Assembly: GCF_016618195.1 (NCBI RefSeq)
Contig: NZ_CP067099.1
Coordinates: 992,001-1,056,000 of the forward strand
Length of the DNA stretch: 64,000 nt
From: Providencia manganoxydans
Lineage (GTDB): Bacteria; Pseudomonadota; Gammaproteobacteria; Enterobacterales; Enterobacteriaceae
Direction of reading: 5' to 3'
Shown here: piece after piece, positions 1 through 64,000 of the stretch
Position numbering within the stretch: the first letter of the stretch is position 1
Layout: every line of letters starts with the position of its first letter
Notes under the pieces: model-generated
Databases searched by the model: none
The model's input: only the letters and a program-made list of their open reading frames with translations
Told to the model about the DNA's origin: nothing
Translations under genes and position numbers: made by a program

Positions 1-3000
1 CAAACCACCATAAGAAAGTAAACTATCTTTTACGGCACGTCGTTCTGCATTAAATGTTAGCTGACTATTTGGTGTTGTATTGAATGACCATTTAGCACCA
101 CCGACCAAAGAAACAATTAAAGCATCACTGTTAGTATGGCCAAAATCCAGTTGGAAATTATCGCTTTTAAGTGAAATGCTTGATTCCAAACCTTGTAATG
201 TGTTACTACCAATTTCATCAGCATGAATATTTTCGCGCAGAGAACTATCAACCAGACTACGGCGATTTGCTCTGATTAGGGCACCGCTACCGACTAAACT
301 TGCATTTTCAGCAGGGGTTTTACCTGAATCGATTACCGATGGAGATATATTCAAGGCTATTTTCATATCTTCAGATACAGGAATTGATAGGCTTACAGTG
401 TCTTTAAACTCCGTTAATTTACTTAGTCCTGACTCTCCTGAATGACTATTAAATTCAATGGTATTATCCAGAGCAATAGCCGTTTTTTGTTGTAACTCGT
501 TGAGCATGATTTCAATATAATTTAACTGCTGTTTTTGTTGAGTACTTTGATTGGTATTTTCGAGGACCTCTCCAGCTAGCGGGTGGTTTATAGGGAAATC
601 ACTTGAGTTTTCAGTAGGGTTAATTAACCCCCATTGAGCTGTTTTTAATAGTTTTATGGCTTGAGTGTTATTTCCTTCAAGTTTAGCGACTCTTGCTGAT
701 AGCATGATGTAGCTTGTTCTGTTACTTGCTGGTATTTGGTTAAAGTATTTTTTTACCGTGGAAATCTCTTTATTAGCTAATGCGATATCCACCAATCCCA
801 TTAAGGCATCCTGATTTTGAGGTGAAATAGATAGAACATAATGATATATGTCAGCTGCCTGATTAGATTGCCCATTGGCTTGGTAAATTCTCCCAGTCGC
901 AAGAAGTAATAAACTGTTATTAGGATTATTTTTGAGCTCGGGTGCTAATATTTGCCAAGCTTCATTTAAATGGCCTTTTTCGCGATATAAGTCAGCTTGC
1001 TCACTTAAATAAGTTGCTCTGATATTATTTATTTCTTTTTCATTCGCTGTAGCCAATAAAGCAGGGGAGTTCATTAAACTTTCTGCTTCGGCAACATAAC
1101 CTAGTCGACGTAAAACGAGAATTTGTTGTCCGTAATCACTTAAGTTTCCTTGAGGCTCTGATAATTGATTTTGGCGGATCAGCTTTAAAGCCATTTGATT
1201 ATCACCGGCATCCATATAGAGTTGGGCTAACCGACCGATATCACTTGGGTTATTTGGTGGCACTTTAATATTTATTTTAAGTGTATTGAGGGCTGCATTA
1301 TTGTTGCCGTTTTCTATATAATGTTTCGCAATGTCGACTTGTTGGTTAAATTTAGCTCGTTGTTTTAACTCAATAATTTCTGATGACTGAGCCTCTGGTG
1401 GAATTTTGTTGGATAAAGTGAGTACATTGCTCCAATTATTTTGCTCTGATGCAAAAATCAGTGCGCTGTGCCAAGCTGCGGTAGAAGGGTAATTAGTCAC
1501 TAGGTTGTTTATCACCGCTGCTGCTTTTTGTTTTTCGCCTTTTTTGTTGAGTACCCGCGCGTAATCAAGATTTAGCCAAGCATTGTTAGGATTTTTATCA
1601 ATTGCTTGTTTTAAAATAGTTTCAGCTTGATTGTCTAAGCCATTATCTAATGCTTGTTGTGCTTCTTTTCGATATTGTTCACTCATATCAATGCGTTGTT
1701 GGTAATAGTGTCTCTCTGAAACGGGAAGAGTTGCGAATAATTGGTTTAACTCAGCATACTTTTTCTGCTCTGCAAATAACCAAACTAACTGCTCTTTAAT
1801 CAATTTATTATTGGGGTATTTTTGATTGAGTTTTTGATAAAGAGATTCTGCACTTGTGTAGTTTTTTTGGTCACGATAAATTTGCCCACGTAGTAAGTCT
1901 AATGTGAGCTGTTGTTGTGAACTGTATGCAGCGGTTTGATCTATATAAGCAAAAGCCTGATCGTACTGCTTATCTCGTGTTAATTTTTTTATCGTGTCCA
2001 GAGAAGAGTAATAACCTATGCTCTCAAGATCTTTTACCCATTGTTTTCGTTTATGATTGTCTGTGCTATTTGCTGCTTCACGTAATCGTATTTCAGCTTG
2101 TTGGTAATCTTTTTGATGTAACGCTACGTAACCAAGTCCTGCCATTGCATCACTATTTTTCGGATCATTCTCTAAGGCAGTAGTAAATTTTTGTTTTGCT
2201 TGTTCAATGCGGCCTTTATTGAGCAGTGTAAATGCCGCTAATATCTCATTGCCACCAACGCTGCGATTATAGTGATCCATAACACGGTTATCGTTTGGCG
2301 AAAGGTTAATAAAGTTTTGATAAAGTGGTAAATCACTTTCATTTGGTTGTAGCCATAGTAATGCTTGCTGAAGAGCATTAATCACGGCAGTGCTTTTATT
2401 ATCGAGCTGGCTAAGCTTTTGTATGCCTTCTCGGCGAGTTTTCTCTTGATAAGTTAATACAGTTGCGAGTACAAGTTGCACTTTACTATCTGAAGGAGAT
2501 TGCAGAGCTTTTTTTCTTAATTCTGATATTGCTAGCTCTAGATGATTTTTACTTCCCGCTAAGGTTTCGTAATATTCAATTGCCAGATCACCACTTGGTG
2601 GATTATTAATAAATAGATTGTTATACGCTTGTATCGCTTGATCGATTTGACCTTTTTGCGCCAATGAGCGGGCTTTTTTAAGTAACGTATCAGACGTATT
2701 TTTTTGCGGATCGAATTGCATTAGCTGCCTGATCCGTTGATCGTTAGGGGAGAATTTTTTGAATCGTTCGATCCATGAGGTAGCATCTTGTTTGTTGCCT
2801 TGTTGGATCTTATAGCGTGACATTAAATATAATGCTTCGATATTATTAGGCTCTATAGCAAAAATTTTATTAAGCGCATCATACGCTAGTTCATAGTTAG
2901 ATTTGCCATGCCAATAATCGGCTTTTTCTAACAGTATCTTGATTGCTGTCTCATTTTCTAAAGAGGTAGCAAATGTTGTACAGGCAGGTATTCCGCATAG

Positions 3001-3039
3001 CAACATGAGTAGCATTTTTGCAAATTTGTTATTTTTCAT
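1..3039 (-). CDS. bcsC: Cellulose synthase outer-membrane subunit BcsC (C-terminus beyond window)
   Basis: This gene encodes the TPR and beta-barrel subunit that carries the growing cellulose chain across the periplasm and outer membrane. The reading frame is open from an ATG at 3039 down to base 1, giving 1013 codons; E. coli BcsC is about 1157 residues, so roughly the last 150 residues of the barrel are missing only because the window ends. It starts with a signal peptide (MKNNKFAKMLLMLLCG, then ACTTFA). A long run of TPR-like helical repeats follows, with motifs such as AMAGLGYVALHQKDYQQAE and ALMGLVDIALANKE. The last visible part (DSLLSYGG) matches the start of the BcsC porin domain. The start lies 1 bp after the bcsB stop, so the two are translationally coupled. 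No bcsZ cellulase gene lies between bcsB and bcsC. Family assignment is confident. Confidence 0.93.
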   Translation of the reverse strand, partial: MKNNKFAKMLLMLLCGIPACTTFATSLENETAIKILLEKADYWHGKSNYELAYDALNKIFAIEPNNIEALYLMSRYKIQQGNKQDATSWIERFKKFSPNDQRIRQLMQFDPQKNTSDTLLKKARSLAQKGQIDQAIQAYNNLFINNPPSGDLAIEYYETLAGSKNHLELAISELRKKALQSPSDSKVQLVLATVLTYQEKTRREGIQKLSQLDNKSTAVINALQQALLWLQPNESDLPLYQNFINLSPNDNRVMDHYNRSVGGNEILAAFTLLNKGRIEQAKQKFTTALENDPKNSDAMAGLGYVALHQKDYQQAEIRLREAANSTDNHKRKQWVKDLESIGYYSSLDTIKKLTRDKQYDQAFAYIDQTAAYSSQQQLTLDLLRGQIYRDQKNYTSAESLYQKLNQKYPNNKLIKEQLVWLFAEQKKYAELNQLFATLPVSERHYYQQRIDMSEQYRKEAQQALDNGLDNQAETILKQAIDKNPNNAWLNLDYARVLNKKGEKQKAAAVINNLVTNYPSTAAWHSALIFASEQNNWSNVLTLSNKIPPEAQSSEIIELKQRAKFNQQVDIAKHYIENGNNNAALNTLKINIKVPPNNPSDIGRLAQLYMDAGDNQMALKLIRQNQLSEPQGNLSDYGQQILVLRRLGYVAEAESLMNSPALLATANEKEINNIRATYLSEQADLYREKGHLNEAWQILAPELKNNPNNSLLLLATGRIYQANGQSNQAADIYHYVLSISPQNQDALMGLVDIALANKEISTVKKYFNQIPASNRTSYIMLSARVAKLEGNNTQAIKLLKTAQWGLINPTENSSDFPINHPLAGEVLENTNQSTQQKQQLNYIEIMLNELQQKTAIALDNTIEFNSHSGESGLSKLTEFKDTVSLSIPVSEDMKIALNISPSVIDSGKTPAENASLVGSGALIRANRRSLVDSSLRENIHADEIGSNTLQGLESSISLKSDNFQLDFGHTNSDALIVSLVGGAKWSFNTTPNSQLTFNAERRAVKDSLLSYGGL

Positions 3040-3040
3040 C

Positions 3041-5347
3041 TTATTTTTTCGTCCCTGATAAACGCTTAGACTCATGTGCTTTTAATCGCTGGAATAAATA
3101 AAAACTGATTAAAAACAATGATCCAAATAATATGGTCATCAATAAAAATAGATGCTGACTAAAAAACCAGATGGTTAAAGTAAATAATGGTAATTCGCCT
3201 GATAGGAATGATGGGGTTAATCGTAGGATTTTTACATCATCAAGGTCGCTGAATAGCAATGTGTCACCTGATTCAATTTGTTGCCGTCCTGGAGTAATCA
3301 TATCTGTTGCTAGCTTATTTAATTGAGCTGAGTTGGTTGCAGTCAGAATGGTAACGATCTTGTCAGAAGACCATGGTGATTTAAAGCTAAGAGAGCCACG
3401 CCATTGATGAGTGTTCAATAAAAAATTATTGGCTTCTTCAAATTGATTTTTCCACTCACCCAATAGCAATAACTTTGTTTTATGTATAAGTGATGGCGAA
3501 GAAATTTGTAAGTTACCTTGGTTATAGTGATAGGGCGTATCTGAAAGTAGTGGTTGAATTGCAGAGAAATCTTTTAATTTGTTAATAATGATAATATTTG
3601 ATGATTTTAATTTTGAATTAGATTGTATTTTTTCAAAATGATTAAATAGCGTTAAATTCCTGACAGGAAAACCAGTAATACGCCCAGAATGCTCCATGAG
3701 ATTGAGCAATAAAGCCACTTCATCTTTTTCAGGTTGCTCAGGTACTAAAATAGAGGTGTCTGATAAATCGGCATACTTGGTAAACGGAAATAATCCACTC
3801 AGGAACCAAGCGCTATTGGGTAATTCACCAAAGTGACCAATATTGCGTAAATCAAGTGTTGAACTAGGTAGTATTTGGTTGACAATATCGTTATTGCTAA
3901 GAATATTACAAGGTGTGTCACTATTTGGAGTGATATTGAAGTAAAAACTTAATTTATTTTCCCCTTGAAAGCGCGTGTTATCTAAATAAAGGGTTGTACT
4001 ATTGTTACTTTGAGATTCAAAGAAATCAATAATAGGGGCTACAATAGTATGATTTTTTGCATTCACATTTTTTAAAAATTGCTTATTAAGTGCAATGGTT
4101 AACATTGAATTATCAACATCAAACCAATTTTTCCGGTCAAAAGTATAATCAATTTTTAAAGGAATTTTATCACCTGAAAGCATAAACATATCAGGAGGAA
4201 GCCTAAAATTGATTTTCTTCTCCTCATTCCAAAACATATGTGCTTGTAGTGCATCAGGACTTTTGATTAATTGACTAAATGGGATAATTTTTTTAGCTGA
4301 AAGCCAGTTAGGAGCATCGTAAGCTTGACGTTTATGGACGGTGTGAGGTTGCACTTGCATAGTGCTATTATCAGTTAAATCAGTACGAAAGAGTTGGTAA
4401 GCAGCTTGTCGTAATTCATCTGTATTACGACCACTGACAACGAGTAATTTGTATTTTTTATTGTTGGGATTATCAATAAGTTTTAAGCTTGAGCCATTAG
4501 GATCGGCGAATGATTGGCCTGAAATAGTTTCACCTAGTGTTGTGAATAAAATAGCATGCTTTTCAGGGATCTCATCAAAATAAACGTTAAAGTCATTTTC
4601 TTTTTCGTCGCTTTTGATGCCAAAAATAGAGGCTACGATTGCAGAAGAGACCAAGCTATCTGAGGTTGGAGAAGCAGAATAAATAAAAGTCAGCTCATTT
4701 CTATTAATTTTTAAAGGATCTAAGAATGGGCGCGGGAAATCCGCCAGTGATTTTCGAGTATTCATCAGGATCCCTTTCATGGTCATTGAACTAGATGGGG
4801 CTATTTTGACCACCAGATTTTTGAGATCGGGTCGCTGGCATGTCCATTCATTATTAATGATGTCATCATTACTAATGACTTGAAAATTTAAGTTATTCTT
4901 TGATGACAATAGAGAATTAGGAATTTTTAAAGTAAAAATAGAACGGTTTTCATCGACTTGCGATAGAGGAACTGCACCTAAAGATTGGCCATTTAAGATA
5001 ATTTGTAAATTTTCTTTTTCAATGTTGTCTGCTTGATTGACGGATATAACAATTCGCATATCAGAATTAATGGCAATAAAATCATAAGGTAGGGTAAAAC
5101 TGACCCCAGATTGTAGTTTACTACTCGTTAGTGTTAGCCCTTTGGTTAATCCTAATTTTTTAAGTGATATTTCTTCAGACGTTGTCTCAACATTGTTTTT
5201 GTTATCGGATAAATTGTTATTTAAAATAAAGTCTAAGTCAGTAGACAGCTTTGTATATTCACTTTCTAGCGGTTGTGCGAAAGCAGTGATACTTTGCATC
5301 AGCAACATACTAATGATTAATAATAAGCTCATGTAGCGACTAGGCAT
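3041..5347 (-). CDS. bcsB: Cellulose synthase periplasmic subunit BcsB
   Basis: This is the membrane-anchored periplasmic partner of BcsA, which guides the nascent glucan through the periplasm and activates the synthase. The protein is 768 residues, close to E. coli BcsB (779). It has a Sec signal peptide (residues 1-24, ending AFAQ), alternating carbohydrate-binding and ferredoxin-like domains, and a C-terminal membrane helix near residues 728-757 with a basic tail (KAHESKR). The start overlaps the end of bcsA by 8 bp and the stop is followed by bcsC after 1 bp, so A-B-C form one tightly coupled operon. Assignment rests on length, topology and position; the domain families are known for BcsB and not separately proven here. 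Confidence 0.93.
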   Translation of the reverse strand: MPSRYMSLLLIISMLLMQSITAFAQPLESEYTKLSTDLDFILNNNLSDNKNNVETTSEEISLKKLGLTKGLTLTSSKLQSGVSFTLPYDFIAINSDMRIVISVNQADNIEKENLQIILNGQSLGAVPLSQVDENRSIFTLKIPNSLLSSKNNLNFQVISNDDIINNEWTCQRPDLKNLVVKIAPSSSMTMKGILMNTRKSLADFPRPFLDPLKINRNELTFIYSASPTSDSLVSSAIVASIFGIKSDEKENDFNVYFDEIPEKHAILFTTLGETISGQSFADPNGSSLKLIDNPNNKKYKLLVVSGRNTDELRQAAYQLFRTDLTDNSTMQVQPHTVHKRQAYDAPNWLSAKKIIPFSQLIKSPDALQAHMFWNEEKKINFRLPPDMFMLSGDKIPLKIDYTFDRKNWFDVDNSMLTIALNKQFLKNVNAKNHTIVAPIIDFFESQSNNSTTLYLDNTRFQGENKLSFYFNITPNSDTPCNILSNNDIVNQILPSSTLDLRNIGHFGELPNSAWFLSGLFPFTKYADLSDTSILVPEQPEKDEVALLLNLMEHSGRITGFPVRNLTLFNHFEKIQSNSKLKSSNIIIINKLKDFSAIQPLLSDTPYHYNQGNLQISSPSLIHKTKLLLLGEWKNQFEEANNFLLNTHQWRGSLSFKSPWSSDKIVTILTATNSAQLNKLATDMITPGRQQIESGDTLLFSDLDDVKILRLTPSFLSGELPLFTLTIWFFSQHLFLLMTILFGSLFLISFYLFQRLKAHESKRLSGTKK

Positions 5348-7448
5348 GTTGCTGCTCTTTATTTGGTGTGGATAGAATTATTGAATTATTTGGTGATTTT
5401 TTATCTTTGCGGATAATAAATAATCCAATGGCACACTGTAAGACATCAGCAAATGCTCTTAATGGTTTATCTGCTACATGTTGTGAGCTCAGCCATGCAT
5501 CAGCACGAGTGAGTACGACACGAACAACATCACGCCGTATATTATCTGTTAAATGAGCGAATTCCATTCTCAAATAGGCACCATCAATCCATGTTTTTTG
5601 GATTGGAATTAGTGCTTTTTCTTTTCCTACGCCAATTGATATTTGTGTGACATATTCTTGTGTAGGGTTATGCTTAAATGGATAATTAAGCCTTACACCA
5701 TTCATAGATAAGTCAACAGAGTGAGTTTCTATCTGGCTCTCATCAGAAAAATAAACAGTAACCGGTAATATTGCAGACACTCGGGTTGTACGTCGTAATT
5801 GTTTAGTTTCTTTCGCTACGGCTATCGAAGCTAATACAATGAGTAGACTGTAAACTCCCCACATTAAATTGATAATAATGACTCCATTATCAATATAACT
5901 GTACATACCAATAGCCCATTTAGTTAGCGCCATACTAATACCAAGTACTAAAAGCAGCGCAACGACAATTAAAGGACGAACAGCGGTATGATCGAAATAA
6001 TTTTTATCAGTTAAGTCACCTTTGTCTGTGACGTTAAATTTACCGAGTTTTGGTGAAATTAGACTCATCAGGGTAGGGAGTATTAGATGAAATGCCATGA
6101 CAGTTTCATAAATTTCACCCCAGAAGGAATAACGGTAATTGCCAACTAACTTTGAGTTTACATAGTTAGAGGTAATTAAGTGTGGCAATGCATAAGAAAA
6201 TATCAATGCTGCTGATGATGAAATAATATTTAGGTCGAATAAAATAAATACTAATGGTGATAGTAAAAAGGTGGCTCTAGGTAAGCCATATTGGAAATGT
6301 AGCATAGCATTGAGATAACAAATACGTTGTGTGAAAGATAATCCACGCCCAAGCATTGGGTTATCAACTCGAAAAATTTGCGTCATTCCTCTAGCCCAAC
6401 GAATACGCTGGTTGATATGTAATGTTAACCGTTCAGTAGCTAAACCTGCTGATAAGGGGATCGCTAAGAATGCGGTATTCCAGCCTTTACGTTGTAATTT
6501 TAATGCGGTATGAGCATCTTCGGTTACGGTCTCGACGGCAAAACCATTCGTTTCTGCTAATGCTCTGCGGCGGATCACTGCACATGAACCACAGAAAAAG
6601 GCAGCATTCCAGTTATCATTGCCTTGCTGAACGGGACCATAAAATAACGAGCCTTCATGAGGTGCTCTTTTGGCTGCTTTGAGGTTACGTTCAAAGGGAT
6701 CTTTTGAGTAAAAATGATGCGGAGTTTGTATCAGTGCAAGCTTATCATCTACTAAGAAAGCGCCAACTGTCGCTTGCAAAAATACCCGTGTAGCAACATG
6801 GTCGCAATCAAAAATACAAATAAGTTCTCCCTCTGTTTTTGTTAGAGCGTGATTTAAATTACCCGCTTTAGCATGGTTATTATCTGGACGAGTGATATAA
6901 CCGACATTGACCCCTTCGGCAAATTGACGAAATTCTTCGCGTTTCCCATCATCTAATATAAATATCTTAAGTTTATCTTTCGGATATTCAATACATTGAG
7001 CTGCGAGTACAGTATCTTTGACAATATCGATACTTTCATTATAAGTTGGTATAAATAGATCGACGGTTGGCCATAGTGTTGTATCTCGTGGCAAGGGTTC
7101 TATGGTTCTTTTTAGTGGCCAACATGTTTGAATATAGCCGAAAAGCAAAATAGCTAATGAGTATAGCTCTGCAATAAAAAGTAATGAGCCTAGAATTAAC
7201 TCAATATAAGAATCAAAATAAAGTGTTGTTGTTGCTCTCCACCAGATATAACGTGATGTACACAGTAAAGAGATTAATATCATAGTGAGTTGAATTTTTT
7301 TACCTTTAAATATACCAATAAAAAAAGTCAATATAACAAGTACGCATCCTAATAAAAGTTGCCTTTCACTATCCAGTGGGATAATGATTAATAAAAGAAA
7401 TAATAGCAATAAAAGTATTGAGCTAAAAAACTTGAATGTTTTCTGCAT
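5340..7448 (-). CDS. bcsA: Cellulose synthase catalytic subunit BcsA (UDP-forming)
   Basis: BcsA polymerises UDP-glucose into beta-1,4-glucan at the inner membrane and threads the product through its own channel. The GT2 signatures are all visible: LDDG at 165-168, DCD at 214-216, TED at 309-311 and QRIRW at 347-351, together with FNVTDKG at 471-477 of the gating-loop region. Eight or so hydrophobic segments flank the catalytic domain. A C-terminal PilZ domain carries the cyclic-di-GMP motifs RRTTR (552-556) and DLSMNG (579-584), so activation by c-di-GMP is expected. The 702-residue length lacks the N-terminal extension of the 872-residue E. coli protein and resembles shorter BcsA forms. It overlaps bcsB by 8 bp. 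No bcsQ is found upstream; a 109-codon gene sits there instead. Confidence 0.96.
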   Translation of the reverse strand: MQKTFKFFSSILLLLLFLLLIIIPLDSERQLLLGCVLVILTFFIGIFKGKKIQLTMILISLLCTSRYIWWRATTTLYFDSYIELILGSLLFIAELYSLAILLFGYIQTCWPLKRTIEPLPRDTTLWPTVDLFIPTYNESIDIVKDTVLAAQCIEYPKDKLKIFILDDGKREEFRQFAEGVNVGYITRPDNNHAKAGNLNHALTKTEGELICIFDCDHVATRVFLQATVGAFLVDDKLALIQTPHHFYSKDPFERNLKAAKRAPHEGSLFYGPVQQGNDNWNAAFFCGSCAVIRRRALAETNGFAVETVTEDAHTALKLQRKGWNTAFLAIPLSAGLATERLTLHINQRIRWARGMTQIFRVDNPMLGRGLSFTQRICYLNAMLHFQYGLPRATFLLSPLVFILFDLNIISSSAALIFSYALPHLITSNYVNSKLVGNYRYSFWGEIYETVMAFHLILPTLMSLISPKLGKFNVTDKGDLTDKNYFDHTAVRPLIVVALLLVLGISMALTKWAIGMYSYIDNGVIIINLMWGVYSLLIVLASIAVAKETKQLRRTTRVSAILPVTVYFSDESQIETHSVDLSMNGVRLNYPFKHNPTQEYVTQISIGVGKEKALIPIQKTWIDGAYLRMEFAHLTDNIRRDVVRVVLTRADAWLSSQHVADKPLRAFADVLQCAIGLFIIRKDKKSPNNSIILSTPNKEQQHA

Positions 7449-7484
7449 ATAATTAACTCATGTCCATATTACTTTAAAATAAAA

Positions 7485-7814
7485 TTATTTTTTACTGATA
7501 CTTGAAAATAGTACACTGAGTATAATAGCTTGCTCGGTATGAGACGTGGAAGCATTTATTTCATTATAATAATGGTTATTATTGTAATTAATAAAATTTT
7601 TAAATTCATTTGCTGATGTAAGGTTATCCTGTGATGGAGCTTTTTCTATCGTTTTGAGCTGATTATCTTTTTTATCTGATATTGGTGTATCTGATCTAGG
7701 TGCTATATTGGATAATAGCTGTCCACTACCAGATGCAGTGGTTTCTTCAATTTCAAGAAAAGAAAAATTATCCATTTTAAGCTGTCGGCTTAATGAATTT
7801 AAATCATCGTACAT
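7485..7814 (-). CDS. Putative cellulose synthesis accessory protein, BcsR/BcsP-like N-terminus
   Basis: This 109-codon gene is the first of the cellulose operon, 36 bp before bcsA. Its start has a good ribosome site (GAAGG, 7 bp before ATG). The N-terminus MYDDLNSLSRQLKMDNFSF followed by LEIE matches the pattern D-D-[IL]-x2-L-x3-[FL] ... [YF]-x-[ED]-I that I recall for the short BcsR and BcsP cellulose proteins. The rest is polar and low in recognisable structure (Asn- and Ser-rich, with YNNNHYYNE near 75-83), ending in a small hydrophobic stretch, AIILSVLFSS. A role in regulating or assembling the BcsA complex is inference from position plus this one motif. It is not BcsQ, which is a MinD-like ATPase of about 250 residues. 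Confidence 0.5.
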   Translation of the reverse strand: MYDDLNSLSRQLKMDNFSFLEIEETTASGSGQLLSNIAPRSDTPISDKKDNQLKTIEKAPSQDNLTSANEFKNFINYNNNHYYNEINASTSHTEQAIILSVLFSSISKK

Positions 7815-8239
7815 AGTTAACCTTCACCCTGAGAATAGCAAACGCAGTTACACATAAGATGAGTGATTTTTACCATGGTATTTTAGGTAAATCATCTTAT
7901 TTTGATATAATATTTAGTTATAATATTACTTAAAAAACTCCAATTGATAATATGTAAATAATCTAGAGGGATACACTGTGTAACTTTATGATTTGATTTT
8001 TAAATATGGGGTAATTATGAATTTTGAATAAATAGTAGTTATTAATTTATCGCTTATTTATAACTATTTTAAATGAGTATTTGAAAGAATTAAAAATGCT
8101 AAAGAATAAAATTAGTATTTATTGATAGATAATATAAATTATTTTATTTTTTTATGACAAATAGAGCTCGAAAAATGAGCTAATTAATGAATAAATAAAT
8201 TATTTGTATGCAAATAAACTGTTGCTTACTAGCAACCGG
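7815..8239 (-). promoter_or_regulatory. AT-rich upstream region of the bcs operon
   Basis: These 425 bases lie between the end of hpaA and the start of the cellulose operon and hold no convincing gene. The strand pointing to bcs contains several AT-rich stretches that could serve as -10 boxes, but I cannot fix one promoter. An imperfect dyad (GATTTTTACC ... GGTAAATC) sits at about 7868-7894, roughly 55-80 bp before the first start codon, where an operator could lie. The remainder is nearly pure A/T with short homopolymers. Confidence 0.35.
8221..8236 (-). terminator. Short hairpin after hpaA
   Basis: A 6-bp perfect stem (GTTGCT / AGCAAC) with a 4-base loop begins 3 bp after the hpaA stop codon. 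On the minus strand it is followed by AGTTTATTTG, a poor U-tract, so it is a weak terminator at best. It would separate the hpa cluster from the cellulose operon. Confidence 0.35.
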
Positions 8240-9124
8240 CTAATGAATATTTTTATCTCTCCATTGGCTAGGCGAGTCACCAACCAATCGGTTAAAAAAT
8301 CGCGCAAAGTAAGCAGGATCTTTAAAACCCAGTTGATAGGCGATTTCAGAGACTGGACTATCACAAAATAGCAGCATACGTTTGGCTTCTCGTAACAACC
8401 GGTCGAATATCAAGCGTTTCGGTGGGCGATTAGCAAACCGTCGGCACATATCTTTAAGCCGAGATTCTGTAACGCCTAATTTATCAGCATATTCTGGGAT
8501 GGAAAGATGCTCGTGATAATGTGCATCAATAAGTTGGTTAAAACGTTGAAATAATCGATGCTCTCCTCTAACGCCACTGACCGGATGGTCATCAAGTGGA
8601 ATGGAACGAAGTAAAAAAGTAAATAAGGCTTGAGCGAGGGAGGAAAGTACTTGATCTCGCCCAGCGTAGCTGTTTGATGATTCGCGCGCCATCAATGACC
8701 AATAATAGTTAAAAGTTTCTAGATCGTCAGGCTTATCCGCGACCGATAAGCAAATAGCAGGAATTGCCACCAAATCAGGATTAGCTGGATAGAGTGATTC
8801 TAATAATGGAATAATCAGATCCTGCCGTACCGTAAGCACGTGGCCATCAGTATCTTCTTGAGTAAAGAAAGCATGAGGGATAGAAGGCGGGGTAAGTATA
8901 AAAAGCGGAGCCTGAACGGAATAGCGCTGTTCGTCAAGTTGCAGTGTGATATGCCCTGTCTCAAGATAATGCAGTTGGAAGAAGCCATCGTGTCGGTGAG
9001 CTTGCATATCCCGACCAAAAAATGCGGCCATATTACCAAAGGTTTGGTAATGGACATCATCATTTCCCTGTGTCTCATCATAATCTTTACTGATATCGAT
9101 ATTGGTTATTAGCGATGACACCAC
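8240..9124 (-). CDS. hpaA: 4-hydroxyphenylacetate catabolism activator HpaA (AraC/XylS family)
   Basis: HpaA is the AraC-type activator associated with the 4-hydroxyphenylacetate pathway. The N-terminal cupin half contains the family stretch DDVHYQTFGNMAAFFGRDM and HRHDGFFQLHY near residues 22-52. The C-terminal 100 residues carry two helix-turn-helix motifs, EYADKLGVTESRLKDMCRRF and SEIAYQLGFKDPAYFARFF, with the usual AraC ending. Length is 294 residues, as expected for HpaA. The start is a GTG at 9124, supported by AAGGA 6-7 bp upstream; no ATG lies in frame at the right place. It follows hpaX by 66 bp. In E. coli W hpaA precedes hpaBC; here the next genes are the bcs operon. Confidence 0.92.
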   Translation of the reverse strand: MVSSLITNIDISKDYDETQGNDDVHYQTFGNMAAFFGRDMQAHRHDGFFQLHYLETGHITLQLDEQRYSVQAPLFILTPPSIPHAFFTQEDTDGHVLTVRQDLIIPLLESLYPANPDLVAIPAICLSVADKPDDLETFNYYWSLMARESSNSYAGRDQVLSSLAQALFTFLLRSIPLDDHPVSGVRGEHRLFQRFNQLIDAHYHEHLSIPEYADKLGVTESRLKDMCRRFANRPPKRLIFDRLLREAKRMLLFCDSPVSEIAYQLGFKDPAYFARFFNRLVGDSPSQWRDKNIH

Positions 9125-9190
9125 ATTGATCCTTTAGGTTATCAAGCGGGCCGTAAGCTATTTGCCTACAGCCCAGATTATTATGTTTAT

Positions 9191-10561
9191 TTAAGGCGTT
9201 GCTCTTGGACGCGAACTTTTCATTGGAATTAATACAACCAATATAGCACCAATGACCAGTAACCCTGCCACAAAATAAAGCCCTGAGTTAAAGCTGCCCG
9301 TTTGATCTTTTAACCAACCAATCAATAGCGGGCTAACCGCAGAACCAATATTACCTGTAGCGTTAATCACCGCAATACCAACGGCACGAGCGCGTAAGCT
9401 AATTGATTGGTCGGGTGTGGTCCAGAACACGGCCATCGCGGTAAATGATCCTGTTGATGCCATAATAATACCGAGTAGTTGGATCATTGGCTGATGGGTC
9501 AGTGCGGCGATGATCCATCCGGCGGCGGCAAATAAATAAGGGAGTGCGGTATGCATTTTACGTTCTTGTAGCCTATCTGAACGTCGGCTCCAATATACCA
9601 TACCTAATATGGTACAAAACTGAGGGATCGCGGTAAGTAAGCCAATCATTGCATTACTGCTACCCTGATTAAAACTTTGCATAATCTGTGGCGTCCAAAT
9701 ATTAATGGCACTGAGCGTGTTCGTCAGGCAAAAATACGCCACGGTATACATAAGAATTACAGGAGTAAAAATCTCTTTCCATAAACTGGTATTTTGCAAT
9801 GCACTATGACTTTTGGAGCCCTGTGGCTGTACCAGTTCTAGTTTATCTTGCTCCATCATTTCTTGGAGGCTTTCTTTATCTTCTTTGGTTAGCCATTTAG
9901 CTTTGGCCGGAGAATCATCAAGATAGAACCAAACGAGAACACCTAAAATAACGGATGGGAATCCTTCCAGCAGGAATAACCATTGCCAGCCTTTAAGATC
10001 TAAAACACCATCTAATTCAAGAATGTAGCCGGAAGCGAGGGAGCCAAATGCCATCGTGACAGGCATGGCAACCATAAATAAAGCATTCGCACGAGCGCGG
10101 AAATAGGCAGGAAACCAATAAGTGAGATAAACAAGGATCCCCGGTAAGAAACCTGCTTCAGCTACACCAACTAACATACGTAAAACGTATAGGCTAGTGG
10201 GGCCTGTAGCAAACATGGTCGCTGTTGAAGCGATACCCCAGAGCACCATGATGGTGGCGATCCAGCGGCGTGCACCTACAATCCCTAACATTATGTTGCT
10301 AGGAATACCAAAAATAACATAGGTTGCATAAAATAAGGTAGCGGCAAGACCAAACATAGTCGAAGTAAGGCCAATATCTTTCCCCATTGTTAGTCCCGCA
10401 AAACCAATATTAATACGGTCAAGGAAAGAGAAAACAAACAGCACAAATAAAAAGACAATTAATCGACGAAATAATTTTTTAATAACGCGTTGTTGTGGTT
10501 CAGTCAAGTTTTTATGCTGTTCTGCTGGGTTTTTCTCAGCAATGTTTGATGTGTTGCTCAT
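9191..10561 (-). CDS. hpaX: 4-hydroxyphenylacetate permease HpaX (MFS, ACS family)
   Basis: This is a 456-residue major facilitator protein predicted to import 4-hydroxyphenylacetate or related phenolic acids with protons. Twelve hydrophobic segments are apparent. The N-terminal half has the family features FSFLDRINIGFAGLTMGKD and GIPSNIMLGIVGARRWIA; a long hydrophilic loop (about 215-255) separates the halves; and the second half contains LTNTLSAINIWTPQIMQSFN. These closely resemble E. coli HpaX (458 residues). GAGGG lies about 9 bp before the ATG. It sits between hpaI and hpaA, the same order as in E. coli W. Confidence 0.95.
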   Translation of the reverse strand: MSNTSNIAEKNPAEQHKNLTEPQQRVIKKLFRRLIVFLFVLFVFSFLDRINIGFAGLTMGKDIGLTSTMFGLAATLFYATYVIFGIPSNIMLGIVGARRWIATIMVLWGIASTATMFATGPTSLYVLRMLVGVAEAGFLPGILVYLTYWFPAYFRARANALFMVAMPVTMAFGSLASGYILELDGVLDLKGWQWLFLLEGFPSVILGVLVWFYLDDSPAKAKWLTKEDKESLQEMMEQDKLELVQPQGSKSHSALQNTSLWKEIFTPVILMYTVAYFCLTNTLSAINIWTPQIMQSFNQGSSNAMIGLLTAIPQFCTILGMVYWSRRSDRLQERKMHTALPYLFAAAGWIIAALTHQPMIQLLGIIMASTGSFTAMAVFWTTPDQSISLRARAVGIAVINATGNIGSAVSPLLIGWLKDQTGSFNSGLYFVAGLLVIGAILVVLIPMKSSRPRATP

Positions 10562-10738
10562 TTTGTAATTCCCTCATTTATATGCATTTAATGCTATTAT
10601 GGGTACAAAAATCCGTTAGGCAGCCATACTATAATGTCTGCCCTAGAGGTACGTGGTGACTAATGTCGCTGACTATTAACCATCAAATACATTTGCTTGT
10701 AGGGTTATTTGTATTTAATGGTCTGTTTATTTTTAAAA

Positions 10739-11545
10739 TTAATACACACTCGGTGTCGTTGGTGCGGTTTCAGAAACCGTTTTACCAAAGCGCGCAGCAA
10801 GCGCTTCTGCTCCACGAGCCAATAGCGTAGTATCAACTCCAACAGCTACAAATAATGCGCCTAGTTTCAAATAGTGATCGGCAACATCTGGTGCAGCCAT
10901 CAAGATCCCCGGAGCCACACCCGCAGCACGAATTTGCACAATCGCTTTTTCTATGACAGATTTAACTTCAGGGTGGTTCGGGTTACCAGAAAAGCCCATA
11001 TCAGCACTGAGATCGGCGGGTCCAATAAATACCCCATCAATTCCTTCAACTTGCAAAATATCAGCAAGGTTGTTGATAGCTTCACGCGTTTCAACTTGCA
11101 CGATCACGCACATTTCATCATTAGCGCGCTTCAGATAGTCAGGAATACGGTTCCAACGTGAGGCTCTTGCTAACGCACTGCCAACTCCACGGATCCCAGC
11201 GGGTGGATAACGTGTCGCACGAACGGCTTGTTGTGCTTGTTCTGCATTTTGCACCATAGGTAGCAACAGTGTTTGTGCGCCGATATCTAATAATTGCTTA
11301 ATAATAACGGGATCGTTCCAAGGCGGCCTAACTACAGGTTGTGAAGGATATGGCGCGATGGCTTGTAACTGTGTGAGTGTTGTTTGCACATTGTTAGGTG
11401 CATGTTCACCATCGATAAGTAACCAATCAAACCCAGCCCCTGCGATTAATTCGGCGCTGTATGAGCTGCATAAACCTAGCCATAAACCAATTTGCGGGCG
11501 CTGTTCTTTCAATGCTTGTTTAAATTTGTTGTGTAAAATATCCAT
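10739..11545 (-). CDS. hpaI: 4-hydroxy-2-oxo-heptane-1,7-dioate aldolase HpaI
   Basis: This class II pyruvate aldolase cleaves 4-hydroxy-2-oxoheptane-1,7-dioate to pyruvate and succinate semialdehyde, the last carbon-carbon cleavage of the pathway. The divalent-metal and catalytic motifs are visible: [10 protein letters not shown] (catalytic His), VVRPPWND (Arg), VETREA (metal Glu) and [12 protein letters not shown] (metal Asp). Length is 268 residues against 262 in E. coli. I chose the ATG at 11545 because AAGGAAA precedes it by 7-8 bp and family members begin with this segment. A longer frame from a TTG at 11563 would overlap hpaH and has no support. The gene follows hpaH by 10 bp and is separated from hpaX by 177 bp. 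Confidence 0.95.
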
Positions 11546-11555
11546 GATGATTTCC

Positions 11556-12359
11556 TTATACAAAACGACAGCTCACAGAGCCCATTACGCCATAATCAAC
11601 ATGGAATACGTCTCCTTTGCGAGCGGCAACAGGGCGCGTGAAAGAACCACCTAAAATAATTTGACCTGCTTCTAATTGGACATTGTGGGGGGCTAATTTA
11701 TTGGCTAACCAAGCAACCCCATTTGCTGGGTGATTGAGAACCGCAGCGGCGACGCCTGATTCTTCAATAACACCATTGCGATAAAGTAAGGCGCTAATCC
11801 AACGTAAATCAAGATCACGTGGTTTGATTGGTCTGCCACCTAAAATAACTGCTGCATTGGCTGCATTATCTGAGATAGTATCGAAAACTTTACGTGGACG
11901 CTTTGTTTCAGGATCGATACCGTGGCAACGAGCATCAATCAGCTCAAGCGCTGGTATTACATAGTCGGTTGCATTATAAACATCGAACAGAGTGCAATTA
12001 GGACCACTTAACGGTTTCGCTAAGACAAAAGCAAGCTCAACTTCAATACGCGGTACGATAAAGCGGTCTGTTGGGATTTCACAGCCATCATCAAAAAACA
12101 TATCGTCTAGAAGTGCACCATAATCAGGTTCATCTATCTGCGAACTAGCCTGCATGGCTTTAGAAGTTAACCCAATTTTATGGCCTTTAAGTGAACGCCC
12201 TTCAGCAATTTTCAAACCCACCCATTCACGTTGGATAGCGTAGGCATCTTCTATCGTAATCTCTGGGTGATCCAATGAAATTTGACGGATCTGTTCACGC
12301 GTTTTTTCGGCCTGATTAAGGCGTTGTGCAACTTGAGATATGACATCTTTTTGTAACAT
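11556..12359 (-). CDS. hpaH: 2-oxo-hept-4-ene-1,7-dioate hydratase HpaH
   Basis: HpaH adds water to 2-oxohept-4-ene-1,7-dioate to give the HpaI substrate. It belongs to the hydratase/decarboxylase (fumarylacetoacetate hydrolase-like) family. The 267-residue length matches the family. Metal-ligand segments such as [15 protein letters not shown] (about 104-118) and [12 protein letters not shown] (about 136-147), and the C-terminal [10 protein letters not shown], are visible. AGGAG lies about 11 bp before the ATG. Its stop codon overlaps the ribosome site of hpaI, so the two are coupled. A 225-bp gap with a palindromic repeat and a hairpin separates it from the dehydrogenase gene upstream, so hpaH-hpaI may be transcribed at a different level from the rest. 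Confidence 0.94.
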
Positions 12360-12415
12360 GCGAATATTGCTCCTGTTGATTTCTGCTGGTAACGCAAGAA
12401 ACGCTAGAGGCTTTT

Positions 12416-12541
12416 ATGCTCGTCATACTTCAAGTTGCAGAGGTGTTGACTACGCTCAGCTAGCCGAATCACATAGTTTATCTATGCTCATCGTCTATCT
12501 TCACTTGTCGCCTACCTGCAACTCGAATTATTTAGAGTATA
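12416..12541 (+). repeat. Palindromic intergenic repeat, copy 1
   Basis: The ends are complementary: CGTCATACTTCAAGTTGCAG near the left, CCTGCAACTCGAATTATTTA near the right, with arms CAAGTTGCAG and CTGCAACTCG. The inside is rich in further short dyads. Two more copies with the same layout and orientation lie at 20563-20690 and 20688-20820. The look is that of the mobile palindromic elements of Enterobacterales (I recall YPAL and ERIC as such families; the family name is not established here). Plus-strand reading frames across it are spurious. Confidence 0.8.
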
Positions 12542-12544
12542 AAT

Positions 12545-12571
12545 CCGCACTACACCGTTAGCGTAGTGCGG
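12545..12571 (-). terminator. Hairpin downstream of the gabD-like gene
   Basis: A 9-bp perfect GC-rich stem (CCGCACTAC / GTAGTGCGG) with a 9-base loop lies 14 bp after the dehydrogenase stop. On the minus strand it is followed by ATTTAT, only a partial U-tract. It could act as a terminator, an attenuator or an mRNA-stabilising stem between the dehydrogenase and hpaH. Confidence 0.55.
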
Positions 12572-12584
12572 TAACTAAATTAAG

Positions 12585-14048
12585 TTAGTTAGAAAGCCCA
12601 CCAAAGCAGAGGTATTTCACTTCCAGATAATCTTCAATTCCGTAACGTGAACCTTCACGCCCCAGACCTGATTGTTTAATGCCACCAAATGGGGCGACTT
12701 CATTTGAGATAATGCCTTCATTGATCCCTACCATGCCGCTTTCTAATGCTTCAGCAACACGGTAAATACGACCAATATCCCTTGAGTAAAAATAAGATGC
12801 CAAACCAAACTCAGTATCATTGGCTAACTGAATGGCTTCTTGTTCATCACGGAATTTAAATAATGGCGCTAACGGACCGAATGTTTCTTCTTTAGCGACA
12901 ATCATTGATTCGGTTACATCAGCTAATACAGTCGGTTCAAAGAACAAACCGCCTAGTGAGGCAGATTTGCCCCCAGCAAGTACACGGGCGCCTTTAGATA
13001 CCGCATCAGTGATGTGTTCGTTGACTTTATCAACAGCAGCTTGGTTAATCAGAGGCCCCTGCTGTGAATCGCTTTGGGTTGCAGGACCAATTTTCAATTC
13101 GTTAACAGCTTTTGCGAGGCGTTTCGCAAATTCTTCGTAAACACCTTCTTGAACTAAGATTCGGTTAGCACAGACGCAAGTTTGTCCGCTATTGCGGAAC
13201 TTAGCAGCTAATGCGCCTTGAACTGCCGCATCTAAATCAGCGTCATCAAAGACGATAAAGGGCGCATTGCCACCCAGTTCTAACGACAATTTTTTAACTG
13301 TGTCAGCACATTGTGCCATCAATAGTTTGCCAACACGGGTTGAACCCGTAAATGTCAGTTTTCGAACCACAGGGCTAGAGGTCATCACTCCACCAATAGC
13401 TTTAGCATCGGTACCCGGTACAATATTAAATACACCAGCAGGGATCCCTGCTTCTTCACCTAACGCTGCGAGCGCTAATGCCGATAATGGGGTTTCAGCT
13501 GCGGGTTTGAGAACCATAGTACACCCTGCGGCCAGTGCTGGACCTACCTTGCGGGTGATCATTGCATTCGGGAAATTCCATGGCGTGATAGCCGCCACGA
13601 CACCAACCGGTTGTTTGATGGTGACTAAACGGCGGCCTGGAAGTGGAGAAGGGATAGTTTCACCGTAAACACGTTTGCCTTCTTCAGCAAACCATTCGAT
13701 AAAACTTGCACCATAGGCAATTTCTCCCATTGATTCAGTAATGGATTTACCTTGCTCCCAACTGAGTAGCTCTGCGAGCTCTTTTTGATTGTCCATCATC
13801 AGTCGGAACCATTTATTAAGGATCTGGCTACGTTCTTTCGCACTTTTGGCTCGCCAAGCAGGCAGTGCTTTTTCTGCTGCATCAATGGCTTGTTGGGTTT
13901 GTACTGCACCTACATTACTGACTTTAGCAATGATTTCGCCGTTAGCAGGGTTAGTGACATCAAATTGGCTATTATCGTTGGCATTGACCCATTGACCGTT
14001 GATATAAGCCTGCTGGCGGAATAAGGTAGAATTAACGTTGATACTCAT
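12585..14048 (-). CDS. gabD: Succinate-semialdehyde dehydrogenase, GabD-like, inside the hpa cluster
   Basis: This 487-residue NAD(P)-dependent aldehyde dehydrogenase should oxidise succinate semialdehyde, the product of HpaI, to succinate for the TCA cycle. It resembles GabD throughout: FRQQAYINGQWVNAND at the start, ASFIEWFAEEGKRVYGETIP, catalytic Glu in LELGGNAPFIVFDDADLDAA, catalytic Cys in FRNSGQTCVCANR, and GINEGIISNEVAPFGGIKQS near the end. Such a gene is not part of the E. coli W hpa operon; its place here makes the pathway to the TCA cycle self-contained. The start overlaps the efflux gene upstream by 4 bp, so the two are coupled. Physiological substrate is inferred from family and location; a general gab role is possible. 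Confidence 0.88.
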   Translation of the reverse strand: MSINVNSTLFRQQAYINGQWVNANDNSQFDVTNPANGEIIAKVSNVGAVQTQQAIDAAEKALPAWRAKSAKERSQILNKWFRLMMDNQKELAELLSWEQGKSITESMGEIAYGASFIEWFAEEGKRVYGETIPSPLPGRRLVTIKQPVGVVAAITPWNFPNAMITRKVGPALAAGCTMVLKPAAETPLSALALAALGEEAGIPAGVFNIVPGTDAKAIGGVMTSSPVVRKLTFTGSTRVGKLLMAQCADTVKKLSLELGGNAPFIVFDDADLDAAVQGALAAKFRNSGQTCVCANRILVQEGVYEEFAKRLAKAVNELKIGPATQSDSQQGPLINQAAVDKVNEHITDAVSKGARVLAGGKSASLGGLFFEPTVLADVTESMIVAKEETFGPLAPLFKFRDEQEAIQLANDTEFGLASYFYSRDIGRIYRVAEALESGMVGINEGIISNEVAPFGGIKQSGLGREGSRYGIEDYLEVKYLCFGGLSN

Positions 14049-15271
14049 TTCTCTTTTTTCTCCGAAGACACTGAAATTAACTGTGAGCGGACATTTTTAG
14101 CCGAAAAACGCTGGCTAGTGAAACTGAGTCCGGCACAGACAGCCATAACCAGTGCCATAGCAAATGGGGATTCATCCTGTAGTACAGAAACTGCAACACT
14201 TGCAATTGCTGCCAATGCAAACTGAATAGAGATAGCGAGAGCACTGGCGCTGCCTGCAATTTTTCCTCGATGCTGCAATAACAGTGACAAGCTGTTAGTA
14301 CCGATAGCATTGACCATTGATAAAAACAGCACCACCAGAATAACAATAATAGGCAGGCTTTGCTGGTAGAAAATAAGTAATAATACGCCAAACAGTAATT
14401 GAGCCCCGCTTTGTAAGCACAGAATACGGTTCAGACTATAGGTTTTGAGCAATCGGACATTCAGTAGCAATATCGCTATCATGCCAAGAATATTGCAACC
14501 AAATAAGAGGCCATAATGCTGTTCAGATACCCCAAAGTATTGGATATAAACAAAGGGGGAGCCGCTGATAAAAGCAAACATACCCGCGAAAGAAAATGCC
14601 ATAGTGCCAATGATACTCATGGCTTCTTTGTCGCTTAACACTTGAGCGTAATTATGAAATGCTACGCTGAGTAAATTTTTAGAACCCTTTTGTTGTGAAA
14701 GGGTTTCAGGGAGTAAAAAGAAAATACACCCCGTAGAACAAAGGCCAATCAGTGCAAGAAGATAGAAGATCGCTTGCCACTGAAAGTGAATAAGTAAAAA
14801 ACCACCTAGCAAAGGCGCAAGCAGAGGCGCTATCATCGTCACCAGTGTCATTAGAGATAAGACTTTAGGTAATTCACTCGTTAGATAAACATCCCTTGCA
14901 ATCGCTCTGGCCATCACGATAGCAGCTCCGCTGCCAAAGGCTTGTAGAGCCCTAAATGCAATTAAAGAATCAGCTGAAGTTGTTTGCGCGCATAGTAAGC
15001 TCGCTAGCGTAAAAATGATGAGGCCACTTAATAACATTTTACGACGTCCAAGGATGTCACTGAGTGGCCCATAAAACAGCATACCAATACAAAAACCTGT
15101 AAAAAATGCGCCGAGTGTATACTGCATCTGTCCTTGGCTTGCATGGAGCTCGATTCCCATTTGTGGCAATGCAGGAAGATACATGTCGATCGATAGCGGC
15201 CCAAAAGCGACTAATGACCCCAGTAATGGGATCAGGTAGCGAGGGATATGTTTATCGAATGCGGTCGGCAT
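14045..15271 (-). CDS. Bcr/CflA-family MFS efflux transporter in the hpa operon
   Basis: This is a 408-residue, 12-helix MFS drug:H+ antiporter of the Bcr/CflA type. Typical segments are FGPLSIDMYLPALPQMG in helix 1, FFTGFCIGMLFYGPLSDILG followed by RRK in the helix 2-3 loop, VMARAIARDVYLTSEL, and FSFAGMFAFISGSPFVYIQ in the second half. AAGGA lies 6 bp before the ATG. It sits between hpaF and the GabD-like gene and overlaps the latter by 4 bp, so it is co-expressed with aromatic catabolism. Export of a toxic phenolic substrate or intermediate is a reasonable inference; the substrate cannot be read from sequence. Confidence 0.85.
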   Translation of the reverse strand: MPTAFDKHIPRYLIPLLGSLVAFGPLSIDMYLPALPQMGIELHASQGQMQYTLGAFFTGFCIGMLFYGPLSDILGRRKMLLSGLIIFTLASLLCAQTTSADSLIAFRALQAFGSGAAIVMARAIARDVYLTSELPKVLSLMTLVTMIAPLLAPLLGGFLLIHFQWQAIFYLLALIGLCSTGCIFFLLPETLSQQKGSKNLLSVAFHNYAQVLSDKEAMSIIGTMAFSFAGMFAFISGSPFVYIQYFGVSEQHYGLLFGCNILGMIAILLLNVRLLKTYSLNRILCLQSGAQLLFGVLLLIFYQQSLPIIVILVVLFLSMVNAIGTNSLSLLLQHRGKIAGSASALAISIQFALAAIASVAVSVLQDESPFAMALVMAVCAGLSFTSQRFSAKNVRSQLISVSSEKKEK

Positions 15272-15280
15272 CAGTATTCC

Positions 15281-15661
15281 TTATTTAAACAACGCATGAA
15301 TATTGTTTTGTTTATAATTCAGTACAGGATCTAACTCCTCCATAGTAAAAGACAACGCTAGGTATCTATCATTCATCAACTGAGCAAAATGCTCTTTGAT
15401 TAATGCAAATAGCAACTCGCCGGTTTTTTGGCGATCCTCAAGAGAACGACCTGCACCAATTTTGAGGGTCATGTGTACAAAAGCATAGTCATGCTTACCA
15501 TCAGCCATTTGCCAAGTATCTAACCAAATGGCACGACTACGGATCCCGCCAAGAGGGAAAATACCTGTGCCCGCGAGCGCATTATTGACCTTTGAAAACA
15601 GTTCAGGCAGTTTGGCTTGTTCACGGATATTGTCAGTACACTCAGCAATAAAATGAGGCAT
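15281..15661 (-). CDS. hpaF: 5-carboxymethyl-2-hydroxymuconate delta-isomerase HpaF
   Basis: HpaF is a small tautomerase-superfamily enzyme that isomerises 5-carboxymethyl-2-hydroxymuconate. It uses an N-terminal proline as base; Pro2 (MPHFIAEC) is present and becomes the N-terminus after Met removal. The 126-residue length and the segments GIRSRAIWLDTWQMADG and FVHMTLKIGAGRS match the family. AGGAG lies 7 bp before the ATG. It follows hpaD by 8 bp and precedes the efflux gene by 9 bp. Confidence 0.95.
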   Translation of the reverse strand: MPHFIAECTDNIREQAKLPELFSKVNNALAGTGIFPLGGIRSRAIWLDTWQMADGKHDYAFVHMTLKIGAGRSLEDRQKTGELLFALIKEHFAQLMNDRYLALSFTMEELDPVLNYKQNNIHALFK

Positions 15662-15669
15662 TATGGCTC

Positions 15670-16551
15670 CTAAGCAACAGTTTTCTGTTTATCAGTAATA
15701 TAGCTAGGTAATGGGAAGATAGCGTTGATTTGACCTGTTCCTGAACTAGCGAATAAATCCGTTAGGACTTCAACTTTTTCTGCATACTTATCCCAACCTA
15801 ACATGCCTAATAACATCACGGTGTCGTGCATATGGCCTTCGCCATAACAGTAATCAGCATACTCAGGTAGCATCTTACAAAACTCATTGAAACGGCCTTC
15901 ACGCCATAACTTCACCACACGTTTATCCATTTGCTCATCGAATTCGCGGGTATAGTTGTTCATACCTTCTTCTGCGCGATGATCATCAATAAAACGGTGT
16001 GATAGTGAACCGCTTGCCAGTACTGCAACAGTGCCATCATATTTTTCAATCGCAGTCAGTACAGCTTCGCCAAGTTTGCGGCTGTCTTCGAAACTGTGAG
16101 AAGTACAGAATGCGGAGATAGAGATCACTTTGAAATGGCGATCACTATTCATATAACGCATTGGAACCAGTGTTGCATATTCCAAAGTTAGGCTTGGAAT
16201 TTCATGTGATTGCGCGCGAACGCCTAATTTACGAGCTTCCTCGCCAATCATTCGTCCTAGCTCTGAATTACCGTCATACTCATATTCCATATCGCGAATA
16301 AAGTGAGGGAGTTCGTTACTGGTATAGATCCCTTCGAAGTGATCTGCACAGTTAATATGATAAGCACTATTAACTAGCCAGTGAGTATCAAAAACAATGA
16401 TGGTATCAACGCCTAACTCGCGACAGCGACGACTAATTTCTTTGTGGCCATCGATGGCGGATTGACGGCAGCCATGATGTTTACCGGGTAATTCTGACAG
16501 GTACATGGATGGAACATGTGTGATTTTTGCCGCTAGTGCTAACTTACCCAT
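15670..16551 (-). CDS. hpaD: Homoprotocatechuate 2,3-dioxygenase HpaD (LigB-type extradiol)
   Basis: HpaD opens the ring of 3,4-dihydroxyphenylacetate between carbons 2 and 3 to give 5-carboxymethyl-2-hydroxymuconate semialdehyde. It is a class III (LigB-fold) Fe(II) enzyme. The histidines expected for iron binding and acid-base function are in AAKITHVPSMY (about residue 12) and IVFDTHWLVNSAYHIN (about 52-67). Further landmarks are LASGSLSHRFIDD and EYADYCYGEGHMHDTVMLLG. The 293 residues exceed the E. coli enzyme (283) by a C-terminal tail, ITDKQKTVA. AAGGA lies 5 bp upstream of the ATG. A 108-bp gap with a hairpin separates it from hpaE. Confidence 0.95.
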   Translation of the reverse strand: MGKLALAAKITHVPSMYLSELPGKHHGCRQSAIDGHKEISRRCRELGVDTIIVFDTHWLVNSAYHINCADHFEGIYTSNELPHFIRDMEYEYDGNSELGRMIGEEARKLGVRAQSHEIPSLTLEYATLVPMRYMNSDRHFKVISISAFCTSHSFEDSRKLGEAVLTAIEKYDGTVAVLASGSLSHRFIDDHRAEEGMNNYTREFDEQMDKRVVKLWREGRFNEFCKMLPEYADYCYGEGHMHDTVMLLGMLGWDKYAEKVEVLTDLFASSGTGQINAIFPLPSYITDKQKTVA

Positions 16552-16573
16552 AAGTCCTTACCTCCCCTGTGAA

Positions 16574-16609
16574 AGTTCGAGCTATTCCTGTCAGGAAGTC
16601 GCTCGAACT
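16574..16609 (-). other. Nested hairpin between hpaE and hpaD
   Basis: A perfect 9-bp inverted repeat (AGTTCGAGC / GCTCGAACT) encloses an 18-base loop that itself contains CCTGTCAGG, a short perfect dyad. No U-tract follows on the minus strand, so it is not a standard terminator. It is more likely an mRNA processing or stabilising element, or a REP-like sequence, that could set different levels of hpaG1-G2-E and hpaD-onward messages. Confidence 0.6.
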
Positions 16610-16659
16610 ATAATAGGGCTTGATGTTAAATTAATATTAATGATTAATATTTCAATAAA

Positions 16660-18126
16660 TTACACGCCCCAACGAGGAATATTATGATCCCCGTAGGAAA
16701 TACAAACGTTCTTCATTTCAGCAAATACTTCAAAACTGTATTCACCACCTTCACGACCGACACCTGATGCTTTAACACCACCAAATGGTTGACGTAAATC
16801 ACGTACGTTTTGTGTATTCACAAACACCATTCCAGCTTCAATACTGCGAGATAAGCGAAGGATCTTGCTGACATCTTGTGTCCAAATATAGGATGCTAAG
16901 CCATACTCAACATCATTAGCCATGCGTAAACCATCTTCTTCTGACTTGAATGGGATCAAGCAAGCCACTGGTCCAAAGATCTCTTCTTGAGCAACACGCA
17001 TGCGGTTATCAACATCAGCTAATACTGTTGGGCGCAAGAAGTTGCCGTTTTTCAGATGTGCAGGTAGATCGGTTGGTTTGTCTGGGCCGCCCGCCAGTAA
17101 TGTTGCACCTTCCTCAACACCAAGACGAATATAGCCAGAAACTTTGTTCCAATGCTGTTCGCTGATCAGTGCTCCTACTTGGGTTTTCGGATCCGTAGGA
17201 TCTCCGACAATTAGGCGATTGGCGCGCTCAGCAAAGCGTTTAACAAATTCAGGGTAAATGCTTTCTTGGATAAAAATACGTGAGCCAGCAGTACAACGTT
17301 CACCGTTAATGGAGAAAATGGTAAATAGCGCTGCATCCAATGCACGCTCAATATCAGCATCTTCAAATACCAGAACAGGGGATTTACCACCAAGTTCCAT
17401 TGAATATTTTTTCAGACCTGCATTTTGCATAATCATGCGGCCAGTCGCGGTGCCTCCCGTAAAGGACACTGCACGTACATCATGGTGTTTTACTAATGCA
17501 TCGCCAGCGGTATTACCATAGCCTTGAACCACGTTAAGCACACCAGCAGGGATACCCGCCTCTAGCGCTAATTCACCTAAACGGTTTGCTGATAATGGTG
17601 ATAGTTCTGACATTTTTAATACGGCGGTGTTACCTAACGCTAAGCAAGGTGCTGTTTTCCATGTTGCTGTCATAAATGGCACGTTCCATGGTGAAATAAG
17701 TGCACAGACACCAACAGGTTGGATCAGCGTATAGTTCATCATCTTGTCGTCAACAGGGTAGGTACGACCATTCATCTGTTGGCAAATTTCAGCGAAGAAT
17801 TCAAAGTTATGGGAAGCGCGCGGGATCAACACATTTTTGGTTTGATGAATTGGTAGACCTGTATCTTGGGTCTCCATTTCAGCAATTTCAGGGACGTTTT
17901 GGTCGATCAGCTCACCAAGGCGACGCATTAACCGTGCACGCTCTTTCATTGGTGTGTTTGCCCATTTAGGGAAAGCCTCTTTTGCTGCGGCAACGGCTTG
18001 GTTGATTTCATCTTGCCCGCCTGAAGCCACTTCAGCTAGTACTTCACCAGTCGCGGGGCTGGTGGTTTGGAAGTACTCTTTGCTAGCAACGTTTTTGCCA
18101 TTGATCCAATGATTAATCTTAGTCAT
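16660..18126 (-). CDS. hpaE: 5-carboxymethyl-2-hydroxymuconate semialdehyde dehydrogenase HpaE
   Basis: HpaE is an NAD-dependent aldehyde dehydrogenase that oxidises the ring-cleavage semialdehyde to the dicarboxylic acid. Motifs are SPWNVPFMTATWKTAPCLA (cofactor site), catalytic Glu in MELGGKSPVLVFEDADIERA, catalytic Cys in FSINGERCTAGSRIF, and QPFGGVKASGVGREGG near the end. The 488-residue length equals known HpaE proteins. GAGGAG lies about 9 bp before the ATG. The ATG overlaps the hpaG2 stop in a TAATG junction, indicating coupled translation. Confidence 0.95.
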   Translation of the reverse strand: MTKINHWINGKNVASKEYFQTTSPATGEVLAEVASGGQDEINQAVAAAKEAFPKWANTPMKERARLMRRLGELIDQNVPEIAEMETQDTGLPIHQTKNVLIPRASHNFEFFAEICQQMNGRTYPVDDKMMNYTLIQPVGVCALISPWNVPFMTATWKTAPCLALGNTAVLKMSELSPLSANRLGELALEAGIPAGVLNVVQGYGNTAGDALVKHHDVRAVSFTGGTATGRMIMQNAGLKKYSMELGGKSPVLVFEDADIERALDAALFTIFSINGERCTAGSRIFIQESIYPEFVKRFAERANRLIVGDPTDPKTQVGALISEQHWNKVSGYIRLGVEEGATLLAGGPDKPTDLPAHLKNGNFLRPTVLADVDNRMRVAQEEIFGPVACLIPFKSEEDGLRMANDVEYGLASYIWTQDVSKILRLSRSIEAGMVFVNTQNVRDLRQPFGGVKASGVGREGGEYSFEVFAEMKNVCISYGDHNIPRWGV

Positions 18127-18893
18127 TACACTCGCTCCTCATATTCTTTTTCGCTGACAATGTAGTTGATCAGTCTGCCAACACCTTCGACCTCAACAAT
18201 GACTTCATCACCAGGTACCACATCGGAAAGCCCTTTTGGTGTTCCAGTCGCAATCATGTCGCCAGGTTGTAGGGTCATGAAATCACTGAGGTAGGCAATT
18301 AAAAACGGAATATTAAAAATGAGATCCGCGGTGGAGCCCTTTTGACGCAATTCACCGTTAACATAGGTGTAAAGTGCGAGGTTATGTGGATCTTCAATCT
18401 GATCTTTATCGATAATCCAAGGGCCGATTGGTGTTAAGGTATCGCGGCTTTTCACTCGTAAATTTGGGCGATAGTAGTTTTCTAAATAGTCGCGGATCGC
18501 ATAGTCATTACAAACGGTATAGCCAGCAACATAGTCCATTGCATCAGCTTGTGAAACTTTATGTGCGGTTTTACCGATCACGACAACGAGCTCTGACTCA
18601 TAGTGCATATAGTCAACATTATCAGGGCGAACAGAGACTTGGCGGTGGCCTGTTAGAGTGTTGTCTGCTTTGATAAAAATCAGAGGTTCTTCAGGTGGCT
18701 TAAAATCAAGCTCTGTAGCATGATCGGCGTAGTTTAAACCAAGGGCAAACAGTGTGCCTCTTACTGGTGGTAACCATTCAACATTCGCATCATCACCCGC
18801 AATAACTTGGCCGTTTGGTAGGGTAATTTCTTCATTATCACCGACTGTTACTGAGTACTCGTTACCTTGATAACGAATTTTGGCGTGTTTCAT
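18126..18893 (-). CDS. hpaG2: HpaG2: C-terminal half of the bifunctional HpaG (decarboxylase/isomerase)
   Basis: This 255-residue fumarylacetoacetate-hydrolase-fold protein matches the second half of E. coli HpaG (429 residues). Together with HpaG1 it decarboxylates and isomerises 5-oxopent-3-ene-1,2,5-tricarboxylate. Landmarks are GTLFALGLNYADHATELDF, metal-binding HYESELVVVIGK, AGYTVCNDYAIRDYLENYY and QPGDMIATGTPKGLSDV. An extra N-terminal segment of about 45 residues precedes the catalytic core. AGGAGG lies before the ATG and overlaps the end of hpaG1, 2 bp away. The split into two genes is seen in several bacteria and contrasts with the fused E. coli gene. Confidence 0.93.
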   Translation of the reverse strand: MKHAKIRYQGNEYSVTVGDNEEITLPNGQVIAGDDANVEWLPPVRGTLFALGLNYADHATELDFKPPEEPLIFIKADNTLTGHRQVSVRPDNVDYMHYESELVVVIGKTAHKVSQADAMDYVAGYTVCNDYAIRDYLENYYRPNLRVKSRDTLTPIGPWIIDKDQIEDPHNLALYTYVNGELRQKGSTADLIFNIPFLIAYLSDFMTLQPGDMIATGTPKGLSDVVPGDEVIVEVEGVGRLINYIVSEKEYEERV

Positions 18894-18895
18894 TA

Positions 18896-19525
18896 TTATT
18901 GTCCTCCTGCCGCAACAACTTGATTGCTTAGGCTTGGAAAGCCCTCTGCTTGTATAACCACTTGATCACCCGGTTGGATGGTGGCGCGTTGATGAGGAGT
19001 ACCGATTAGGATCACATCACCTGCTTTTAATGTTGCAAACTCACTTAATGCAGCCACTAATTCATAGGCATCACGTACTAGATCTTTGGTGGACCAACGG
19101 TCGGCTTCTTTGCCATTAATCAATGTAATGATCTCAACCGGAGAAGTTAATGTTGCTGTAGTCATCTCACCGATTGGGCAAAAGCTATCACAACATTTGG
19201 CTTTGATTGCTGGGCGGTAAAATGAGTCTTCAGGCAGACTAACTTCATTAGCTAATGCAAACCCTGCAATGTAATTTTTTGCCTCAGCTTGACTGACTTT
19301 ACGTGCATCTTTACCGATGATTAAGGCAAGTGTTGCGCCACTTTTAACGGTCTCACCAGCTGGATGTAAAATATTATCGCCTGAATTAATTAGTGTATTA
19401 CGCGGCTTAATAAACCACACAGGTGTTTTAGGTGGGGTTTTATAAGGGGCTTGCCCGAAAGCCTCATGCCAGTGCGTAATTTGGCTTTGATGGTTGAGGG
19501 CAACGGCAAAAACAGTGCCTTTCAT
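18896..19525 (-). CDS. hpaG1: HpaG1: N-terminal half of HpaG (decarboxylase/isomerase)
   Basis: This 209-residue protein corresponds to the first half of E. coli HpaG, with MKGTVFAVALNHQSQ at the start, TPVWFIKPRNTLI, metal-site region GATLALIIGKDARKVSQAEA, and KAGDVILIGTPHQRATIQPG near the end. I chose the ATG at 19525 because AAGGAG lies 7 bp upstream and the homologue starts at MKGT; an upstream ATG at 19543 has no such site and adds six residues. It is the promoter-proximal gene of the hpa operon and is transcribed divergently from hpaR. Co-function with HpaG2 in one active complex is known for the family, inferred here. Confidence 0.93.
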   Translation of the reverse strand: MKGTVFAVALNHQSQITHWHEAFGQAPYKTPPKTPVWFIKPRNTLINSGDNILHPAGETVKSGATLALIIGKDARKVSQAEAKNYIAGFALANEVSLPEDSFYRPAIKAKCCDSFCPIGEMTTATLTSPVEIITLINGKEADRWSTKDLVRDAYELVAALSEFATLKAGDVILIGTPHQRATIQPGDQVVIQAEGFPSLSNQVVAAGGQ

Positions 19526-19943
19526 TGACAACTCCTTACTCATAAATCGAAGATTTCGAATGATTGTTAATATATTAATAATGTATTAATTAGAAATTGG
19601 CAATAGACTAATGCATTTGTTAATTTTAATTGTGATCTCTTTAACATATTCATGTTTTTTGAGTGTAACCCCTTAATATTCAGTATGTTGATATTTTTGC
19701 TTATTTTTTATTGTAACTTTTCTTTAACTTTCTTGAGGGGGATTAAATTATTTACTCATTAATATTTTAGGGTTTTTCTTTGTGATTGTTATTTTACCGT
19801 GCTAACCTTGCTTTTAAGCGATGAGAATAATTGAGAGTATCGCTATCACTGAGAGTGAATTTACGACGTAAAAGCGCAATACATGAAGTGGTGCCAAGAA
19901 CTTGGTACTAATTAAACATTATAGAGTGGTGGGTTTTAGACTT
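19526..19943. promoter_or_regulatory. Divergent control region between hpaG1 and hpaR
   Basis: This 418-base AT-rich stretch must hold the promoters for the hpa operon (leftward) and hpaR (rightward). Two dyads stand out as candidate HpaR operators. GTGCCAAG-aa-CTTGGTAC at 19891-19908 (one mismatch) is 36 bp before the hpaR start. The perfect palindrome TTAATATATTAA at 19567-19578 lies about 45 bp before hpaG1. HpaR-type MarR repressors bind palindromes in this divergent region in E. coli W; which dyad is used here is inference. No CRP site could be assigned with confidence. Confidence 0.5.
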
Positions 19944-20396
19944 ATGCATGAATCATTGACAATTGCATTATTACAGGCGAGAGAGACTGCAATGGGATTC
20001 TTTCGGCCTATTTTAAAGTCATACAATTTGACTGAACAGCAATGGCGTATTATTCGTGTTCTTGCGGATAAGCGCTCTATTGATTTCCATGAGTTATCGG
20101 TTCAAACCTGCATTCTTCGCCCGAGTTTGACGGGAATTTTGACTCGAATGGAACGTGAGGGGTTAATTTTTCGTTTAAAACCTCTCAATGATCAGCGCAA
20201 ATTGTATGTGTCCCTGACACCTAATGGGCAGGAGCTTTATGATAAAGCACGCCAAGAAGTGGAAGAAGGATATCAAAAAATTGAACAAGCGTTTTCTCAT
20301 GAAAAAATGCAACGTTTAACGGAATTACTTGATGAATTGATTGCATTAGAAAGCCCTGACTACAGTAATATCACTGATAAAAGAGAAACTGCCTAA
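19944..20396 (+). CDS. hpaR: Homoprotocatechuate pathway repressor HpaR (MarR family)
   Basis: HpaR is the MarR-type repressor of the homoprotocatechuate meta operon, released by aromatic pathway compounds. The protein is 150 residues with MHESLTIALLQARETAMGFF at the start, the winged-helix recognition segment ILRPSLTGILTRMEREGLIF, and the wing LKPLNDQRKLYVSLT. I placed the start at the ATG at 19944 because known HpaR proteins begin with this segment; an upstream TTG at 19902 would add 14 unrelated residues. The ribosome site is weak. It is divergent from hpaG1, as in E. coli W. Confidence 0.94.
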   Translation: MHESLTIALLQARETAMGFFRPILKSYNLTEQQWRIIRVLADKRSIDFHELSVQTCILRPSLTGILTRMEREGLIFRLKPLNDQRKLYVSLTPNGQELYDKARQEVEEGYQKIEQAFSHEKMQRLTELLDELIALESPDYSNITDKRETA

Positions 20397-20418
20397 GGTA
20401 TTCCTTTTTATCAACAAT

Positions 20419-20453
20419 AAAATGGTATTGGTTATTATAGCTAATACCATTTT
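20419..20453 (+). terminator. Hairpin downstream of hpaR
   Basis: AAAATGGTATT and AATACCATTTT form an 11-bp perfect stem, extendable with two mismatches, 22 bp after the hpaR stop. The T-run is within the stem and A-run precedes it, so it could end transcripts in either direction. A second shorter stem (TTTTATCT / AGATAAAA) lies at 20481-20500. Confidence 0.6.
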
Positions 20454-20562
20454 ACCCATGCACTCTTTTGATGGAGAGGTTTTTATCTTTTCAGATAAAA
20501 GTGTTTTATGTGGGCAAGTTATTATAGATTGACCTGTATAAACTCTTGAGCGCTGACCATTC

Positions 20563-20690
20563 TATACTCGTCATACTTCAAGATACAGGGTTGTTGACTG
20601 CGCTATGCTCGCCGAGTCACATAGTTTATCTATGCTCCTCATCTATCTTCGCTTGTCGCCTATCTGCATCTCGAATTATTTAGAGTATAT
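20563..20690 (+). repeat. Palindromic intergenic repeat, copy 2
   Basis: Same family and orientation as the copy at 12416-12541. It begins TATACTCGTCATACTTCAAG and ends CGAATTATTTAGAGTATA, the outermost bases being complementary (TATACTC / GAGTATA). It is joined head to tail with copy 3, sharing the boundary bases. Confidence 0.82.
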
Positions 20691-20820
20691 ACTCGTCATA
20701 CTTCAAGATGCAGGGCTGTTGACTGCGCTACGCTCGCCGAATCATATAGTTTATCTATGCTCCCCGTCTATCTTCGCTTGTCGCCTACCTGCATCCCCAT
20801 CCCGAATTATTTAGAGTATA
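20688..20820 (+). repeat. Palindromic intergenic repeat, copy 3 (tandem with copy 2)
   Basis: This copy follows copy 2 directly and reads TATACTCGTCATACTTCAAG at its left and CCCGAATTATTTAGAGTATA at its right. A short insertion (CCCATC) near the right arm distinguishes it. The 3' end of a broken leftward small gene (20811-21165) runs into it, suggesting that the element landed on that gene's tail. Confidence 0.82.
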
Positions 20821-21165
20821 GGTATGTGGTATTTAGGACGTAAAATATAACTTTTGAATTTTTCATCTTTAGATGACCTAATGAAATCAATTAAGCGTAA
20901 CGCCAAATCTTGTTTCATATCATTTTGACTAAAGATAGGAGCAGCGTGTTCAATAAATGGTGTAATAACTTTGAGCCGCAATAATTTTTTGAAAAAATAC
21001 TGCATCGTACGTGTATTCATATTCACAAGAATGTTGACGCGCTTCAGAACTAATAGTTACGTTAGCCATGCTAGTGACTAAATTAGAGAAATTATTGTTG
21101 GCAGACTCTAGGTTTCTAAAGGGATGCTTGGGTAAGGTAATTGAATTTTTGTACACTGAAAGCAT
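20811..21165 (-). pseudogene. Frameshifted small gene of unknown function
   Basis: A start at 21165 has a clear ribosome site (GAGGA, 9 bp upstream) and opens a frame (MLSVYKNSITLPKHPFRNLE) that stops at 20950. The neighbouring frame continues with KKLLRLKVITPFIEHAAP and a charged tail, DLALRLIDFIRSSKDEKF, down to 20811. The frames cross near about 20993, at a TTTTTT-C-AAAAAA tract, where a one-base indel would join them into a product of about 115 residues. The stop of the downstream frame lies inside palindromic repeat copy 3. I do not recognise the family. It could also be a 71-residue protein with nothing after it, or a sequencing error. Confidence 0.4.
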
Positions 21166-21228
21166 AAGCTAATTCCTCAAAATAAAAGTAATTTTACTTG
21201 AAAAGGAAATGCTTTCTTTAAAAAAACG

Positions 21229-21264
21229 GGGCATCAGATTATTTTTGCATAAATTCTGATGCCC
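21229..21264 (-). terminator. Rho-independent terminator of betT
   Basis: A 10-bp perfect stem (GGGCATCAGA / TCTGATGCCC) lies 10 bp after the betT stop. On the minus strand it is followed by CGTTTTTTTAAAG, a proper U-tract. Confidence 0.85.
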
Positions 21265-21274
21265 TAAGAGTGAT

Positions 21275-23281
21275 TTACTTACCTAACAAATGTAAGAAGT
21301 GAATATGTTTTTCATATTGATCGAGAATATCATGAATGATTTGTTCTTTAGTCCAGCCCATAACATCATAATCTTGACCACCTTCTTTTAAGTGGATTTC
21401 TGCTCGATAGTATTTTTGCTCTTCATTTTTCTCTTCGTCACTATCATCCCCCATGCCTGCAAGTGCGAATGCGGGTTGTACATAATAGCGTAGGCGAACT
21501 TCATATAGGAAGTTCATGTCTTCACCTAAATCGACTTCAAAACCAATTCGGTCATCTTTATCATTATGGATATGGCATGTTGTACCCTGTTTAGCTAATT
21601 CTTCAGAGACCATTTCCATTGATGGATAAACGACTTCACCTAAGAAACGTTTTACCTGATTACGTTTTGGAAAATAAGCGATATTACGCAAGCGTCGTTG
21701 CCACGGAATTGGGTTACGGCTCGCGGTAGGTGCGATAGTGGCTAATTGTTGGCTATCGCGCTTGTAGGCATCAACACGCAATGCTTTGAATAACCCATAG
21801 ATGGCAACAAGTAATACCATCGCGAAAGGTAGAGCACTAGCGATAGTCAATGTTTGCAAAGCCTGTAGACCACCCGCAAGTAACAGAGTAATAGCAACAA
21901 CGCCCATCAGCCCGGCCCAAAAGATACGTTGCCAAACAGGGGTGTTTGAGTCTCCGCCTGATGCTAAGGTATCAACCACCATTGCGCCCGAATCCGCGGA
22001 GGTAACGAAAAAGACGATGACCATTAGCATTGCAAAAAATGACAATACAGTAGAAAACGGGAAGTAGGTTAAAAACTCAAACAGCGCGAGCGAAACATCA
22101 GACTGAACAGTTTCAGCCAATTTTACTGCGCCTTGGTTTTGGATCAGGTTAATCGCAGTATTACCAAAAAAGGTCATCCACATGAGTGTAAACCCTGCTG
22201 GTACAAACAATACCCCTGTGACAAATTCACGGATTGTACGACCACGCGAAATACGGGCAATAAACATACCGACAAAAGGAGACCATGATAGCCACCAGCC
22301 CCAATAGAGGAGGGTCCATCCACCTAACCAATCACTAGACTTAGGCTCATAGGCATACAGGTTAAAGGTTTTACTCACGATCTCGGATAAATAGCCCCCA
22401 GTGTTTTCGACAAATGACTTTAATAGCAAAACGGTTGGGCCAAGAATTAGCACTAACAACAGCAAGATAAAAGCTAAACCTAAGTTCAGTTCAGACAGAA
22501 TACGAATGCCTTTATCTAACCCTGAAACTACAGAAATCGTCGCTAGACAAGTAAAGATCACGATAAGAGCAACCTGCACCATAGGGGTTACAGGTAAACC
22601 AAATAGGTGGTTCATCCCTGCGTTAACTTGCAAAACGCCGAACCCAAGTGAAGTTGCGACACCAAAAACTGTCCCTACAACGGCGAAAATATCGACAAAA
22701 TGCCCGATCGGTCCGTAAATGCGTTCACCAATAATTGGATACAAAGCCGAACGCAATGTGAGTGGTAACCCATGGCGGTAGCTGAAAAATGCCAGGATCA
22801 ATGCAACAATGGCATAAATAGCCCACGCATGAAGACCCCAATGGAAAAAGGTCAAGCGCATAGCTTCTTTAGCGGCTTCAACTGTCTGGGGATCACCAAC
22901 CGGTGGGTTTAGGTAGTGCATCACCGGTTCTGCAACACCAAAGAACATTAAGCCTATACCCATGCCTGCTGAAAAGAGCATTGCAAACCAAGAAACATAA
23001 CTAAAGTTAGGTTGTGCATGATCAGGGCCTAATTTTATTTGTCCATATCGAGAGAGTCCCAGATAAGTCACACTCAATAAAATGATAGCAACGGCTAAAA
23101 TGTAAAACCAGCTAGCATTATTGAATAAATTTTGTTGAAGATGACTTAGATGAGATTCTGCTATTTCAGGCGCTAGGGCAGCGAAACCTACGATCACTAA
23201 GATAACCAAAGCGGAAGTATAAAATACAGGGGGGCTAATTTTTGAGCGAATTTTTTTTGAATCAGTATCAGTTTGACTCAT
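21275..23281 (-). CDS. betT: High-affinity choline transporter BetT (BCCT family)
   Basis: BetT imports choline, the precursor of the osmoprotectant glycine betaine. The protein has 668 residues, twelve hydrophobic segments, and the BCCT signature with its Trp-rich substrate site, LLYWGWWLSWSPFVGMFIAR, followed by ISRGRTIREF (about residues 325-354). The early segment FSAGMGIGLMFFGVAEPVMH is also diagnostic. A long cytoplasmic C-terminal region (about 510-668, with DDSDEEKNEEQKYYRAEIHL) is typical of BetT and linked to osmotic regulation in the family. AAGG lies 7 bp before the ATG. The partners betI, betB and betA are not next to it, so it stands alone with its own terminator. Confidence 0.93.
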   Translation of the reverse strand: MSQTDTDSKKIRSKISPPVFYTSALVILVIVGFAALAPEIAESHLSHLQQNLFNNASWFYILAVAIILLSVTYLGLSRYGQIKLGPDHAQPNFSYVSWFAMLFSAGMGIGLMFFGVAEPVMHYLNPPVGDPQTVEAAKEAMRLTFFHWGLHAWAIYAIVALILAFFSYRHGLPLTLRSALYPIIGERIYGPIGHFVDIFAVVGTVFGVATSLGFGVLQVNAGMNHLFGLPVTPMVQVALIVIFTCLATISVVSGLDKGIRILSELNLGLAFILLLLVLILGPTVLLLKSFVENTGGYLSEIVSKTFNLYAYEPKSSDWLGGWTLLYWGWWLSWSPFVGMFIARISRGRTIREFVTGVLFVPAGFTLMWMTFFGNTAINLIQNQGAVKLAETVQSDVSLALFEFLTYFPFSTVLSFFAMLMVIVFFVTSADSGAMVVDTLASGGDSNTPVWQRIFWAGLMGVVAITLLLAGGLQALQTLTIASALPFAMVLLVAIYGLFKALRVDAYKRDSQQLATIAPTASRNPIPWQRRLRNIAYFPKRNQVKRFLGEVVYPSMEMVSEELAKQGTTCHIHNDKDDRIGFEVDLGEDMNFLYEVRLRYYVQPAFALAGMGDDSDEEKNEEQKYYRAEIHLKEGGQDYDVMGWTKEQIIHDILDQYEKHIHFLHLLGK

Positions 23282-23876
23282 AACAACCTTCTTAGATTTA
23301 TTTTATTGTTTACATACCATACGGTGCATTGGGTATGCGGCGAACTGTCCTTCTTAATGAAACAATGAAAATTGCGAATGGGTTTCTAAAATAAGAAACG
23401 ATAGAAAGAACATTAATAAACGAGTTCATCGAGATAGCTGAAAAGACAATTAAGAAACTGCCACTATCCACTATTTTGCTGATTATTACCCCCCCAATAG
23501 AAAAAATAGGCAGATATACTGCCATATATAGAGCTTAAATTCAAATAAGTACGGGTAACTAGCTATCGCGAGTTAATGATATACTATTATTAATCATACA
23601 ATTAAGAGTGATAATTACTATGATTTAGCTGATTAAATAAAAAGTTATATAAGATGAGTGAAATGCGTAATTATGTTAATTTTGAGGAGGCAGGTAATCC
23701 TCTAAATGACCTGACTATATTTATGCTTCTTACTCTTCAAATTACCGCGCTTTGAGCTGAAGTATGGCTTATATCAGTCACTCTGTTGTCTATGCTGCTC
23801 GCGACCTACTCAGTTATCATTTTACGCTTCTCCAAATGATATGGAGCATTCACTTTTAGGGAATGAGTAAAACAGG
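23282..23876. other. Intergenic region upstream of betT
   Basis: These 595 bases hold no gene that I can support. A 71-codon hydrophobic minus-strand frame at 23310-23525 lacks a ribosome site and is probably chance. The part at about 23730-23860 is richer in G+C and contains GTCTATGCTGCTCGCGACCT, which loosely recalls the inside of the palindromic repeats found at 12.4 and 20.6 kb; it may be a degenerate relative. The betT promoter should lie between about 23290 and 23600. Confidence 0.3.
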
Positions 23877-24143
23877 TTATCTCAATTGGCTATCTTTACT
23901 TGCTCGGCGATTATAACCACTGAAAGTCGCATTCTTTTTATCAAGCGCACTTTGGCAAGCAATACAAAGTTGCACTCCAGGAAGTGCTTGGCGTCGTGCT
24001 ACAGGGATAGCTTCACCACATTCAATACAAAATTCGGCGCTTTCTCCTGAATGAAGTTGGCTACGCGCTTTAGCAACGGCATCATCCAATGTTGCATCGA
24101 TTTGTTCTTGAACGGCATTTTCATTTGCCCAACCGTTAGCCAT
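23877..24143 (-). CDS. ybiI: DksA/TraR-type C4 zinc-finger protein YbiI
   Basis: This 88-residue protein resembles E. coli YbiI: MANGWANENAVQEQIDATLD at the start, then a DksA-type zinc finger with CIECGEAIPVARRQALPGVQ followed by LCIAC (C-x2-C-x17-C-x2-C), and the conserved tail GYNRRASKDSQLR. It lacks the long coiled coil of DksA, so a direct role at RNA polymerase is uncertain; the function of YbiI is not established. The start at 24143 has GGAGG 6 bp upstream. A longer frame from 24155 would place extra residues over the ribosome site. Confidence 0.88.
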   Translation of the reverse strand: MANGWANENAVQEQIDATLDDAVAKARSQLHSGESAEFCIECGEAIPVARRQALPGVQLCIACQSALDKKNATFSGYNRRASKDSQLR

Positions 24144-24199
24144 AAAGACCTCCAATAATAGGACAGAAAAGGTTTACCTATAGAGTAAGGGCATTTACG

Positions 24200-24649
24200 C
24201 TAGCTTAATGGTAATACCATATAAATATGATCCATTCCGTCTTCATCGTACATTTCACCTTCGGTTTGATAACCTAAAGTTTCATAAAAAACAATTGCGG
24301 TATGCTGTGCTGATAAGCCGATCGTGTGAAATTGGTGTTTTTTTGCATATTGCTCAACGAATCTCATTAACTTACGACCTAGCCCTTTACCTCTATGTTG
24401 TTTGAGTACGGCAACACGGCCAACTTTAACTCGGCCATCTGAATGTAATATACAGCGTAATACCGCGGCGGGGGTATCTTCTAGGTATAGCACAACGTGT
24501 AAAGCGTGTTTATCGTATTCATCAATATCAATTTCAGCGGGGAAGCCTTGTTCATGAGTAAAAACTTGTTGACGTAATTCGAATGCATCATCGACGAGTT
24601 CAGGAGAAGAGTGGCCTAGGCTATATTTTATCTGCATATTGATGTCCAT
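24200..24649 (-). CDS. GNAT-family N-acetyltransferase
   Basis: This is a 149-residue acetyltransferase of the GCN5-related fold. The acetyl-CoA motif is in VGRVAVLKQHRGKGLGRKLM (R/Q-x2-G-x-G/A, about residues 77-96), and the C-terminal strand-helix region is QHTAIVFYETLGYQTEGEM. The N-terminal segment (LRQQVFTHEQGFPAEIDIDE) matches the YjcF/ElaA-like subgroup. The substrate is unknown. The start may be the ATG at 24649 or the internal one at 24637; neither has a strong ribosome site. It lies 56 bp upstream of ybiI on the same strand. Confidence 0.8.
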   Translation of the reverse strand: MDINMQIKYSLGHSSPELVDDAFELRQQVFTHEQGFPAEIDIDEYDKHALHVVLYLEDTPAAVLRCILHSDGRVKVGRVAVLKQHRGKGLGRKLMRFVEQYAKKHQFHTIGLSAQHTAIVFYETLGYQTEGEMYDEDGMDHIYMVLPLS

Positions 24650-24730
24650 TTGGTGTAAAAATCATAAAGGTATCATAGCGATACCATAGAATAAACCAAT
24701 ACGGTTTTTGTGCTATTTGGTTACATCATG

Positions 24731-24770
24731 TTCAACAAAAAACAGGTCAATTGACCTGTTTTTTGTTGAA
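24731..24770. terminator. Perfect 40-bp palindrome, bidirectional terminator
   Basis: The left half TTCAACAAAAAACAGGTCAA is the exact reverse complement of the right half. The GC-containing core (ACAGGTCAATTGACCTGT) is flanked by A6 on one side and T6 on the other, so a hairpin with a U-tract forms in both directions. It lies 18 bp after the lipoprotein gene, which it most likely terminates. Confidence 0.8.
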
Positions 24771-24788
24771 GCTATTTAACCGAAGAAG

Positions 24789-25160
24789 CTATTTATTTTC
24801 TGACTTAAGCTCTTCAGTTTTATTTTTGACATCAGTAGCTAGTTCATCGGCCTTATTAATGGCATCAGTCTTAATTTCTTGACTCTTTTCAGAGACTTTA
24901 TCATTAGCTTCTGATAGTTTGCTTTTTGCACTCTCAGTTAATTCATCGGCTTTTTTATCGGCTGAATCCTTAAGTTCTGATGCTTTATCTGAAGCTTGTT
25001 TTTCGAGTTCATTTGCTTTTTGTTGACCCGAATCCTTTAATTGCTCTGCTTTTTCTTCAACCTGCTTCATTGTTTCATCAGTTTTTGAAGAGTCGTCACA
25101 ACCCGCAGCCATAGAGATGATACCAGCAAAAATAAGGGCACCTAATATTTTCTTTTTCAT
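24789..25160 (-). CDS. Small alpha-helical lipoprotein with repeated KADEL-like motifs
   Basis: The product is a 123-residue lipoprotein. MKKKILGALIFAGIISMAAG followed by Cys is a signal peptide with lipobox (MAAGC). The mature part is one continuous amphipathic helix with repeats such as QQKANELEKQASDKASELKD, DKKADELTE and INKADELATDVKNKTEEL, reminiscent of apolipoprotein- or LEA-like repeats. The start at 25160 is set by the signal peptide and AGGA 9 bp upstream; a longer frame to 25304 runs into the promoter region. A perfect-palindrome terminator follows. Function is not known; an envelope-spacer or stress role is a guess from similar proteins. Confidence 0.8.
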   Translation of the reverse strand: MKKKILGALIFAGIISMAAGCDDSSKTDETMKQVEEKAEQLKDSGQQKANELEKQASDKASELKDSADKKADELTESAKSKLSEANDKVSEKSQEIKTDAINKADELATDVKNKTEELKSENK

Positions 25161-25353
25161 AAATATATCCTTTAGCATGTTATGAGTGGGACAAGGATGC
25201 ATATAGCATTTATATAAATATAACGTATATTCAACATAATTTAAAATAAGTGGGCTCCGAAAATAAGCTGTAAGAGAAGATGATAGAGAGTATGCTATTG
25301 TCATATTGGTTAAAACGTATAAAAAACAATAATAGAGCTAAAGGAAATAGGAT

Positions 25354-26007
25354 ATGAGTTATTATTATCTACTTGTGATCATTAAATTTATCATTGGTTT
25401 CGCTATTGTTCTTAGTCATATGAATCTTTCAGGGAAAACGCAGTTATCACAAATGACACCGATTGATTTCATTGGTAACTTTGTTTTAGGTGGAATAATT
25501 GGGGGGGTAATTTATAGTGACACTATTCCTTTATATCAGTATGTTATTATCTTGCTTATTGGTGTCTCATTTATTTCAGGACTAAACTATTTAACTAAAA
25601 AGTTTAATTTTATCCGCAATGTTACTATTGGTAATCCCATCCCTATTATTAATAAAGGGAAATTTATCATGGAAAACATACTTGAGAAGGGAAATAAAAT
25701 TGATATTTTGAATATTTCCTCACGGATACATGCACAAGGTGTTCATTCATTTCAAGAAATTTATTATGCTCAAATTGAACCTGATGGGCAGCTCACTGTT
25801 ATTTGTGATCCAACCAATATGCCCTCAGTGATTGTGATGAAGGACGGGGTGGCTAGGTTAAATGAATTACGATCTGTAGAGAAAGATGAAGAGTGGTTAA
25901 ATCAACAAATGCAGGCGCAGGGGATTAATGAGCCTGATTCGGTATTTCTTGCGGAGTTTTGGCAAGGAGAAGTTAAGTTTATTTTGAAAGATGGCAAAAT
26001 ACAGTAG
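25354..26007 (+). CDS. DUF421 (YetF/YcaP-like) membrane protein
   Basis: This 217-residue protein has two or three N-terminal membrane helices (about residues 4-24, 37-56 and 61-80) and a cytoplasmic C-terminal domain. The family features are TPIDFIGNFVLGGIIGGVIY after helix 1, a NPIPIINKGKFIMENI stretch at the start of the soluble domain, and AQIEPDGQLTVI. Its biochemical role is unknown. AAAGGAAATAGGAT precedes the ATG. It is divergent from the lipoprotein gene across 193 bp and ends at a bidirectional terminator shared with cptA. Confidence 0.82.
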   Translation: MSYYYLLVIIKFIIGFAIVLSHMNLSGKTQLSQMTPIDFIGNFVLGGIIGGVIYSDTIPLYQYVIILLIGVSFISGLNYLTKKFNFIRNVTIGNPIPIINKGKFIMENILEKGNKIDILNISSRIHAQGVHSFQEIYYAQIEPDGQLTVICDPTNMPSVIVMKDGVARLNELRSVEKDEEWLNQQMQAQGINEPDSVFLAEFWQGEVKFILKDGKIQ

Positions 26008-26024
26008 TCAGATTATTAGCATAT

Positions 26025-26054
26025 AAAATGGGAAGCCTGATAGCTTCCCATTTT
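26025..26054. terminator. Bidirectional terminator between DUF421 gene and cptA
   Basis: A 12-bp perfect stem (AAAATGGGAAGC / GCTTCCCATTTT) with a 6-base loop lies between the two convergent genes, 17 bp after the first stop and 9 bp after the second. A4/T4 ends give both strands a short U-tract. Confidence 0.85.
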
Positions 26055-26063
26055 GAGTTAATA

Positions 26064-27773
26064 CTATTTATTTAAATCATCATATAGTTTAAGTGATGAT
26101 TTGTTTTCAGGATCACCAATGTAGCGTGGTTGTGGCTCAAATTCATTACTAAATAAACTTCTTTGTGGGATATAGCCTTGGTAGTTGAATCCAGCTAAAT
26201 CAGACCATGAGTAAATAAAATCCATGGTGCTATAGGGTCTGCTAGTTTTATCGTTTAAATCCAATTGATGAGTTTGTAGCCATTCAGGTGATTGCCATAC
26301 GAGAAATGGTACGTTATACATAACTTTAGTTGGCTTTCCTTCTGTACGGCCTAGTGTTTCATGCGGTGGTGTATCGAAAACATCCTCACCATGGTCTGAG
26401 AAGAAAACTAAAAATCCATTCTCTTTTGATGAATCAAAATCTTTTATCAAGGTTGAAACAACATAGTCGTTGTAATGCTGCGCATTATCATAAGCATTGT
26501 AGTCTTTGACTTGGTCATCATTTAGATTACTTGGTACTAGGCTATCTCTATTTTTAAAAATAGCTTGATTTTCTGGGTAACGGAACTCATAACGCATATG
26601 AGTGCCAAGTAAATGAACAACGATAAATTTTTTCTCAGCAGGATCCGCAAGTGCAGCTTTAAACGGTGCGAATACGACATCATCATAAATTCTAGAGCTT
26701 TGTGCCATATCGTTATTTAAATAATACTGTTTATCAGTTTGACGTGAAAATGCGGTTAATAGCGTATTACGCTCAGTCATGGTTTGCTGATTAGTGATCC
26801 AAAATGTTTTGAAGCCAGCTTGTTTCATCATATTCATGATTGAGGGACGTGAATTAAATAAATCAGGTTCTGTTTGCGAAGCAAATGTTAAGATTTGCTG
26901 TAATGCTTCAATCGTATAAGGCCGCGAAGTAACAACATCATTGAACACCGACAAGTTATCTGGGTAGTTTTGTTTTAATTGAACTAACTCGGGGGTTGTT
27001 GGGCGCTGATATCCATACAAGCTCATCCTGTCGCGACTTGTGGATTCACCGATCACCAGCACAAAGGTTCTTGGCGTATTGCCGTTAGAATCAACAAAAT
27101 TCTCTAATGGTGGAATTTTACTGTTATCACGGATTAGTTCTTCCATATTCGCGAGTTGGTTTTTATATAGGAAATATCCACTCACAAACTGCCAAGGCGC
27201 TGCATAAGCCAATTTACTATTAATATATGATATGACATTGGCCATTGGTCTGTCTTGCTTAATACCCTTATTATAATAAGGTGCGCCAAATAATATTGCT
27301 AAAACGAGTAATGATACTAGCATGCGGGCAGGAACTGGCATGTTAACGGGTTTTAGGCGCGTCCATAAGAAAATAGCAATTAGGGTATAAATGAGAATCA
27401 CTGCAACTACCTTAACGCTAAGATACTGCTGTAAAAATTCTCCTGCCTCATTGGTATTGGTTTCAAACATGACAAACATAACGCTCTGTGAAATTTGATG
27501 GCCATAAACCACAAAATAAGCAAGCGCGATAACAGATGAAAGCCAAAGAATAATACCAATAATACCTGCAACCAATCTAATCCGTTGGGGGAAGAATAAG
27601 GCCGGTACTAACCAAAGTGTACTGTACAATAATGAATCTCTAAGCCCAATAGTATTGCTTTGCCCCGTCACAACTACGTAGATTTGCAATAGCGAGGAAA
27701 AATACCAGAAGTAGATGAGAAGCCAAAATAAGGCTGACCAGCTAAATCTTTTTGCTTGTGTAGAATTAACCAT
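26064..27773 (-). CDS. cptA: Phosphoethanolamine transferase CptA (EptC)
   Basis: CptA adds phosphoethanolamine to the lipopolysaccharide core (heptose I in E. coli and Salmonella), an inner-membrane enzyme with a periplasmic sulfatase-fold domain. The 569-residue protein has five N-terminal membrane helices. The catalytic domain carries VIGESTSRDRMSLYGYQRPT (nucleophile Thr and zinc-binding Glu), ITNQQTMTERNTLLTAFSRQ, VHLLGTHMRYEFRYPENQ and FLVFFSDHGEDVFDTPPHE with the metal-binding Asp-His. The N-terminal YFWYFSSLLQIYVVV and FVMFETNTNEAGEFLQQY match E. coli CptA (577) rather than EptA or EptB. The start lacks a strong ribosome site. Such enzymes can affect cationic peptide susceptibility; that is family knowledge, not shown here. 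Confidence 0.92.
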   Translation of the reverse strand: MVNSTQAKRFSWSALFWLLIYFWYFSSLLQIYVVVTGQSNTIGLRDSLLYSTLWLVPALFFPQRIRLVAGIIGIILWLSSVIALAYFVVYGHQISQSVMFVMFETNTNEAGEFLQQYLSVKVVAVILIYTLIAIFLWTRLKPVNMPVPARMLVSLLVLAILFGAPYYNKGIKQDRPMANVISYINSKLAYAAPWQFVSGYFLYKNQLANMEELIRDNSKIPPLENFVDSNGNTPRTFVLVIGESTSRDRMSLYGYQRPTTPELVQLKQNYPDNLSVFNDVVTSRPYTIEALQQILTFASQTEPDLFNSRPSIMNMMKQAGFKTFWITNQQTMTERNTLLTAFSRQTDKQYYLNNDMAQSSRIYDDVVFAPFKAALADPAEKKFIVVHLLGTHMRYEFRYPENQAIFKNRDSLVPSNLNDDQVKDYNAYDNAQHYNDYVVSTLIKDFDSSKENGFLVFFSDHGEDVFDTPPHETLGRTEGKPTKVMYNVPFLVWQSPEWLQTHQLDLNDKTSRPYSTMDFIYSWSDLAGFNYQGYIPQRSLFSNEFEPQPRYIGDPENKSSLKLYDDLNK

Positions 27774-27918
27774 AATTTATTAAACTCTTATTCTTAAGTT
27801 AAGTTAGGTAATAAGAAAAAATGCAGAAAATCGATTTTTAGATATGAGTTTAATAGTTAAGTTCAATAAAATGATTAGCTAGTTATTGATTTTTAAATTG
27901 ATTGATATTTGGTTTAAG

Positions 27919-28089
27919 TTAATGGTTTTTCATCATTTTATGATGGGTTATGGCGATGGCGTGCTTACCATCAAGATGTACTAAATCATTTTCGTTGATG
28001 TCTGTGTTACATGCCGTAAGCCAAATTGAAAGGAATGCGTATTGGCAGCTAACATCATTGCGTAACATGTGATATATAGAGGGTTCCAT
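27919..28089 (-). CDS. 56-residue hypothetical protein upstream of cptA
   Basis: A frame of 57 codons starts at an ATG at 28089 with AGGA 7 bp upstream and ends with TAA at 27919. It reads MEPSIYHMLRNDVSCQYAFL, then SIWLTACNTDINENDLVHLD and GKHAIAITHHKMMKNH. Base composition of the segment (about 40% GC) is higher than that of the AT-rich flanks, which suggests selection as coding. It has no signal peptide and no clear membrane helix. I do not recognise the family. It is the first gene leftward from the divergent region shared with the K+ channel gene, 145 bp ahead of cptA. Confidence 0.55.
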   Translation of the reverse strand: MEPSIYHMLRNDVSCQYAFLSIWLTACNTDINENDLVHLDGKHAIAITHHKMMKNH

Positions 28090-28121
28090 GTATTCCTATC
28101 TGATCACAGGGTGAGGGTAAA

Positions 28122-29300
28122 ATGTCAGATAACGTATTTATTGTTTTTCTGAAATCATCCCTATTTATTCGACTTGTCCTTTCAATACTTATCATCGTTG
28201 ACGGTTATATGATTATTACCCCTGTTTTTGGGGCTTATACCGATTATATTGATTGGCGTGCAAATGGCTTTAGTGAGTGGCTTAAATCTCTTGGATTTAT
28301 GAAACTACTTGATATTCCAAGATTTCTTCTTGGTATTTCATTGATTTTTTTATCGTTATTTATGCTTAATGGTGCGCGTATCGCATGGGTGTTTTCGTTA
28401 TTTCTATTGGCAATTATTTCATTTGTGGATTTAAAAATCGCGACAGAAAACATTCATCAAGGCTATTTTTCTTTAGGTTTATTTAGTGCATTAAGTGTGT
28501 TTTGGAGACGATATCATCATCATAGTTTAACCAGTGCTGGCTTTGTGGCAGTCACCTGTATCATTGCTTTGTTGCTCTATTCTATTTTTGGCACACTTTA
28601 TATTGGTAATGAATTTTTACCTGTTGTAAAAGATGGAACAACAGCTTTCTATTTTGCTTTAGTTTGTATGACAACAGTTGGTTTTGGCGATATTGTTCCT
28701 GTGTCAACAGATGCTAGAGTGTTTACTGTTACAGTGATCATTCTTGGAATTACTATATTTACAACATCAGTGGTTTATGTTGTTGGATTATTAGCTAAAG
28801 GGACAAAGGAAATTGTTCGTAAGAGGTTTTCTTATATGAAGAATCATTATGTTGTTATTGGTAGTACACCAACGGCAGTCAGTGTATATCAAGGGTTAAA
28901 AAATCGAGATCTTCCTGTCGCTGTGATTTGTCAAGAGAGCCATCGGACACATTATCCAGAGAAAGATAATATAGTAACGGGTGATCCCACAAGTACAGCA
29001 CTATTAGCTGAAGCGAATGTTAAGCAAGCGCAATATGTATTAATTATGACGGATAGTGATGCGTTAAGTACGTTCGTATTATTAGGTGTTAAACAATTAG
29101 TTAATGCAAATAAAGATGTAAAAACGATCGTTCTCGTTAACCAAGAAAGTAATATGGATAAAATTCGCCTACTAGAACCTGATATGTTGTTTTCACTTTC
29201 TTCGCTCGGTGGTGAGGTTTTGATGAGGGTACTTTGTGGTGAAACAATATCGAATGCTAGTATGAGTGATATTCTGTTAAATAAAATGGTGAAAAATTAA
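28122..29300 (+). CDS. Kch-like voltage-gated potassium channel with RCK (TrkA-N) domain
   Basis: This is a 392-residue inner-membrane K+ channel. Several N-terminal helices (about 12-130) precede the pore; the pore loop carries the K+ selectivity filter TVGFGD in FALVCMTTVGFGDIVPVST (about 180-198), followed by the last helix. The cytoplasmic C-terminal half is an RCK/TrkA-N Rossmann domain starting NHYVVIGSTPTAVSVYQGL, ending near GGEVLMRVLCGETISNA. The layout matches E. coli Kch (417 residues), which also has this soluble domain; orthology is probable, not proven. GAGGG lies 5 bp before the ATG. It is divergent from the small gene and cptA. Confidence 0.87.
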   Translation: MSDNVFIVFLKSSLFIRLVLSILIIVDGYMIITPVFGAYTDYIDWRANGFSEWLKSLGFMKLLDIPRFLLGISLIFLSLFMLNGARIAWVFSLFLLAIISFVDLKIATENIHQGYFSLGLFSALSVFWRRYHHHSLTSAGFVAVTCIIALLLYSIFGTLYIGNEFLPVVKDGTTAFYFALVCMTTVGFGDIVPVSTDARVFTVTVIILGITIFTTSVVYVVGLLAKGTKEIVRKRFSYMKNHYVVIGSTPTAVSVYQGLKNRDLPVAVICQESHRTHYPEKDNIVTGDPTSTALLAEANVKQAQYVLIMTDSDALSTFVLLGVKQLVNANKDVKTIVLVNQESNMDKIRLLEPDMLFSLSSLGGEVLMRVLCGETISNASMSDILLNKMVKN

Positions 29301-30060
29301 TAGAATGAAAGCGCTATACCATTATCAAGTAAATTAGTTATCAGCGCCAAAGGAGGCTGCTTTTAAGCAGCTTAATTTTACAGTTCTTCCTAAGAAAATT
29401 TTATAGGGAAGGAAATAATGGTACAAGTGAAACGATATTATTACATGTGATGTTTGAGTTCATAACAGTAGGTAAGGGTAATGTTATGTTGTAGTAGTCA
29501 TCTATTTATTATTTTACACGTGGATATTATTCAGCATTGATTGTATTTAGGGAATAACTTTGCAGTGAATTTATGACTATTGCAATCGTAGCTAATTTAA
29601 ATATTAATATAGATAATCGATAATGTGAATAAAAATTGTTATCTGTAACATATAAAGCAAGGTGAAATTATTGTTAAATAAAAGCTGAATAAATGTAATG
29701 TATAAAGTAATATTTTAACAATTTTAATATAACTAGTTGTAATGTAAGGTATTTTAATGGTGATGAAAGTGATTTGAATATATTGATTAGCGTCTTAAGT
29801 AACTAACAGTAAAACTATCAGCTTTATTTCTTTAGTTGTTTCAAATTATTTTGAAATTATAATTTTAAATATTTATGTAAGTATTTTTTGTTTTTTGAGA
29901 ATGGAAATTTAAAGTTTATAGTTTTCTATAAGATAATAATGCTAATTGTAAGTTAAGTTTTATATTTTTTATACATTGACATAATTTAAATTAACCGCTT
30001 AATTTTTTTTTTTGTATAATTAAATTAAGAATAGAACAGCAATCACATAAGGTGGTATCG
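29301..30060. other. AT-rich intergenic region after the K+ channel gene
   Basis: These 760 bases are about three-quarters A+T and show no gene I can support. A short hairpin (GCTGCTT-tt-AAGCAGC, 29356-29371) followed by TTAATTTTA, 56 bp after the channel gene, is a weak terminator candidate. The right end carries the promoter of the broken MrpJ-like gene; TATAAT-like sequences abound, so none can be singled out. Confidence 0.35.
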
Positions 30061-30376
30061 ATGGATAATTTAGATTTGAACAGCATGGTTTCACTATACT
30101 TTAAAAATCTTAGAAAAAAGCAACGAATAAAAGGTTATGAGTTTAGCCAAAAAATTAGGCCTTAGTCAGCAGCAACTATCTCGCTATGAGACAGGAAAAG
30201 TTAACTTCAATATCACGTTAATCAATCAGTTAATGATAGAGTTAGAGGGTAATTGGGCTGATTTTATAAATAAAACTGTTAACGTTAACAATCAATTGAA
30301 GCTTGAGCAATCTATAGAAAATGAAGATATTTATTTGAAAATACTCAGTAAAAATTCAAAAAACGCTTGGGCATAA
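30061..30376 (+). pseudogene. MrpJ-like XRE regulator, broken by a one-base frameshift
   Basis: An ATG at 30061 with AAGGTGG about 10 bp upstream opens MDNLDLNSMVSLYFKNLRKK then QRIKGYEF, and runs to a stop at 30163. The next frame, open to 30376, continues the protein: LAKKLGLSQQQLSRYETGKV, NFNITLINQLMIELEGNWAD and so on. Removing one T from the GAGTTTAGCC at about 30149-30158 joins them into an intact helix-turn-helix protein of about 104 residues. The SQQQLSRYE motif is the signature of Proteus MrpJ-type fimbrial regulators. It resembles the intact regulators at 31176 and 49794. A sequencing error or programmed slippage is possible, but inactivation is the simplest reading. Confidence 0.75.
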
Positions 30377-31175
30377 CTAACTGTAAACACAAAGAATTAG
30401 GTTATTCGGTTGCATATGTTGAGTATCGGTTCACGTGGAAGGCTATTGGTTATATGGTTTCGGATAGTGATTTTTATCTAACGGTAGTGATAGAATGCAA
30501 TAGCTTTATATGATGCAGTTATGTTAAGAAAGACGAACGCAAATTAGTTTATATCAGTAGTTATCAGCTCATTCATGAGAATTTTAAAGATTAAGGCAAT
30601 TTATATGATTGTTTAACCTGAATATAGGATATGAATGAGCTGAAATTGATTATCTAAAAATATCCATGATGATTTTTAGCCATGTTGAGATATTTGTTGA
30701 CTGTTTACACGGCGGCATATCGAGCTGTTTTGAATAGAAAACAGCTTAGTATACATATTACAAACCATTAAGATAAATCTTAAAAAAGACAGCTTCAATG
30801 TAAAAAACGCGTATTATGAGTAATTTGAACCGAAAATCATTTTTTGATAGAGTGTTTTTTGATCAAAATAGGCGAGATATGAGTATTTTTTCTGTGTGAA
30901 TATTTTAAAATGTATCTAAATGTAAATAATCGAACTCTAATTTTGTATTGGTTTTTTGTATTCCATTGTTATATTTAGTATTTTATTTTTAATTCTTAAT
31001 GAAATGTAAAAAAGCCTTGTTTTAATAGTTTTCTACTTTTTGTTTGTGGATTTTGATTCTCTAAATCAATTATACAAAGATAGTTGTTGGTTTTACTATC
31101 TTCCTAACAAATATTTGCGCATAACTTTAACTGTATTTATTAATGCATACTTATTTTTATATAAGGCTGGGATTT
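30377..31175. other. Intergenic region between two MrpJ-like genes
   Basis: About 800 bases without a supported gene. The only clear structure is a perfect 9-bp inverted repeat with a 6-base loop (AGCTGTTTT / AAAACAGCT) at 30723-30746, with no U-tract beyond it. The last 300 bases, nearly all A/T, must carry the promoter of the intact regulator. No inverted repeat pair flanking a switchable promoter was recognised. Confidence 0.35.
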
Positions 31176-31496
31176 ATGGATTATCTTGCAGATGAAATAA
31201 ACAAAAAAATAGGGCTATATATAAGAAAAATAAGGAAAGAAAACAGTCTATCAGGATGTCAGCTAGCGATGATGTTAAATGTCAGTCAACAGCAAGTGTC
31301 TCGTTATGAAACAGGGCAAACAAAACTCACTTTTGAAATAGTCGATAATATTTTAACTATTTTGCACAAATCATGGCGAGATTTATTTAATACTGTCATG
31401 GATGAGCATGATAATAAAAGAATTAATGAGGCTATCAATAAAGATAGGACATATTATCAAATAGTTAGTAATACCTCGAATAAGTTGTGGAACTAG
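31176..31496 (+). CDS. MrpJ-like XRE-family transcriptional regulator upstream of ecp operon
   Basis: This is a 106-residue helix-turn-helix protein. The DNA-binding part is SGCQLAMMLNVSQQQVSRYE followed by TGQTKLTFEIVDNIL, with the MrpJ-family signature SQQQ-x-SRYE. The C-terminal half is short and helical. I set the start at the ATG at 31176 (MDYLADEINKKIGLYIRKIR); the frame extends upstream to 31143, but family members start near here. It lies 283 bp before the ecpA homologue on the same strand, the place where E. coli has ecpR, a LuxR-type gene. MrpJ in Proteus mirabilis represses motility when fimbriae are made; the same role here is inference. Confidence 0.8.
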   Translation: MDYLADEINKKIGLYIRKIRKENSLSGCQLAMMLNVSQQQVSRYETGQTKLTFEIVDNILTILHKSWRDLFNTVMDEHDNKRINEAINKDRTYYQIVSNTSNKLWN

Positions 31497-31779
31497 CTTG
31501 ATTTTATTAAGATTTAATCTGGTATACTAGGTAATAAAAATTCACATAAAGAAAATAAATTTTGGTTGGTATTACTTATTAATGAAATAGGTAATATCAA
31601 TCATGAATTATCATTTTAGTATGGATGTTTGTCTTATTTAAAGAACATCGGATTTATTCGATGGTCATGGTTTTTATTTTTTATAATTTTTTTTGATTAC
31701 ATTTAATAAAGGATCCTGATAACAGTATTCTTTGTACTATGTATTTAATTTTGTCACAGATATAAATAGAGAGAATAAT

Positions 31780-32412
31780 ATGTTCAATAAAAAATTGCCG
31801 TCAGTATTACTGTCCACTATTATTGCCGCATCTTTTGCTACAGTTGCACATGCAGAGACACGTACTGCTCAAGCAACAGCAACATGGCAAGCAACTGCGA
31901 TCAAAGATACAACTAGCATGCTAGTTGTTACTCCATTAAAAAGCTTAACCTTTAATTATGCAGAAGGACAAAAAAGCTTTAACCAGCAAAATGGTGCGTT
32001 TGATATTGCTATTCAAGGGCAAGCCGGTGCAACAGATTTTAAATTAGCATCAAAAATTATTGCCAATACATTAGCAAGAACAACTGATGATTCTAAATTA
32101 ACAGTTGGTGTTAAATGGAACGGTGCGGATTTAAGTAAAACAACAGATACCGTTTTAATCGATACCTCTAAAAATTTGACATCGGGCTTAGATAATTTAG
32201 CGGCTAATGGTGTTTATAATGGCTCAGAGCGTGCAACTGACCGCGGTGAATTTACATTTGTTATCGCTGGTGCAGAAACGGGAGGAGCAGCAACTGATTT
32301 TAAATCACTGACTGATGGTACTTGGGATGGTGATGTAAAGGTTCAGTTTACTGCGACTTGGGATGGTGATTTTACTCCGGCTCCAAATCCAGAGTCAGGT
32401 TCTGACGCATAG
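31780..32412 (+). CDS. ecpA: Common-pilus major pilin, EcpA (MatB) homologue
   Basis: This is the major pilin of an E. coli common pilus (Mat) system, an alternative (alpha) chaperone-usher fimbria. The 210-residue precursor has a signal peptide (MFNKKLPSVLLSTIIAASFA ending AHA). The mature part follows EcpA closely: TAQATATWQATAIKDTTSML, VVTPLKSLTFNYAEGQKSFN and WDGDVKVQFTATW. It lacks the cysteine pair of FimA-type pilins, as expected. Unlike E. coli EcpA, which ends just after this last strand, it has about 13 extra residues (GDFTPAPNPESGSDA). The start is set by the signal peptide; GAGAG lies upstream. A hairpin follows before ecpB. Confidence 0.9.
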   Translation: MFNKKLPSVLLSTIIAASFATVAHAETRTAQATATWQATAIKDTTSMLVVTPLKSLTFNYAEGQKSFNQQNGAFDIAIQGQAGATDFKLASKIIANTLARTTDDSKLTVGVKWNGADLSKTTDTVLIDTSKNLTSGLDNLAANGVYNGSERATDRGEFTFVIAGAETGGAATDFKSLTDGTWDGDVKVQFTATWDGDFTPAPNPESGSDA

Positions 32413-32513
32413 TATCCAATTGATTAAATATTCAAGTACAGCAAACATAGCTCACAAAATATTAATTGTTAGTTAAGTTAATGCTGTAATTTAATGTATG
32501 ACGTTTAATATCG

Positions 32514-32549
32514 CGATAAAGATAGTATAAGGAAATAGTATCTTTATCG
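32514..32549 (+). other. Hairpin between ecpA and ecpB
   Basis: CGATAAAGATAGTAT and ATAGTATCTTTATCG form a 15-bp stem with one mismatch around a 6-base loop (AAGGAA), 101 bp after the pilin stop and 21 bp before ecpB. TTATTTTTAAGTTTT follows. Such stems after a major pilin gene usually reduce read-through or protect the pilin message, giving excess pilin over chaperone and usher; here that is inference. Confidence 0.65.
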
Positions 32550-32570
32550 TCATTATTTTTAAGTTTTATT

Positions 32571-33254
32571 ATGATGAGAAAAATAACTTTAGTCACTATT
32601 TTAATGTTATTACCATTTAAAAGTAGTTTTGCCATCAATGTTGGTAATATTACTGAAATTATTGATGCTAATAATAGTACCTTAGCTAAAGAAGTAGAGA
32701 ATACTGTTGCTACGGCAAGATTGGTTAATTTAAGTATTGAGAAAATAGATTCACCATTAGATAACGGAAAGGTTTTACCAATCAGTGATCCTAATGAAAT
32801 ATTATCAACACCTGCAAATTTAATTTTACCAGGTAATGCAAGAGATATATTTAAGATTATTTATCAAGGGCCTAAAGATGATAAAGAGCGATACTATCGA
32901 TTAAATTGGAAAGATGATCCGATAGGTGAAAGTGGAGCAACCAAAAGTGCAAAATCAGCATCAGCTACAACATCTGCAACTATTAGCACTATATTGGTTG
33001 TCGCACCAAGAATCGAACGGTTCGATTATAAATATGAAAATTCACAAGTTTCTAATTTAGGAAATAGTTCTTTCAGAGTTGTTGCTTCTGGTCCATGTTT
33101 GGCTTCAAAGAAAGAAAGTGGCGTAGATGGTATTTGCCGAGAGCGTTATTACCTTATGCCTCATTTAGCAGTGAAATTACAGCTTGTCGATCTCACAAAT
33201 AAAAAATCTAGCGTAGGTATTTGGCACAAAGGAGAGTTCATTGTTGTCAAATAA
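32571..33254 (+). CDS. ecpB: Common-pilus periplasmic chaperone EcpB
   Basis: EcpB is the chaperone that folds and delivers pilins to the usher. The 227-residue precursor has a signal peptide (MMRKITLVTILMLLPFKSSF ending FA). Family matches include LINI-type strand VNLSIEKIDSPLDNGKVLPI, PANLILPGNARDIFKIIYQG and PKDDKERYYRLNW. Two cysteines in GPCLASKKESGVDGICRERY are also paired in E. coli EcpB. It has no good ribosome site, which fits lower expression than the pilin. It is followed by the usher after 18 bp. Confidence 0.88.
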   Translation: MMRKITLVTILMLLPFKSSFAINVGNITEIIDANNSTLAKEVENTVATARLVNLSIEKIDSPLDNGKVLPISDPNEILSTPANLILPGNARDIFKIIYQGPKDDKERYYRLNWKDDPIGESGATKSAKSASATTSATISTILVVAPRIERFDYKYENSQVSNLGNSSFRVVASGPCLASKKESGVDGICRERYYLMPHLAVKLQLVDLTNKKSSVGIWHKGEFIVVK

Positions 33255-33272
33255 CTAGAATGGGCTTTAATC

Positions 33273-35768
33273 ATGCGTAAGAGTGTTATTGCGATATCAA
33301 TATTGAGTATTATTTTTTCAGGCTCTATTCATGCCAATGGAATAAAAAGTTTAAAAATTGGTGGATATATTATTCCTCCTGCATTCGTTATTGCATTAGA
33401 GGAAGGGATGACTGTACCTGTATTCCTACGATTAAAGGATGCAGATAAAAATAATCAAAGTGAAGATAAGATAGCAGATGCGGTCATTGTTATCGATCAG
33501 GATAAGATAAAGCTATCGAGTATTCATCTTATTGATAATACGCAAGGGCCTAAACTCAATGAGCAATTAGTAGAGAAAATAGATAATCAACAAAATGCTT
33601 TTTTTAATGAAAGTAATGGTATCGTGATTAGCCGTGATGCAGTACTACAATTGAATATCTCTTCTTTTAATTTATCTTTGGATGTTGATAAGCAAGCATT
33701 TTCGCCTAAAGAACGTATAAGACAATCCTCATTAGGAAACTCTTCTGTTGATTCAGTCTCAGCAGTCGCTAACTATGATCTCGGTATTTTTCAAAGCCAA
33801 GTCAAAAATGCTAACAATACGTCTAGTAGCTATTTCAATTTAGATACCTTATTTGCGCTTGCAGAACACCATATGAATATTAATGCTTCTGTTTACAGTA
33901 TTGGTAAATCGAATTCAAATGTTGAACTCTATCGAGCAATGTATGAGCGTGATTTTGGTGGCTTGCGTTTTGCGCTTGGATTAATGAGCACATGGAATTT
34001 ACAGTCTATCGCTAGTTTGACTACGTTAAGCAGTAGCAAAATTTATGCGGTCTCAATAGGTAATAATTCCTCAAGTCTTATGGTTAATAAGCAGCAGTCT
34101 TTAACACCAATTTATGCATTTTTGAATAGCCCTGGTGAAGTACGAATATATCGACAAGGTAAGTTGTTAAATATTCAAAACTTCCCTATGGGTAACTATG
34201 AGGTTGATACTAGCGTATTACCTTATGGTATTTATGATGTCACGATTGAAACTGTTGTTGATGGTAAAGTTGTGACGACACAAAACCAAACTATTAATAA
34301 ATCATTTGGTGCTATGGGGAGAAATTTTGATAAGACCAATTGGGAAATTTATGGTGGTTATGTTGATTTCGATAAGAAAAGTTATGTGAGAGGTGAAAAC
34401 TCACACACTCAAACTCCAAATAAGAGCTATTTATTAGGTGCTTCGATAGCAAAAAGTTTTCCGATATTCTCAGGATTGAGTTTAACCATGTCTAACTATG
34501 GTTTTGATAAGTTCTTAGTCAATGAAACCAGTATTAATGTTGCTTTAAATGAGCACTTATCAATTTCTTGGCAAGGTATGTTGGAAAACCATGGAAGTCA
34601 TCGGAATATTGGCACTATTTCTGTAAATTTACCGGATGGTTATGCCTCATTATGGGCGTCGAGGGAGAAGACAGTCATAAAAGGTGATTTGCCACTTTAT
34701 GATGCAGATAGCTATTCTTATGGTGGTACTTTTAATTTTGATAAAGTGATTGATAGAGCAGGAAGCTTTACTATTAGTAATACCAAAGATCGCCGCGTTG
34801 GCAGTGATTCGATTAACTATGAATATGCGAATACATTATTTTCTGGACGTTACGGGACCGTCGGGCTAAGAGCGGGTGTTCAGCGTTACCATTATGATAA
34901 TCAAAGCAGTACTAATGAAAAATATATTAATCTTGATTTTTCTTTGCCGTTATCCACTTGGTTAAGCACTGGTGTTTCTTCTACGAACGGTAACGTAAAG
35001 GCCAATATTTATGCGAATAAAAACTTTGATGATTCTGCAATCACGAATGCAGGGGTATCTGTTTCTAAATTAGTCCGAGATAAAAACAACGGTGAGTCAG
35101 ACTTCTCAACATTAGCTTATGCTTCTTACGATATGAAATATAACTCAGGTACGATCACATTAAATCGACCGGATAATGATAGGTTTAATGGTAATTATAC
35201 TTCTCGTGGCTCTATTGCTTATAGTAATGGCATGGTGACACCAAGTGGACAGCAAGGAAAATCAGGGGTGATTATTAACTCTGACATTAACGGTGCTGGA
35301 AGTATGGTGGCGAAGGTCAACGGTCAAAATTATCCTATTAGTGGAAAAAATACATTTATCCCTCTATCGCCTTATTCTGACTACGACATTCAATTAATGA
35401 ATGATGGTAAGTCGAAAGATAGCTTCGATATTGTGTCTGGAAGGAACAAATCTGTCACTTTATATCCGGGGAATATTGCTTTTTATCAGCCGGAAGTTAG
35501 GCAATTAATCACTGTTTTCGGTCGCCTTAAATCACCAGATGGTGAATTTATTAAATATGCTTCAATACGTAATCATATTGGAAGAACCAAGACGGATGAA
35601 AATGGTGAGTTTTCGATGGATGTTGATGTTCGCTACCCAGTTATTTCGCTATTGCAAGAAGATGAAAAAACAATTTGTGAGGCCGATTTAAACCTACAAG
35701 GCGCTAGAGGTGCTTTGTGGGTAGGCGATGTCACCTGTGAGCCTCAATCTTCAATTGCGAAAAGATAA
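33273..35768 (+). CDS. ecpC: Common-pilus outer-membrane usher EcpC
   Basis: EcpC is the outer-membrane assembly pore of the common pilus. The 831-residue length is near E. coli EcpC (841). It has a signal peptide (residues 1-21, ending IHA), an N-terminal binding domain, a barrel-plus-plug region with SPGEVRIYRQGKLLNIQNFP and PYGIYDVTIETVVDGKVV, and C-terminal beta domains including VFGRLKSPDGEFIKYASIRN. It belongs to the TcfC-like alternative usher group and not to the FimD/PapC group of the second operon in this window. Its last codons precede ecpD by 13 bp. Confidence 0.9.
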   Translation: MRKSVIAISILSIIFSGSIHANGIKSLKIGGYIIPPAFVIALEEGMTVPVFLRLKDADKNNQSEDKIADAVIVIDQDKIKLSSIHLIDNTQGPKLNEQLVEKIDNQQNAFFNESNGIVISRDAVLQLNISSFNLSLDVDKQAFSPKERIRQSSLGNSSVDSVSAVANYDLGIFQSQVKNANNTSSSYFNLDTLFALAEHHMNINASVYSIGKSNSNVELYRAMYERDFGGLRFALGLMSTWNLQSIASLTTLSSSKIYAVSIGNNSSSLMVNKQQSLTPIYAFLNSPGEVRIYRQGKLLNIQNFPMGNYEVDTSVLPYGIYDVTIETVVDGKVVTTQNQTINKSFGAMGRNFDKTNWEIYGGYVDFDKKSYVRGENSHTQTPNKSYLLGASIAKSFPIFSGLSLTMSNYGFDKFLVNETSINVALNEHLSISWQGMLENHGSHRNIGTISVNLPDGYASLWASREKTVIKGDLPLYDADSYSYGGTFNFDKVIDRAGSFTISNTKDRRVGSDSINYEYANTLFSGRYGTVGLRAGVQRYHYDNQSSTNEKYINLDFSLPLSTWLSTGVSSTNGNVKANIYANKNFDDSAITNAGVSVSKLVRDKNNGESDFSTLAYASYDMKYNSGTITLNRPDNDRFNGNYTSRGSIAYSNGMVTPSGQQGKSGVIINSDINGAGSMVAKVNGQNYPISGKNTFIPLSPYSDYDIQLMNDGKSKDSFDIVSGRNKSVTLYPGNIAFYQPEVRQLITVFGRLKSPDGEFIKYASIRNHIGRTKTDENGEFSMDVDVRYPVISLLQEDEKTICEADLNLQGARGALWVGDVTCEPQSSIAKR

Positions 35769-35781
35769 AGAGAATTTGCTA

Positions 35782-37389
35782 ATGAATAAACATAGACTTT
35801 TTATATTTCTCGTTTGTACCATTGTTAATGGTTTTACGGGAGGAAATGTACAAGCTGCAAATGTTACCAATAGTTATGTATTTATTGAAAATAACGTCGA
35901 TGATGAATATTTTATTACTCCGAGATCTACCGATCCTCGTTTTTCGGGATCAAATAAATACACGCGTTACTCAGGGACATCTCAGCTAAGTCTTGGCTAT
36001 ATGGGGTATACGAATACAGGCATTCGGGCTAATCAAAATGTTGATATTTGGTTAGAAAATTCACCAATAGATCGGCCGTTTACAGGTAATCGATGTATGC
36101 GAAACACTTGCCGTGATAGTACAGGATATTGGCCTGCTCAATATATGGGGAAAGATGGTGCTTATAAAATTGTACAGAGTGATGTGCGTGGAGAATCCAA
36201 TTATGCTAGGGGGATCTTCAGTGATTCAGCATATCAATATTTCTTACAATTACCTGTGAGTACGAACGAGACATATAGCTATCGAGCTTGCATGACACAA
36301 ACAGATTATGACCCAAGTAAAGGTGAATCTTGTAGAAGCGTTGGCGGTAATATCATTGCTTCCCATGAATTTAATATAACTAAGTCTGGTCATATCAAAC
36401 TAACCTCTACTGGTGCATTACAAGAAATTTTTATTGATAGTAATGGGAATCCTAATCTAGGGTTAGGCTCTGAGTTTTGCCGTATTGGTATTATTTCAAA
36501 TCAAAGTGGTATTATTTGCCAGGTTATTGATCAAGAAACTAAAGGTGATATTTTTGCCAACATTAGGTTGAGCCTGAAAATTAATAATACATTAATTCCT
36601 TTTACTCCTGCGGGAAACACGATATTAATTGGCCCTGATGACGGAAGTAATCGTTGGTATAACTATAACTCAACAAATCAAGCTAATTATTACTTTAAAC
36701 CGACAAATCAACATGTATCTATATTTTTATCAAACACTTTCTTTAAAGAATTAGTTAGCCGTAATGTTGACTTTACTAATAGCCAAGATTTTTTCACATT
36801 TTCGTTTACTAACACGGCAGTACCACAATCAGGATACTATGAATTTACGCCATCAAATAAAATGATCATAAAACCGAGAGATTATGGGATTAGTATCATT
36901 CCTGCCGATTTTAACCCTGTTCAATCTAAAACAGGAAAAGTGGGGAGTGAAGAGCCGCCGATTGAATTCAATTATATCGTTACTACCAGTGGTTTTCGCC
37001 AAGCAGATTCAATTACAGCTAAAGTTGATGGTCCTTCTGTTGCTTTAAAGGGACAAACATATTGTCTTTTCTCATCGGATGATGAGAAGTTTAAAGTTCC
37101 ATTTTCTGCTTATCTTTCATTTACAAATGAAAATGGCGGTAAATCGACATATCGAGCAAGTTGTGATAGCAATGAAATATCACTTAAAAATGCTTTATGG
37201 TCTGAAACACCATGGGATCAACCAAATCAAGATCTCGGATCTTTTTATCGCACTAATCTGGATTTATCATTCCCTATGAATGATTCCAGTTCATTGTTTA
37301 CATTGGATGGTATTGACTGGCTAGGTACGGTATCGGCAAGTGGTACGGTGACAGTAAAAGCAATCTGGACTGGACCTGATGTTCATTAA
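35782..37389 (+). CDS. ecpD: Common-pilus tip adhesin EcpD
   Basis: EcpD is the tip subunit and adhesin. The 535-residue precursor has a signal peptide (MNKHRLFIFLVCTIVNGFTG, ending VQA). The N-terminal adhesin half contains NSYVFIENNVDDEYFITPRS and WLENSPIDRPFTGNRCMRN; the C-terminal pilin half has GSEEPPIEFNYIVTTSGF and WLGTVSASGTVTVKAIW, both near-identical in style to E. coli EcpD (547). The start at 35782 is set by the signal peptide; a longer frame from 35728 overlaps ecpC and is unlikely. Cysteine pairs (CMRNTC and others) suggest disulfides in the adhesin domain. The receptor is unknown. Confidence 0.88.
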   Translation: MNKHRLFIFLVCTIVNGFTGGNVQAANVTNSYVFIENNVDDEYFITPRSTDPRFSGSNKYTRYSGTSQLSLGYMGYTNTGIRANQNVDIWLENSPIDRPFTGNRCMRNTCRDSTGYWPAQYMGKDGAYKIVQSDVRGESNYARGIFSDSAYQYFLQLPVSTNETYSYRACMTQTDYDPSKGESCRSVGGNIIASHEFNITKSGHIKLTSTGALQEIFIDSNGNPNLGLGSEFCRIGIISNQSGIICQVIDQETKGDIFANIRLSLKINNTLIPFTPAGNTILIGPDDGSNRWYNYNSTNQANYYFKPTNQHVSIFLSNTFFKELVSRNVDFTNSQDFFTFSFTNTAVPQSGYYEFTPSNKMIIKPRDYGISIIPADFNPVQSKTGKVGSEEPPIEFNYIVTTSGFRQADSITAKVDGPSVALKGQTYCLFSSDDEKFKVPFSAYLSFTNENGGKSTYRASCDSNEISLKNALWSETPWDQPNQDLGSFYRTNLDLSFPMNDSSSLFTLDGIDWLGTVSASGTVTVKAIWTGPDVH

Positions 37390-37428
37390 AGTTCAACAAC
37401 CTCTAACAATGTAGGCATAAGTGATAAA

Positions 37429-38106
37429 ATGGTTAAAGTTAAACTAAGCTCTTATATATTATTCATAATGTCATGTTTATTTTATAACTGTGCTTATGCC
37501 TTATATATCGATACCGATATATCTTCTATGGAAGCGGATAAAGAGTTTTTTTCAAAGCCATACATTAATGATACGAAAACAACGAATCTGTATAGTTTTA
37601 GTGCGTATAAGATTGATCGACCGGGAGGTCATGAAGTTGGCGAAGAGATCCGCAATGGTGAGATTATTTTCACTCCACTAAAAAAAATCTTATTACCAAA
37701 AGAGCAAGAATTTTTTAAGATTTTTTATCGTGGAAAGGTTGACGAACAGGAGAGATATTACAAAGTGATTATTAGTGAAACACCATTTGAAGCGCAAAAT
37801 AGTGTTGCTCAAAAGAAATCTCCTTTGTTTTATCCCACTATCAGTTTAGAAACCTACTTTGTTGTTAGACCCAAGCAACCTAATTTCAAATATGAAAGTG
37901 ATCCTGTTGAAGGAGTATTAAAAAATACCGGAAATACTTATTTTAGAGTGATCTTGCATGACAGTTGCCAAGTCAGTGAAGATGAAACACCTGATGTATT
38001 TTATTTGTTACCTCAGCAGGAATATCGAGATGCACGTTTAAAAAAGAAAAGCCGTAAATATATTGTGATTTTTGACAAATATCATTCGATTGGGAACTGT
38101 GAATAG
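37429..38106 (+). CDS. ecpE: Common-pilus second chaperone EcpE
   Basis: EcpE is a second chaperone-like protein, thought to serve the tip subunit. The 225-residue protein has a signal sequence (LSSYILFIMSCLFYNCAYA) and the chaperone fold with YKIDRPGGHEVGEEIRNGEI, LPKEQEFFKIFYRGKVDEQE and ISLETYFVVRPKQPNFKYES, in line with E. coli EcpE (236). The N-terminus of the mature part differs from EcpB, as in E. coli. It closes the operon and is followed by a 12-bp hairpin. Confidence 0.85.
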   Translation: MVKVKLSSYILFIMSCLFYNCAYALYIDTDISSMEADKEFFSKPYINDTKTTNLYSFSAYKIDRPGGHEVGEEIRNGEIIFTPLKKILLPKEQEFFKIFYRGKVDEQERYYKVIISETPFEAQNSVAQKKSPLFYPTISLETYFVVRPKQPNFKYESDPVEGVLKNTGNTYFRVILHDSCQVSEDETPDVFYLLPQQEYRDARLKKKSRKYIVIFDKYHSIGNCE

Positions 38107-38112
38107 TATGGG

Positions 38113-38141
38113 CTTTGCAAGTTAGTCAATAACTTGCAAAG
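38113..38141. terminator. Hairpin between ecpE and ugpQ
   Basis: A perfect 12-bp stem (CTTTGCAAGTTA / TAACTTGCAAAG) with a 5-base loop fills the gap between the two convergent genes. There is no clean U-tract on either side, but position makes it the likely end of both transcripts. Confidence 0.7.
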
Positions 38142-38151
38142 TGAAGCAATA

Positions 38152-38892
38152 TCATGCAGCAAAATCAGGACCAATAACATCGATCGCATCGGTACAAATT
38201 GCATCAACCCCCCATTTTAATAACTCCGCAGCACGGGGTGGTTTATTGACGGTATAGACTAAAATATGTAACCCTGCATTTTTTAATTGTTTAATCCGCT
38301 TTTCATCTAATAGTTTATGATTTAGATGGATAGATACACAATCCAGTCGTGTTGTTAGCTCATGCCAATCATCGCGCCAATCATCTAATAGCAATCCTCT
38401 CGGCAATTCTGGTACAGCCCGTTGAGCAGCCTCTAGTGCTTCAATTGAGAAAGAGGAGAGCAATGGAGCTGTTTGGCCTTGCCACAATTGAAGCGCTGCA
38501 AGCGCGATAATTTTTCCTGTTTCAGCTTCTAGACCTGTTGTTGGTTTAATTTCGATATTCGCCATCATAGCGTGTTGTTGGCAACGAGCTGCGACTTCAG
38601 AAAGTAAAGGTAATGGCTCACCTGCAAATTTTTTACTATACCAACTACCTGCATCAACTTTTAATAATTGTAGCCAATTTAATTCACCTGCAACGCCGTA
38701 AGCATTGCTAGTACGATCAAGTGTGTCGTCGTGCAAGAGAAAAATCTGACCATCAAGAGAAAGTTTTGCATCAAATTCAATCATGGTATGACCAAAACTA
38801 GCCCCAACATCGATTGCGGCTAATGTATTTTCTGGAGCAAGTTTCCCTCCGCCTCGGTGAGCAACAATTTTAGGATAAGGCCATGATTTCAT
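38152..38892 (-). CDS. ugpQ: Glycerophosphodiester phosphodiesterase UgpQ
   Basis: UgpQ is a cytoplasmic enzyme that hydrolyses glycerophosphodiesters to glycerol-3-phosphate and an alcohol. The 246-residue length matches E. coli (247). The active-site motif is [18 protein letters not shown] (His near residue 12) with [20 protein letters not shown] (metal-binding Glu and Asp, second His). Further marks are [12 protein letters not shown] and the C-terminal [12 protein letters not shown]. The ugpBAEC transporter genes are absent here, so it is a monocistronic relocation between two fimbrial operons. Confidence 0.95.
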
Positions 38893-39173
38893 AGATTTTG
38901 TCCGTTTTTCATTAGAAAGGGGAATAGGGTTTTGATTAAAACATAATATTAATTCACTTGTAATGAATATTTTAATACTTCGATGATTACCTGCTCGTCA
39001 AAGGATAACAAAACGTTATCGCATTTTCTGTTTTATTAAAGCAAGGGAGGTTTTAGATATAAGGAGTATCTAAAAGGCTAATAAAAGTCTAATCTGGTGC
39101 TTTTACAATGATAGGTATCGGAAATAAATACTTTATTGCCTTAGGTAGAGGTGAGCACTTTTAAGGGATAAAA

Positions 39174-39728
39174 ATGAAAAAAAGAAGTTTTATGACGCAA
39201 ACAGAAGTAGATGCATTACTGGCCGCTACAAAGAGTGGGAGATATCCTGAAAGGGATTATTGTTTGTTTTTAATGGGCTTTTTACATGGTTTTAGGGTAA
39301 GTGAATTACGCCAATTGTCCCTTGATGATATCGATATGAAGCAAAAAGTTATTTATGTTAAACGTTTAAAATCTGGGCTTTCAACTGTACAGCCTCTAAT
39401 TCCTGAAGAATATGATGCTTTGGTTATGTGGCTATCCAAACGTAAAAAAATTGCCTCAGATGATAATAAATGGGTTTTTTTATCTCAAAAAAATCAACCT
39501 TTATCACGTAGCCAAATTTTTCGTTTAATTGAAAAATATGGGCAAGACGCTAAGTTATCAATTAAAGTGCACCCACATATGTTACGTCATGCTTGCGGTT
39601 ATGCTTTGGCTGATTTAGGTCGTGATACCCGCTTAATCCAAGATTATTTAGGGCACAGAAATATTGCACATACTGTTATTTATACTGCAAGTAACGAAAA
39701 ACGATTTAATGGTATATGGGACTATTAA
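39174..39728 (+). CDS. Tyrosine recombinase, FimB/FimE/MrpI type (orphan)
   Basis: This 184-residue enzyme is a short tyrosine recombinase of the kind that inverts fimbrial promoters. Catalytic residues are visible: Arg in HGFRVSELRQLSLDDID, His-x2-Arg in HPHMLRHACGYAL, His in LGHRNIAHTVIY with the nucleophile Tyr in VIYTASN. AAGGG lies 6 bp before the ATG. In Proteus mirabilis mrpI is divergent from mrpA with the switch between them. Here the nearest promoter of a fimbrial operon is about 8-10 kb away, and the enzyme lies between ugpQ and a decayed gene. Whether any switch remains is unknown; no inverted repeat pair typical of fimS was found nearby. Confidence 0.85.
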   Translation: MKKRSFMTQTEVDALLAATKSGRYPERDYCLFLMGFLHGFRVSELRQLSLDDIDMKQKVIYVKRLKSGLSTVQPLIPEEYDALVMWLSKRKKIASDDNKWVFLSQKNQPLSRSQIFRLIEKYGQDAKLSIKVHPHMLRHACGYALADLGRDTRLIQDYLGHRNIAHTVIYTASNEKRFNGIWDY

Positions 39729-39751
39729 ATTGAATGAGGTAGGTCGCGCCA

Positions 39752-40290
39752 TTATGGCGCGATTTGAGCTTTAAGGGCTAAGCATGCTTGTTGGAGGCCA
39801 TTGTCGCAAGCTAACTGAAAGTAATAACGTACGGCGTGATGTGAAGTTTGCGTAACGTGGTCTTTTTGGATTAACCAACCTAAATTGTATTGGGCATAAG
39901 CTTGCCGTAATTGCTCGTTTTTTTAGAGCATCAGTTGTCAAGATGGGCTGAGTTGAACTAGCTGGTGGCGGTGTACTGTTTTTTTCGCTAATAATTGTAG
40001 ATTATTGTTAAGACGTTGAACATCTGCTTGTTGCTGCTGAAGTTGTTGACGATATTATTGTTCACGACGCCGGCTAGCTTGCAATTATTGCTGCAATATT
40101 TTCAATTTGATTTAGGTAACTGGATCTCTGTTTGTCAGAAGGTTTCAGGAGTATTATCTGATAGCTGATCTTTACGTGCTTCATATTCTTGGAAGAATTG
40201 AAGTAACCTCGGTAAGCTATTATTTTTTCTTCACTATATGCTGTGGAAATAAAGAAAAAAGTATAGGAAAAACGACTGTAAATTTCAAAT
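39752..40290 (-). pseudogene. Decayed exported coiled-coil / Sel1-like repeat protein
   Basis: The minus strand preserves pieces of a protein in several frames. From the 5' end they are: a signal-like KFTVVFPILF, then EYEARKDQLSDNTPE, QLQQQQADVQRLNNNLQLLA, a Pro/Ser linker NSTPPPASSTQPILTTDALK, and a Sel1/TPR-like end AQYNLGWLIQKD ... YYFQLACDNGLQQACLALKA, which stops at 39752. At least three frameshifts and several internal stops interrupt it, so it is dead. The closest living family is uncertain (a periplasmic coiled-coil protein with a tetratricopeptide-like repeat). Exact ends are approximate. A 7-bp hairpin (TCGCGCC / GGCGCGA) at 39744-39762 overlaps its stop and may end the recombinase transcript. 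Confidence 0.6.
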
Positions 40291-40742
40291 TAATTGAGTG
40301 CCACACAGGATATGAAGCAGCCATAATAGCTTTTAATAACTAAAAAGCTATTATTAAAAATAGAATTAAATATAAGAGTAAATGATGGTGAATTTATTCT
40401 TATATTTATTCTTGTTACATAAATGATGTGGTTAATCGAGCTAACATAAAAACTAAAATTATGCAAATGAATAACCCAGAGAAGCGTTATTTTCTTTATT
40501 CGTATTTTATCAATCGGTAGTTGAATAAAAATTACAAATTTGCAGATATGACTTAGCTATGAAAGGGAATTTTAGTTTTGTATCCCCCATATTATGTCTG
40601 CCTCTTCTGAAACTTTAAAACTCCTAGACGTCGAGTGCGCTGCTGTGAGTATCAATTACTTAGCGGGATATTCCTAGCTCCTTGAACGTGATATCAGTAG
40701 TTGGCCTTTGGTGTTAATACCTCACTGCTTGTGATGGGGTGC
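40291..40742. other. Intergenic region downstream of the Mrp-type fimbrial operon
   Basis: No gene is supported in these 452 bases. A 12-bp perfect stem (ATAATAGCTTTT / AAAAGCTATTAT) lies at 40323-40354. The last 160 bases (about 40580-40740) are richer in G+C than the surroundings and may be a worn coding remnant, but no frame gives a recognisable protein. No clear terminator for the fimbrial operon was seen. Confidence 0.3.
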
Positions 40743-41606
40743 TCATTTGGCTTCTAAAACTAAGACTCCGGATGCTGAAGATTCTCCTGAAGTTAGCGCT
40801 ACACCAACTAAACTAGCTGTGACATTAAGGTTTGTTGTTTCTAGAGCATTTAATTCAATACCTGAACTATTCGCACTAATATCAGTACCATTAATAGCTA
40901 TTTTAGCTGCTACACTATTCCCAAAACTTAAATTCCCATTTTGATCTACCCGAGAAGAGGTTAATTTCAAGGTATAGTCTCTTGCATCCCCATTGCTACA
41001 ATTTATAGTTAAGTTTCTATTTTGTTTAGCACCATTTACATCTAATGCATTTGCTAAAAATGTAAAGTTTAATAATTGGTCGTTTAGTGTACATGTGTTT
41101 TTTTTATTTGGGGGATTCACAATTTCAATATCCCCACGCCGACTACTTCTTACTATATGTGCAGAAGCCCTGTTCATTGAATCATAACAGGCGTAAATAA
41201 AATCTATATTAATAGTGTCCATCAATTCTAAAGCCACAGAATCACCTGATATATATGGAATACTTATTTTATTATTCATTATATTTGTTATTGTATTTAT
41301 TGCTGATGTGTAGCTACCCAATCGGCCATTACATTCATTAGTTGAAAGTCTTTCGTAATACACTGTTATATTCCCTCTATTTGGAATATAACCAGAAGCT
41401 TCTAACCCAATTCTGACACTCTTTGGATCACCACTTCCCGGAGCTTTGTATCCTACTTCTGTCATCTGCCCTGTACCACCATTACTGACTACTGCATTCA
41501 TGTAAGGTCTAGGACCAAAGTCTACAGATGAATCAGCTGACGTATTAAAACTGATGATTAATAGAAATAATATATATAAGCTTGTCTGCATTCTATATTT
41601 TGACAT
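40743..41606 (-). CDS. Fimbrial tip adhesin-like protein (MrpH position)
   Basis: This 287-residue secreted protein is the last gene of the Mrp-type operon. It has a signal peptide (about 1-24, ending SADS), an N-terminal domain unrelated to the pilins (about 25-165, Cys pair in RLSTNECNGRL ... IYACYD) and a C-terminal pilin-like domain from about 168 (KNTCTLNDQLLNFTF ... LTINCSNGDARDYTLKLTSS). Two-domain structure and terminal position match tip adhesins such as MrpH, though sequence similarity to MrpH cannot be confirmed by eye. AGGAG lies 6 bp before the ATG. Receptor unknown. Confidence 0.72.
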   Translation of the reverse strand: MSKYRMQTSLYILFLLIISFNTSADSSVDFGPRPYMNAVVSNGGTGQMTEVGYKAPGSGDPKSVRIGLEASGYIPNRGNITVYYERLSTNECNGRLGSYTSAINTITNIMNNKISIPYISGDSVALELMDTINIDFIYACYDSMNRASAHIVRSSRRGDIEIVNPPNKKNTCTLNDQLLNFTFLANALDVNGAKQNRNLTINCSNGDARDYTLKLTSSRVDQNGNLSFGNSVAAKIAINGTDISANSSGIELNALETTNLNVTASLVGVALTSGESSASGVLVLEAK

Positions 41607-41679
41607 ATATAACTCCTGTTATATTTATGTAGTATTGTTATTTTGAATAGTTAACAAAAAATTAGCCATTTCTTTAGAG

Positions 41680-42222
41680 TTATTCATATTCAAGAATAAA
41701 AGTGGTAGTAGCCTCGAAAGTTCCGCGTGCAATGGATTTATCGCGAAGGGCGTTAGGTTCGCCTTGAACATAAGCTTTCAAATTGATGTTATTGGTGTCA
41801 CTGACTTTGAGTTGTTGAGTATAGTCCTTTGATCTATTTAACGAGATAGGTTCGCCACTTTGAGTTTCAAAACCAATAGCGATCCCATTTGCTTGGCTCC
41901 CTGCATTAAGTGCTAATAATCCGGGTAATGCTGTACTTTCAGTTCCCATAAAGGTTACTTGAACTTCTTTACCCAACACTAAATCACAATTAATTAACCT
42001 AATTGTAAATGGCTGGCTGTGTGTTCGTGTATTCAAATACAAATATTTGTCTACAATAGTACCAAAATCCAATTCGATATTTTCATCGCCAGGATATACT
42101 TCACAAGCGTCCTCAACCAATGTTCCATCAAATTGTACGGTTTCCGACTGCGCACAAAGCGGTACTCCAACTAGACTTAGTGACAAGACTAAAGACCATA
42201 ATTGACGTAATGGTATTTGCAT
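41680..42222 (-). CDS. Fimbrial minor subunit (MrpG-like position)
   Basis: This is a 180-residue type-1-family pilin: signal peptide ending CAQS, then VQFDGTLVEDACEVYPGDEN, LDFGTIVDKYLYLNTRTHSQ, PFTIRLINCDLVLGKEV (Cys pair) and the beta-zipper end RGTFEATTTFILEYE. It lies between the adhesin gene (73 bp away) and the next minor pilin (24 bp), which fits a tip-proximal adaptor. The start has GGGAAATAAG upstream, only a weak ribosome site. Confidence 0.75.
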   Translation of the reverse strand: MQIPLRQLWSLVLSLSLVGVPLCAQSETVQFDGTLVEDACEVYPGDENIELDFGTIVDKYLYLNTRTHSQPFTIRLINCDLVLGKEVQVTFMGTESTALPGLLALNAGSQANGIAIGFETQSGEPISLNRSKDYTQQLKVSDTNNINLKAYVQGEPNALRDKSIARGTFEATTTFILEYE

Positions 42223-42246
42223 TTTTCTTATTTCCCTTTTATCGTT

Positions 42247-42765
42247 TCATTGAAAATCGATGGTCAATGTCCCGGTCGCAGAAAAATTATCACCAACCAG
42301 CTCCGTTCCTGCGCGCTTAATCGGAACCGCCGATAATTTTGGGGGCTTTGAACTGTTAATTGCAAACGCTTTGTTCAGTTCTAACGGTATCCCGTCCTTT
42401 TGAATTTGAATACCTAATTTTCCGTTATTCATAGGGCTAATTGTGCGTAATGTTGCATTATCAAATCCCGAACCAGCAAGTATTCCACTGAACGTCAATG
42501 TCACATTCCACGGTTGAGTTAAGTCACCTTGGCAATTCAATTGATACGGTATGTCTTGTTTAAATAGATTCCCATCCACTTTACGGACCCCTACCTTTCC
42601 AAAAGAAACGCGTACGGGATTAGTTTGCCCTAATTCACAGGCAGGAGGGAGTACGAGCGTACCATCAAAAAACCAATTAGCTTCTACTGCTGAGGACATC
42701 ATCATGAAGAGCCCGCCTACACTACATAAATAACGTTGACTTGTGCTTATCAGTGACTTTTTCAT
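42247..42765 (-). CDS. Fimbrial minor subunit
   Basis: The product is a 172-residue pilin-like protein with signal peptide (ending SAVEA), WFFDGTLVLPPACELGQTNP, YQLNCQGDLTQPWNVTLTFS and a C-terminal strand GDNFSATGTLTIDFQ. One cysteine pair is conserved. It belongs to the same group as the three genes upstream, sharing the P-P-[AE]-C-x-[LVF] start and the K-x-[GM] ... AVPIK segment, so they arose by duplication. It overlaps the previous gene by 4 bp. AAAGG lies about 11 bp before the ATG. Confidence 0.75.
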   Translation of the reverse strand: MKKSLISTSQRYLCSVGGLFMMMSSAVEANWFFDGTLVLPPACELGQTNPVRVSFGKVGVRKVDGNLFKQDIPYQLNCQGDLTQPWNVTLTFSGILAGSGFDNATLRTISPMNNGKLGIQIQKDGIPLELNKAFAINSSKPPKLSAVPIKRAGTELVGDNFSATGTLTIDFQ

Positions 42766-43259
42766 TGATAGTCCACCTTTAATGTCGCCAATGCAGTAAA
42801 ACTACCGCCATCTGTATCATTAAAGCCCTCGCTCATATTTTTAATCGGTGCGGCTTTTAAAGAAGGCAAAGAGGTGTAATTAATATTCACTGGTTTATTA
42901 ATCGCTTGTCGAACATTATTGACATAAAAAGCAATGCCTAGTTTATCGTTGCTTGTTTTTAATTCTTCACCGCTATTAAACGATGTCGCATCACCTTTTA
43001 ATGTCAATGTTAGATTATTTTTTGCTAATCCTGTGCACGATAGACTCAATGGCAATGTTTGTAAGTAGTTATCACCGTCAATGCGCGTTAATAAAATATC
43101 ACCAAAATGAATCGCTGCTTGAGCATTGTTATTTAGAATGCATTCAGGTGGCGTCACAATTAAATTACCGTAAAGGTTTGCCTCTAACCCTAATGCAAAT
43201 GGAGAGCTTATTACACAAAAAAAGCAGAGTGCCACTTGTTGTCGGTAAATAAATTTCAT
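42762..43259 (-). CDS. Fimbrial minor subunit
   Basis: This is a 165-residue pilin-like protein. I set the start at the ATG at 43259 with AAGGAG 6 bp upstream; the longer frame from 43289 overlaps the preceding gene. Signal peptide (MKFIYRQQVALCFFCVISSP, ending ALG), NLYGNLIVTPPECILNNNAQ, PLSLSCTGLAKNNLTLTLKG and the end DGGSFTALATLKVDYQ. It has the usual Cys pair. Its stop overlaps the next start by 4 bp. Confidence 0.77.
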   Translation of the reverse strand: MKFIYRQQVALCFFCVISSPFALGLEANLYGNLIVTPPECILNNNAQAAIHFGDILLTRIDGDNYLQTLPLSLSCTGLAKNNLTLTLKGDATSFNSGEELKTSNDKLGIAFYVNNVRQAINKPVNINYTSLPSLKAAPIKNMSEGFNDTDGGSFTALATLKVDYQ

Positions 43260-43269
43260 CTTATTCTCC

Positions 43270-43767
43270 TTAACGGTAATCCACCACAAAAGTTAATGTC
43301 CCATTAAAATTTCCGCCGTCAGTTAATACTGTTCCCGAGGGTTTTACTGGCACCGCATAAAGCGCGGGCTGATTGCTACCATAAGTGAAATTCACAACAT
43401 CACCATTACTTAATCGAGTCGAATCCTGATAAACCGCTATCCCGAGATTCGTTCGACCAGTACGAATGACATTTTGCCCATTTAGCGTAATCGGGTTCCA
43501 ACTGACCGTCATTTTTAATGCATTGCTATAGACATGTGTACAATTTAAGGTGTAATCAATACGTGTGCGTTTATAACTGCTATTGTCAATCAGTGTTTCA
43601 TGGATATCGCCAAAATTCACATTTGCCACTGTACCACTATTCACGGTACATTCTGGCGGCGTGACAACCAATGTTCCTGTAAAATAGACATCCAATGCTC
43701 GTGATAATATCGGACTTAATAAACAAAGCAGGCCGATAAAACACCGAACAAAGAGAGTATTATTCAT
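43270..43767 (-). CDS. Fimbrial minor subunit (tandem duplicate)
   Basis: This 165-residue pilin-like protein has a signal peptide (MNNTLFVRCFIGLLCLLSPI, ending RALD), then GTLVVTPPECTVNSGTVANV, YTLNCTHVYSNALKMTVSWN and GNFNGTLTFVVDYR. It is strikingly similar to the gene just upstream: both have SYKRT-x-ID, RTNLGIA-x-Y-x-DSTRLSNG and LYAVP-x-KPSG. The start could also be the ATG at 43782 (five more residues), directly after the upstream stop; the internal ATG fits the signal peptide better. Confidence 0.77.
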   Translation of the reverse strand: MNNTLFVRCFIGLLCLLSPILSRALDVYFTGTLVVTPPECTVNSGTVANVNFGDIHETLIDNSSYKRTRIDYTLNCTHVYSNALKMTVSWNPITLNGQNVIRTGRTNLGIAVYQDSTRLSNGDVVNFTYGSNQPALYAVPVKPSGTVLTDGGNFNGTLTFVVDYR

Positions 43768-43782
43768 GAGATAGTCCCACAT

Positions 43783-44319
43783 TTATTGATAATTTAACGT
43801 CACAGTCATTGTGCCAGTGAAAGATCCCGCATCACTAAGCATTACACCACTAGGTTTTATCGGTACCGCATACAAGTTCGGAGAATTGCCATAGGTAAAG
43901 TTAATTGATGCGCCGTTACTTAAGCGAGTCGAATCCCGATAAATGGCAATACCCAAATTTGTTCGGTTTGTACTGATAGCAGAAACGCCATTAAAGGTTA
44001 CCGGATCCCATGACAACGACATATTCAACGCATTTTTTTCTAATGCACTGCAAGATAACCCGGTATCAATAGGAGTTCGCTTATAACTCACTCCATCAAT
44101 TAATCCTTGTTGTACCTCTTCAAAACGTACAATTTGTATTGAACTACCACCACCAAACGTACACTGTGGAGGCATCGTAATGGTCAACGTTAAATTCAGA
44201 TTTGCAGTATCGGCACGTACGACATGAAATAGACTTTCAAATAACAGCGAGCTAAAAAAAAGAAAGCTGAGCGTAATAAAGCCTTTAATCCCTATGGTCA
44301 AATGCTGTATCAATAACAT
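43783..44319 (-). CDS. Fimbrial minor subunit (tandem duplicate)
   Basis: This is a 178-residue pilin-like protein, a close paralogue of the next gene downstream. Landmarks are a long signal region (about 1-36), LTLTITMPPQCTFGGGSSIQ, SYKRTPIDTGLSCSALEKNA, SISTNRTNLGIAIYRDSTRLSNG in shorter pieces (RTNLGIAIYRDSTRLSNGAS), and GSFTGTMTVTLNYQ. AGGAG lies 8 bp before the ATG. The unusually long N-terminus contains two hydrophobic runs; an internal start is possible. Confidence 0.76.
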   Translation of the reverse strand: MLLIQHLTIGIKGFITLSFLFFSSLLFESLFHVVRADTANLNLTLTITMPPQCTFGGGSSIQIVRFEEVQQGLIDGVSYKRTPIDTGLSCSALEKNALNMSLSWDPVTFNGVSAISTNRTNLGIAIYRDSTRLSNGASINFTYGNSPNLYAVPIKPSGVMLSDAGSFTGTMTVTLNYQ

Positions 44320-44328
44320 CGTTAACTC

Positions 44329-44937
44329 CTAATCATAACTGACCTGAAAGCGAATAATTGCTTGATAAGCTCCCGAACTTAATCCTGCTGTAGTACGGAT
44401 CGGGGTAATATAATAAGTCAATTGATTCTGCCCTGGAGAAACGAGCTCAGGAGTACTGTATTGCCCTATTGCAATAGGATGATAAGAAGCATTACTCAAT
44501 TGTAATGCGATTCCTTGCGCCCCCGTAACGGCAGCTAATTGTGGGCTTTGATTGTCCGCCTCTGCCAAAAAACGAATTTTCATTGCAGGCATATCAGGAC
44601 TCCACAATAAGTTTCCGAGTTTATTACGATTACGACTTTCACCACTTAAACAATCTTCTAAACGCAGTTGTACCGCGACAGGGGTACCTGTTTGACCAAC
44701 TTTCTGTAATTGCCCTGTGCCTAATATCCCCAGTTCAACTGTTTGATATGCTGACGACATCGCTAATCGACAAGCACTTTCCGTTAAAGCTCCGTGTACA
44801 TATAATGTGCCATTAGCACCATCGACATCCCAGTTATCCACTTTATCGAGTTCAGCACTGAGTGCTGTGCTACTGAGTAAGGACAATCCTAAACCGCACG
44901 CCATCATACAATGAGGTATCTTATTGGCTTCTTTCAT
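44329..44937 (-). CDS. Fimbrial subunit following the chaperone gene (PapK/MrpE-type position)
   Basis: This 202-residue pilin-like protein has a signal peptide (MKEANKIPHCMMACGLGLSL, ending ALSA), then GTLYVHGALTESACRLAMSS, VAVQLRLEDCLSGESRNR (Cys pair) and the end GAYQAIIRFQVSYD. It is larger and less similar to the four pilins downstream, and the early YVHGALTESAC block recalls adaptor or anchor subunits. The start at 44937 has AGGAG 6 bp upstream; the longer frame from 44973 overlaps the gap to the chaperone. It lies 47 bp after the chaperone gene. Confidence 0.74.
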   Translation of the reverse strand: MKEANKIPHCMMACGLGLSLLSSTALSAELDKVDNWDVDGANGTLYVHGALTESACRLAMSSAYQTVELGILGTGQLQKVGQTGTPVAVQLRLEDCLSGESRNRNKLGNLLWSPDMPAMKIRFLAEADNQSPQLAAVTGAQGIALQLSNASYHPIAIGQYSTPELVSPGQNQLTYYITPIRTTAGLSSGAYQAIIRFQVSYD

Positions 44938-44984
44938 GAGGCTCTCCTGCGTTGAAATCTGCTTTAACGTCATCTTGTTCTAAG

Positions 44985-45761
44985 CTACTGTTTATCTGAT
45001 ACCACATGACAGCGATTATCTTGACAAGTAAACATCAACGTTGGTCGCCCACCATAATCATTGATATAAGTGAGTACAGGCTTACTTCCTAAGGCTTTTG
45101 TACTCCCCCCCATAAGCAAACTGCTTTTAGGTGCAACCATCAACGGTTCAAACCCCGCGACTGTTTTTCCATCTTTCACTGAAGCAGCATCAACAAGCGT
45201 TACAAAATACGGCGTTGGATTCTCCACACTGTATTGGTCACCTTGACGAGTGAGGGTGATTTTTTCTTGCCATGGATTATCCATTTGTTGGCGAGTTGGA
45301 ATGATCGCCTTTGGGCGATAAAACAACTTAATTCGTGTTTGTAATGCCAGCTGAAGTGTGTTCGGTTTATCACTTTTAGGTGGGATTTCACGTAGATTGA
45401 AATAATAAACGGATTCCCTGTCTTGCGGCAGCGACGCGACACTCGGTAGTGCTTGAATTTTTACTTGGCTTTTAGCACCAGGCTCAACACGCTGAACGGG
45501 AGGTAATACCGTAAAAGGTTCCGTGATTTTTTCACCTTGGGCATTTTCAATCCAGCCTTGCGCTAAATAAGGTAATTGTTTATTTTCATTACTGATATTT
45601 AAGCTAATAGATTTATCTTCACCCGTCATAATTGCACGTGTGCGATCTAAAGCGACTGCAGCTTGTGCGGAAGACAGTGTTGCGGATATCAACGCTGCCC
45701 CAACCCAAAAAATGGCAATTGGGTGATGAATTTTTTTATTGGTTTTATTACTCTGTAACAT
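44985..45761 (-). CDS. Fimbrial periplasmic chaperone (PapD/MrpD type)
   Basis: This is a 258-residue periplasmic chaperone with two Ig-like domains. The signal peptide runs to about residue 34 (SSAQA). Family marks are ALDRTRAIMTGEDKSISLNI, the pilin-binding strand region PFTVLPPVQRVEPGAKSQVK, SVYYFNLREIPPKSD, TRIKLFYRPKAI and YINDYGGRPTLMFTCQDNRC (a C-terminal Cys pair as in PapD). AAGG lies 11 bp before the ATG. It follows the usher by 52 bp. Confidence 0.9.
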   Translation of the reverse strand: MLQSNKTNKKIHHPIAIFWVGAALISATLSSAQAAVALDRTRAIMTGEDKSISLNISNENKQLPYLAQGWIENAQGEKITEPFTVLPPVQRVEPGAKSQVKIQALPSVASLPQDRESVYYFNLREIPPKSDKPNTLQLALQTRIKLFYRPKAIIPTRQQMDNPWQEKITLTRQGDQYSVENPTPYFVTLVDAASVKDGKTVAGFEPLMVAPKSSLLMGGSTKALGSKPVLTYINDYGGRPTLMFTCQDNRCHVVSDKQ

Positions 45762-45813
45762 ATTTTTTACCTTAGTATGAAGTAGGGATAATCTTCTTCA
45801 ATCATGTTATTTT

Positions 45814-48483
45814 TTATTTTCTTAACCAGCTCGGTGAGCTGGCCAAACCCGACTTATCTGATACCTCAGAAATTAATGAATGAGGCGTAGATAATGACGG
45901 TAAACTCGCTGTATTCGATTCAACAACTATCTGTGTCTGCTCTATGGGTAAGATGCCAGTCGCATCGCACGGTAATAACCAATTCGTCAACAACGTGTCA
46001 CTCTTCGGTAATATTTTAGGTAAGGTGATTTCACATTGTGCTTTGTCATCCCAATGAACTTGTAATTTATCGTTAGGGTTGAGCCCAGTTAAATACGTAC
46101 TCCCATCATCCCCCACCATTCCCACTTGTTGGCCTTTTATATTGAAAACTTGTGCTCCAAATGGGGGAAAACTATTATCAGATAAACGCAATAAGGCCAT
46201 TGCACTGTGTCCAGCGACAACATCAAACTGGCGGTAACCAATAGCACCTTCTGTTAAGGTACCTTGCTTAATCGATTGTGATACCTGAGCATCTTCAGGT
46301 AATGTATTTAAATCGACACTGACCTGATTACGGTAATAACTGTTCACATCTGTTAATACAGCCTGACCAAAATAGTTTGTTCGAATAGTTGAGCCATAAC
46401 CTCGTAATGGGATATTCGGAACACCATCCGTATCAACAAAAATTCGAGTCCCACCAAGCTGATTACCACGATGCATCACCACACCTTGCTTAATCGCCGT
46501 AAAACCACCTTGAAGTGATAAGCCAGCAGAACGATATCTATCTTGCTGATAAGTGGCATTTGCATTTATTTGAGCCAAATCAGCTTGATGTGTGTAATAA
46601 CCACTCACTAACCCACCAGAACGAGACCATCCGGTACTTAATTGGTAATTAGTACGTTCATCTAATCGATCGTAATAACTGACTCGTTGAGAATTATCAC
46701 GCTCATCCCAACTGCTGTTCATGCTAAGCGAGCCACTCTCCCCCCAAGGTAATGAAAGGGAAAGGTAGGCGCCATCATCATTAGTCTGCTGATAACGATT
46801 TCGATAAGCCGTCAGGTTAACACTTAAATTTTTCCATTTCCCGATATCAAAATAACGTGCTAAAGACAGACTATAACGGTCATTATCAGGCTGATCCCAG
46901 TAGGTTTGATGGTAATAGTTTATATAGGCACTGAGCCCCAACTCCGGAAATTGTTGGTTATAGGAAACCGTATACATTTCCTTATTGCTATACTGGCGGA
47001 CACCCGTAGACTGGGCATTTAAGTACTCAGACATACTCATAAAACCTTGCTCAGCAAAACGATATCCTGCAAATGTCACTTGGCTATTGTAGGCATCAAA
47101 TCGTTTTGAATAGCTCAAGCGATATGAATTACCGTGATACGTTTTATCGCCGACTTCAGTTAACCCTTTTAACCGTGAACGCGCATGGGTGATATCAAAA
47201 GACAGCGCGCCAAACATCATCAGATCTCGACCGATACCAACCGCAGCGGAAGCATAATTCTCCGCTGCAACGCCGCCACCATATAATGACCAACCGTTAT
47301 TTACTCCCCACGAAAACTCGCCGCTGGCAAATGTTTCACCGCTCACGTGGTGGCGCCAATCAGTTGGACGTCCAGCGGCAAGCTTATAACGCAATTGGCC
47401 TGGGCGAGTGAGATAAGGAACACTGGCTGTATTCACCGTAAACGTTTGAATTGAGCCATCTTGTTCTTTAACTTCAACATTAATCTCACCGGATAGTGCA
47501 TCATTTAAGTCTTGAATACGAAAAGGGCCAGCGGCAACTTGTGTTTGATAAATAATACGGCCTTGCTGGCTCACAATAACGGTAGCATTACTTTTAGCTA
47601 CACCTGTTATTTCGGGGGCATATCCCCGTAAATTAGGTGGTAACATATTGATGTCGGTGATCAGGCTGAGTCCCGTAAATCGAAAACTGTCAAAAATATC
47701 TGAGGCTAAATAATCTTCACCTAAAGTGAGTTTTGCCCCGAGAGATTTAATTGCACGGTAGACATAGTATCGAGACCAATCTAATGAACTAGAAGTATCT
47801 TGTCCTTGCTGTTTGTCTAAACGCATTTGCCAATCAGCACGCATACGCCATACACCTAAGTTAACACCCGCAACACCATTACCGCTGGCACTGACATTTG
47901 TTCGTTGTCCACCTCGAGTTTGCTGACCAACCTGTGCATTGAGGTTATAATCAAAAAGAGCGCCAGGTAATCCATCTTCCCAACGAGCAGGTGGATCCCA
48001 GTTTTCGGCTGTATATTCCAAATACGCTTGTGGTAAACTGATATATAAAGCGGAAACAGCTAAATCCCCTTTAACTTCAGTGCCCGGTAAGCTTTCTAGT
48101 GATAAACACTGCCCATCATGCCACCATTTTAGGGTTGGCAATAAATCAGGTTTAAGTGCAAGTTGCTCAACTAATGTAGGGCTTAAACAGGCCTCGCTCT
48201 CATCTGTCTGACCATCGGGTACATAATAAAATACGGTTTGTTCAGGTAGTTGATGCTTATTTATAAAAATAGAAAAACGATATTCCCCTGGCATTAAAAA
48301 GCCTGGACGTGAAAACTGAGCTAAATTAATATTTGCGCGATCATTGACATCTAAAATATCAGTATTAAATTCAATCTGCTCAGCGTAGCTATTACAACTT
48401 AGGGATAAAGCAATAAGTAGTCCCATCAACCGAGGACGGCTTACCCGTAACAACGGCATATGAATAAAACCTAGGGCCATCAT
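45814..48483 (-). CDS. Fimbrial outer-membrane usher (FimD/PapC/MrpC type)
   Basis: This 889-residue usher assembles and anchors the second fimbria. It has a signal peptide (about 1-34, ending SYA), the N-terminal chaperone-binding domain (FNTDILDVNDRANINLAQFS, YRFSIFINKHQLPEQTVFYY), the barrel with plug (GYAPEITGVAKSNATVIVSQ, QGRIIYQTQVAAGPF) and C-terminal domains ending near CEITLPKILPKSDTLLTNW and a Cys pair. AAGG lies 5 bp before the ATG. It is clearly a different subfamily from EcpC at 33273. Confidence 0.92.
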   Translation of the reverse strand: MMALGFIHMPLLRVSRPRLMGLLIALSLSCNSYAEQIEFNTDILDVNDRANINLAQFSRPGFLMPGEYRFSIFINKHQLPEQTVFYYVPDGQTDESEACLSPTLVEQLALKPDLLPTLKWWHDGQCLSLESLPGTEVKGDLAVSALYISLPQAYLEYTAENWDPPARWEDGLPGALFDYNLNAQVGQQTRGGQRTNVSASGNGVAGVNLGVWRMRADWQMRLDKQQGQDTSSSLDWSRYYVYRAIKSLGAKLTLGEDYLASDIFDSFRFTGLSLITDINMLPPNLRGYAPEITGVAKSNATVIVSQQGRIIYQTQVAAGPFRIQDLNDALSGEINVEVKEQDGSIQTFTVNTASVPYLTRPGQLRYKLAAGRPTDWRHHVSGETFASGEFSWGVNNGWSLYGGGVAAENYASAAVGIGRDLMMFGALSFDITHARSRLKGLTEVGDKTYHGNSYRLSYSKRFDAYNSQVTFAGYRFAEQGFMSMSEYLNAQSTGVRQYSNKEMYTVSYNQQFPELGLSAYINYYHQTYWDQPDNDRYSLSLARYFDIGKWKNLSVNLTAYRNRYQQTNDDGAYLSLSLPWGESGSLSMNSSWDERDNSQRVSYYDRLDERTNYQLSTGWSRSGGLVSGYYTHQADLAQINANATYQQDRYRSAGLSLQGGFTAIKQGVVMHRGNQLGGTRIFVDTDGVPNIPLRGYGSTIRTNYFGQAVLTDVNSYYRNQVSVDLNTLPEDAQVSQSIKQGTLTEGAIGYRQFDVVAGHSAMALLRLSDNSFPPFGAQVFNIKGQQVGMVGDDGSTYLTGLNPNDKLQVHWDDKAQCEITLPKILPKSDTLLTNWLLPCDATGILPIEQTQIVVESNTASLPSLSTPHSLISEVSDKSGLASSPSWLRK

Positions 48484-48577
48484 CTCGACCTTCTTATTTC
48501 TTTTTTATTAATAAAACCATTTAGCTTTTTGATTCAAAATCAATACTTGGTTTTGACATATAAAATTAATAATTGGA

Positions 48578-49114
48578 TTATTCATAATCCAATTTAAAGC
48601 TTAATTGGCTGTAGTACTGCCCTGATACTAATGGAGTATGATTAGCTACCAACCTTAATTCGTAAGCTAAATCACGGGAACCTTGCGTCAAAGTTTGAGC
48701 AGATAGAGCTTGTCCTGGAACAATAATTTCTCCGCCATCATTACGTTGAATTTGTAGTCCAACACCTTTGGCTTGTCCATTCACACTAAATAATCCGTGT
48801 TGATGTGCACCATCAAAGGTGACTCGAAAGTATTGCCAATTAGGTTGATTCGGGTTTTGACGTTCAAGAACACAATTAACTAACTTAATAACAAACGGAT
48901 GTACTGGGCCTTGACCATCTCGACGGATATCACTCAGAGAGAGGCTTCCCATATTAATAGTTTGATCACGGCTACCAACATCAATAGCACAGGCTGTTTC
49001 AATGATACTGCCACTCATCTTTACCAAACCTAGTGCATTGGCAGGGGAAATATTTATGAGAGAATACATACTAAGACTCAACGAAAGCAGCCTACTGATC
49101 ATTAAATATTTCAT
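48578..49114 (-). CDS. Fimbrial subunit between pilin and usher (MrpB/PapH position)
   Basis: The product is a 178-residue pilin-like protein; its position after the major pilin and before the usher is that of MrpB or the PapH terminator. Signal peptide to about residue 28, then KMSGSIIETACAIDVGSRDQ, MGSLSLSDIRRDGQGPVHPF, IKLVNCVLERQNPNQPNWQY (Cys pair) and the end SGQYYSQLSFKLDYE. The start at 49114 has GAGGA 5-6 bp upstream; the longer frame from 49141 does not add signal-peptide character. A terminator or anchor role is inferred from position only. Confidence 0.77.
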   Translation of the reverse strand: MKYLMISRLLSLSLSMYSLINISPANALGLVKMSGSIIETACAIDVGSRDQTINMGSLSLSDIRRDGQGPVHPFVIKLVNCVLERQNPNQPNWQYFRVTFDGAHQHGLFSVNGQAKGVGLQIQRNDGGEIIVPGQALSAQTLTQGSRDLAYELRLVANHTPLVSGQYYSQLSFKLDYE

Positions 49115-49190
49115 AGCTTCCTCTCCTACGCTGGTTTCCATTTGAAATAAGCCAGCAAAATATCCTTTTTTGCTAGCTACTAAATATTGA

Positions 49191-49721
49191 TTATTCGTAT
49201 GACAGCGTAAAGTCAGCTATAGAGCTAAATTCACCGGCAGTAATAGTTTTAATATCACCACCATTACCCATTAAATACGCCGAGAAACGCAGGGTATTAT
49301 TTCCATCTTGAATATCTTGGAATGGTGTTGGTGTACCTAACGTAATGATATTTCCACCCCCATTTGTAATTTGTATACCTGCTCCTGCACCAGTACCAAC
49401 GATACCTAAAGTTTTATTTGTATTATCAAATGAAGCCGCTGCACCGCTAAATGTTAATTGAACGCCTTTTTCTAATGCTGCTATATCGCAATTTTCTAAA
49501 GCGATATCAAAAGTTTTTGGGCTAGACTTACCGCCAGCAACTAACGCTATATTTGATATTTGCCCAAGTTCAACAGTTTGATCAATTGAATCTGGTGAAA
49601 TAGAACATGGTGCATCAATAATGGAGCCTTTAAAATTCACTTTTCCATGGCCCATATCCGCAGCAAATACAGAAGAGCTCATAACACCAGAAACTAATGC
49701 TAATAAAAAAATTTTTTTCAT
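49191..49721 (-). CDS. Major fimbrial pilin (MrpA/PmfA type)
   Basis: This is the major subunit of the leftward fimbrial operon. The 176-residue precursor has a classical signal peptide (MKKIFLLALVSGVMSSSVFA), then GKVNFKGSIIDAPCSISPDS, QTVELGQISNIALVAGGKSS and FDIALENCDIAALEKGVQLT with the conserved Cys pair, and a beta-zipper end FSSIADFTLSYE. It is rich in Gly and Ala like main rod subunits. AGAGGA lies 7 bp before the ATG. A MrpJ-like gene lies 72 bp upstream on the same strand. Confidence 0.88.
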   Translation of the reverse strand: MKKIFLLALVSGVMSSSVFAADMGHGKVNFKGSIIDAPCSISPDSIDQTVELGQISNIALVAGGKSSPKTFDIALENCDIAALEKGVQLTFSGAAASFDNTNKTLGIVGTGAGAGIQITNGGGNIITLGTPTPFQDIQDGNNTLRFSAYLMGNGGDIKTITAGEFSSIADFTLSYE

Positions 49722-49793
49722 ATATTCCTCTATGAATTATAAGTAAATAACTTGATTTATTTCTATTACTACAAAACATTTATTCTATTATGA

Positions 49794-50135
49794 TTAATAA
49801 AAATGAACGGTATTAGAAGCCATTATTAACTTTTTCAACATTGACTCATCATCACAATTTGATTTTTCCATTTCAAGTAAAGCATTTTTAATTACTTTTT
49901 CATATGGGACATTCAATGCTATTGATAAATTAAATAACGTATCTACTGAAATCTTATTAATACCTCGTTCATATCGAGACATCTGTTGCTGCGAAATATT
50001 TAATTTCTTGGCTAGTTCGGTGCCAGTTATTCCAGACTCTTTTCTGATTTTTTTAATAACAGCTCCACAGTAAATTGAAAATTGATTGTCCTGGTTATCG
50101 CACTGACTATTAGTTTTATTTTTTTCAAAATTCAT
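49794..50135 (-). CDS. MrpJ-like XRE-family regulator upstream of the Mrp-type operon
   Basis: This is a 113-residue helix-turn-helix protein: YCGAVIKKIRKESGITGTEL, AKKLNISQQQMSRYERGINK with the MrpJ signature SQQQ-x-SRYERG, then VDTLFNLSIALNVPYEKVI. It is transcribed just ahead of the major pilin gene with 72 bp between, so it may be the first gene of that operon. In Proteus mirabilis mrpJ closes the mrp operon; here it is at the front. A role in repressing motility during piliation is inference from MrpJ. Confidence 0.82.
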   Translation of the reverse strand: MNFEKNKTNSQCDNQDNQFSIYCGAVIKKIRKESGITGTELAKKLNISQQQMSRYERGINKISVDTLFNLSIALNVPYEKVIKNALLEMEKSNCDDESMLKKLIMASNTVHFY

Positions 50136-50849
50136 ATTAGTAATCTTTCCAATGGATGAAAATAATTACCAATTTAAAATTAGTAATTAAATGAAAATAT
50201 ATAACATATCAGGTTTAACTCGGTACAATTATAAAGTGTAAGGATTAAAAATCAAACGCCCTCTATCGGACTTTTCCGTAATTACTGTCATGTTACAACT
50301 CTTAATACTTTTTTAAATTTAGCTGAATATCAAGTGGTTAAATTAGGAAAATTAATTTTTTAAAATTTTAATTAGTCAAAACTTGATAACGTAAATGTAG
50401 ATTTATAATTCATAAGAAAATAAAAAAACAATAGTTTAATCTGAAATTAACACATATTAATAATTTGCATTATCTTGTAACATATGTGTGGGTAAAAGCA
50501 AAAAAATACACCTATTTTAGGTTCTTTAACCATTCCCTATTTATTCGCAAATACCCTTTTAGGCCTTTCTGTGACTGCTTTTATAATGAAAAATTAATTT
50601 TATAAAAATACCATGAAATATCATAATGAATTGATTTGTATATGTTTATTTATTAAACTCATCTGGCGTTTGAAAATAAGCTTGCCGTAGGTGTAAGCAT
50701 CGCGGCAATGCCGCTCTATTTCTAGGGGCTTGCTACAAAAATTATCTAAATAAGAAACACTCACGCTGTTGATTAGCTCTTTAGAAAAACTCATACTACC
50801 AAATGAGTTCAAATGTAAGCATTTCGCACTACGATTACCCTTTGATGTT
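50136..50849. other. Upstream region of the Mrp-type operon
   Basis: About 700 AT-rich bases that must carry the promoter of the regulator and pilin genes. I looked for a pair of inverted repeats framing a switchable promoter and found none. A 63-codon minus-strand frame at 50621-50812, preceded by the in-frame run SKGNRSAKCLHLNSFGSM, lacks a ribosome site and is unidentified; it may be a relic. The right edge joins the transposase relic. Confidence 0.35.
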
Positions 50850-51130
50850 TATGTTGGTACAGCTCAACACTATTAAGCTATGCCAATATTAGTGATATGC
50901 TAGGTGAACGTGAGATTTCATTTCATCGTTCGATGATTTATAGCTGGTTTATCGAACATGCGCCTGTATTACGAAAAAAACTTAAAAAATCACAATTTAC
51001 TCAGTTGTGGGTGTTCAGGTGGCTGTATACTTGTCGAAGTAGGTTAAATGATAGCTTGATATCAGTATTCAAAATAAAAAATAAAATCTATGTAATAACC
51101 ACCTTTATGAATATTCGCAAAGATGGCATA
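50850..51130 (+). mobile_element. IS6-family transposase relic
   Basis: The plus strand encodes CWYSSTLLSYANISDMLGER then EISFHRSMIYSWFIEHAPVL and RKKLKK. This matches the helix-turn-helix region of IS6/IS26-type transposases (pattern RWYL-x2-LSYR-x-[IVL]-x2-[ML]-x2-RG-[IV]-x-[VI]-x3-TI-x-RW). A TGA at 50843 and loss of similarity after about residue 50 of the visible part show it is broken; the DDE catalytic core is not visible. No terminal inverted repeats were found. Extent is approximate. Confidence 0.6.
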
Positions 51131-51182
51131 AAGAAATTATTCAGTTTGATTTATGCTCTGACTCATCAATATAATCCGCATA

Positions 51183-51900
51183 TCACTGCATCATTTTTTT
51201 TCTTCTTTCCAAATATTGCACATGGTTATAGATGCCTTGAATAGTGTTTTTATCCTTATGTGCCAGTTGAGTTTTAATCCATGCATTATTAAATCCTTGC
51301 TCATATAAGATTGTATTCATGGTGTGGCGAAAGTCATGCCTTGTCTTTTAACCATCATACCCAATTCGCTTTAAAATCATGCTCATATTGGCTTCATTCA
51401 TTGGTTGATTAACGTTACAGCGCTCCCGGAAAAATCGGTTGATATTGATCCGTAAAAACATGTACTTCTTTTAATATCTCAGGCACTTGTTAAGAAAGAG
51501 GCGCAGAGTGTAGCCTGCGCATCTTTATTCTTCCTTCGGGAGTGCATTATTAAAATCAAACGCGCTCCAACTAGCGGCTCTAATCTCAATCGTTCTCACT
51601 CCTGTTAGTAACAGTGTTTATCGGCTAAACGGGTAATAGGGATGTTTGTATTTTCGGAAAGCTTTTGTTAGCTCTCAGGAAGTGCTTATTTCTAAAGGAG
51701 AGGTCTCAGCAAGAGAAATATCAGGTTATACACCAAGCGATAATTTTTTCTCTTTACCTGCGAAGCGATATTTTATTTGCCAGAAACGAGCGCTATTAGG
51801 TTTAACGAGAAGGTAAAACCCACGCGCATTAGAGAGTTTATACTCTTTGTCTTTAGGTTTGGTAGTCTGTATCTGGCAGGCGCTGAATGTCTTAATAAGG
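51183..51900 (-). pseudogene. Broken P4-type integrase beside tRNA-Phe
   Basis: The minus strand keeps recognisable blocks of a P4-family tyrosine integrase. At its front: TTKPKDKEYKLSNARGFYLL, VKPNSARFWQIKYRFAGKEK, KLSLGV and then a stop where Tyr is expected before PDISLAE. Near its end: NEANMSMILKRIGYDG, RHDFRHTMNTILYEQGFNNA (catalytic His-x2-Arg), WIKTQLAHKDKNTIQGIYNH (His and nucleophile Tyr) and YLERRKKMMQ, where a stop replaces the usual Trp. The middle is shortened and frameshifted. It lies about 150 bp from the 3' end of tRNA-Phe, the standard place for such integrases, so it marks one end of a former island. Confidence 0.85.
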
Positions 51901-52049
51901 GATATAAATTATATTAAACACGGTGAGTCCGTGAAAAAGCTGCCAACAGACATTTAATTTAGGTTGAGTTCGGTGAAGTTAGATGATTGATAATGCAAGA
52001 AATATATAGGAGTTTGCTTGACTTGAGGGAACCACTGTAGAAGTGAAAG

Positions 52050-52125
52050 TGGTGCCCGGACTCGGAATCGAACCAAGGACACGGGGATTTTCAATCCCCT
52101 GCTCTACCGACTGAGCTATCCGGGC
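52050..52125 (-). tRNA. tRNA-Phe (GAA)
   Basis: A 76-base tRNA with encoded CCA. Acceptor arms GCCCGGA and TCCGGGC pair, the D-arm region contains AGCTCAGTCGGTAGAGC, the anticodon stem-loop is GGGGATTGAAAATCCCC with anticodon GAA, and the T-arm is CTTGGTTCGATTCCGAG. tRNA-Phe is a common integration site for genomic islands in Enterobacterales, which agrees with the integrase relic next to its 3' end. Confidence 0.97.
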
Positions 52126-52256
52126 AACGAGGCGTATTAAACCTGATTTCACTGTGGGAGTCAAGGCAGATCCACAAAACTTTCTACCGGATGCGCTTTT
52201 TTTCAACATGTTAGACAATGATTGAGCAAGATGAATAATAAAAAAGCAGAAAAAAT

Positions 52257-52297
52257 AAAAAACACTCGCAAACGATAGGTTTAAACGAGTGTTTTTT
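52257..52297 (-). terminator. Rho-independent terminator of mltC
   Basis: A perfect 12-bp stem (AAAAAACACTCG / CGAGTGTTTTTT) with a loop that can itself partly pair (AAAC / GTTT) lies 20 bp after the mltC stop. On the minus strand it is followed by ATTTTTTC. Confidence 0.85.
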
Positions 52298-52316
52298 GTA
52301 CTAGAGACTATCATTG

Positions 52317-53390
52317 TTAACGACGATAGTTTTTCTGTGCCTTATTTACTTTAATCAGATAATTGCGGGACTCAGCAGCAGGGTGTTTAGTTGAAAGGGT
52401 TTCATAAACGTCACCCGGTTCTAAATTGTTAATTTTGACTGCGGCCTGTTTTTTATCATTATGGAACACTCTTAGCACACTACCAGCACCACCATTATAG
52501 GCTGTTATTACCGCATAACGACGTGAGGTTGGGTTTTGGATCTCACCCAAATAGCTGTTTTGCAGAATTGCTAAATAGGCAGTACCCGTATCGATATTTT
52601 TTTCAGGATCAAATAGGTAACTACGGCTAGGTACACCAGACTTACCTTGTGAGCGGAAGACATCTTTACCTGCTGTGTTAGGCATGATCTGCATTAATCC
52701 CAATGCATCTGAACGGCTAACTGCATAAGGGTTGAAACTCGATTCAATTTGCATGATGGCTAAAATAAGTGATTCATCAACACCATATTTAGCTGAAGCT
52801 TTTTTGATAAACGGTAAATATTTGTGGGCACGTTTGTCTAAGTGGTTAGGTACTAGCTGCATGGTGACACTCCAGACAACATTCATACCTGATTGACGGC
52901 GTTGTAATTTGTTAGTAACTAAGTAGTCTGCATATTTAGTTGCTCGCCATTCCCAGCGAATGGCTTCACCTGTATTATCTAATACTTGCCCAAACAAGAA
53001 AGGCTCTTTACTGTGAGGGATATCATTAATATCAGAATACAGATCGATAGAATTAGGGTCATCACCCATAAGTAGGGTGGTAACAATTGCTTTTTTTAGG
53101 TGTTCTGAGGGCTCTACAGCAGAAATTGTTTCTACTGTGATGGTACCTGCATCAAAATTGATATGACTACGTGTGCGGTATTCATCAGTATATTTTACAT
53201 AGTCTTTTGGTCCTGCAATCAGGACTTCTTTGATCCCCCAAATGTTTTCAATATTATGAGCAAATTGGCCCATAAGGATATCGAACCCATTGGTATCTTT
53301 CACATAATTGGGATTATAATCAGACTCTTTATTGCTGGAGCAGGAGATCAATAAAGGCACCAGCAGCGTCAATGCGAGCAGTTTTTTCAT
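52317..53390 (-). CDS. mltC: Membrane-bound lytic murein transglycosylase C
   Basis: MltC is an outer-membrane lipoprotein that cleaves peptidoglycan to 1,6-anhydromuropeptides. The 357-residue precursor has a lipobox ([17 protein letters not shown]). The N-terminal domain precedes a C-terminal SLT domain with catalytic Glu in [33 protein letters not shown], and [13 protein letters not shown]. Length agrees with E. coli (359). The start at 53390 is set by the lipobox and GGAATAT upstream; the frame could extend to 53441 but without reason. It ends the mutY-yggX-mltC operon, which is also conserved in E. coli. Confidence 0.95.
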
Positions 53391-53445
53391 ATATTCCACA
53401 GTATTTAAAAAGCGGTCTACCAAAAAATGTCGGTAGACCAATCAA

Positions 53446-53715
53446 TTATTTTTCGGGTGTGTAGCCGTCGATATGAATATCGTGTCCTTCAAATAGGAAC
53501 TTAATCATTTCTTGTTCAAGCATCTTACGATCATCAGGATTCATCGTGTTCAATTTTTTTTCATTGATTAGCATGGTTTGCTTTGTCATCCATTGACCCC
53601 AAGCTTCTTTTGAAATTTCATTAAAAATACGTTTTCCTAGCTCGCCTGGGTAAAGTTGGAAATCTTGCCCATCAGCATCACGTTGTAAAAAAGTACAAAA
53701 AATAGTTCTACTCAT
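53446..53715 (-). CDS. yggX: Probable Fe(II)-trafficking protein YggX
   Basis: YggX is an 89-residue protein linked to iron handling and protection of iron-sulfur clusters against oxidation. The family features [16 protein letters not shown] (with Cys7), [20 protein letters not shown] and [14 protein letters not shown] are all present. Its start overlaps the mutY stop by one base (TAATG), the conserved arrangement in E. coli. Confidence 0.96.
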
Positions 53716-54779
53716 TATTTTTTCCTCAGAAGATCAGGCGGTACGGCAAGCTGTTGAAGTAAGCTTTCAACCGGCGCAGCGAGGCCGATTGTTGCACCGA
53801 GATTTAAGTTATACCAAAGTCCTTTACCTTCATCCATCGCTGAAGTAAATGCCTGAATACTCACTTTAACAGGAATAATATCCAGATGAAAATGGCTGAA
53901 AGTGTGGCGAAACGCAATTAATTGTTCTGGAACATCATGTTTTATCCCTGATTGGGTAAGCCATTGGTTCATCAGTTGTTGCGTTTCAAATTGAGGGAAA
54001 GCGAATAGCCCTCCCCAGATACCAGAAGGTGGGCGCTGTTCAAGCCATACTTGGTTTTCATATTGTAAAATCAAGAACCAAGCTGTTTTTTCAGGAATTT
54101 TTTGTTTTGGTTTTTTACCGGGATAGTTTTGCCATGAGTGATTTGCATATGCCACACAGCCTAAATTTAGGGGGCATAGTTCACATTTAGGTTTGCTGCG
54201 TGTGCAAACCATGGCACCTAAATCCATCATAGCTTGGTTAAAAAACTCGACACCCTCGTTAGGTGTTACATTAGTACTGATTTCCCACAATCGGTTTTCG
54301 ACTTCTTTCTTTCCAGGCCAGCCATCAACCGCATAGCAACGAGCTAATACTCGCTTAACGTTGCCGTCGAGTATCGGGTAGTTCTGTTGTTGAGAGAGAG
54401 AAAGGATCGCGCCTGCGGTAGAGCGACCAACACCGGGTAGGGCGACAACATCATCAAATGTGGTTGGAAATTGCCCTTGAAACTGTTCGGCGATAACTTT
54501 GGCGGCTTTATGGAGGTTTCTGGCTCGAGCGTAGTAACCCAAACCAGTCCACAAATGAAGTACTTCATCCAATGGGGCATCTGCTAGTGCTTTCACATCC
54601 GGAAAACGACTAATAAATTTTTCAAAATAAGGGATAACAGTACTGACTTGTGTCTGTTGGAGCATCACTTCAGAGAGCCATACATGATAAGAGGTCTTTT
54701 CTTTTTGCCATGGCAAGGTCTTACGACCGTATTTGTGATACCAGTTAAGCACGGCGAGCGAAAATTGTTGAGCTTCCAT
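53715..54779 (-). CDS. mutY: Adenine DNA glycosylase MutY
   Basis: MutY removes adenine mispaired with 8-oxoguanine. The 354-residue protein has the helix-hairpin-helix-GPD domain with [20 protein letters not shown] (catalytic Glu) and [20 protein letters not shown] then [12 protein letters not shown] (catalytic Asp). The iron-sulfur cluster motif is [17 protein letters not shown] (C-x6-C-x2-C-x5-C), and a C-terminal NUDIX-like domain recognises 8-oxoG. No strong ribosome site precedes the ATG at 54779. It is divergent from trmB across 272 bp. Confidence 0.97.
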
Positions 54780-55051
54780 TGAGTATATTATTTTTATTAA
54801 ATCGGTTGAAATCAGTGTTAGTCAGGATTGCAACATAGACAAGACGAGCTGTAAACCGCTTATTGTGTGGTTGAGTGTAAAGTTATCCAATTTTCACCTG
54901 CAACCTTGGTTGAGTTTTGGTAAACTCCCTGCTCTTTCTATCAAGCCTGTATTATTAGTCATTTTACTAACTTGTTGAAAATAGTAGGCAGATATCGTCA
55001 TTTTTAGCATATTTACTTGATTAGGCAATTAATTCTCAGAACTTTTATATT

Positions 55052-55771
55052 ATGATCAATAACGTCATTTCCCCAGAATATAATGAAGAAGGGCGGGTTA
55101 TGCGCCGCGTTCGTAGTTTTGTCCGTCGCCAAGGTCGTCTGACACAACGCCAAGAAGATGCGCTACAAAGTGAATGGGAGGCTATGGGCATTGATTTTGT
55201 TCCTCAACCTTTCGATTTTACCGCTGTTTTTAATAACGCCAACCCAGTTGTATTAGAAATTGGCTTTGGTATGGGCGCGTCTTTAGTTACGATGGCGGCA
55301 CAAAACCCTGAAAAAAACTTTTTGGGGATCGAGGTTCATGCGCCGGGTGTCGGTGCATGTCTAGCATCAGCTAAAGAAGAAAATATCACTAACTTGCGCG
55401 TGATGTGCCACGATGCAATCGAAGTATTGGACACGATGATCCCAGATGGGAGCTTATCGATGGTTCAGTTATTCTTTCCTGATCCATGGCATAAGGCGAA
55501 ACACAATAAGCGTCGTATTGTGCAAACGCCTTTTGCTGATAAAATCCGCACTAAGCTTGCGGTAGGTGGTGTTTTCCACATGGCGACAGATTGGCAACCT
55601 TATGCGGAGCATATGTTAGAAGTCATGACTCATGCTCAAGGCTATAAAAACCTGTCAACAACAGGGGATTATGTTCCTCGCCCTGAGACACGACCAGAAA
55701 CAAAATTTGAAAAGCGCGGCCAGCGGTTGGGGCACGGTGTATGGGATTTAATGTTTGAGAGGACAAAATAA
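55052..55771 (+). CDS. trmB: tRNA (guanine-N7-)-methyltransferase TrmB
   Basis: TrmB methylates G46 of tRNAs. The 239-residue protein carries the SAM-binding motif [40 protein letters not shown], and the catalytic/substrate motif [20 protein letters not shown]. It matches the E. coli protein (239) in full. Divergent from mutY, as in E. coli; the start lacks a clear ribosome site, which is also so in relatives. Its stop overlaps the yggL start by one base (TAATG). Confidence 0.97.
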
Positions 55772-56103
55772 TGGCTAAGCAACAACGCAGTCGTCGTTTA
55801 CGCAAAAAATTACGTATTGATGAATTTCAAGAATTAGGTTTTATCGTTAAGTGGAGCTTTGAAGAAGGCACACCAATCGAAGAAGTCGATCGTGCAGTTG
55901 ATGCATTGATTGCAGAAGCGATTGAACCAAATGGTTTAGCTTTTGAAGCTAGCGGTTATATGAGCTGGGAAGGAATTGTTTGCCTACAAAAAATCGGTAA
56001 ATGTACTGAAGAGCACCGTGCAATCGTTGAAAACTGGCTGAAATCAAAAGGCATGAAAGATATCGTTGTTTCAGAGCTATTTGATGTTTGGTGGGAAGAG
56101 TAA
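55771..56103 (+). CDS. yggL: YggL family protein (DUF469)
   Basis: YggL is a 110-residue soluble protein (E. coli 108) with [20 protein letters not shown] at the basic N-terminus, ELGFIVKWSFEEGTPIEEVD and LFDVWWEE at the end. E. coli YggL has been linked to ribosome 50S binding; the precise role is uncertain. It is translationally coupled to trmB (TAATG). Confidence 0.95.
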   Translation: MAKQQRSRRLRKKLRIDEFQELGFIVKWSFEEGTPIEEVDRAVDALIAEAIEPNGLAFEASGYMSWEGIVCLQKIGKCTEEHRAIVENWLKSKGMKDIVVSELFDVWWEE

Positions 56104-56120
56104 GTTCAGAACTGAACATT

Positions 56121-56190
56121 AAGCAGGACAACAGTCGTTATCCTGCTTTGTTAGCAGCTTCAAGGCATCCTTATAGGGTGCCTTTGTTTT
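56121..56190 (+). terminator. Two hairpins between yggL and glsB
   Basis: The first stem (AAGCAGGA / TCCTGCTT, 56121-56148) is followed by TG only. The second (AAGGCATCC / GGGTGCCTT with one G-T mismatch, 56162-56184) is followed by TGTTTT and lies just before the glsB ribosome site. The latter is the better terminator candidate; it may also attenuate glsB. Confidence 0.55.
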
Positions 56191-56205
56191 CTGGAGTGAA
56201 GTGCA

Positions 56206-57132
56206 GTGAGCAGTCAATTTTCCAATCAGCTACTGAACGATATTTTAGACCAAGTGCGGCCTTTAGTGGGCAAAGGGGCCGTGGCAAATTATATTCCAGC
56301 GTTAGCGAATGTCTCTCCTCATCAATTAGGTATCGCTGTTAATACCGCTGATGGCGATATTTTTATGGCGGGTGATGCTGAAACTCGTTTTTCCATTCAA
56401 TCAATATCAAAAGTACTTAGTTTGACATTGGCAATGACGCGCTATGAAGAAAAGGAAATTTGGAGCCGTGTAGGTAAAGAGCCTTCAGGTTTGCCATTTA
56501 ATTCATTAATTCAATTAGAAATGGAAAAAGGCATCCCTCGTAATCCTTTTATTAACGCAGGGGCGATTGTCATTGCTGACATGTTGCAGTCACGTTTAAG
56601 TGCTCCAAAGCAGCGCATGTTAGAGTTTGTCCGAAAGTTGGCCTGTGAACCTGATATTAGCTATGACATGACAGTGGCGCGCTCAGAGTTGGATCATGCT
56701 AGTCGTAATGCGGCAATTGCTTTTTTAATGAAGTCATTTGGTAATTTTGAGAATAATGTACTTACAGTTCTCGAAACTTACTTTCATTATTGTTCTCTAA
56801 GTATGAGCTGTGTAGAGCTTGCGCGTTGCTTCTCTTATTTGACCTCTCAAGGGATGTCATCATGCTCAGTTGACCCTATCATTACACCGTTACAATCGCG
56901 GCAGATTAATGCCTTAATGATGACTTGTGGTATGTATGATGGCTCAGGTGAATTTGCTTTTCGTATTGGCATGCCGGGTAAATCAGGGGTTGGTGGGGGA
57001 ATTGTTTGTATTGTGCCGAATCAGTTCTCTGTTGCGGTATGGGCACCTGAGTTAGACTCAGCAGGCAACTCACTTGTTGGATGTGCAGCTCTCGAACTAT
57101 TATCAAAACGCATTGGTCGTTCTGTATTTTAA
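56206..57132 (+). CDS. glsB: Glutaminase GlsB
   Basis: GlsB hydrolyses glutamine to glutamate and ammonia (serine-dependent beta-lactamase-like fold). The 308-residue length equals that of E. coli GlsB (YneH). The catalytic S-x2-K is in [17 protein letters not shown], with [32 protein letters not shown], and [20 protein letters not shown] then GGIVCIVP. The start is GTG at 56206 with GGAG 13 bp upstream. It is inserted between yggL and yggN, next to trmB, unlike E. coli K-12, where it lies elsewhere. Confidence 0.95.
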
Positions 57133-57153
57133 GTATCATCAATAGGAGTTACT

Positions 57154-57879
57154 ATGTTACGCCGTACTTTAATTGCATTTTCACTATTGGCTTGTGCAAC
57201 CAGCCAAGCTGCTGATTATAAATGTTCAGTGACGCCTAAAGACGATATCTTTATGACGCCTGCTAATATTCAGGTCGTTGGTAGCAATGGCGATTTGAAA
57301 ATTACCCCCCAAGGTGATGTGACTTTAAATGGTCAAAACGTGGCGGTAACAGAGCAACAGCGGCAGCAAGCTATTCGTTACCAAACTGCTGTTCGTAACG
57401 ATATCCCATGGATCAAACAAGAAACACAAAAGAAACTGTCAGCTTCAAGGAATACCTTAGATAAGGTTGTGATCCGTGTGATTGGCAATGACAGTAATGT
57501 GCGTAAGCGCTTAACTAAGCTTGAAAGTGATCTGAATGGTCAAATTAATCAGGTAATTGAGACACGTGCTGATGGCTACGCATTCCATCACCAAGCAATG
57601 AATAAAGTAGAAACACAAGGGCGCCAATTAGTTAATGATAGCTTAGGCGGTATGTTACAAGACAGCATCAATGAGATGGGACGTAAACAACTGCTTTCTG
57701 GTGGTGATAGCAGTAAGGCTTTACAAGGCTTACTCGGTAATTTAGGTGGTTTACAACAAGATCTGGAAGCTGAATGGAAAAATCAAGAGAACAGTTTCCA
57801 ACAATTTGGCCAGCAAGTATGCGGTAAAGTGACCTCTTTAGAACAGCAACGCATTTCGTTAATGAACTCCCTCAAATAA
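57154..57879 (+). CDS. yggN: DUF2884 family periplasmic protein YggN
   Basis: This 241-residue protein has a signal peptide (MLRRTLIAFSLLACATSQAA) and the YggN body: YKCSVTPKDDIFMTPANIQV, ETRADGYAFHHQAMNKVETQ, SLGGMLQDSINEMGRKQLLS and LEAEWKNQENSFQQFGQQVC. Its role is not known. AGGAG lies 7 bp before the ATG. It follows glsB by 21 bp and is followed by a strong terminator. Confidence 0.93.
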   Translation: MLRRTLIAFSLLACATSQAADYKCSVTPKDDIFMTPANIQVVGSNGDLKITPQGDVTLNGQNVAVTEQQRQQAIRYQTAVRNDIPWIKQETQKKLSASRNTLDKVVIRVIGNDSNVRKRLTKLESDLNGQINQVIETRADGYAFHHQAMNKVETQGRQLVNDSLGGMLQDSINEMGRKQLLSGGDSSKALQGLLGNLGGLQQDLEAEWKNQENSFQQFGQQVCGKVTSLEQQRISLMNSLK

Positions 57880-57898
57880 ATCTTTTCTACCGTTTATC

Positions 57899-57932
57899 AA
57901 AGGCAGTAGGCATTGATGTTTACTGCCTTTTT
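57899..57932 (+). terminator. Rho-independent terminator of yggN
   Basis: A perfect 10-bp stem (AAAGGCAGTA / TACTGCCTTT) with a 12-base loop lies 19 bp after the yggN stop. The T-run continues as TTTTTG. Confidence 0.85.
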
Positions 57933-57963
57933 GTTATCAGTAAAATGTGATGACATTATCAAT

Positions 57964-57994
57964 AATAAGAATCGAAATGAAATTGATTCTTATT
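57964..57994. promoter_or_regulatory. Candidate Fur-binding region upstream of the siderophore-binding protein gene
   Basis: A perfect 10-bp inverted repeat (AATAAGAATC / GATTCTTATT) with an 11-base spacer sits 67 bp before the start of the siderophore-binding protein. Each arm resembles a half of the Fur consensus (AATGAGAATC-like). That the downstream protein belongs to iron uptake makes Fur control plausible. The spacing differs from the standard 19-bp box, so binding is inference. Confidence 0.5.
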
Positions 57995-58060
57995 TAGTTG
58001 ACTTATTCACTTCTCATTCTAGAATGCGTGTTTGGCTTAGTGACTATTGGTATTGTTAAT

Positions 58061-59011
58061 ATGAAAAAATTCATTCCTGCTGTCCTTGTTTCTCTACTCT
58101 CTTTTTCTGCACCGTATGCATTGAGTGCTGAATCAGCCTCATTTACCCCTAACGCGGTGATTGCTCAAGGTACTGAAAAGCTTAATATTAAGCACTTATC
58201 GGGCGAAACTGAAGTCTCTAAAAAACCGCAAAAGGTGGTTTTATTTGATTTTGGTATTTATGATTCAATGCAGAAATTAGGGCTTGGCGATAAAGTGATT
58301 GCATTACCAATGGGGAATGCGCCTGCATATATTAAAGATAGCATTCCTGCAACGATGCACAATGCAGGTGGAATGAAAGAACCTGATCTCGCCAAAATTG
58401 CTGAATTAAAACCTGATCTCATTGTGATCACAGGCCGCCAAGGTAAGTCTTATGATGCATTATCAAAGATTGCACCAACAGTAAATTTAGGCATCGATAG
58501 CAAACATTATATTGACTCAGTAAAAGCGAATATCAATTTAATTGGTGATCTGTATGGTGACCAAAAAGCCGTCGAAGCTCAACTAACTCAATTAGATAAA
58601 TCGATCGCCTTAGCGCAAGATAAAGCGCAAAAATCACAATCCAAAGTATTGGTATTGCTACATAATGACGGTAAATTGATCCCAAATAACCAAAGCGTTG
58701 TGTATGATGTGGTTAAAGCTCAGCGTGCTGAATTGCCTGAAGTGGCAGAAGCCGATAAATCAAAACGTCGCGTCGTTGATACTAAAACAATTGCGCAGGC
58801 TAACCCTGATGTGATTTTAATTGTTGATCGCAGCGAAGCTATCGGCGCAGGTAAGCTAGATAAAACGGTTTTTGAAGATAAAAATATTCAAGAAACCAAA
58901 GCTTATAAAAATGGCAAGATCACCTATCTTAAATCTGACTTATGGTATTTGTCAGGTGGTGGTTTAGTGAGTCTAACTGAGCAGATTGATGCGGTAGATA
59001 AAGCGTTATAA
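58061..59011 (+). CDS. Siderophore ABC transporter periplasmic binding protein (FatB/CeuE/YclQ-like)
   Basis: This is a 316-residue periplasmic binding protein of the iron-siderophore cluster (class III, helical backbone). It has a signal peptide (MKKFIPAVLVSLLSFSAPYA, ending SA) and segments EVSKKPQKVVLFDFGIYDSM, MKEPDLAKIAELKPDLIVIT, GRQGKSYDALSKIAPTVNLG and a C-terminal GKITYLKSDLWYLSGGGLVS that matches the catecholate-binding FatB/CeuE group. It has no transmembrane or ATPase gene next to it. I placed the start at 58061 by the signal peptide; an upstream frame to 57998 enters the control region. The ligand is inferred from family. Confidence 0.85.
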   Translation: MKKFIPAVLVSLLSFSAPYALSAESASFTPNAVIAQGTEKLNIKHLSGETEVSKKPQKVVLFDFGIYDSMQKLGLGDKVIALPMGNAPAYIKDSIPATMHNAGGMKEPDLAKIAELKPDLIVITGRQGKSYDALSKIAPTVNLGIDSKHYIDSVKANINLIGDLYGDQKAVEAQLTQLDKSIALAQDKAQKSQSKVLVLLHNDGKLIPNNQSVVYDVVKAQRAELPEVAEADKSKRRVVDTKTIAQANPDVILIVDRSEAIGAGKLDKTVFEDKNIQETKAYKNGKITYLKSDLWYLSGGGLVSLTEQIDAVDKAL

Positions 59012-59020
59012 TGATACTAA

Positions 59021-59043
59021 GAGCCCGCTACTAAAGCGGGTTC
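59021..59043. terminator. Hairpin between the binding protein gene and hemW
   Basis: GAGCCCGCT and AGCGGGTTC form a 9-bp stem with one mismatch and a 5-base loop, between two convergent genes. TTATTAC follows on the plus strand. It lies 9 bp after one stop and 3 bp after the other. Confidence 0.7.
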
Positions 59044-59046
59044 TTA

Positions 59047-60186
59047 TTACTCTTCACCAAGAAAAAGCTCTAATAGTGAGTTTAAAAACAATTTACCGTG
59101 TTCTGTAATTTGCCATTCATGTTCAGTTTCAGTGATATAGCCTTTTTGCAAAGCGTCATCCAATGCCGCTCTGACTGTGGATTCCGGTAGCCCTGTATAA
59201 TCACTAAACTCATTTCGCGGCATGGCTTCTAATAGCCTAAAACGGTTCATAAAATATTCAAATGGCAGGTCTTCTGCGGCGACATTATAGGATTGTTGTA
59301 AGTAACGTCCTTCCATATAGCCACGTGGATGCTTGGTTTTGATGGTACGTAAAATACGTCCATCAGTACATGTAACCTTACCATGAGCACCACAGCCTAT
59401 CCCTAGATAATCGCCAAAGCGCCAATAATTTAAATTATGTTGGCATTGATAACCGGGTTTAGCATACGCGGAGGTCTCATATTGTTGATAACCCGCGGCG
59501 GTGAGTAGCTGGTGGCCTTGTGAATAAATGTCCCACAAAGTGTCATCATCAGGCAGTGTCGGTGGACGTGAGCCAAATTGTGTATTTGGTTCAATGGTTA
59601 ACTGATACCAAGACAGGTGCGGAGGTGATAACTCTATCGCTTGGCGTAGATCTGACAAGCCTTCATCACGGGTCTGCGACGGCAATCCATGCATTAAATC
59701 TAAGTTAAAACTGCGCAGATGGAGCTCAGTGGCTAACTTAGCCGCCCGTTTGGCTTCTTGTGGGCCATGAATACGGCCAAGTGCAATTAATTTATCATCG
59801 CCAAAGCTTTGTACACCTATGGAGATACGATTAATACCTGCCGCTTGGTAACCTGAAAAACGTTCTGCTTCGACGGTTCCTGGGTTGGCTTCCATGGTGA
59901 TTTCAGCTTGAAGATCGAGATTGACGCGCTGGCGGACGCCATCCATCAACATTTGCATTGATTCAGCACTTAACAAACTTGGCGTCCCGCCACCGATAAA
60001 AATAGTTTTAACCGAGCGATCGCCTATTAATGCAACATCGTGATCTAAATCTTGCAGTAGATGCTCAACATACTCTCTCTGGGGGATTTCCCCTTTCAGA
60101 GTATGTGAGTTGAAATCACAATATGGGCACTTTTGTACACACCAAGGAATATGAATATACAGACTTAATGGTGGCAGCTTAAGCAT
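59047..60186 (-). CDS. hemW: Heme chaperone HemW (radical SAM)
   Basis: HemW is a radical-SAM protein that binds heme and delivers it to membrane respiratory enzymes; it was long mistaken for coproporphyrinogen oxidase HemN. The cluster motif is [18 protein letters not shown] (C-x3-C-x2-C). Further features are [43 protein letters not shown] and [21 protein letters not shown] chose the ATG at 60186 ([10 protein letters not shown]) by homology; an in-frame ATG at 60198 would add four residues. It overlaps the rdgB end by 8 bp. Confidence 0.95.
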
Positions 60187-60772
60187 TTTTGAGTGCATCC
60201 AGCAGCATAGCTAATGCTTTCCCACGGTGTGAAACGGCTTGTTTCTCTGATTTACTCAGTTCTGCTGAGGTACAGTTAAGCTCAGGTACATAAAAAATAG
60301 GATCGTAGCCGAACCCCCCCTGACCACAAGGTTCATGGGTGATCACACCGTGCCAGCGACCATGAAATACCAGAGGAGTAGGGTCTTCTGCATGACGTAA
60401 ATAAACGAGCACACAGTTAAATTGTGCCTGACGCTGTCCATCAGGCACTGATTTCATGGCATCTAATAATTTATGCAAATTTTGCTCATCGGTGGCATCT
60501 TCACCTGCATAACGCGCAGAGTAGATACCTGGAGCACCACCAAGTGCATCGACAGAGATCCCTGAGTCATCTGCAATAGCAGGCAGTCCAGTCTGTTTTG
60601 CTGCATGGCGAGCCTTTAAGATCGCATTTTCAATGAATGTCAGCCCTGTTTCTTCTGCGGACTCAACGCCTAGAGAGGTTTGGGCAATAATGTCCATCCC
60701 AAAATCACGCAGGAGATCGGCTAGTTCATTCACTTTTCCCGGATTACCGGTTGCTAAAACCACTTTTTGCAT
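60179..60772 (-). CDS. rdgB: XTP/dITP diphosphatase RdgB
   Basis: RdgB hydrolyses non-canonical purine nucleoside triphosphates (dITP, XTP) so that they do not enter DNA. The 197-residue protein carries the Ham1 family marks [55 protein letters not shown] and the C-terminal [16 protein letters not shown]. Length equals that of E. coli. It is part of the conserved yggS-proC-yggT-rdgB-hemW operon. Confidence 0.97.
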
Positions 60773-60787
60773 TGTTGATAACTCTTA

Positions 60788-61372
60788 TTACATCACACCA
60801 ATTGAATAGAGAATGCCTGTTAAGGTTGGGTCTATCATCAGTGATACATCCAAACGTAAATAATTCAGTGCAATCAAAATAAACATGACAATCATCGCAG
60901 AAAAATCCAATCCACCCATTGCTGGGATAATGCGACGAATTGGCGCCATTAATGGCTCAGTTAATTGATACAGCAAATAGTCGATAGGGTTACGGCCTTG
61001 ACTAACCCAACTCATTATCGCCCTAATTAATATCATCCAAAAAATTAATTTACCGATATAAGTAAGCAGTAAAATAATCCCAATTGGGATGATGGTGATC
61101 CCCATAATGGGTAAAGTATTCGTTGCCCAAAGGCTAAAAATAATACTGGCAAGCGCTAAGACAAACGCGACCACCACTGATGCAGTATCGATTGGGCCAA
61201 TAGCAGGTATGACGCGACGTAATGGGGTCACGATAGGCTTAGTTGCTTTGACCACAAATTGTGAAAATGGGTTATAAAAATCAGCACGTACCCATTGCAT
61301 CCAAACACGTAGCAGTAGGACAAAAATATAAAGTTGAATAATGGTGGTAACAACAAAAAGTAAGGTCTGCAT
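60788..61372 (-). CDS. yggT: YggT family membrane protein
   Basis: This 194-residue integral membrane protein consists of two YGGT repeats, each with hydrophobic helices around the pattern FYNPFSQFVVKATKPIVTPL and NPIDYLLYQLTEPLMAPIRR followed by IIPAMGGLDFSAM. The family has been linked to osmotic or potassium physiology and to cell division; its role is not settled. AGGACGAG lies before the ATG. It follows proC by 18 bp. Confidence 0.95.
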   Translation of the reverse strand: MQTLLFVVTTIIQLYIFVLLLRVWMQWVRADFYNPFSQFVVKATKPIVTPLRRVIPAIGPIDTASVVVAFVLALASIIFSLWATNTLPIMGITIIPIGIILLLTYIGKLIFWMILIRAIMSWVSQGRNPIDYLLYQLTEPLMAPIRRIIPAMGGLDFSAMIVMFILIALNYLRLDVSLMIDPTLTGILYSIGVM

Positions 61373-61390
61373 ATCTCGTCCTGCTATTAA

Positions 61391-62212
61391 TTAAAAAAGT
61401 TTTTCCATTTCTTCTGCCCGTGAGATCGCACTTTGCATTGCGGTTGCGACCGTTTGCGGAAGGTGATGTTCATAAAATTGTGCTAATGCCATGGCAGTAG
61501 TACCCCCTTTTGAGGTGACTTGCTCACGCAGGGTTGCAAAGGCGGTTTCATTTTGTGATTTGGCGAGCGCGATGGCACCTTCGGCAGCGTTTAACACTAA
61601 TTCATGTGCTTGCTCAGCAGTATATCCCAGATTTTCCGCGGCTTGTTGCATTGATTCCATAAACAAAAAGAAATAAGCGGGTGAGCTGCCTGTAACAGCA
61701 ATAATATTATTTATTTCTTGTTCTTTTTTGCACCAGATTGTTGTCCCAACACTCTGCATGAGTTGTTCTGCGAATTGCTTGTCTTCAGTACTTACTGTTG
61801 CTTCGGCATATAACCCGCTGACTCCCTTACCCACTAGCGATGGCGTATTCGGCATAATACGGATCAACCGCAACGGTTGGGCTAAGTAATCATGGTAACG
61901 CTGTGAAGGGATCCCAGCGGCAATGGTTAATAGTAGTTTTTTACTGAAGTCAGCCGCATTTTGCAGTGGTTGGCAGACTTGTTCCATCATTTGCGGTTTT
62001 ACTGCTAAGACAATCACATCGGCTTGTTGTACAGCGGATACATTATCACTACTACTGATAATGCCATATTGTTGAGCTATTTTATCACGGCGAACAGGGG
62101 TTGGTGAGCAAACCGTGATCATAGAGGCAGGGTAACCATGGCTAACTAATCCAGCAATAATTGCATTCGCCATATTTCCAGCGCCAATAAATGCGATTTT
62201 TCGATGTTGCAT
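61391..62212 (-). CDS. proC: Pyrroline-5-carboxylate reductase ProC
   Basis: ProC performs the last step of proline synthesis, reducing pyrroline-5-carboxylate with NAD(P)H. The 273-residue protein has the Rossmann motif IAFIGAGNMANAIIAGL, the P5C signature LREQVTSKGGTTAMALAQFY and active-site AVTGSSPAYFFLFMESMQQA. AAGGAG lies 8 bp before the ATG. Its place in the yggS operon is conserved in several gamma-proteobacteria though not in E. coli K-12, where proC is elsewhere. Confidence 0.96.
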   Translation of the reverse strand: MQHRKIAFIGAGNMANAIIAGLVSHGYPASMITVCSPTPVRRDKIAQQYGIISSSDNVSAVQQADVIVLAVKPQMMEQVCQPLQNAADFSKKLLLTIAAGIPSQRYHDYLAQPLRLIRIMPNTPSLVGKGVSGLYAEATVSTEDKQFAEQLMQSVGTTIWCKKEQEINNIIAVTGSSPAYFFLFMESMQQAAENLGYTAEQAHELVLNAAEGAIALAKSQNETAFATLREQVTSKGGTTAMALAQFYEHHLPQTVATAMQSAISRAEEMEKLF

Positions 62213-62233
62213 GCTGTTCTCCTTATTACCGTT

Positions 62234-62926
62234 TTACCGTTGATAGTCTCGAGCACCAAAAATAGCGGTACCAATTCGTACTAGGGTAGAACCACAATGA
62301 ATGGCTGCTGCCATATCATCAGTCATACCCATAGAAAGGGTATCGACACTAGGGTAGTGTGCTTGTAATTGCTGATACGCGTTTTCCATTTTGCGGAAAA
62401 CTGAGCACTGGCGTTGATAATCAGTTTCAGGTGCAGGGATTGTCATTAAGCCACGTAGTACTAAATTAGGCTGTAGACTGACATACTTAGCAAGTTCGTC
62501 CAGCTGCTCAAGTTGGATCCCTGATTTACTATTTTCATCACTAATATTAATTTGAATTAATACGTTTAATGGTGCTTTATCGCTAGGGCGCTGATCATTG
62601 AGGCGCTGAGCGATTTTTTCACGATCAAGGGTATGAAACCAATCGAAATGTTCAGCAACAAGACGGCTTTTATTTGATTGTAATGGGCCGATAAAGTGCC
62701 AAACGAGATCGGTTCTATCAGAGAAAAATTGGATTTTTTCAACACCTTCTTGAACATAATTTTCACCGAATTGACGCTGCCCAGCTGCAATGGCCTCTAA
62801 AATAGCGTCACAAGGCTTGGTTTTGCTAACCGCAAGAAGTGTGATGTCATGTGAAGAGCGATGACATTCTGTGGCCGCTTGTTCAATGCGTGCTTTTACA
62901 TCAGAGATATTACTTTGAATGGTCAT
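62234..62926 (-). CDS. yggS: Pyridoxal phosphate homeostasis protein YggS
   Basis: YggS is a PLP-binding protein that balances free PLP and so affects amino-acid and cofactor metabolism. The 230-residue form carries the PLP-lysine in ITLLAVSKTKPCDAILEAI, then AGQRQFGENYVQEGVEKIQF, HFIGPLQSNKSRLVAEHFDW and LSMGMTDDMAAAIHCGSTLV with RIGTAIFG. I set the start at the ATG at 62926; an in-frame TTG at 62938 would add four residues. It lies 21 bp ahead of proC. Confidence 0.95.
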   Translation of the reverse strand: MTIQSNISDVKARIEQAATECHRSSHDITLLAVSKTKPCDAILEAIAAGQRQFGENYVQEGVEKIQFFSDRTDLVWHFIGPLQSNKSRLVAEHFDWFHTLDREKIAQRLNDQRPSDKAPLNVLIQINISDENSKSGIQLEQLDELAKYVSLQPNLVLRGLMTIPAPETDYQRQCSVFRKMENAYQQLQAHYPSVDTLSMGMTDDMAAAIHCGSTLVRIGTAIFGARDYQR

Positions 62927-63051
62927 TATTCTGTTCAATTACATTAGGTGGATAATCAACAATGCCCCTAGTGTAAAGCATATTGCTTTATAACGGCACC
63001 TTTGCGTGCGTAGATTAATAAAAATTACACGACAAAAGATAACCTTTATAT

Positions 63052-63471
63052 TTATAGGTGCTGATCAAACCAACTTTCTAAGATCACAACCGCAGAAGCG
63101 GAGTCCACTTTGCCTTTACTTAAAGCTCGGTAGCCACCTTGCTCAAATAGATCGGCTTTTGCAGCAACCGTTGAAAGACGTTCATCGTGAAGCTCTACCT
63201 TTACACCAAAACGACCATGAATACGATTAGCAAAATTACGCGCTTGGCTGGTCACTAATTGTTCGGTGCCATCCATATTCAAAGGAAGGCCGACAATTAC
63301 TAATTGTGGTTGCCATTCCTTCAATAGTTTTTCTATTTGTTGCCAGTCAGGGCGACCGTCATTGGCTTTGAGGGAGGTTAAAGCGCGAGCTGTGCCAGTA
63401 ATTTCTTGGCCAATGGCAACGCCAATGCTTTTTGTTCCGAAATCAAAGGCGAGAAGTGTTCTGCTAGACAT
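63052..63471 (-). CDS. yqgF: Putative Holliday junction resolvase YqgF (RuvX)
   Basis: The 139-residue RNase-H-fold nuclease YqgF is implicated in 16S rRNA pre-processing and possibly in Holliday junction resolution. Motifs are [19 protein letters not shown] (first catalytic Asp), [19 protein letters not shown] (Glu region), and [20 protein letters not shown] with [13 protein letters not shown]. Its start overlaps the yqgE stop by 1 bp. The yqgE-yqgF pair is conserved in Enterobacterales. Confidence 0.95.
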
Positions 63472-64000
63472 TATGCATGCCCTGCCTGCATAGAAATAGT
63501 TTGAATATTGATCCCCAATAGATTTGCAGCTGCTTGCCAGCGATCTTTGATTGGTGTGTTAAAAACCAGCTCTGGCGTTGCTTCGACAGTTAACCAGCTA
63601 TTTTCCATGATTTCATTTTCAAGTTGGCCTGGTTCCCAGCTTGCATAGCCTAATGCAACTAAAGATTGTATTGGATGGCGTTCGCTACCAAGGGTTTCTA
63701 AAATATCTTTAGACGTGGTGACCATCATATCATCATTAAGGTGCAAACTAGATGCAAACCCTTTGATTGGCGTATGTAAAATAAAACCATGCTCTTCAGC
63801 AACGGGACCACCTGCAATTACCGGTTTTGCTAGGTTACTTGCATTTGTGTCAGTAGAAATCGTAATTTCTAACTTTTCCAACATAGTACTGACCGAAAAG
63901 TCATCAATAGGTTTATTAATGACGATCCCCATCGCCCCTTTTTCATTGTGCTCGCACACATAGACCACTGATTGCTCAAAATAGGGATCAGTCAAGGATG
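63471..64000 (-). CDS. yqgE: YqgE/AlgH family protein (N-terminus beyond window)
   Basis: This UPF0301 (YqgE/AlgH) protein is cut at the window edge. The visible 176 codons begin [20 protein letters not shown] and continue with [40 protein letters not shown] and [16 protein letters not shown]. coli YqgE has 187 residues, so only about a dozen (MNLQHHFLIAMP-like) are missing. A TTG at 63995 can be taken for a start but is internal. Function unknown, though AlgH was linked to alginate regulation in Pseudomonas. Confidence 0.94.

Follow-up and report, generated by a model that had tools for sequence, protein, structure and literature searches.

An ecpABCDE pilus operon of Providencia manganoxydans headed by an MrpJ-type XRE gene: pairing with ecp in Morganellaceae and a conserved hairpin before ecpA

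The stretch of DNA analysed here, referred to as the window, comprises 64 000 nucleotides of Providencia manganoxydans (contig NZ_CP067099.1, positions 992 001 to 1 056 000, forward strand). A sequence-only reading had assigned five genes at 31780-38106 to a common-pilus operon, EcpA to EcpE, and their order, coordinates and motifs were all confirmed, with YAEGQKSFN found in the pilin EcpA and FNYIVTTSG in the adhesin EcpD. All five genes lie on one strand in the order A-B-C-D-E (table 1). The ecpA reading frame is already open from 31732, and that of ecpD opens at 35728, with the likely start inside it.

Table 1. Features of the ecp locus, in window coordinates.
Feature	Positions	Strand	Evidence
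MrpJ1, second MrpJ-like XRE gene, frame disrupted	about 30062-30376	+	halves in two overlapping frames
XRE regulator, MrpJ type, heads ecp operon	31176-31496	+	106 aa; HTH_3 5.1e-10; SQQQVSRYE
conserved hairpin, 7 outer and 12 inner pairs, then T-rich stretch	31696-31745	+	CM R1 match 31690-31751
ecpA, major pilin	31780-32412	+	MatB 1.1e-54; FimblnEcpA equivalog above cut-off; PDB 3qs2 1.3e-45
ecpB, periplasmic chaperone	32571-33254	+	EcpB_C 5.4e-24; PDB 5dfk EcpB 6.6e-52
ecpC, usher of alternate (TcfC/CooC) kind	33273-35768	+	TcfC and CooC_C domains
ecpD, tip adhesin	35782-37389	+	NCBIfam FimbAdhEcpD 2.2e-131; likely start 35782
ecpE, second chaperone	37429-38106	+	31% to E. coli EcpE; EcpB_C 0.0006, below cut-off

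Identity to the E. coli proteins was 52% for EcpA, 39% for EcpB, 41% for EcpC (over 830 aligned positions), 36% for EcpD and 31% for EcpE. In NCBIfam, EcpA reached 246 bits against an equivalog cut-off of 200, EcpC was weakly TcfC-like, and EcpB and EcpE gave no match. EcpD remained below its equivalog cut-off (439 of 900 bits) despite the E-value of 2.2e-131, and no Pfam match was obtained for it; judged from these comparisons, it is a divergent EcpD.

No EcpR match was found upstream of ecpA at the operon head, where an XRE gene stands instead. As had been read, the product is a short XRE protein with the signature SQQQ-V-SRYE, and the stop codon lies 283 bp before the ecpA ATG; an alternative upstream ATG is possible at 31143. 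The protein did not match E. coli EcpR by phmmer or blastp. Its earlier description as an MrpJ-type regulator held as to kind: it is short, belongs to XRE/HTH_3, contains SQQQ-x-SRYE and is tied to a chaperone-usher operon, like MrpJ and its Proteus mirabilis paralogues such as AtfJ and UcaJ, and in the window genome 20 of 25 MrpJ-like XREs have an usher gene no more than 10 kb away, compared with none of 20 other HTH_3 matches. It did not hold for MrpJ itself. Identity to the P. mirabilis XRE taken as MrpJ was 45% over 51 aa, and the window protein stood apart from the mrp XREs (L189 and L190) in a weakly resolved XRE tree. The gene is 5' in its operon, not 3' as is that of MrpJ in mrp, and the usher is of the alternate TcfC type.

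Of 24 Providencia genomes, 20 contained the ecp operon, giving 24 copies in all, every one of which carries an MrpJ-like XRE gene (truncated in one copy) directly before ecpA on the same strand. Co-occurrence of regulator and operon in relatives, on which the sequence-only reading had staked its case beforehand, was therefore complete in the genus. XRE-headed ecp was also found in P. mirabilis, in Moellerella and on three Providencia plasmids, the plasmid copies having the XRE too. In the EcpC tree the XRE-headed rows formed one clade (SH-aLRT 100) of 27 rows; 26 of these have an XRE, the other being truncated where its contig ends, and none of the 49 rows outside the clade had one. XRE-headed ecp has a single origin on the usher tree. 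The sequences compared make the pairing a property of a whole clade within Morganellaceae, not of the window alone; a probable additional change in the type of XRE sets the window apart. Strong EcpR matches were confined to one six-row EcpC subclade far from the XRE clade, the remaining rows giving weak matches or none. Of the regulatory swap proposed earlier, the part that stood is that an XRE, and no EcpR, precedes ecp; direct displacement of EcpR would be a further assumption. A literature search turned up no account of ecp headed by an XRE in either Providencia or Proteus, although one may already have been published.

The constancy of the pairing bears on whether the XRE is a mere neighbour, acting on flagella or other fimbriae and not on ecp, which we consider distinctly unlikely. 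Providencia fimbrial loci do collect MrpJ-like genes (17 of the 24 usher loci of the window genome have one within 10 kb), and MrpJ is described as acting on many targets (PMC11599158). However, the XRE keeps its strand and its place before ecpA in all genus copies despite differing flanks: with near copies left out, the ecp unit occurs in nine upstream contexts (22 loci) and 14 downstream contexts (23 loci). A comparison of the plasmid copy L087 with the chromosomal copy L071 also argues against a chance neighbour. Starting 406 bases into ecpA and continuing to ecpE, their identity is 88-99%; it is 77-90% over the ecpA start, but 47% before ecpA and 51-72% over the XRE. The two copies thus differ in regulator and promoter alike, but hardly in the pilus genes. 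This is one clear exchange of a regulator-promoter module.

A dyad, RATAG-N7-CTATY, was present upstream of 34 of 77 MrpJ-like XRE genes, and ten other spacings gave two matches in all. It was not found with the N7 spacing upstream of the window XRE. In relatives this dyad precedes the XRE gene, and the window lacks it; as a candidate operator it is better than the element between XRE and ecpA. A published MrpJ site is ACnC-N7-GnGT, with which the N7 spacing would agree. A literature search found no paper describing the dyad; earlier publication is still possible.

The window also holds MrpJ1, for which the whole-genome search gave one internal stop and the distal part of which matched HTH_3 at 27.8 bits. 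An intact relative was aligned at the corresponding site in Providencia vermicola P8538 (L068:8038-8343). The window XRE is 76% identical to its P8538 homologue and 33-42% identical to the 12 other ecp XREs aligned. Both genomes have an MrpJ-like XRE of another type, accompanied by a tandem relative that is broken in the window; this is probably a second swap within the first. That the XRE of both is instead an ordinary ecp XRE which has evolved fast is somewhat unlikely. Such descent would fit its usual position and strand, and a single clade of the 23 ecp XREs survived testing (p-AU 0.064, on a short and poorly resolved tree). Against it, the low XRE identity contrasts with 75-85% for EcpC in the same comparison, and in the tree the XRE clusters with MrpJ1 and with a paralogue from P. 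mirabilis (SH-aLRT 86). The same two genomes are moreover marked by the tandem MrpJ1 and by the missing dyad, although L085, L087 and L147 are also without the dyad.

Between the XRE gene and ecpA, the conserved element inside 31497-31779 resembles, in sequence comparison, an RNA hairpin more than a site for a protein. The covariance model CM R1 matched 20 of the 24 ecp copies at E 5.2e-10 or better, the window included (1.2e-10 over 66 sources, the window sequence belonging to the model's own set), and matched P. myxofaciens, outside that set, at 1.8e-11. Among the candidates scored (150 of 5560) there were no other clear matches, and the window hairpin was the sole match listed for its genome. 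The hairpin is paired in the alignment, with 96.1% of cells paired compared with 34-61% when slid. Three pairs were changed on both sides, a number reached by 14 of 500 shuffles, and seven cells showed both-sided change, reached by none of 500; pair types beyond the first did not exceed shuffles (337 of 500 reached the value). Pairing at 13-52 is lost in 6 of 19 rows, and the window fold was the weakest of five (z -1.9). Rfam 15 gave no match at the hairpin, either in the window at 28000-40800 with E up to 1 or in gathering-level scans of L068, L072 and L074. A simple terminator scan of 29280-32700 returned three sites, all on the minus strand and none on the plus strand between XRE and ecpA; the hairpin was missed because it is too poor in G+C. 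The hairpin is not indispensable, since 4 of the 24 copies have the XRE without a hairpin match. The XRE-hairpin distance of 198 bases in the window leaves room for a separate ecpA promoter.

The element could alternatively be a DNA operator, an inverted repeat bound by XRE dimers that switch an overlapping ecpA promoter; in the window lineage both half-sites would then have adapted to a new regulator, giving the paired changes. We regard this as unlikely. It would account for the perfect 12-base arms at several loci, for arms that changed together where the XRE type changed (in P8538; less well in the window) and for the lack of the hairpin at L067 and L071, which have their own XRE subclade. 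Yet two G-T pairs that a DNA dyad would not need are nearly invariant (12-53 UG in 19 of 20, 7-58 GU in 18 of 20), the pairing extends through the outer stem, and the aligned XRE types share one recognition-helix signature. The repeat was rejected as an operator general to the MrpJ family: other MrpJ-like loci of the genome scored 16-17 of 22, shuffles 17-18. L171 was the exception, reaching 19 of 22 and so equalling the window ecp, and the window repeat therefore has little weight by itself. The exact window-type repeat occurred, in 24 genomes, only at the ecp loci of the window and P8538; the looser common form, AAAARCAC-N5-9-GTGTTTT, occurred at 21 places, 17 at ecpA and four elsewhere. A phase switch at the ecp promoter was also rejected, the inverted-repeat pairs in 28900-32000, 38100-40800 and 49600-52400 being weak, AT-rich or distant and none convincingly invertible.

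According to the literature (PMC3900561, PMC10530849, PMC9820224, PMC11599158), MatA/EcpR activates fimbriae and represses flhDC, while MrpJ and AtfJ influence fimbriae as well as motility; the review among them (PMC9820224) gives an MrpJ paralogue for 10 of 17 P. mirabilis operons and calls MrpJ MarR-like. Given the reported repression of flhDC by EcpR/MatA, the MrpJ relative at ecp may, by analogy, replace one motility switch by another. A conserved dyad at flhD was sought and rejected: the N7 form was absent from the kilobase upstream of the flhD match in all 23 genomes, and an N12 version was limited to seven genomes of one subclade. With flhD lacking the N7 dyad and the window-type repeat present only at ecp, there was no sign of a direct motility effect.

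We favour, with moderate confidence, a model in which a cassette of XRE, hairpin and ecpABCDE would have been recruited once in Morganellaceae and now occurs at many chromosomal sites and on plasmids. The XRE, as product of the first gene of the operon, most likely does what EcpR (MatA) does in E. coli. As a dimer it would bind the operon head, where the dyad present in most relatives is the best candidate site, and would control its own transcript and so the pilus; it may also reduce motility, an effect reported for MrpJ, AtfJ and MatA. The XRE gene and ecpA probably share one transcript, because in two relatives the hairpin lies just 24 bases beyond the XRE stop. The hairpin would work at the RNA level, either terminating transcription leakily or stabilizing the pilin message at its 5' end, and would set the regulator-to-pilin ratio. 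In the window and P8538 another MrpJ subfamily, together with a tandem partner, would have taken the place of the usual XRE and dyad; the partner has apparently decayed in the window, and the hairpin would have been kept by paired changes.

The locus shares with ecpRABCDE of the E. coli common pilus (Mat fimbria) the five-gene order, the protein families and a same-strand DNA-binding gene upstream, but differs in having an XRE for the LuxR-type EcpR and in protein identity (31-52%). EcpR/MatA is thus alike as operon-head regulator, with the same logic proposed, but of an unrelated protein family. The hairpin, which in the window follows the regulator gene, was unmatched in the E. coli-type ecp loci searched. 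Between papB and papA, intercistronic RNA processing occurs and an RNA structure lies between regulator gene and pilin gene; fimbria and regulator are different there, and the likeness is limited to the order regulator, RNA structure, pilin.

More broadly, and tentatively, at somewhat less than even odds, Morganellaceae ecp may be a modular cassette with two exchangeable ends: an XRE-promoter module with a family-wide operator (TTGATAG-N7-CTATCAA) and an adhesin module (the N-terminal part of EcpD), together with an undescribed RNA hairpin kept by compensatory change despite the regulator swap. Both the dyad and the hairpin are small and well defined, which suits them to studies of binding and of RNA, and regulator and adhesin exchanges of this kind would show the rewiring of a common adhesion system. 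In different lineages this pilus operon is preceded by unrelated regulators, LuxR-type EcpR/MatA and XRE-type relatives of MrpJ, and both families include members reported as fimbria-motility switches. This arrangement provides a natural test of whether the pilus operon needs a switch of a given logic rather than a particular protein.

The window's own genome is a single contig of 4,342,370 bases. Its ecpABCDE genes are in the same order as in E. coli, and their products comprise proteins with MatB and EcpB_C domains, an usher of the TcfC/CooC_C kind, an EcpD-like adhesin and another chaperone. Identity to the E. coli proteins was 52% (EcpA), 39% (EcpB), 41% (EcpC), 36% (EcpD) and 31% (EcpE), and the sequence-only reading of the five proteins as EcpA to EcpE was confirmed by domains and identity. 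EcpD and EcpE were the weak matches; E. coli relatives of solved structure were found for EcpA and EcpB, and sequence search reached no solved structure for EcpD.

The gene heading the operon, XRE, encodes an HTH_3 protein carrying SQQQVSRYE, on which no NCBIfam model scored above its own cut-off. A profile of MrpJ-like XRE proteins gave 29 matches in the same genome; the 25 best (>48 bits) were taken as the MrpJ-like set and the four weaker were counted among other HTH_3 matches. An usher was located within 10 kb of 20/25 MrpJ-like genes compared with 0/20 remaining HTH_3 matches, and 16 of those 20, read from match coordinates, were on the same strand with the usher downstream. The fimbrial repertoire is large, with 24 ushers (23 PF00577 matches and ecpC; 17 of the 24 with a MrpJ-like XRE within 10 kb) and about 25 MrpJ-like regulators; P. 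mirabilis ATCC 29906, for comparison, has 17 PF00577 matches. The mrp operon of that strain was taken to be the one beside an invertase 65% identical to the window invertase. That operon carries its XRE at the 3' end, and this XRE was 45% identical to window XRE over 51 aa; because of both observations window XRE is classed as MrpJ-like and not as MrpJ itself; the proposed MrpJ type was thus retained for domain, signature and usher linkage, but not as identity with MrpJ.

The second chaperone-usher operon of the window is also headed by a MrpJ-like XRE. The fimbrial-type invertase lies at the 3' end of the adjacent fimbrial operon, and a search near it gave no convincing invertible element.

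Coordinates of the features (window positions unless a locus is named)
Feature	Position	Strand	Remark
Channel-like gene / ccmAB region	29300-30060; L068:6460-7754; L266, L268, L270, L275, L277, L285, L294-L296		
MrpJ1, tandem MrpJ-like gene	about 30062-30376		
XRE	31176-31496	+	
Conserved hairpin	31696-31745		
ecpABCDE	31780-38106		
Fimbrial-type tyrosine invertase	39174-39728		NCBIfam PRK09870 above cut-off
Second chaperone-usher operon	40743-50135	-	
XRE of second operon	49794-50135		
Selenocysteine tRNA gene, P. mirabilis	L074:6976-7066		

MatB was present in 20/24 Providencia genomes (24 copies), and a MrpJ-like match was found directly upstream in 24/24 copies; at L044 (genome G203) all that was seen of the ecp XRE was a truncated frame. 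The pairing was also found in P. mirabilis, Moellerella wisconsensis, two P. rettgeri plasmids and a P. hangzhouensis plasmid; the P. myxofaciens contig begins just ahead of ecpA. The genus Proteus gave 27 MatB matches in 12/20 genomes, one with XRE (P. mirabilis, by contig), two at contig ends and 24 with no XRE within the roughly 1.4 kb covered. In an EcpC tree of 76 different sequences, XRE-bearing operons formed a single clade (27 rows, SH-aLRT 100) and XRE was absent from the other 49 rows. Conservation of the pairing in relatives, a check proposed earlier, was borne out. EcpR matches among these 49 (phmmer) were strong in 6, weak in 9 and absent in 34, the strong ones being confined, in the 76-sequence set, to one branch distant from the XRE clade. 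By eye, frames ahead of several non-XRE operons look LuxR-like. These distributions suggest that head regulators of different kinds were recruited in different ecp lineages. Of the regulatory swap proposed earlier, the position stands, XRE heading ecp where E. coli has EcpR; no direct EcpR-to-XRE replacement was seen, EcpR proper being limited in this set to one far branch.

Within the XRE-bearing EcpC clade, where the window and P. vermicola P8538 operons are nested, a further swap of XRE has probably taken place in the window. Window XRE was 76% identical to that of P8538 and 33-42% to 12 other aligned ecp XREs, and window EcpC was 87% identical to P8538 and 75-85% to others. In the XRE tree the 21 other ecp XREs grouped together (SH-aLRT 94) with one orphan own-genome paralogue inside, and the window/P8538 pair joined MrpJ1 and a P. 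mirabilis paralogue (SH-aLRT 86). A single clade of all 23 ecp XREs gave p-AU 0.064, above rejection, for a short domain. MrpJ1 is in tandem in both genomes, intact in P8538 and with a broken frame in the window. The orphan MrpJ-like gene L155 (G000:C1:3878763) has an usher 16.6 kb away. It clusters with the common ecp XREs, has the N7 dyad described below, and is perhaps what remains of the regulator that was replaced at ecp.

Judged from its flanks, ecp appears to be a cassette with exchangeable ends: after removal of six near copies, 9 upstream groups were found among 22 loci and 14 downstream groups among 23. The plasmid locus L087 and chromosomal L071 were 88-99% identical from 406 bases inside ecpA through ecpE, 77-90% at the ecpA start, 47% before ecpA, 51-72% over XRE and 45% upstream of XRE. 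The identity table separated at least three EcpD types: a window type (at least 72% to window EcpD in 13 loci, the window among them), an L071 type (at least 85% to L071 EcpD in 8 loci, L071 among them) and that of L066/L075 (58% and 60% to the window and L071 types). L072 and L073 were 81-94% identical from ecpA through ecpC, but early in ecpD identity fell to 43-62% for about 1 kb. The window and P8538 operons occupy a common site 3' of a channel-like gene, which we take to be a potassium channel. Directly 3' of this gene, ccmAB was found in P8538 and six other Providencia and was not found in the window; the cargo after ccmB differed among four genomes examined, and G311 (L295) has, 3' of ccmAB, an operon that resembles the second chaperone-usher operon of the window. 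The P. mirabilis cassette is about 2.5 kb from a selenocysteine tRNA gene, a frequent integration site, and at some Proteus ecp loci (L082, L083, L131) another, divergent EcpA-like gene follows shortly 3'.

The dyad RATAG-N6-8-CTATY was present upstream of XRE in 18/23 ecp loci (0.13 expected from shuffles), each time with a spacer of 7; no match was found at the window, P8538, L085, L087 and L147. Among the fetched loci the N7 dyad was within 300 bases of 34/77 distinct MrpJ-like XREs, namely 21/26 ecp XREs and 13/51 others (sorted by eye, near copies included). Ten other spacings together gave 2 matches, and the N7 background was 0.010 per 300 bases, too high if anything as it includes some ecp loci. 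In the own genome 6/25 MrpJ-like paralogues had the dyad (0.1 expected), five near different ushers and one orphan. The kilobase ahead of flhD yielded no N7 dyad in any of 23 genomes. A GATAG-N12-CTATC match was seen about 140 bp ahead of the flhD match in 7 genomes (L308-L314), and the window has identical half-sites, likewise separated by N12, about 109 bp ahead of the part of its ecp XRE that was matched.

The stretch from XRE to ecpA contains a 62-base block with 84% mean column identity in 20 loci (L067 and L071, without hairpin, omitted), the rest aligning poorly. The block folds into 7 + 12 pairs, with paired cells at 96.1% compared with 34-61% on sliding. Three pairs were changed on both sides, a number reached by 14/500 shuffles, and the count of cells with both-sided change was reached by 0/500. 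The number of pair types was no higher than in shuffles. The window and P8538 account for two of the double changes, which count as one event, and P8538 shares a third with L063/L069. Two wobble pairs were almost constant. RNAalifold gave four such pairs, with 6-59 and 7-58 instead of 13-52 and 14-51. Fold z-scores of five hairpin-bearing loci ranged from -1.9 (window) to -5.5 (P8538). Our provisional reading of the hairpin is a structure that works as RNA, either terminator-like or stabilising. A DNA site is the main rival. A T-rich stretch 3' of the hairpin in 20/20 loci carries little weight because the DNA is AT-rich. A single XRE-ecpA transcript is favoured by the shortest gap from XRE stop to hairpin, 24 bases in two loci.

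A covariance model matched 20/24 Providencia ecp copies (E 5.2e-10 or better), many of which had been used to build it or are near copies; outside the model, P. myxofaciens gave E 1.8e-11. Of the four copies without a match, three were of the L071 kind and the other belonged to P. burhodogranariea, which has two operons. Per genome, 150 of 3,591-6,395 first-look candidates were scored, among which other rows at E <0.05 were the opposite strand of the same places only and three further places had E 0.07-0.1. In 66 sources searched, no match was found in 59 other-type ecp loci, nor in L067, L071 and L151.

MatA/EcpR is reported to activate fimbriae and to repress flhDC; MrpJ is described as an auto-activator that represses flhD, and atf expression as requiring AtfJ, which acts in both motility and adhesion (PMC3900561, PMC10530849, PMC9820224, PMC11599158). 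In a parsimonious model XRE would play the part of EcpR from the same place at the operon head; its binding, the sign of its control and a motility effect we infer. A literature search that missed key papers gave no published description of an XRE-headed ecp operon. P. mirabilis and Morganella are already known to carry fimbrial operons that include an MrpJ paralogue of their own, and the XRE-headed ecp operon is a variant on this theme of MrpJ-bearing fimbrial operons, whose most rewarding features for bench work would be the hairpin and the shared dyad.
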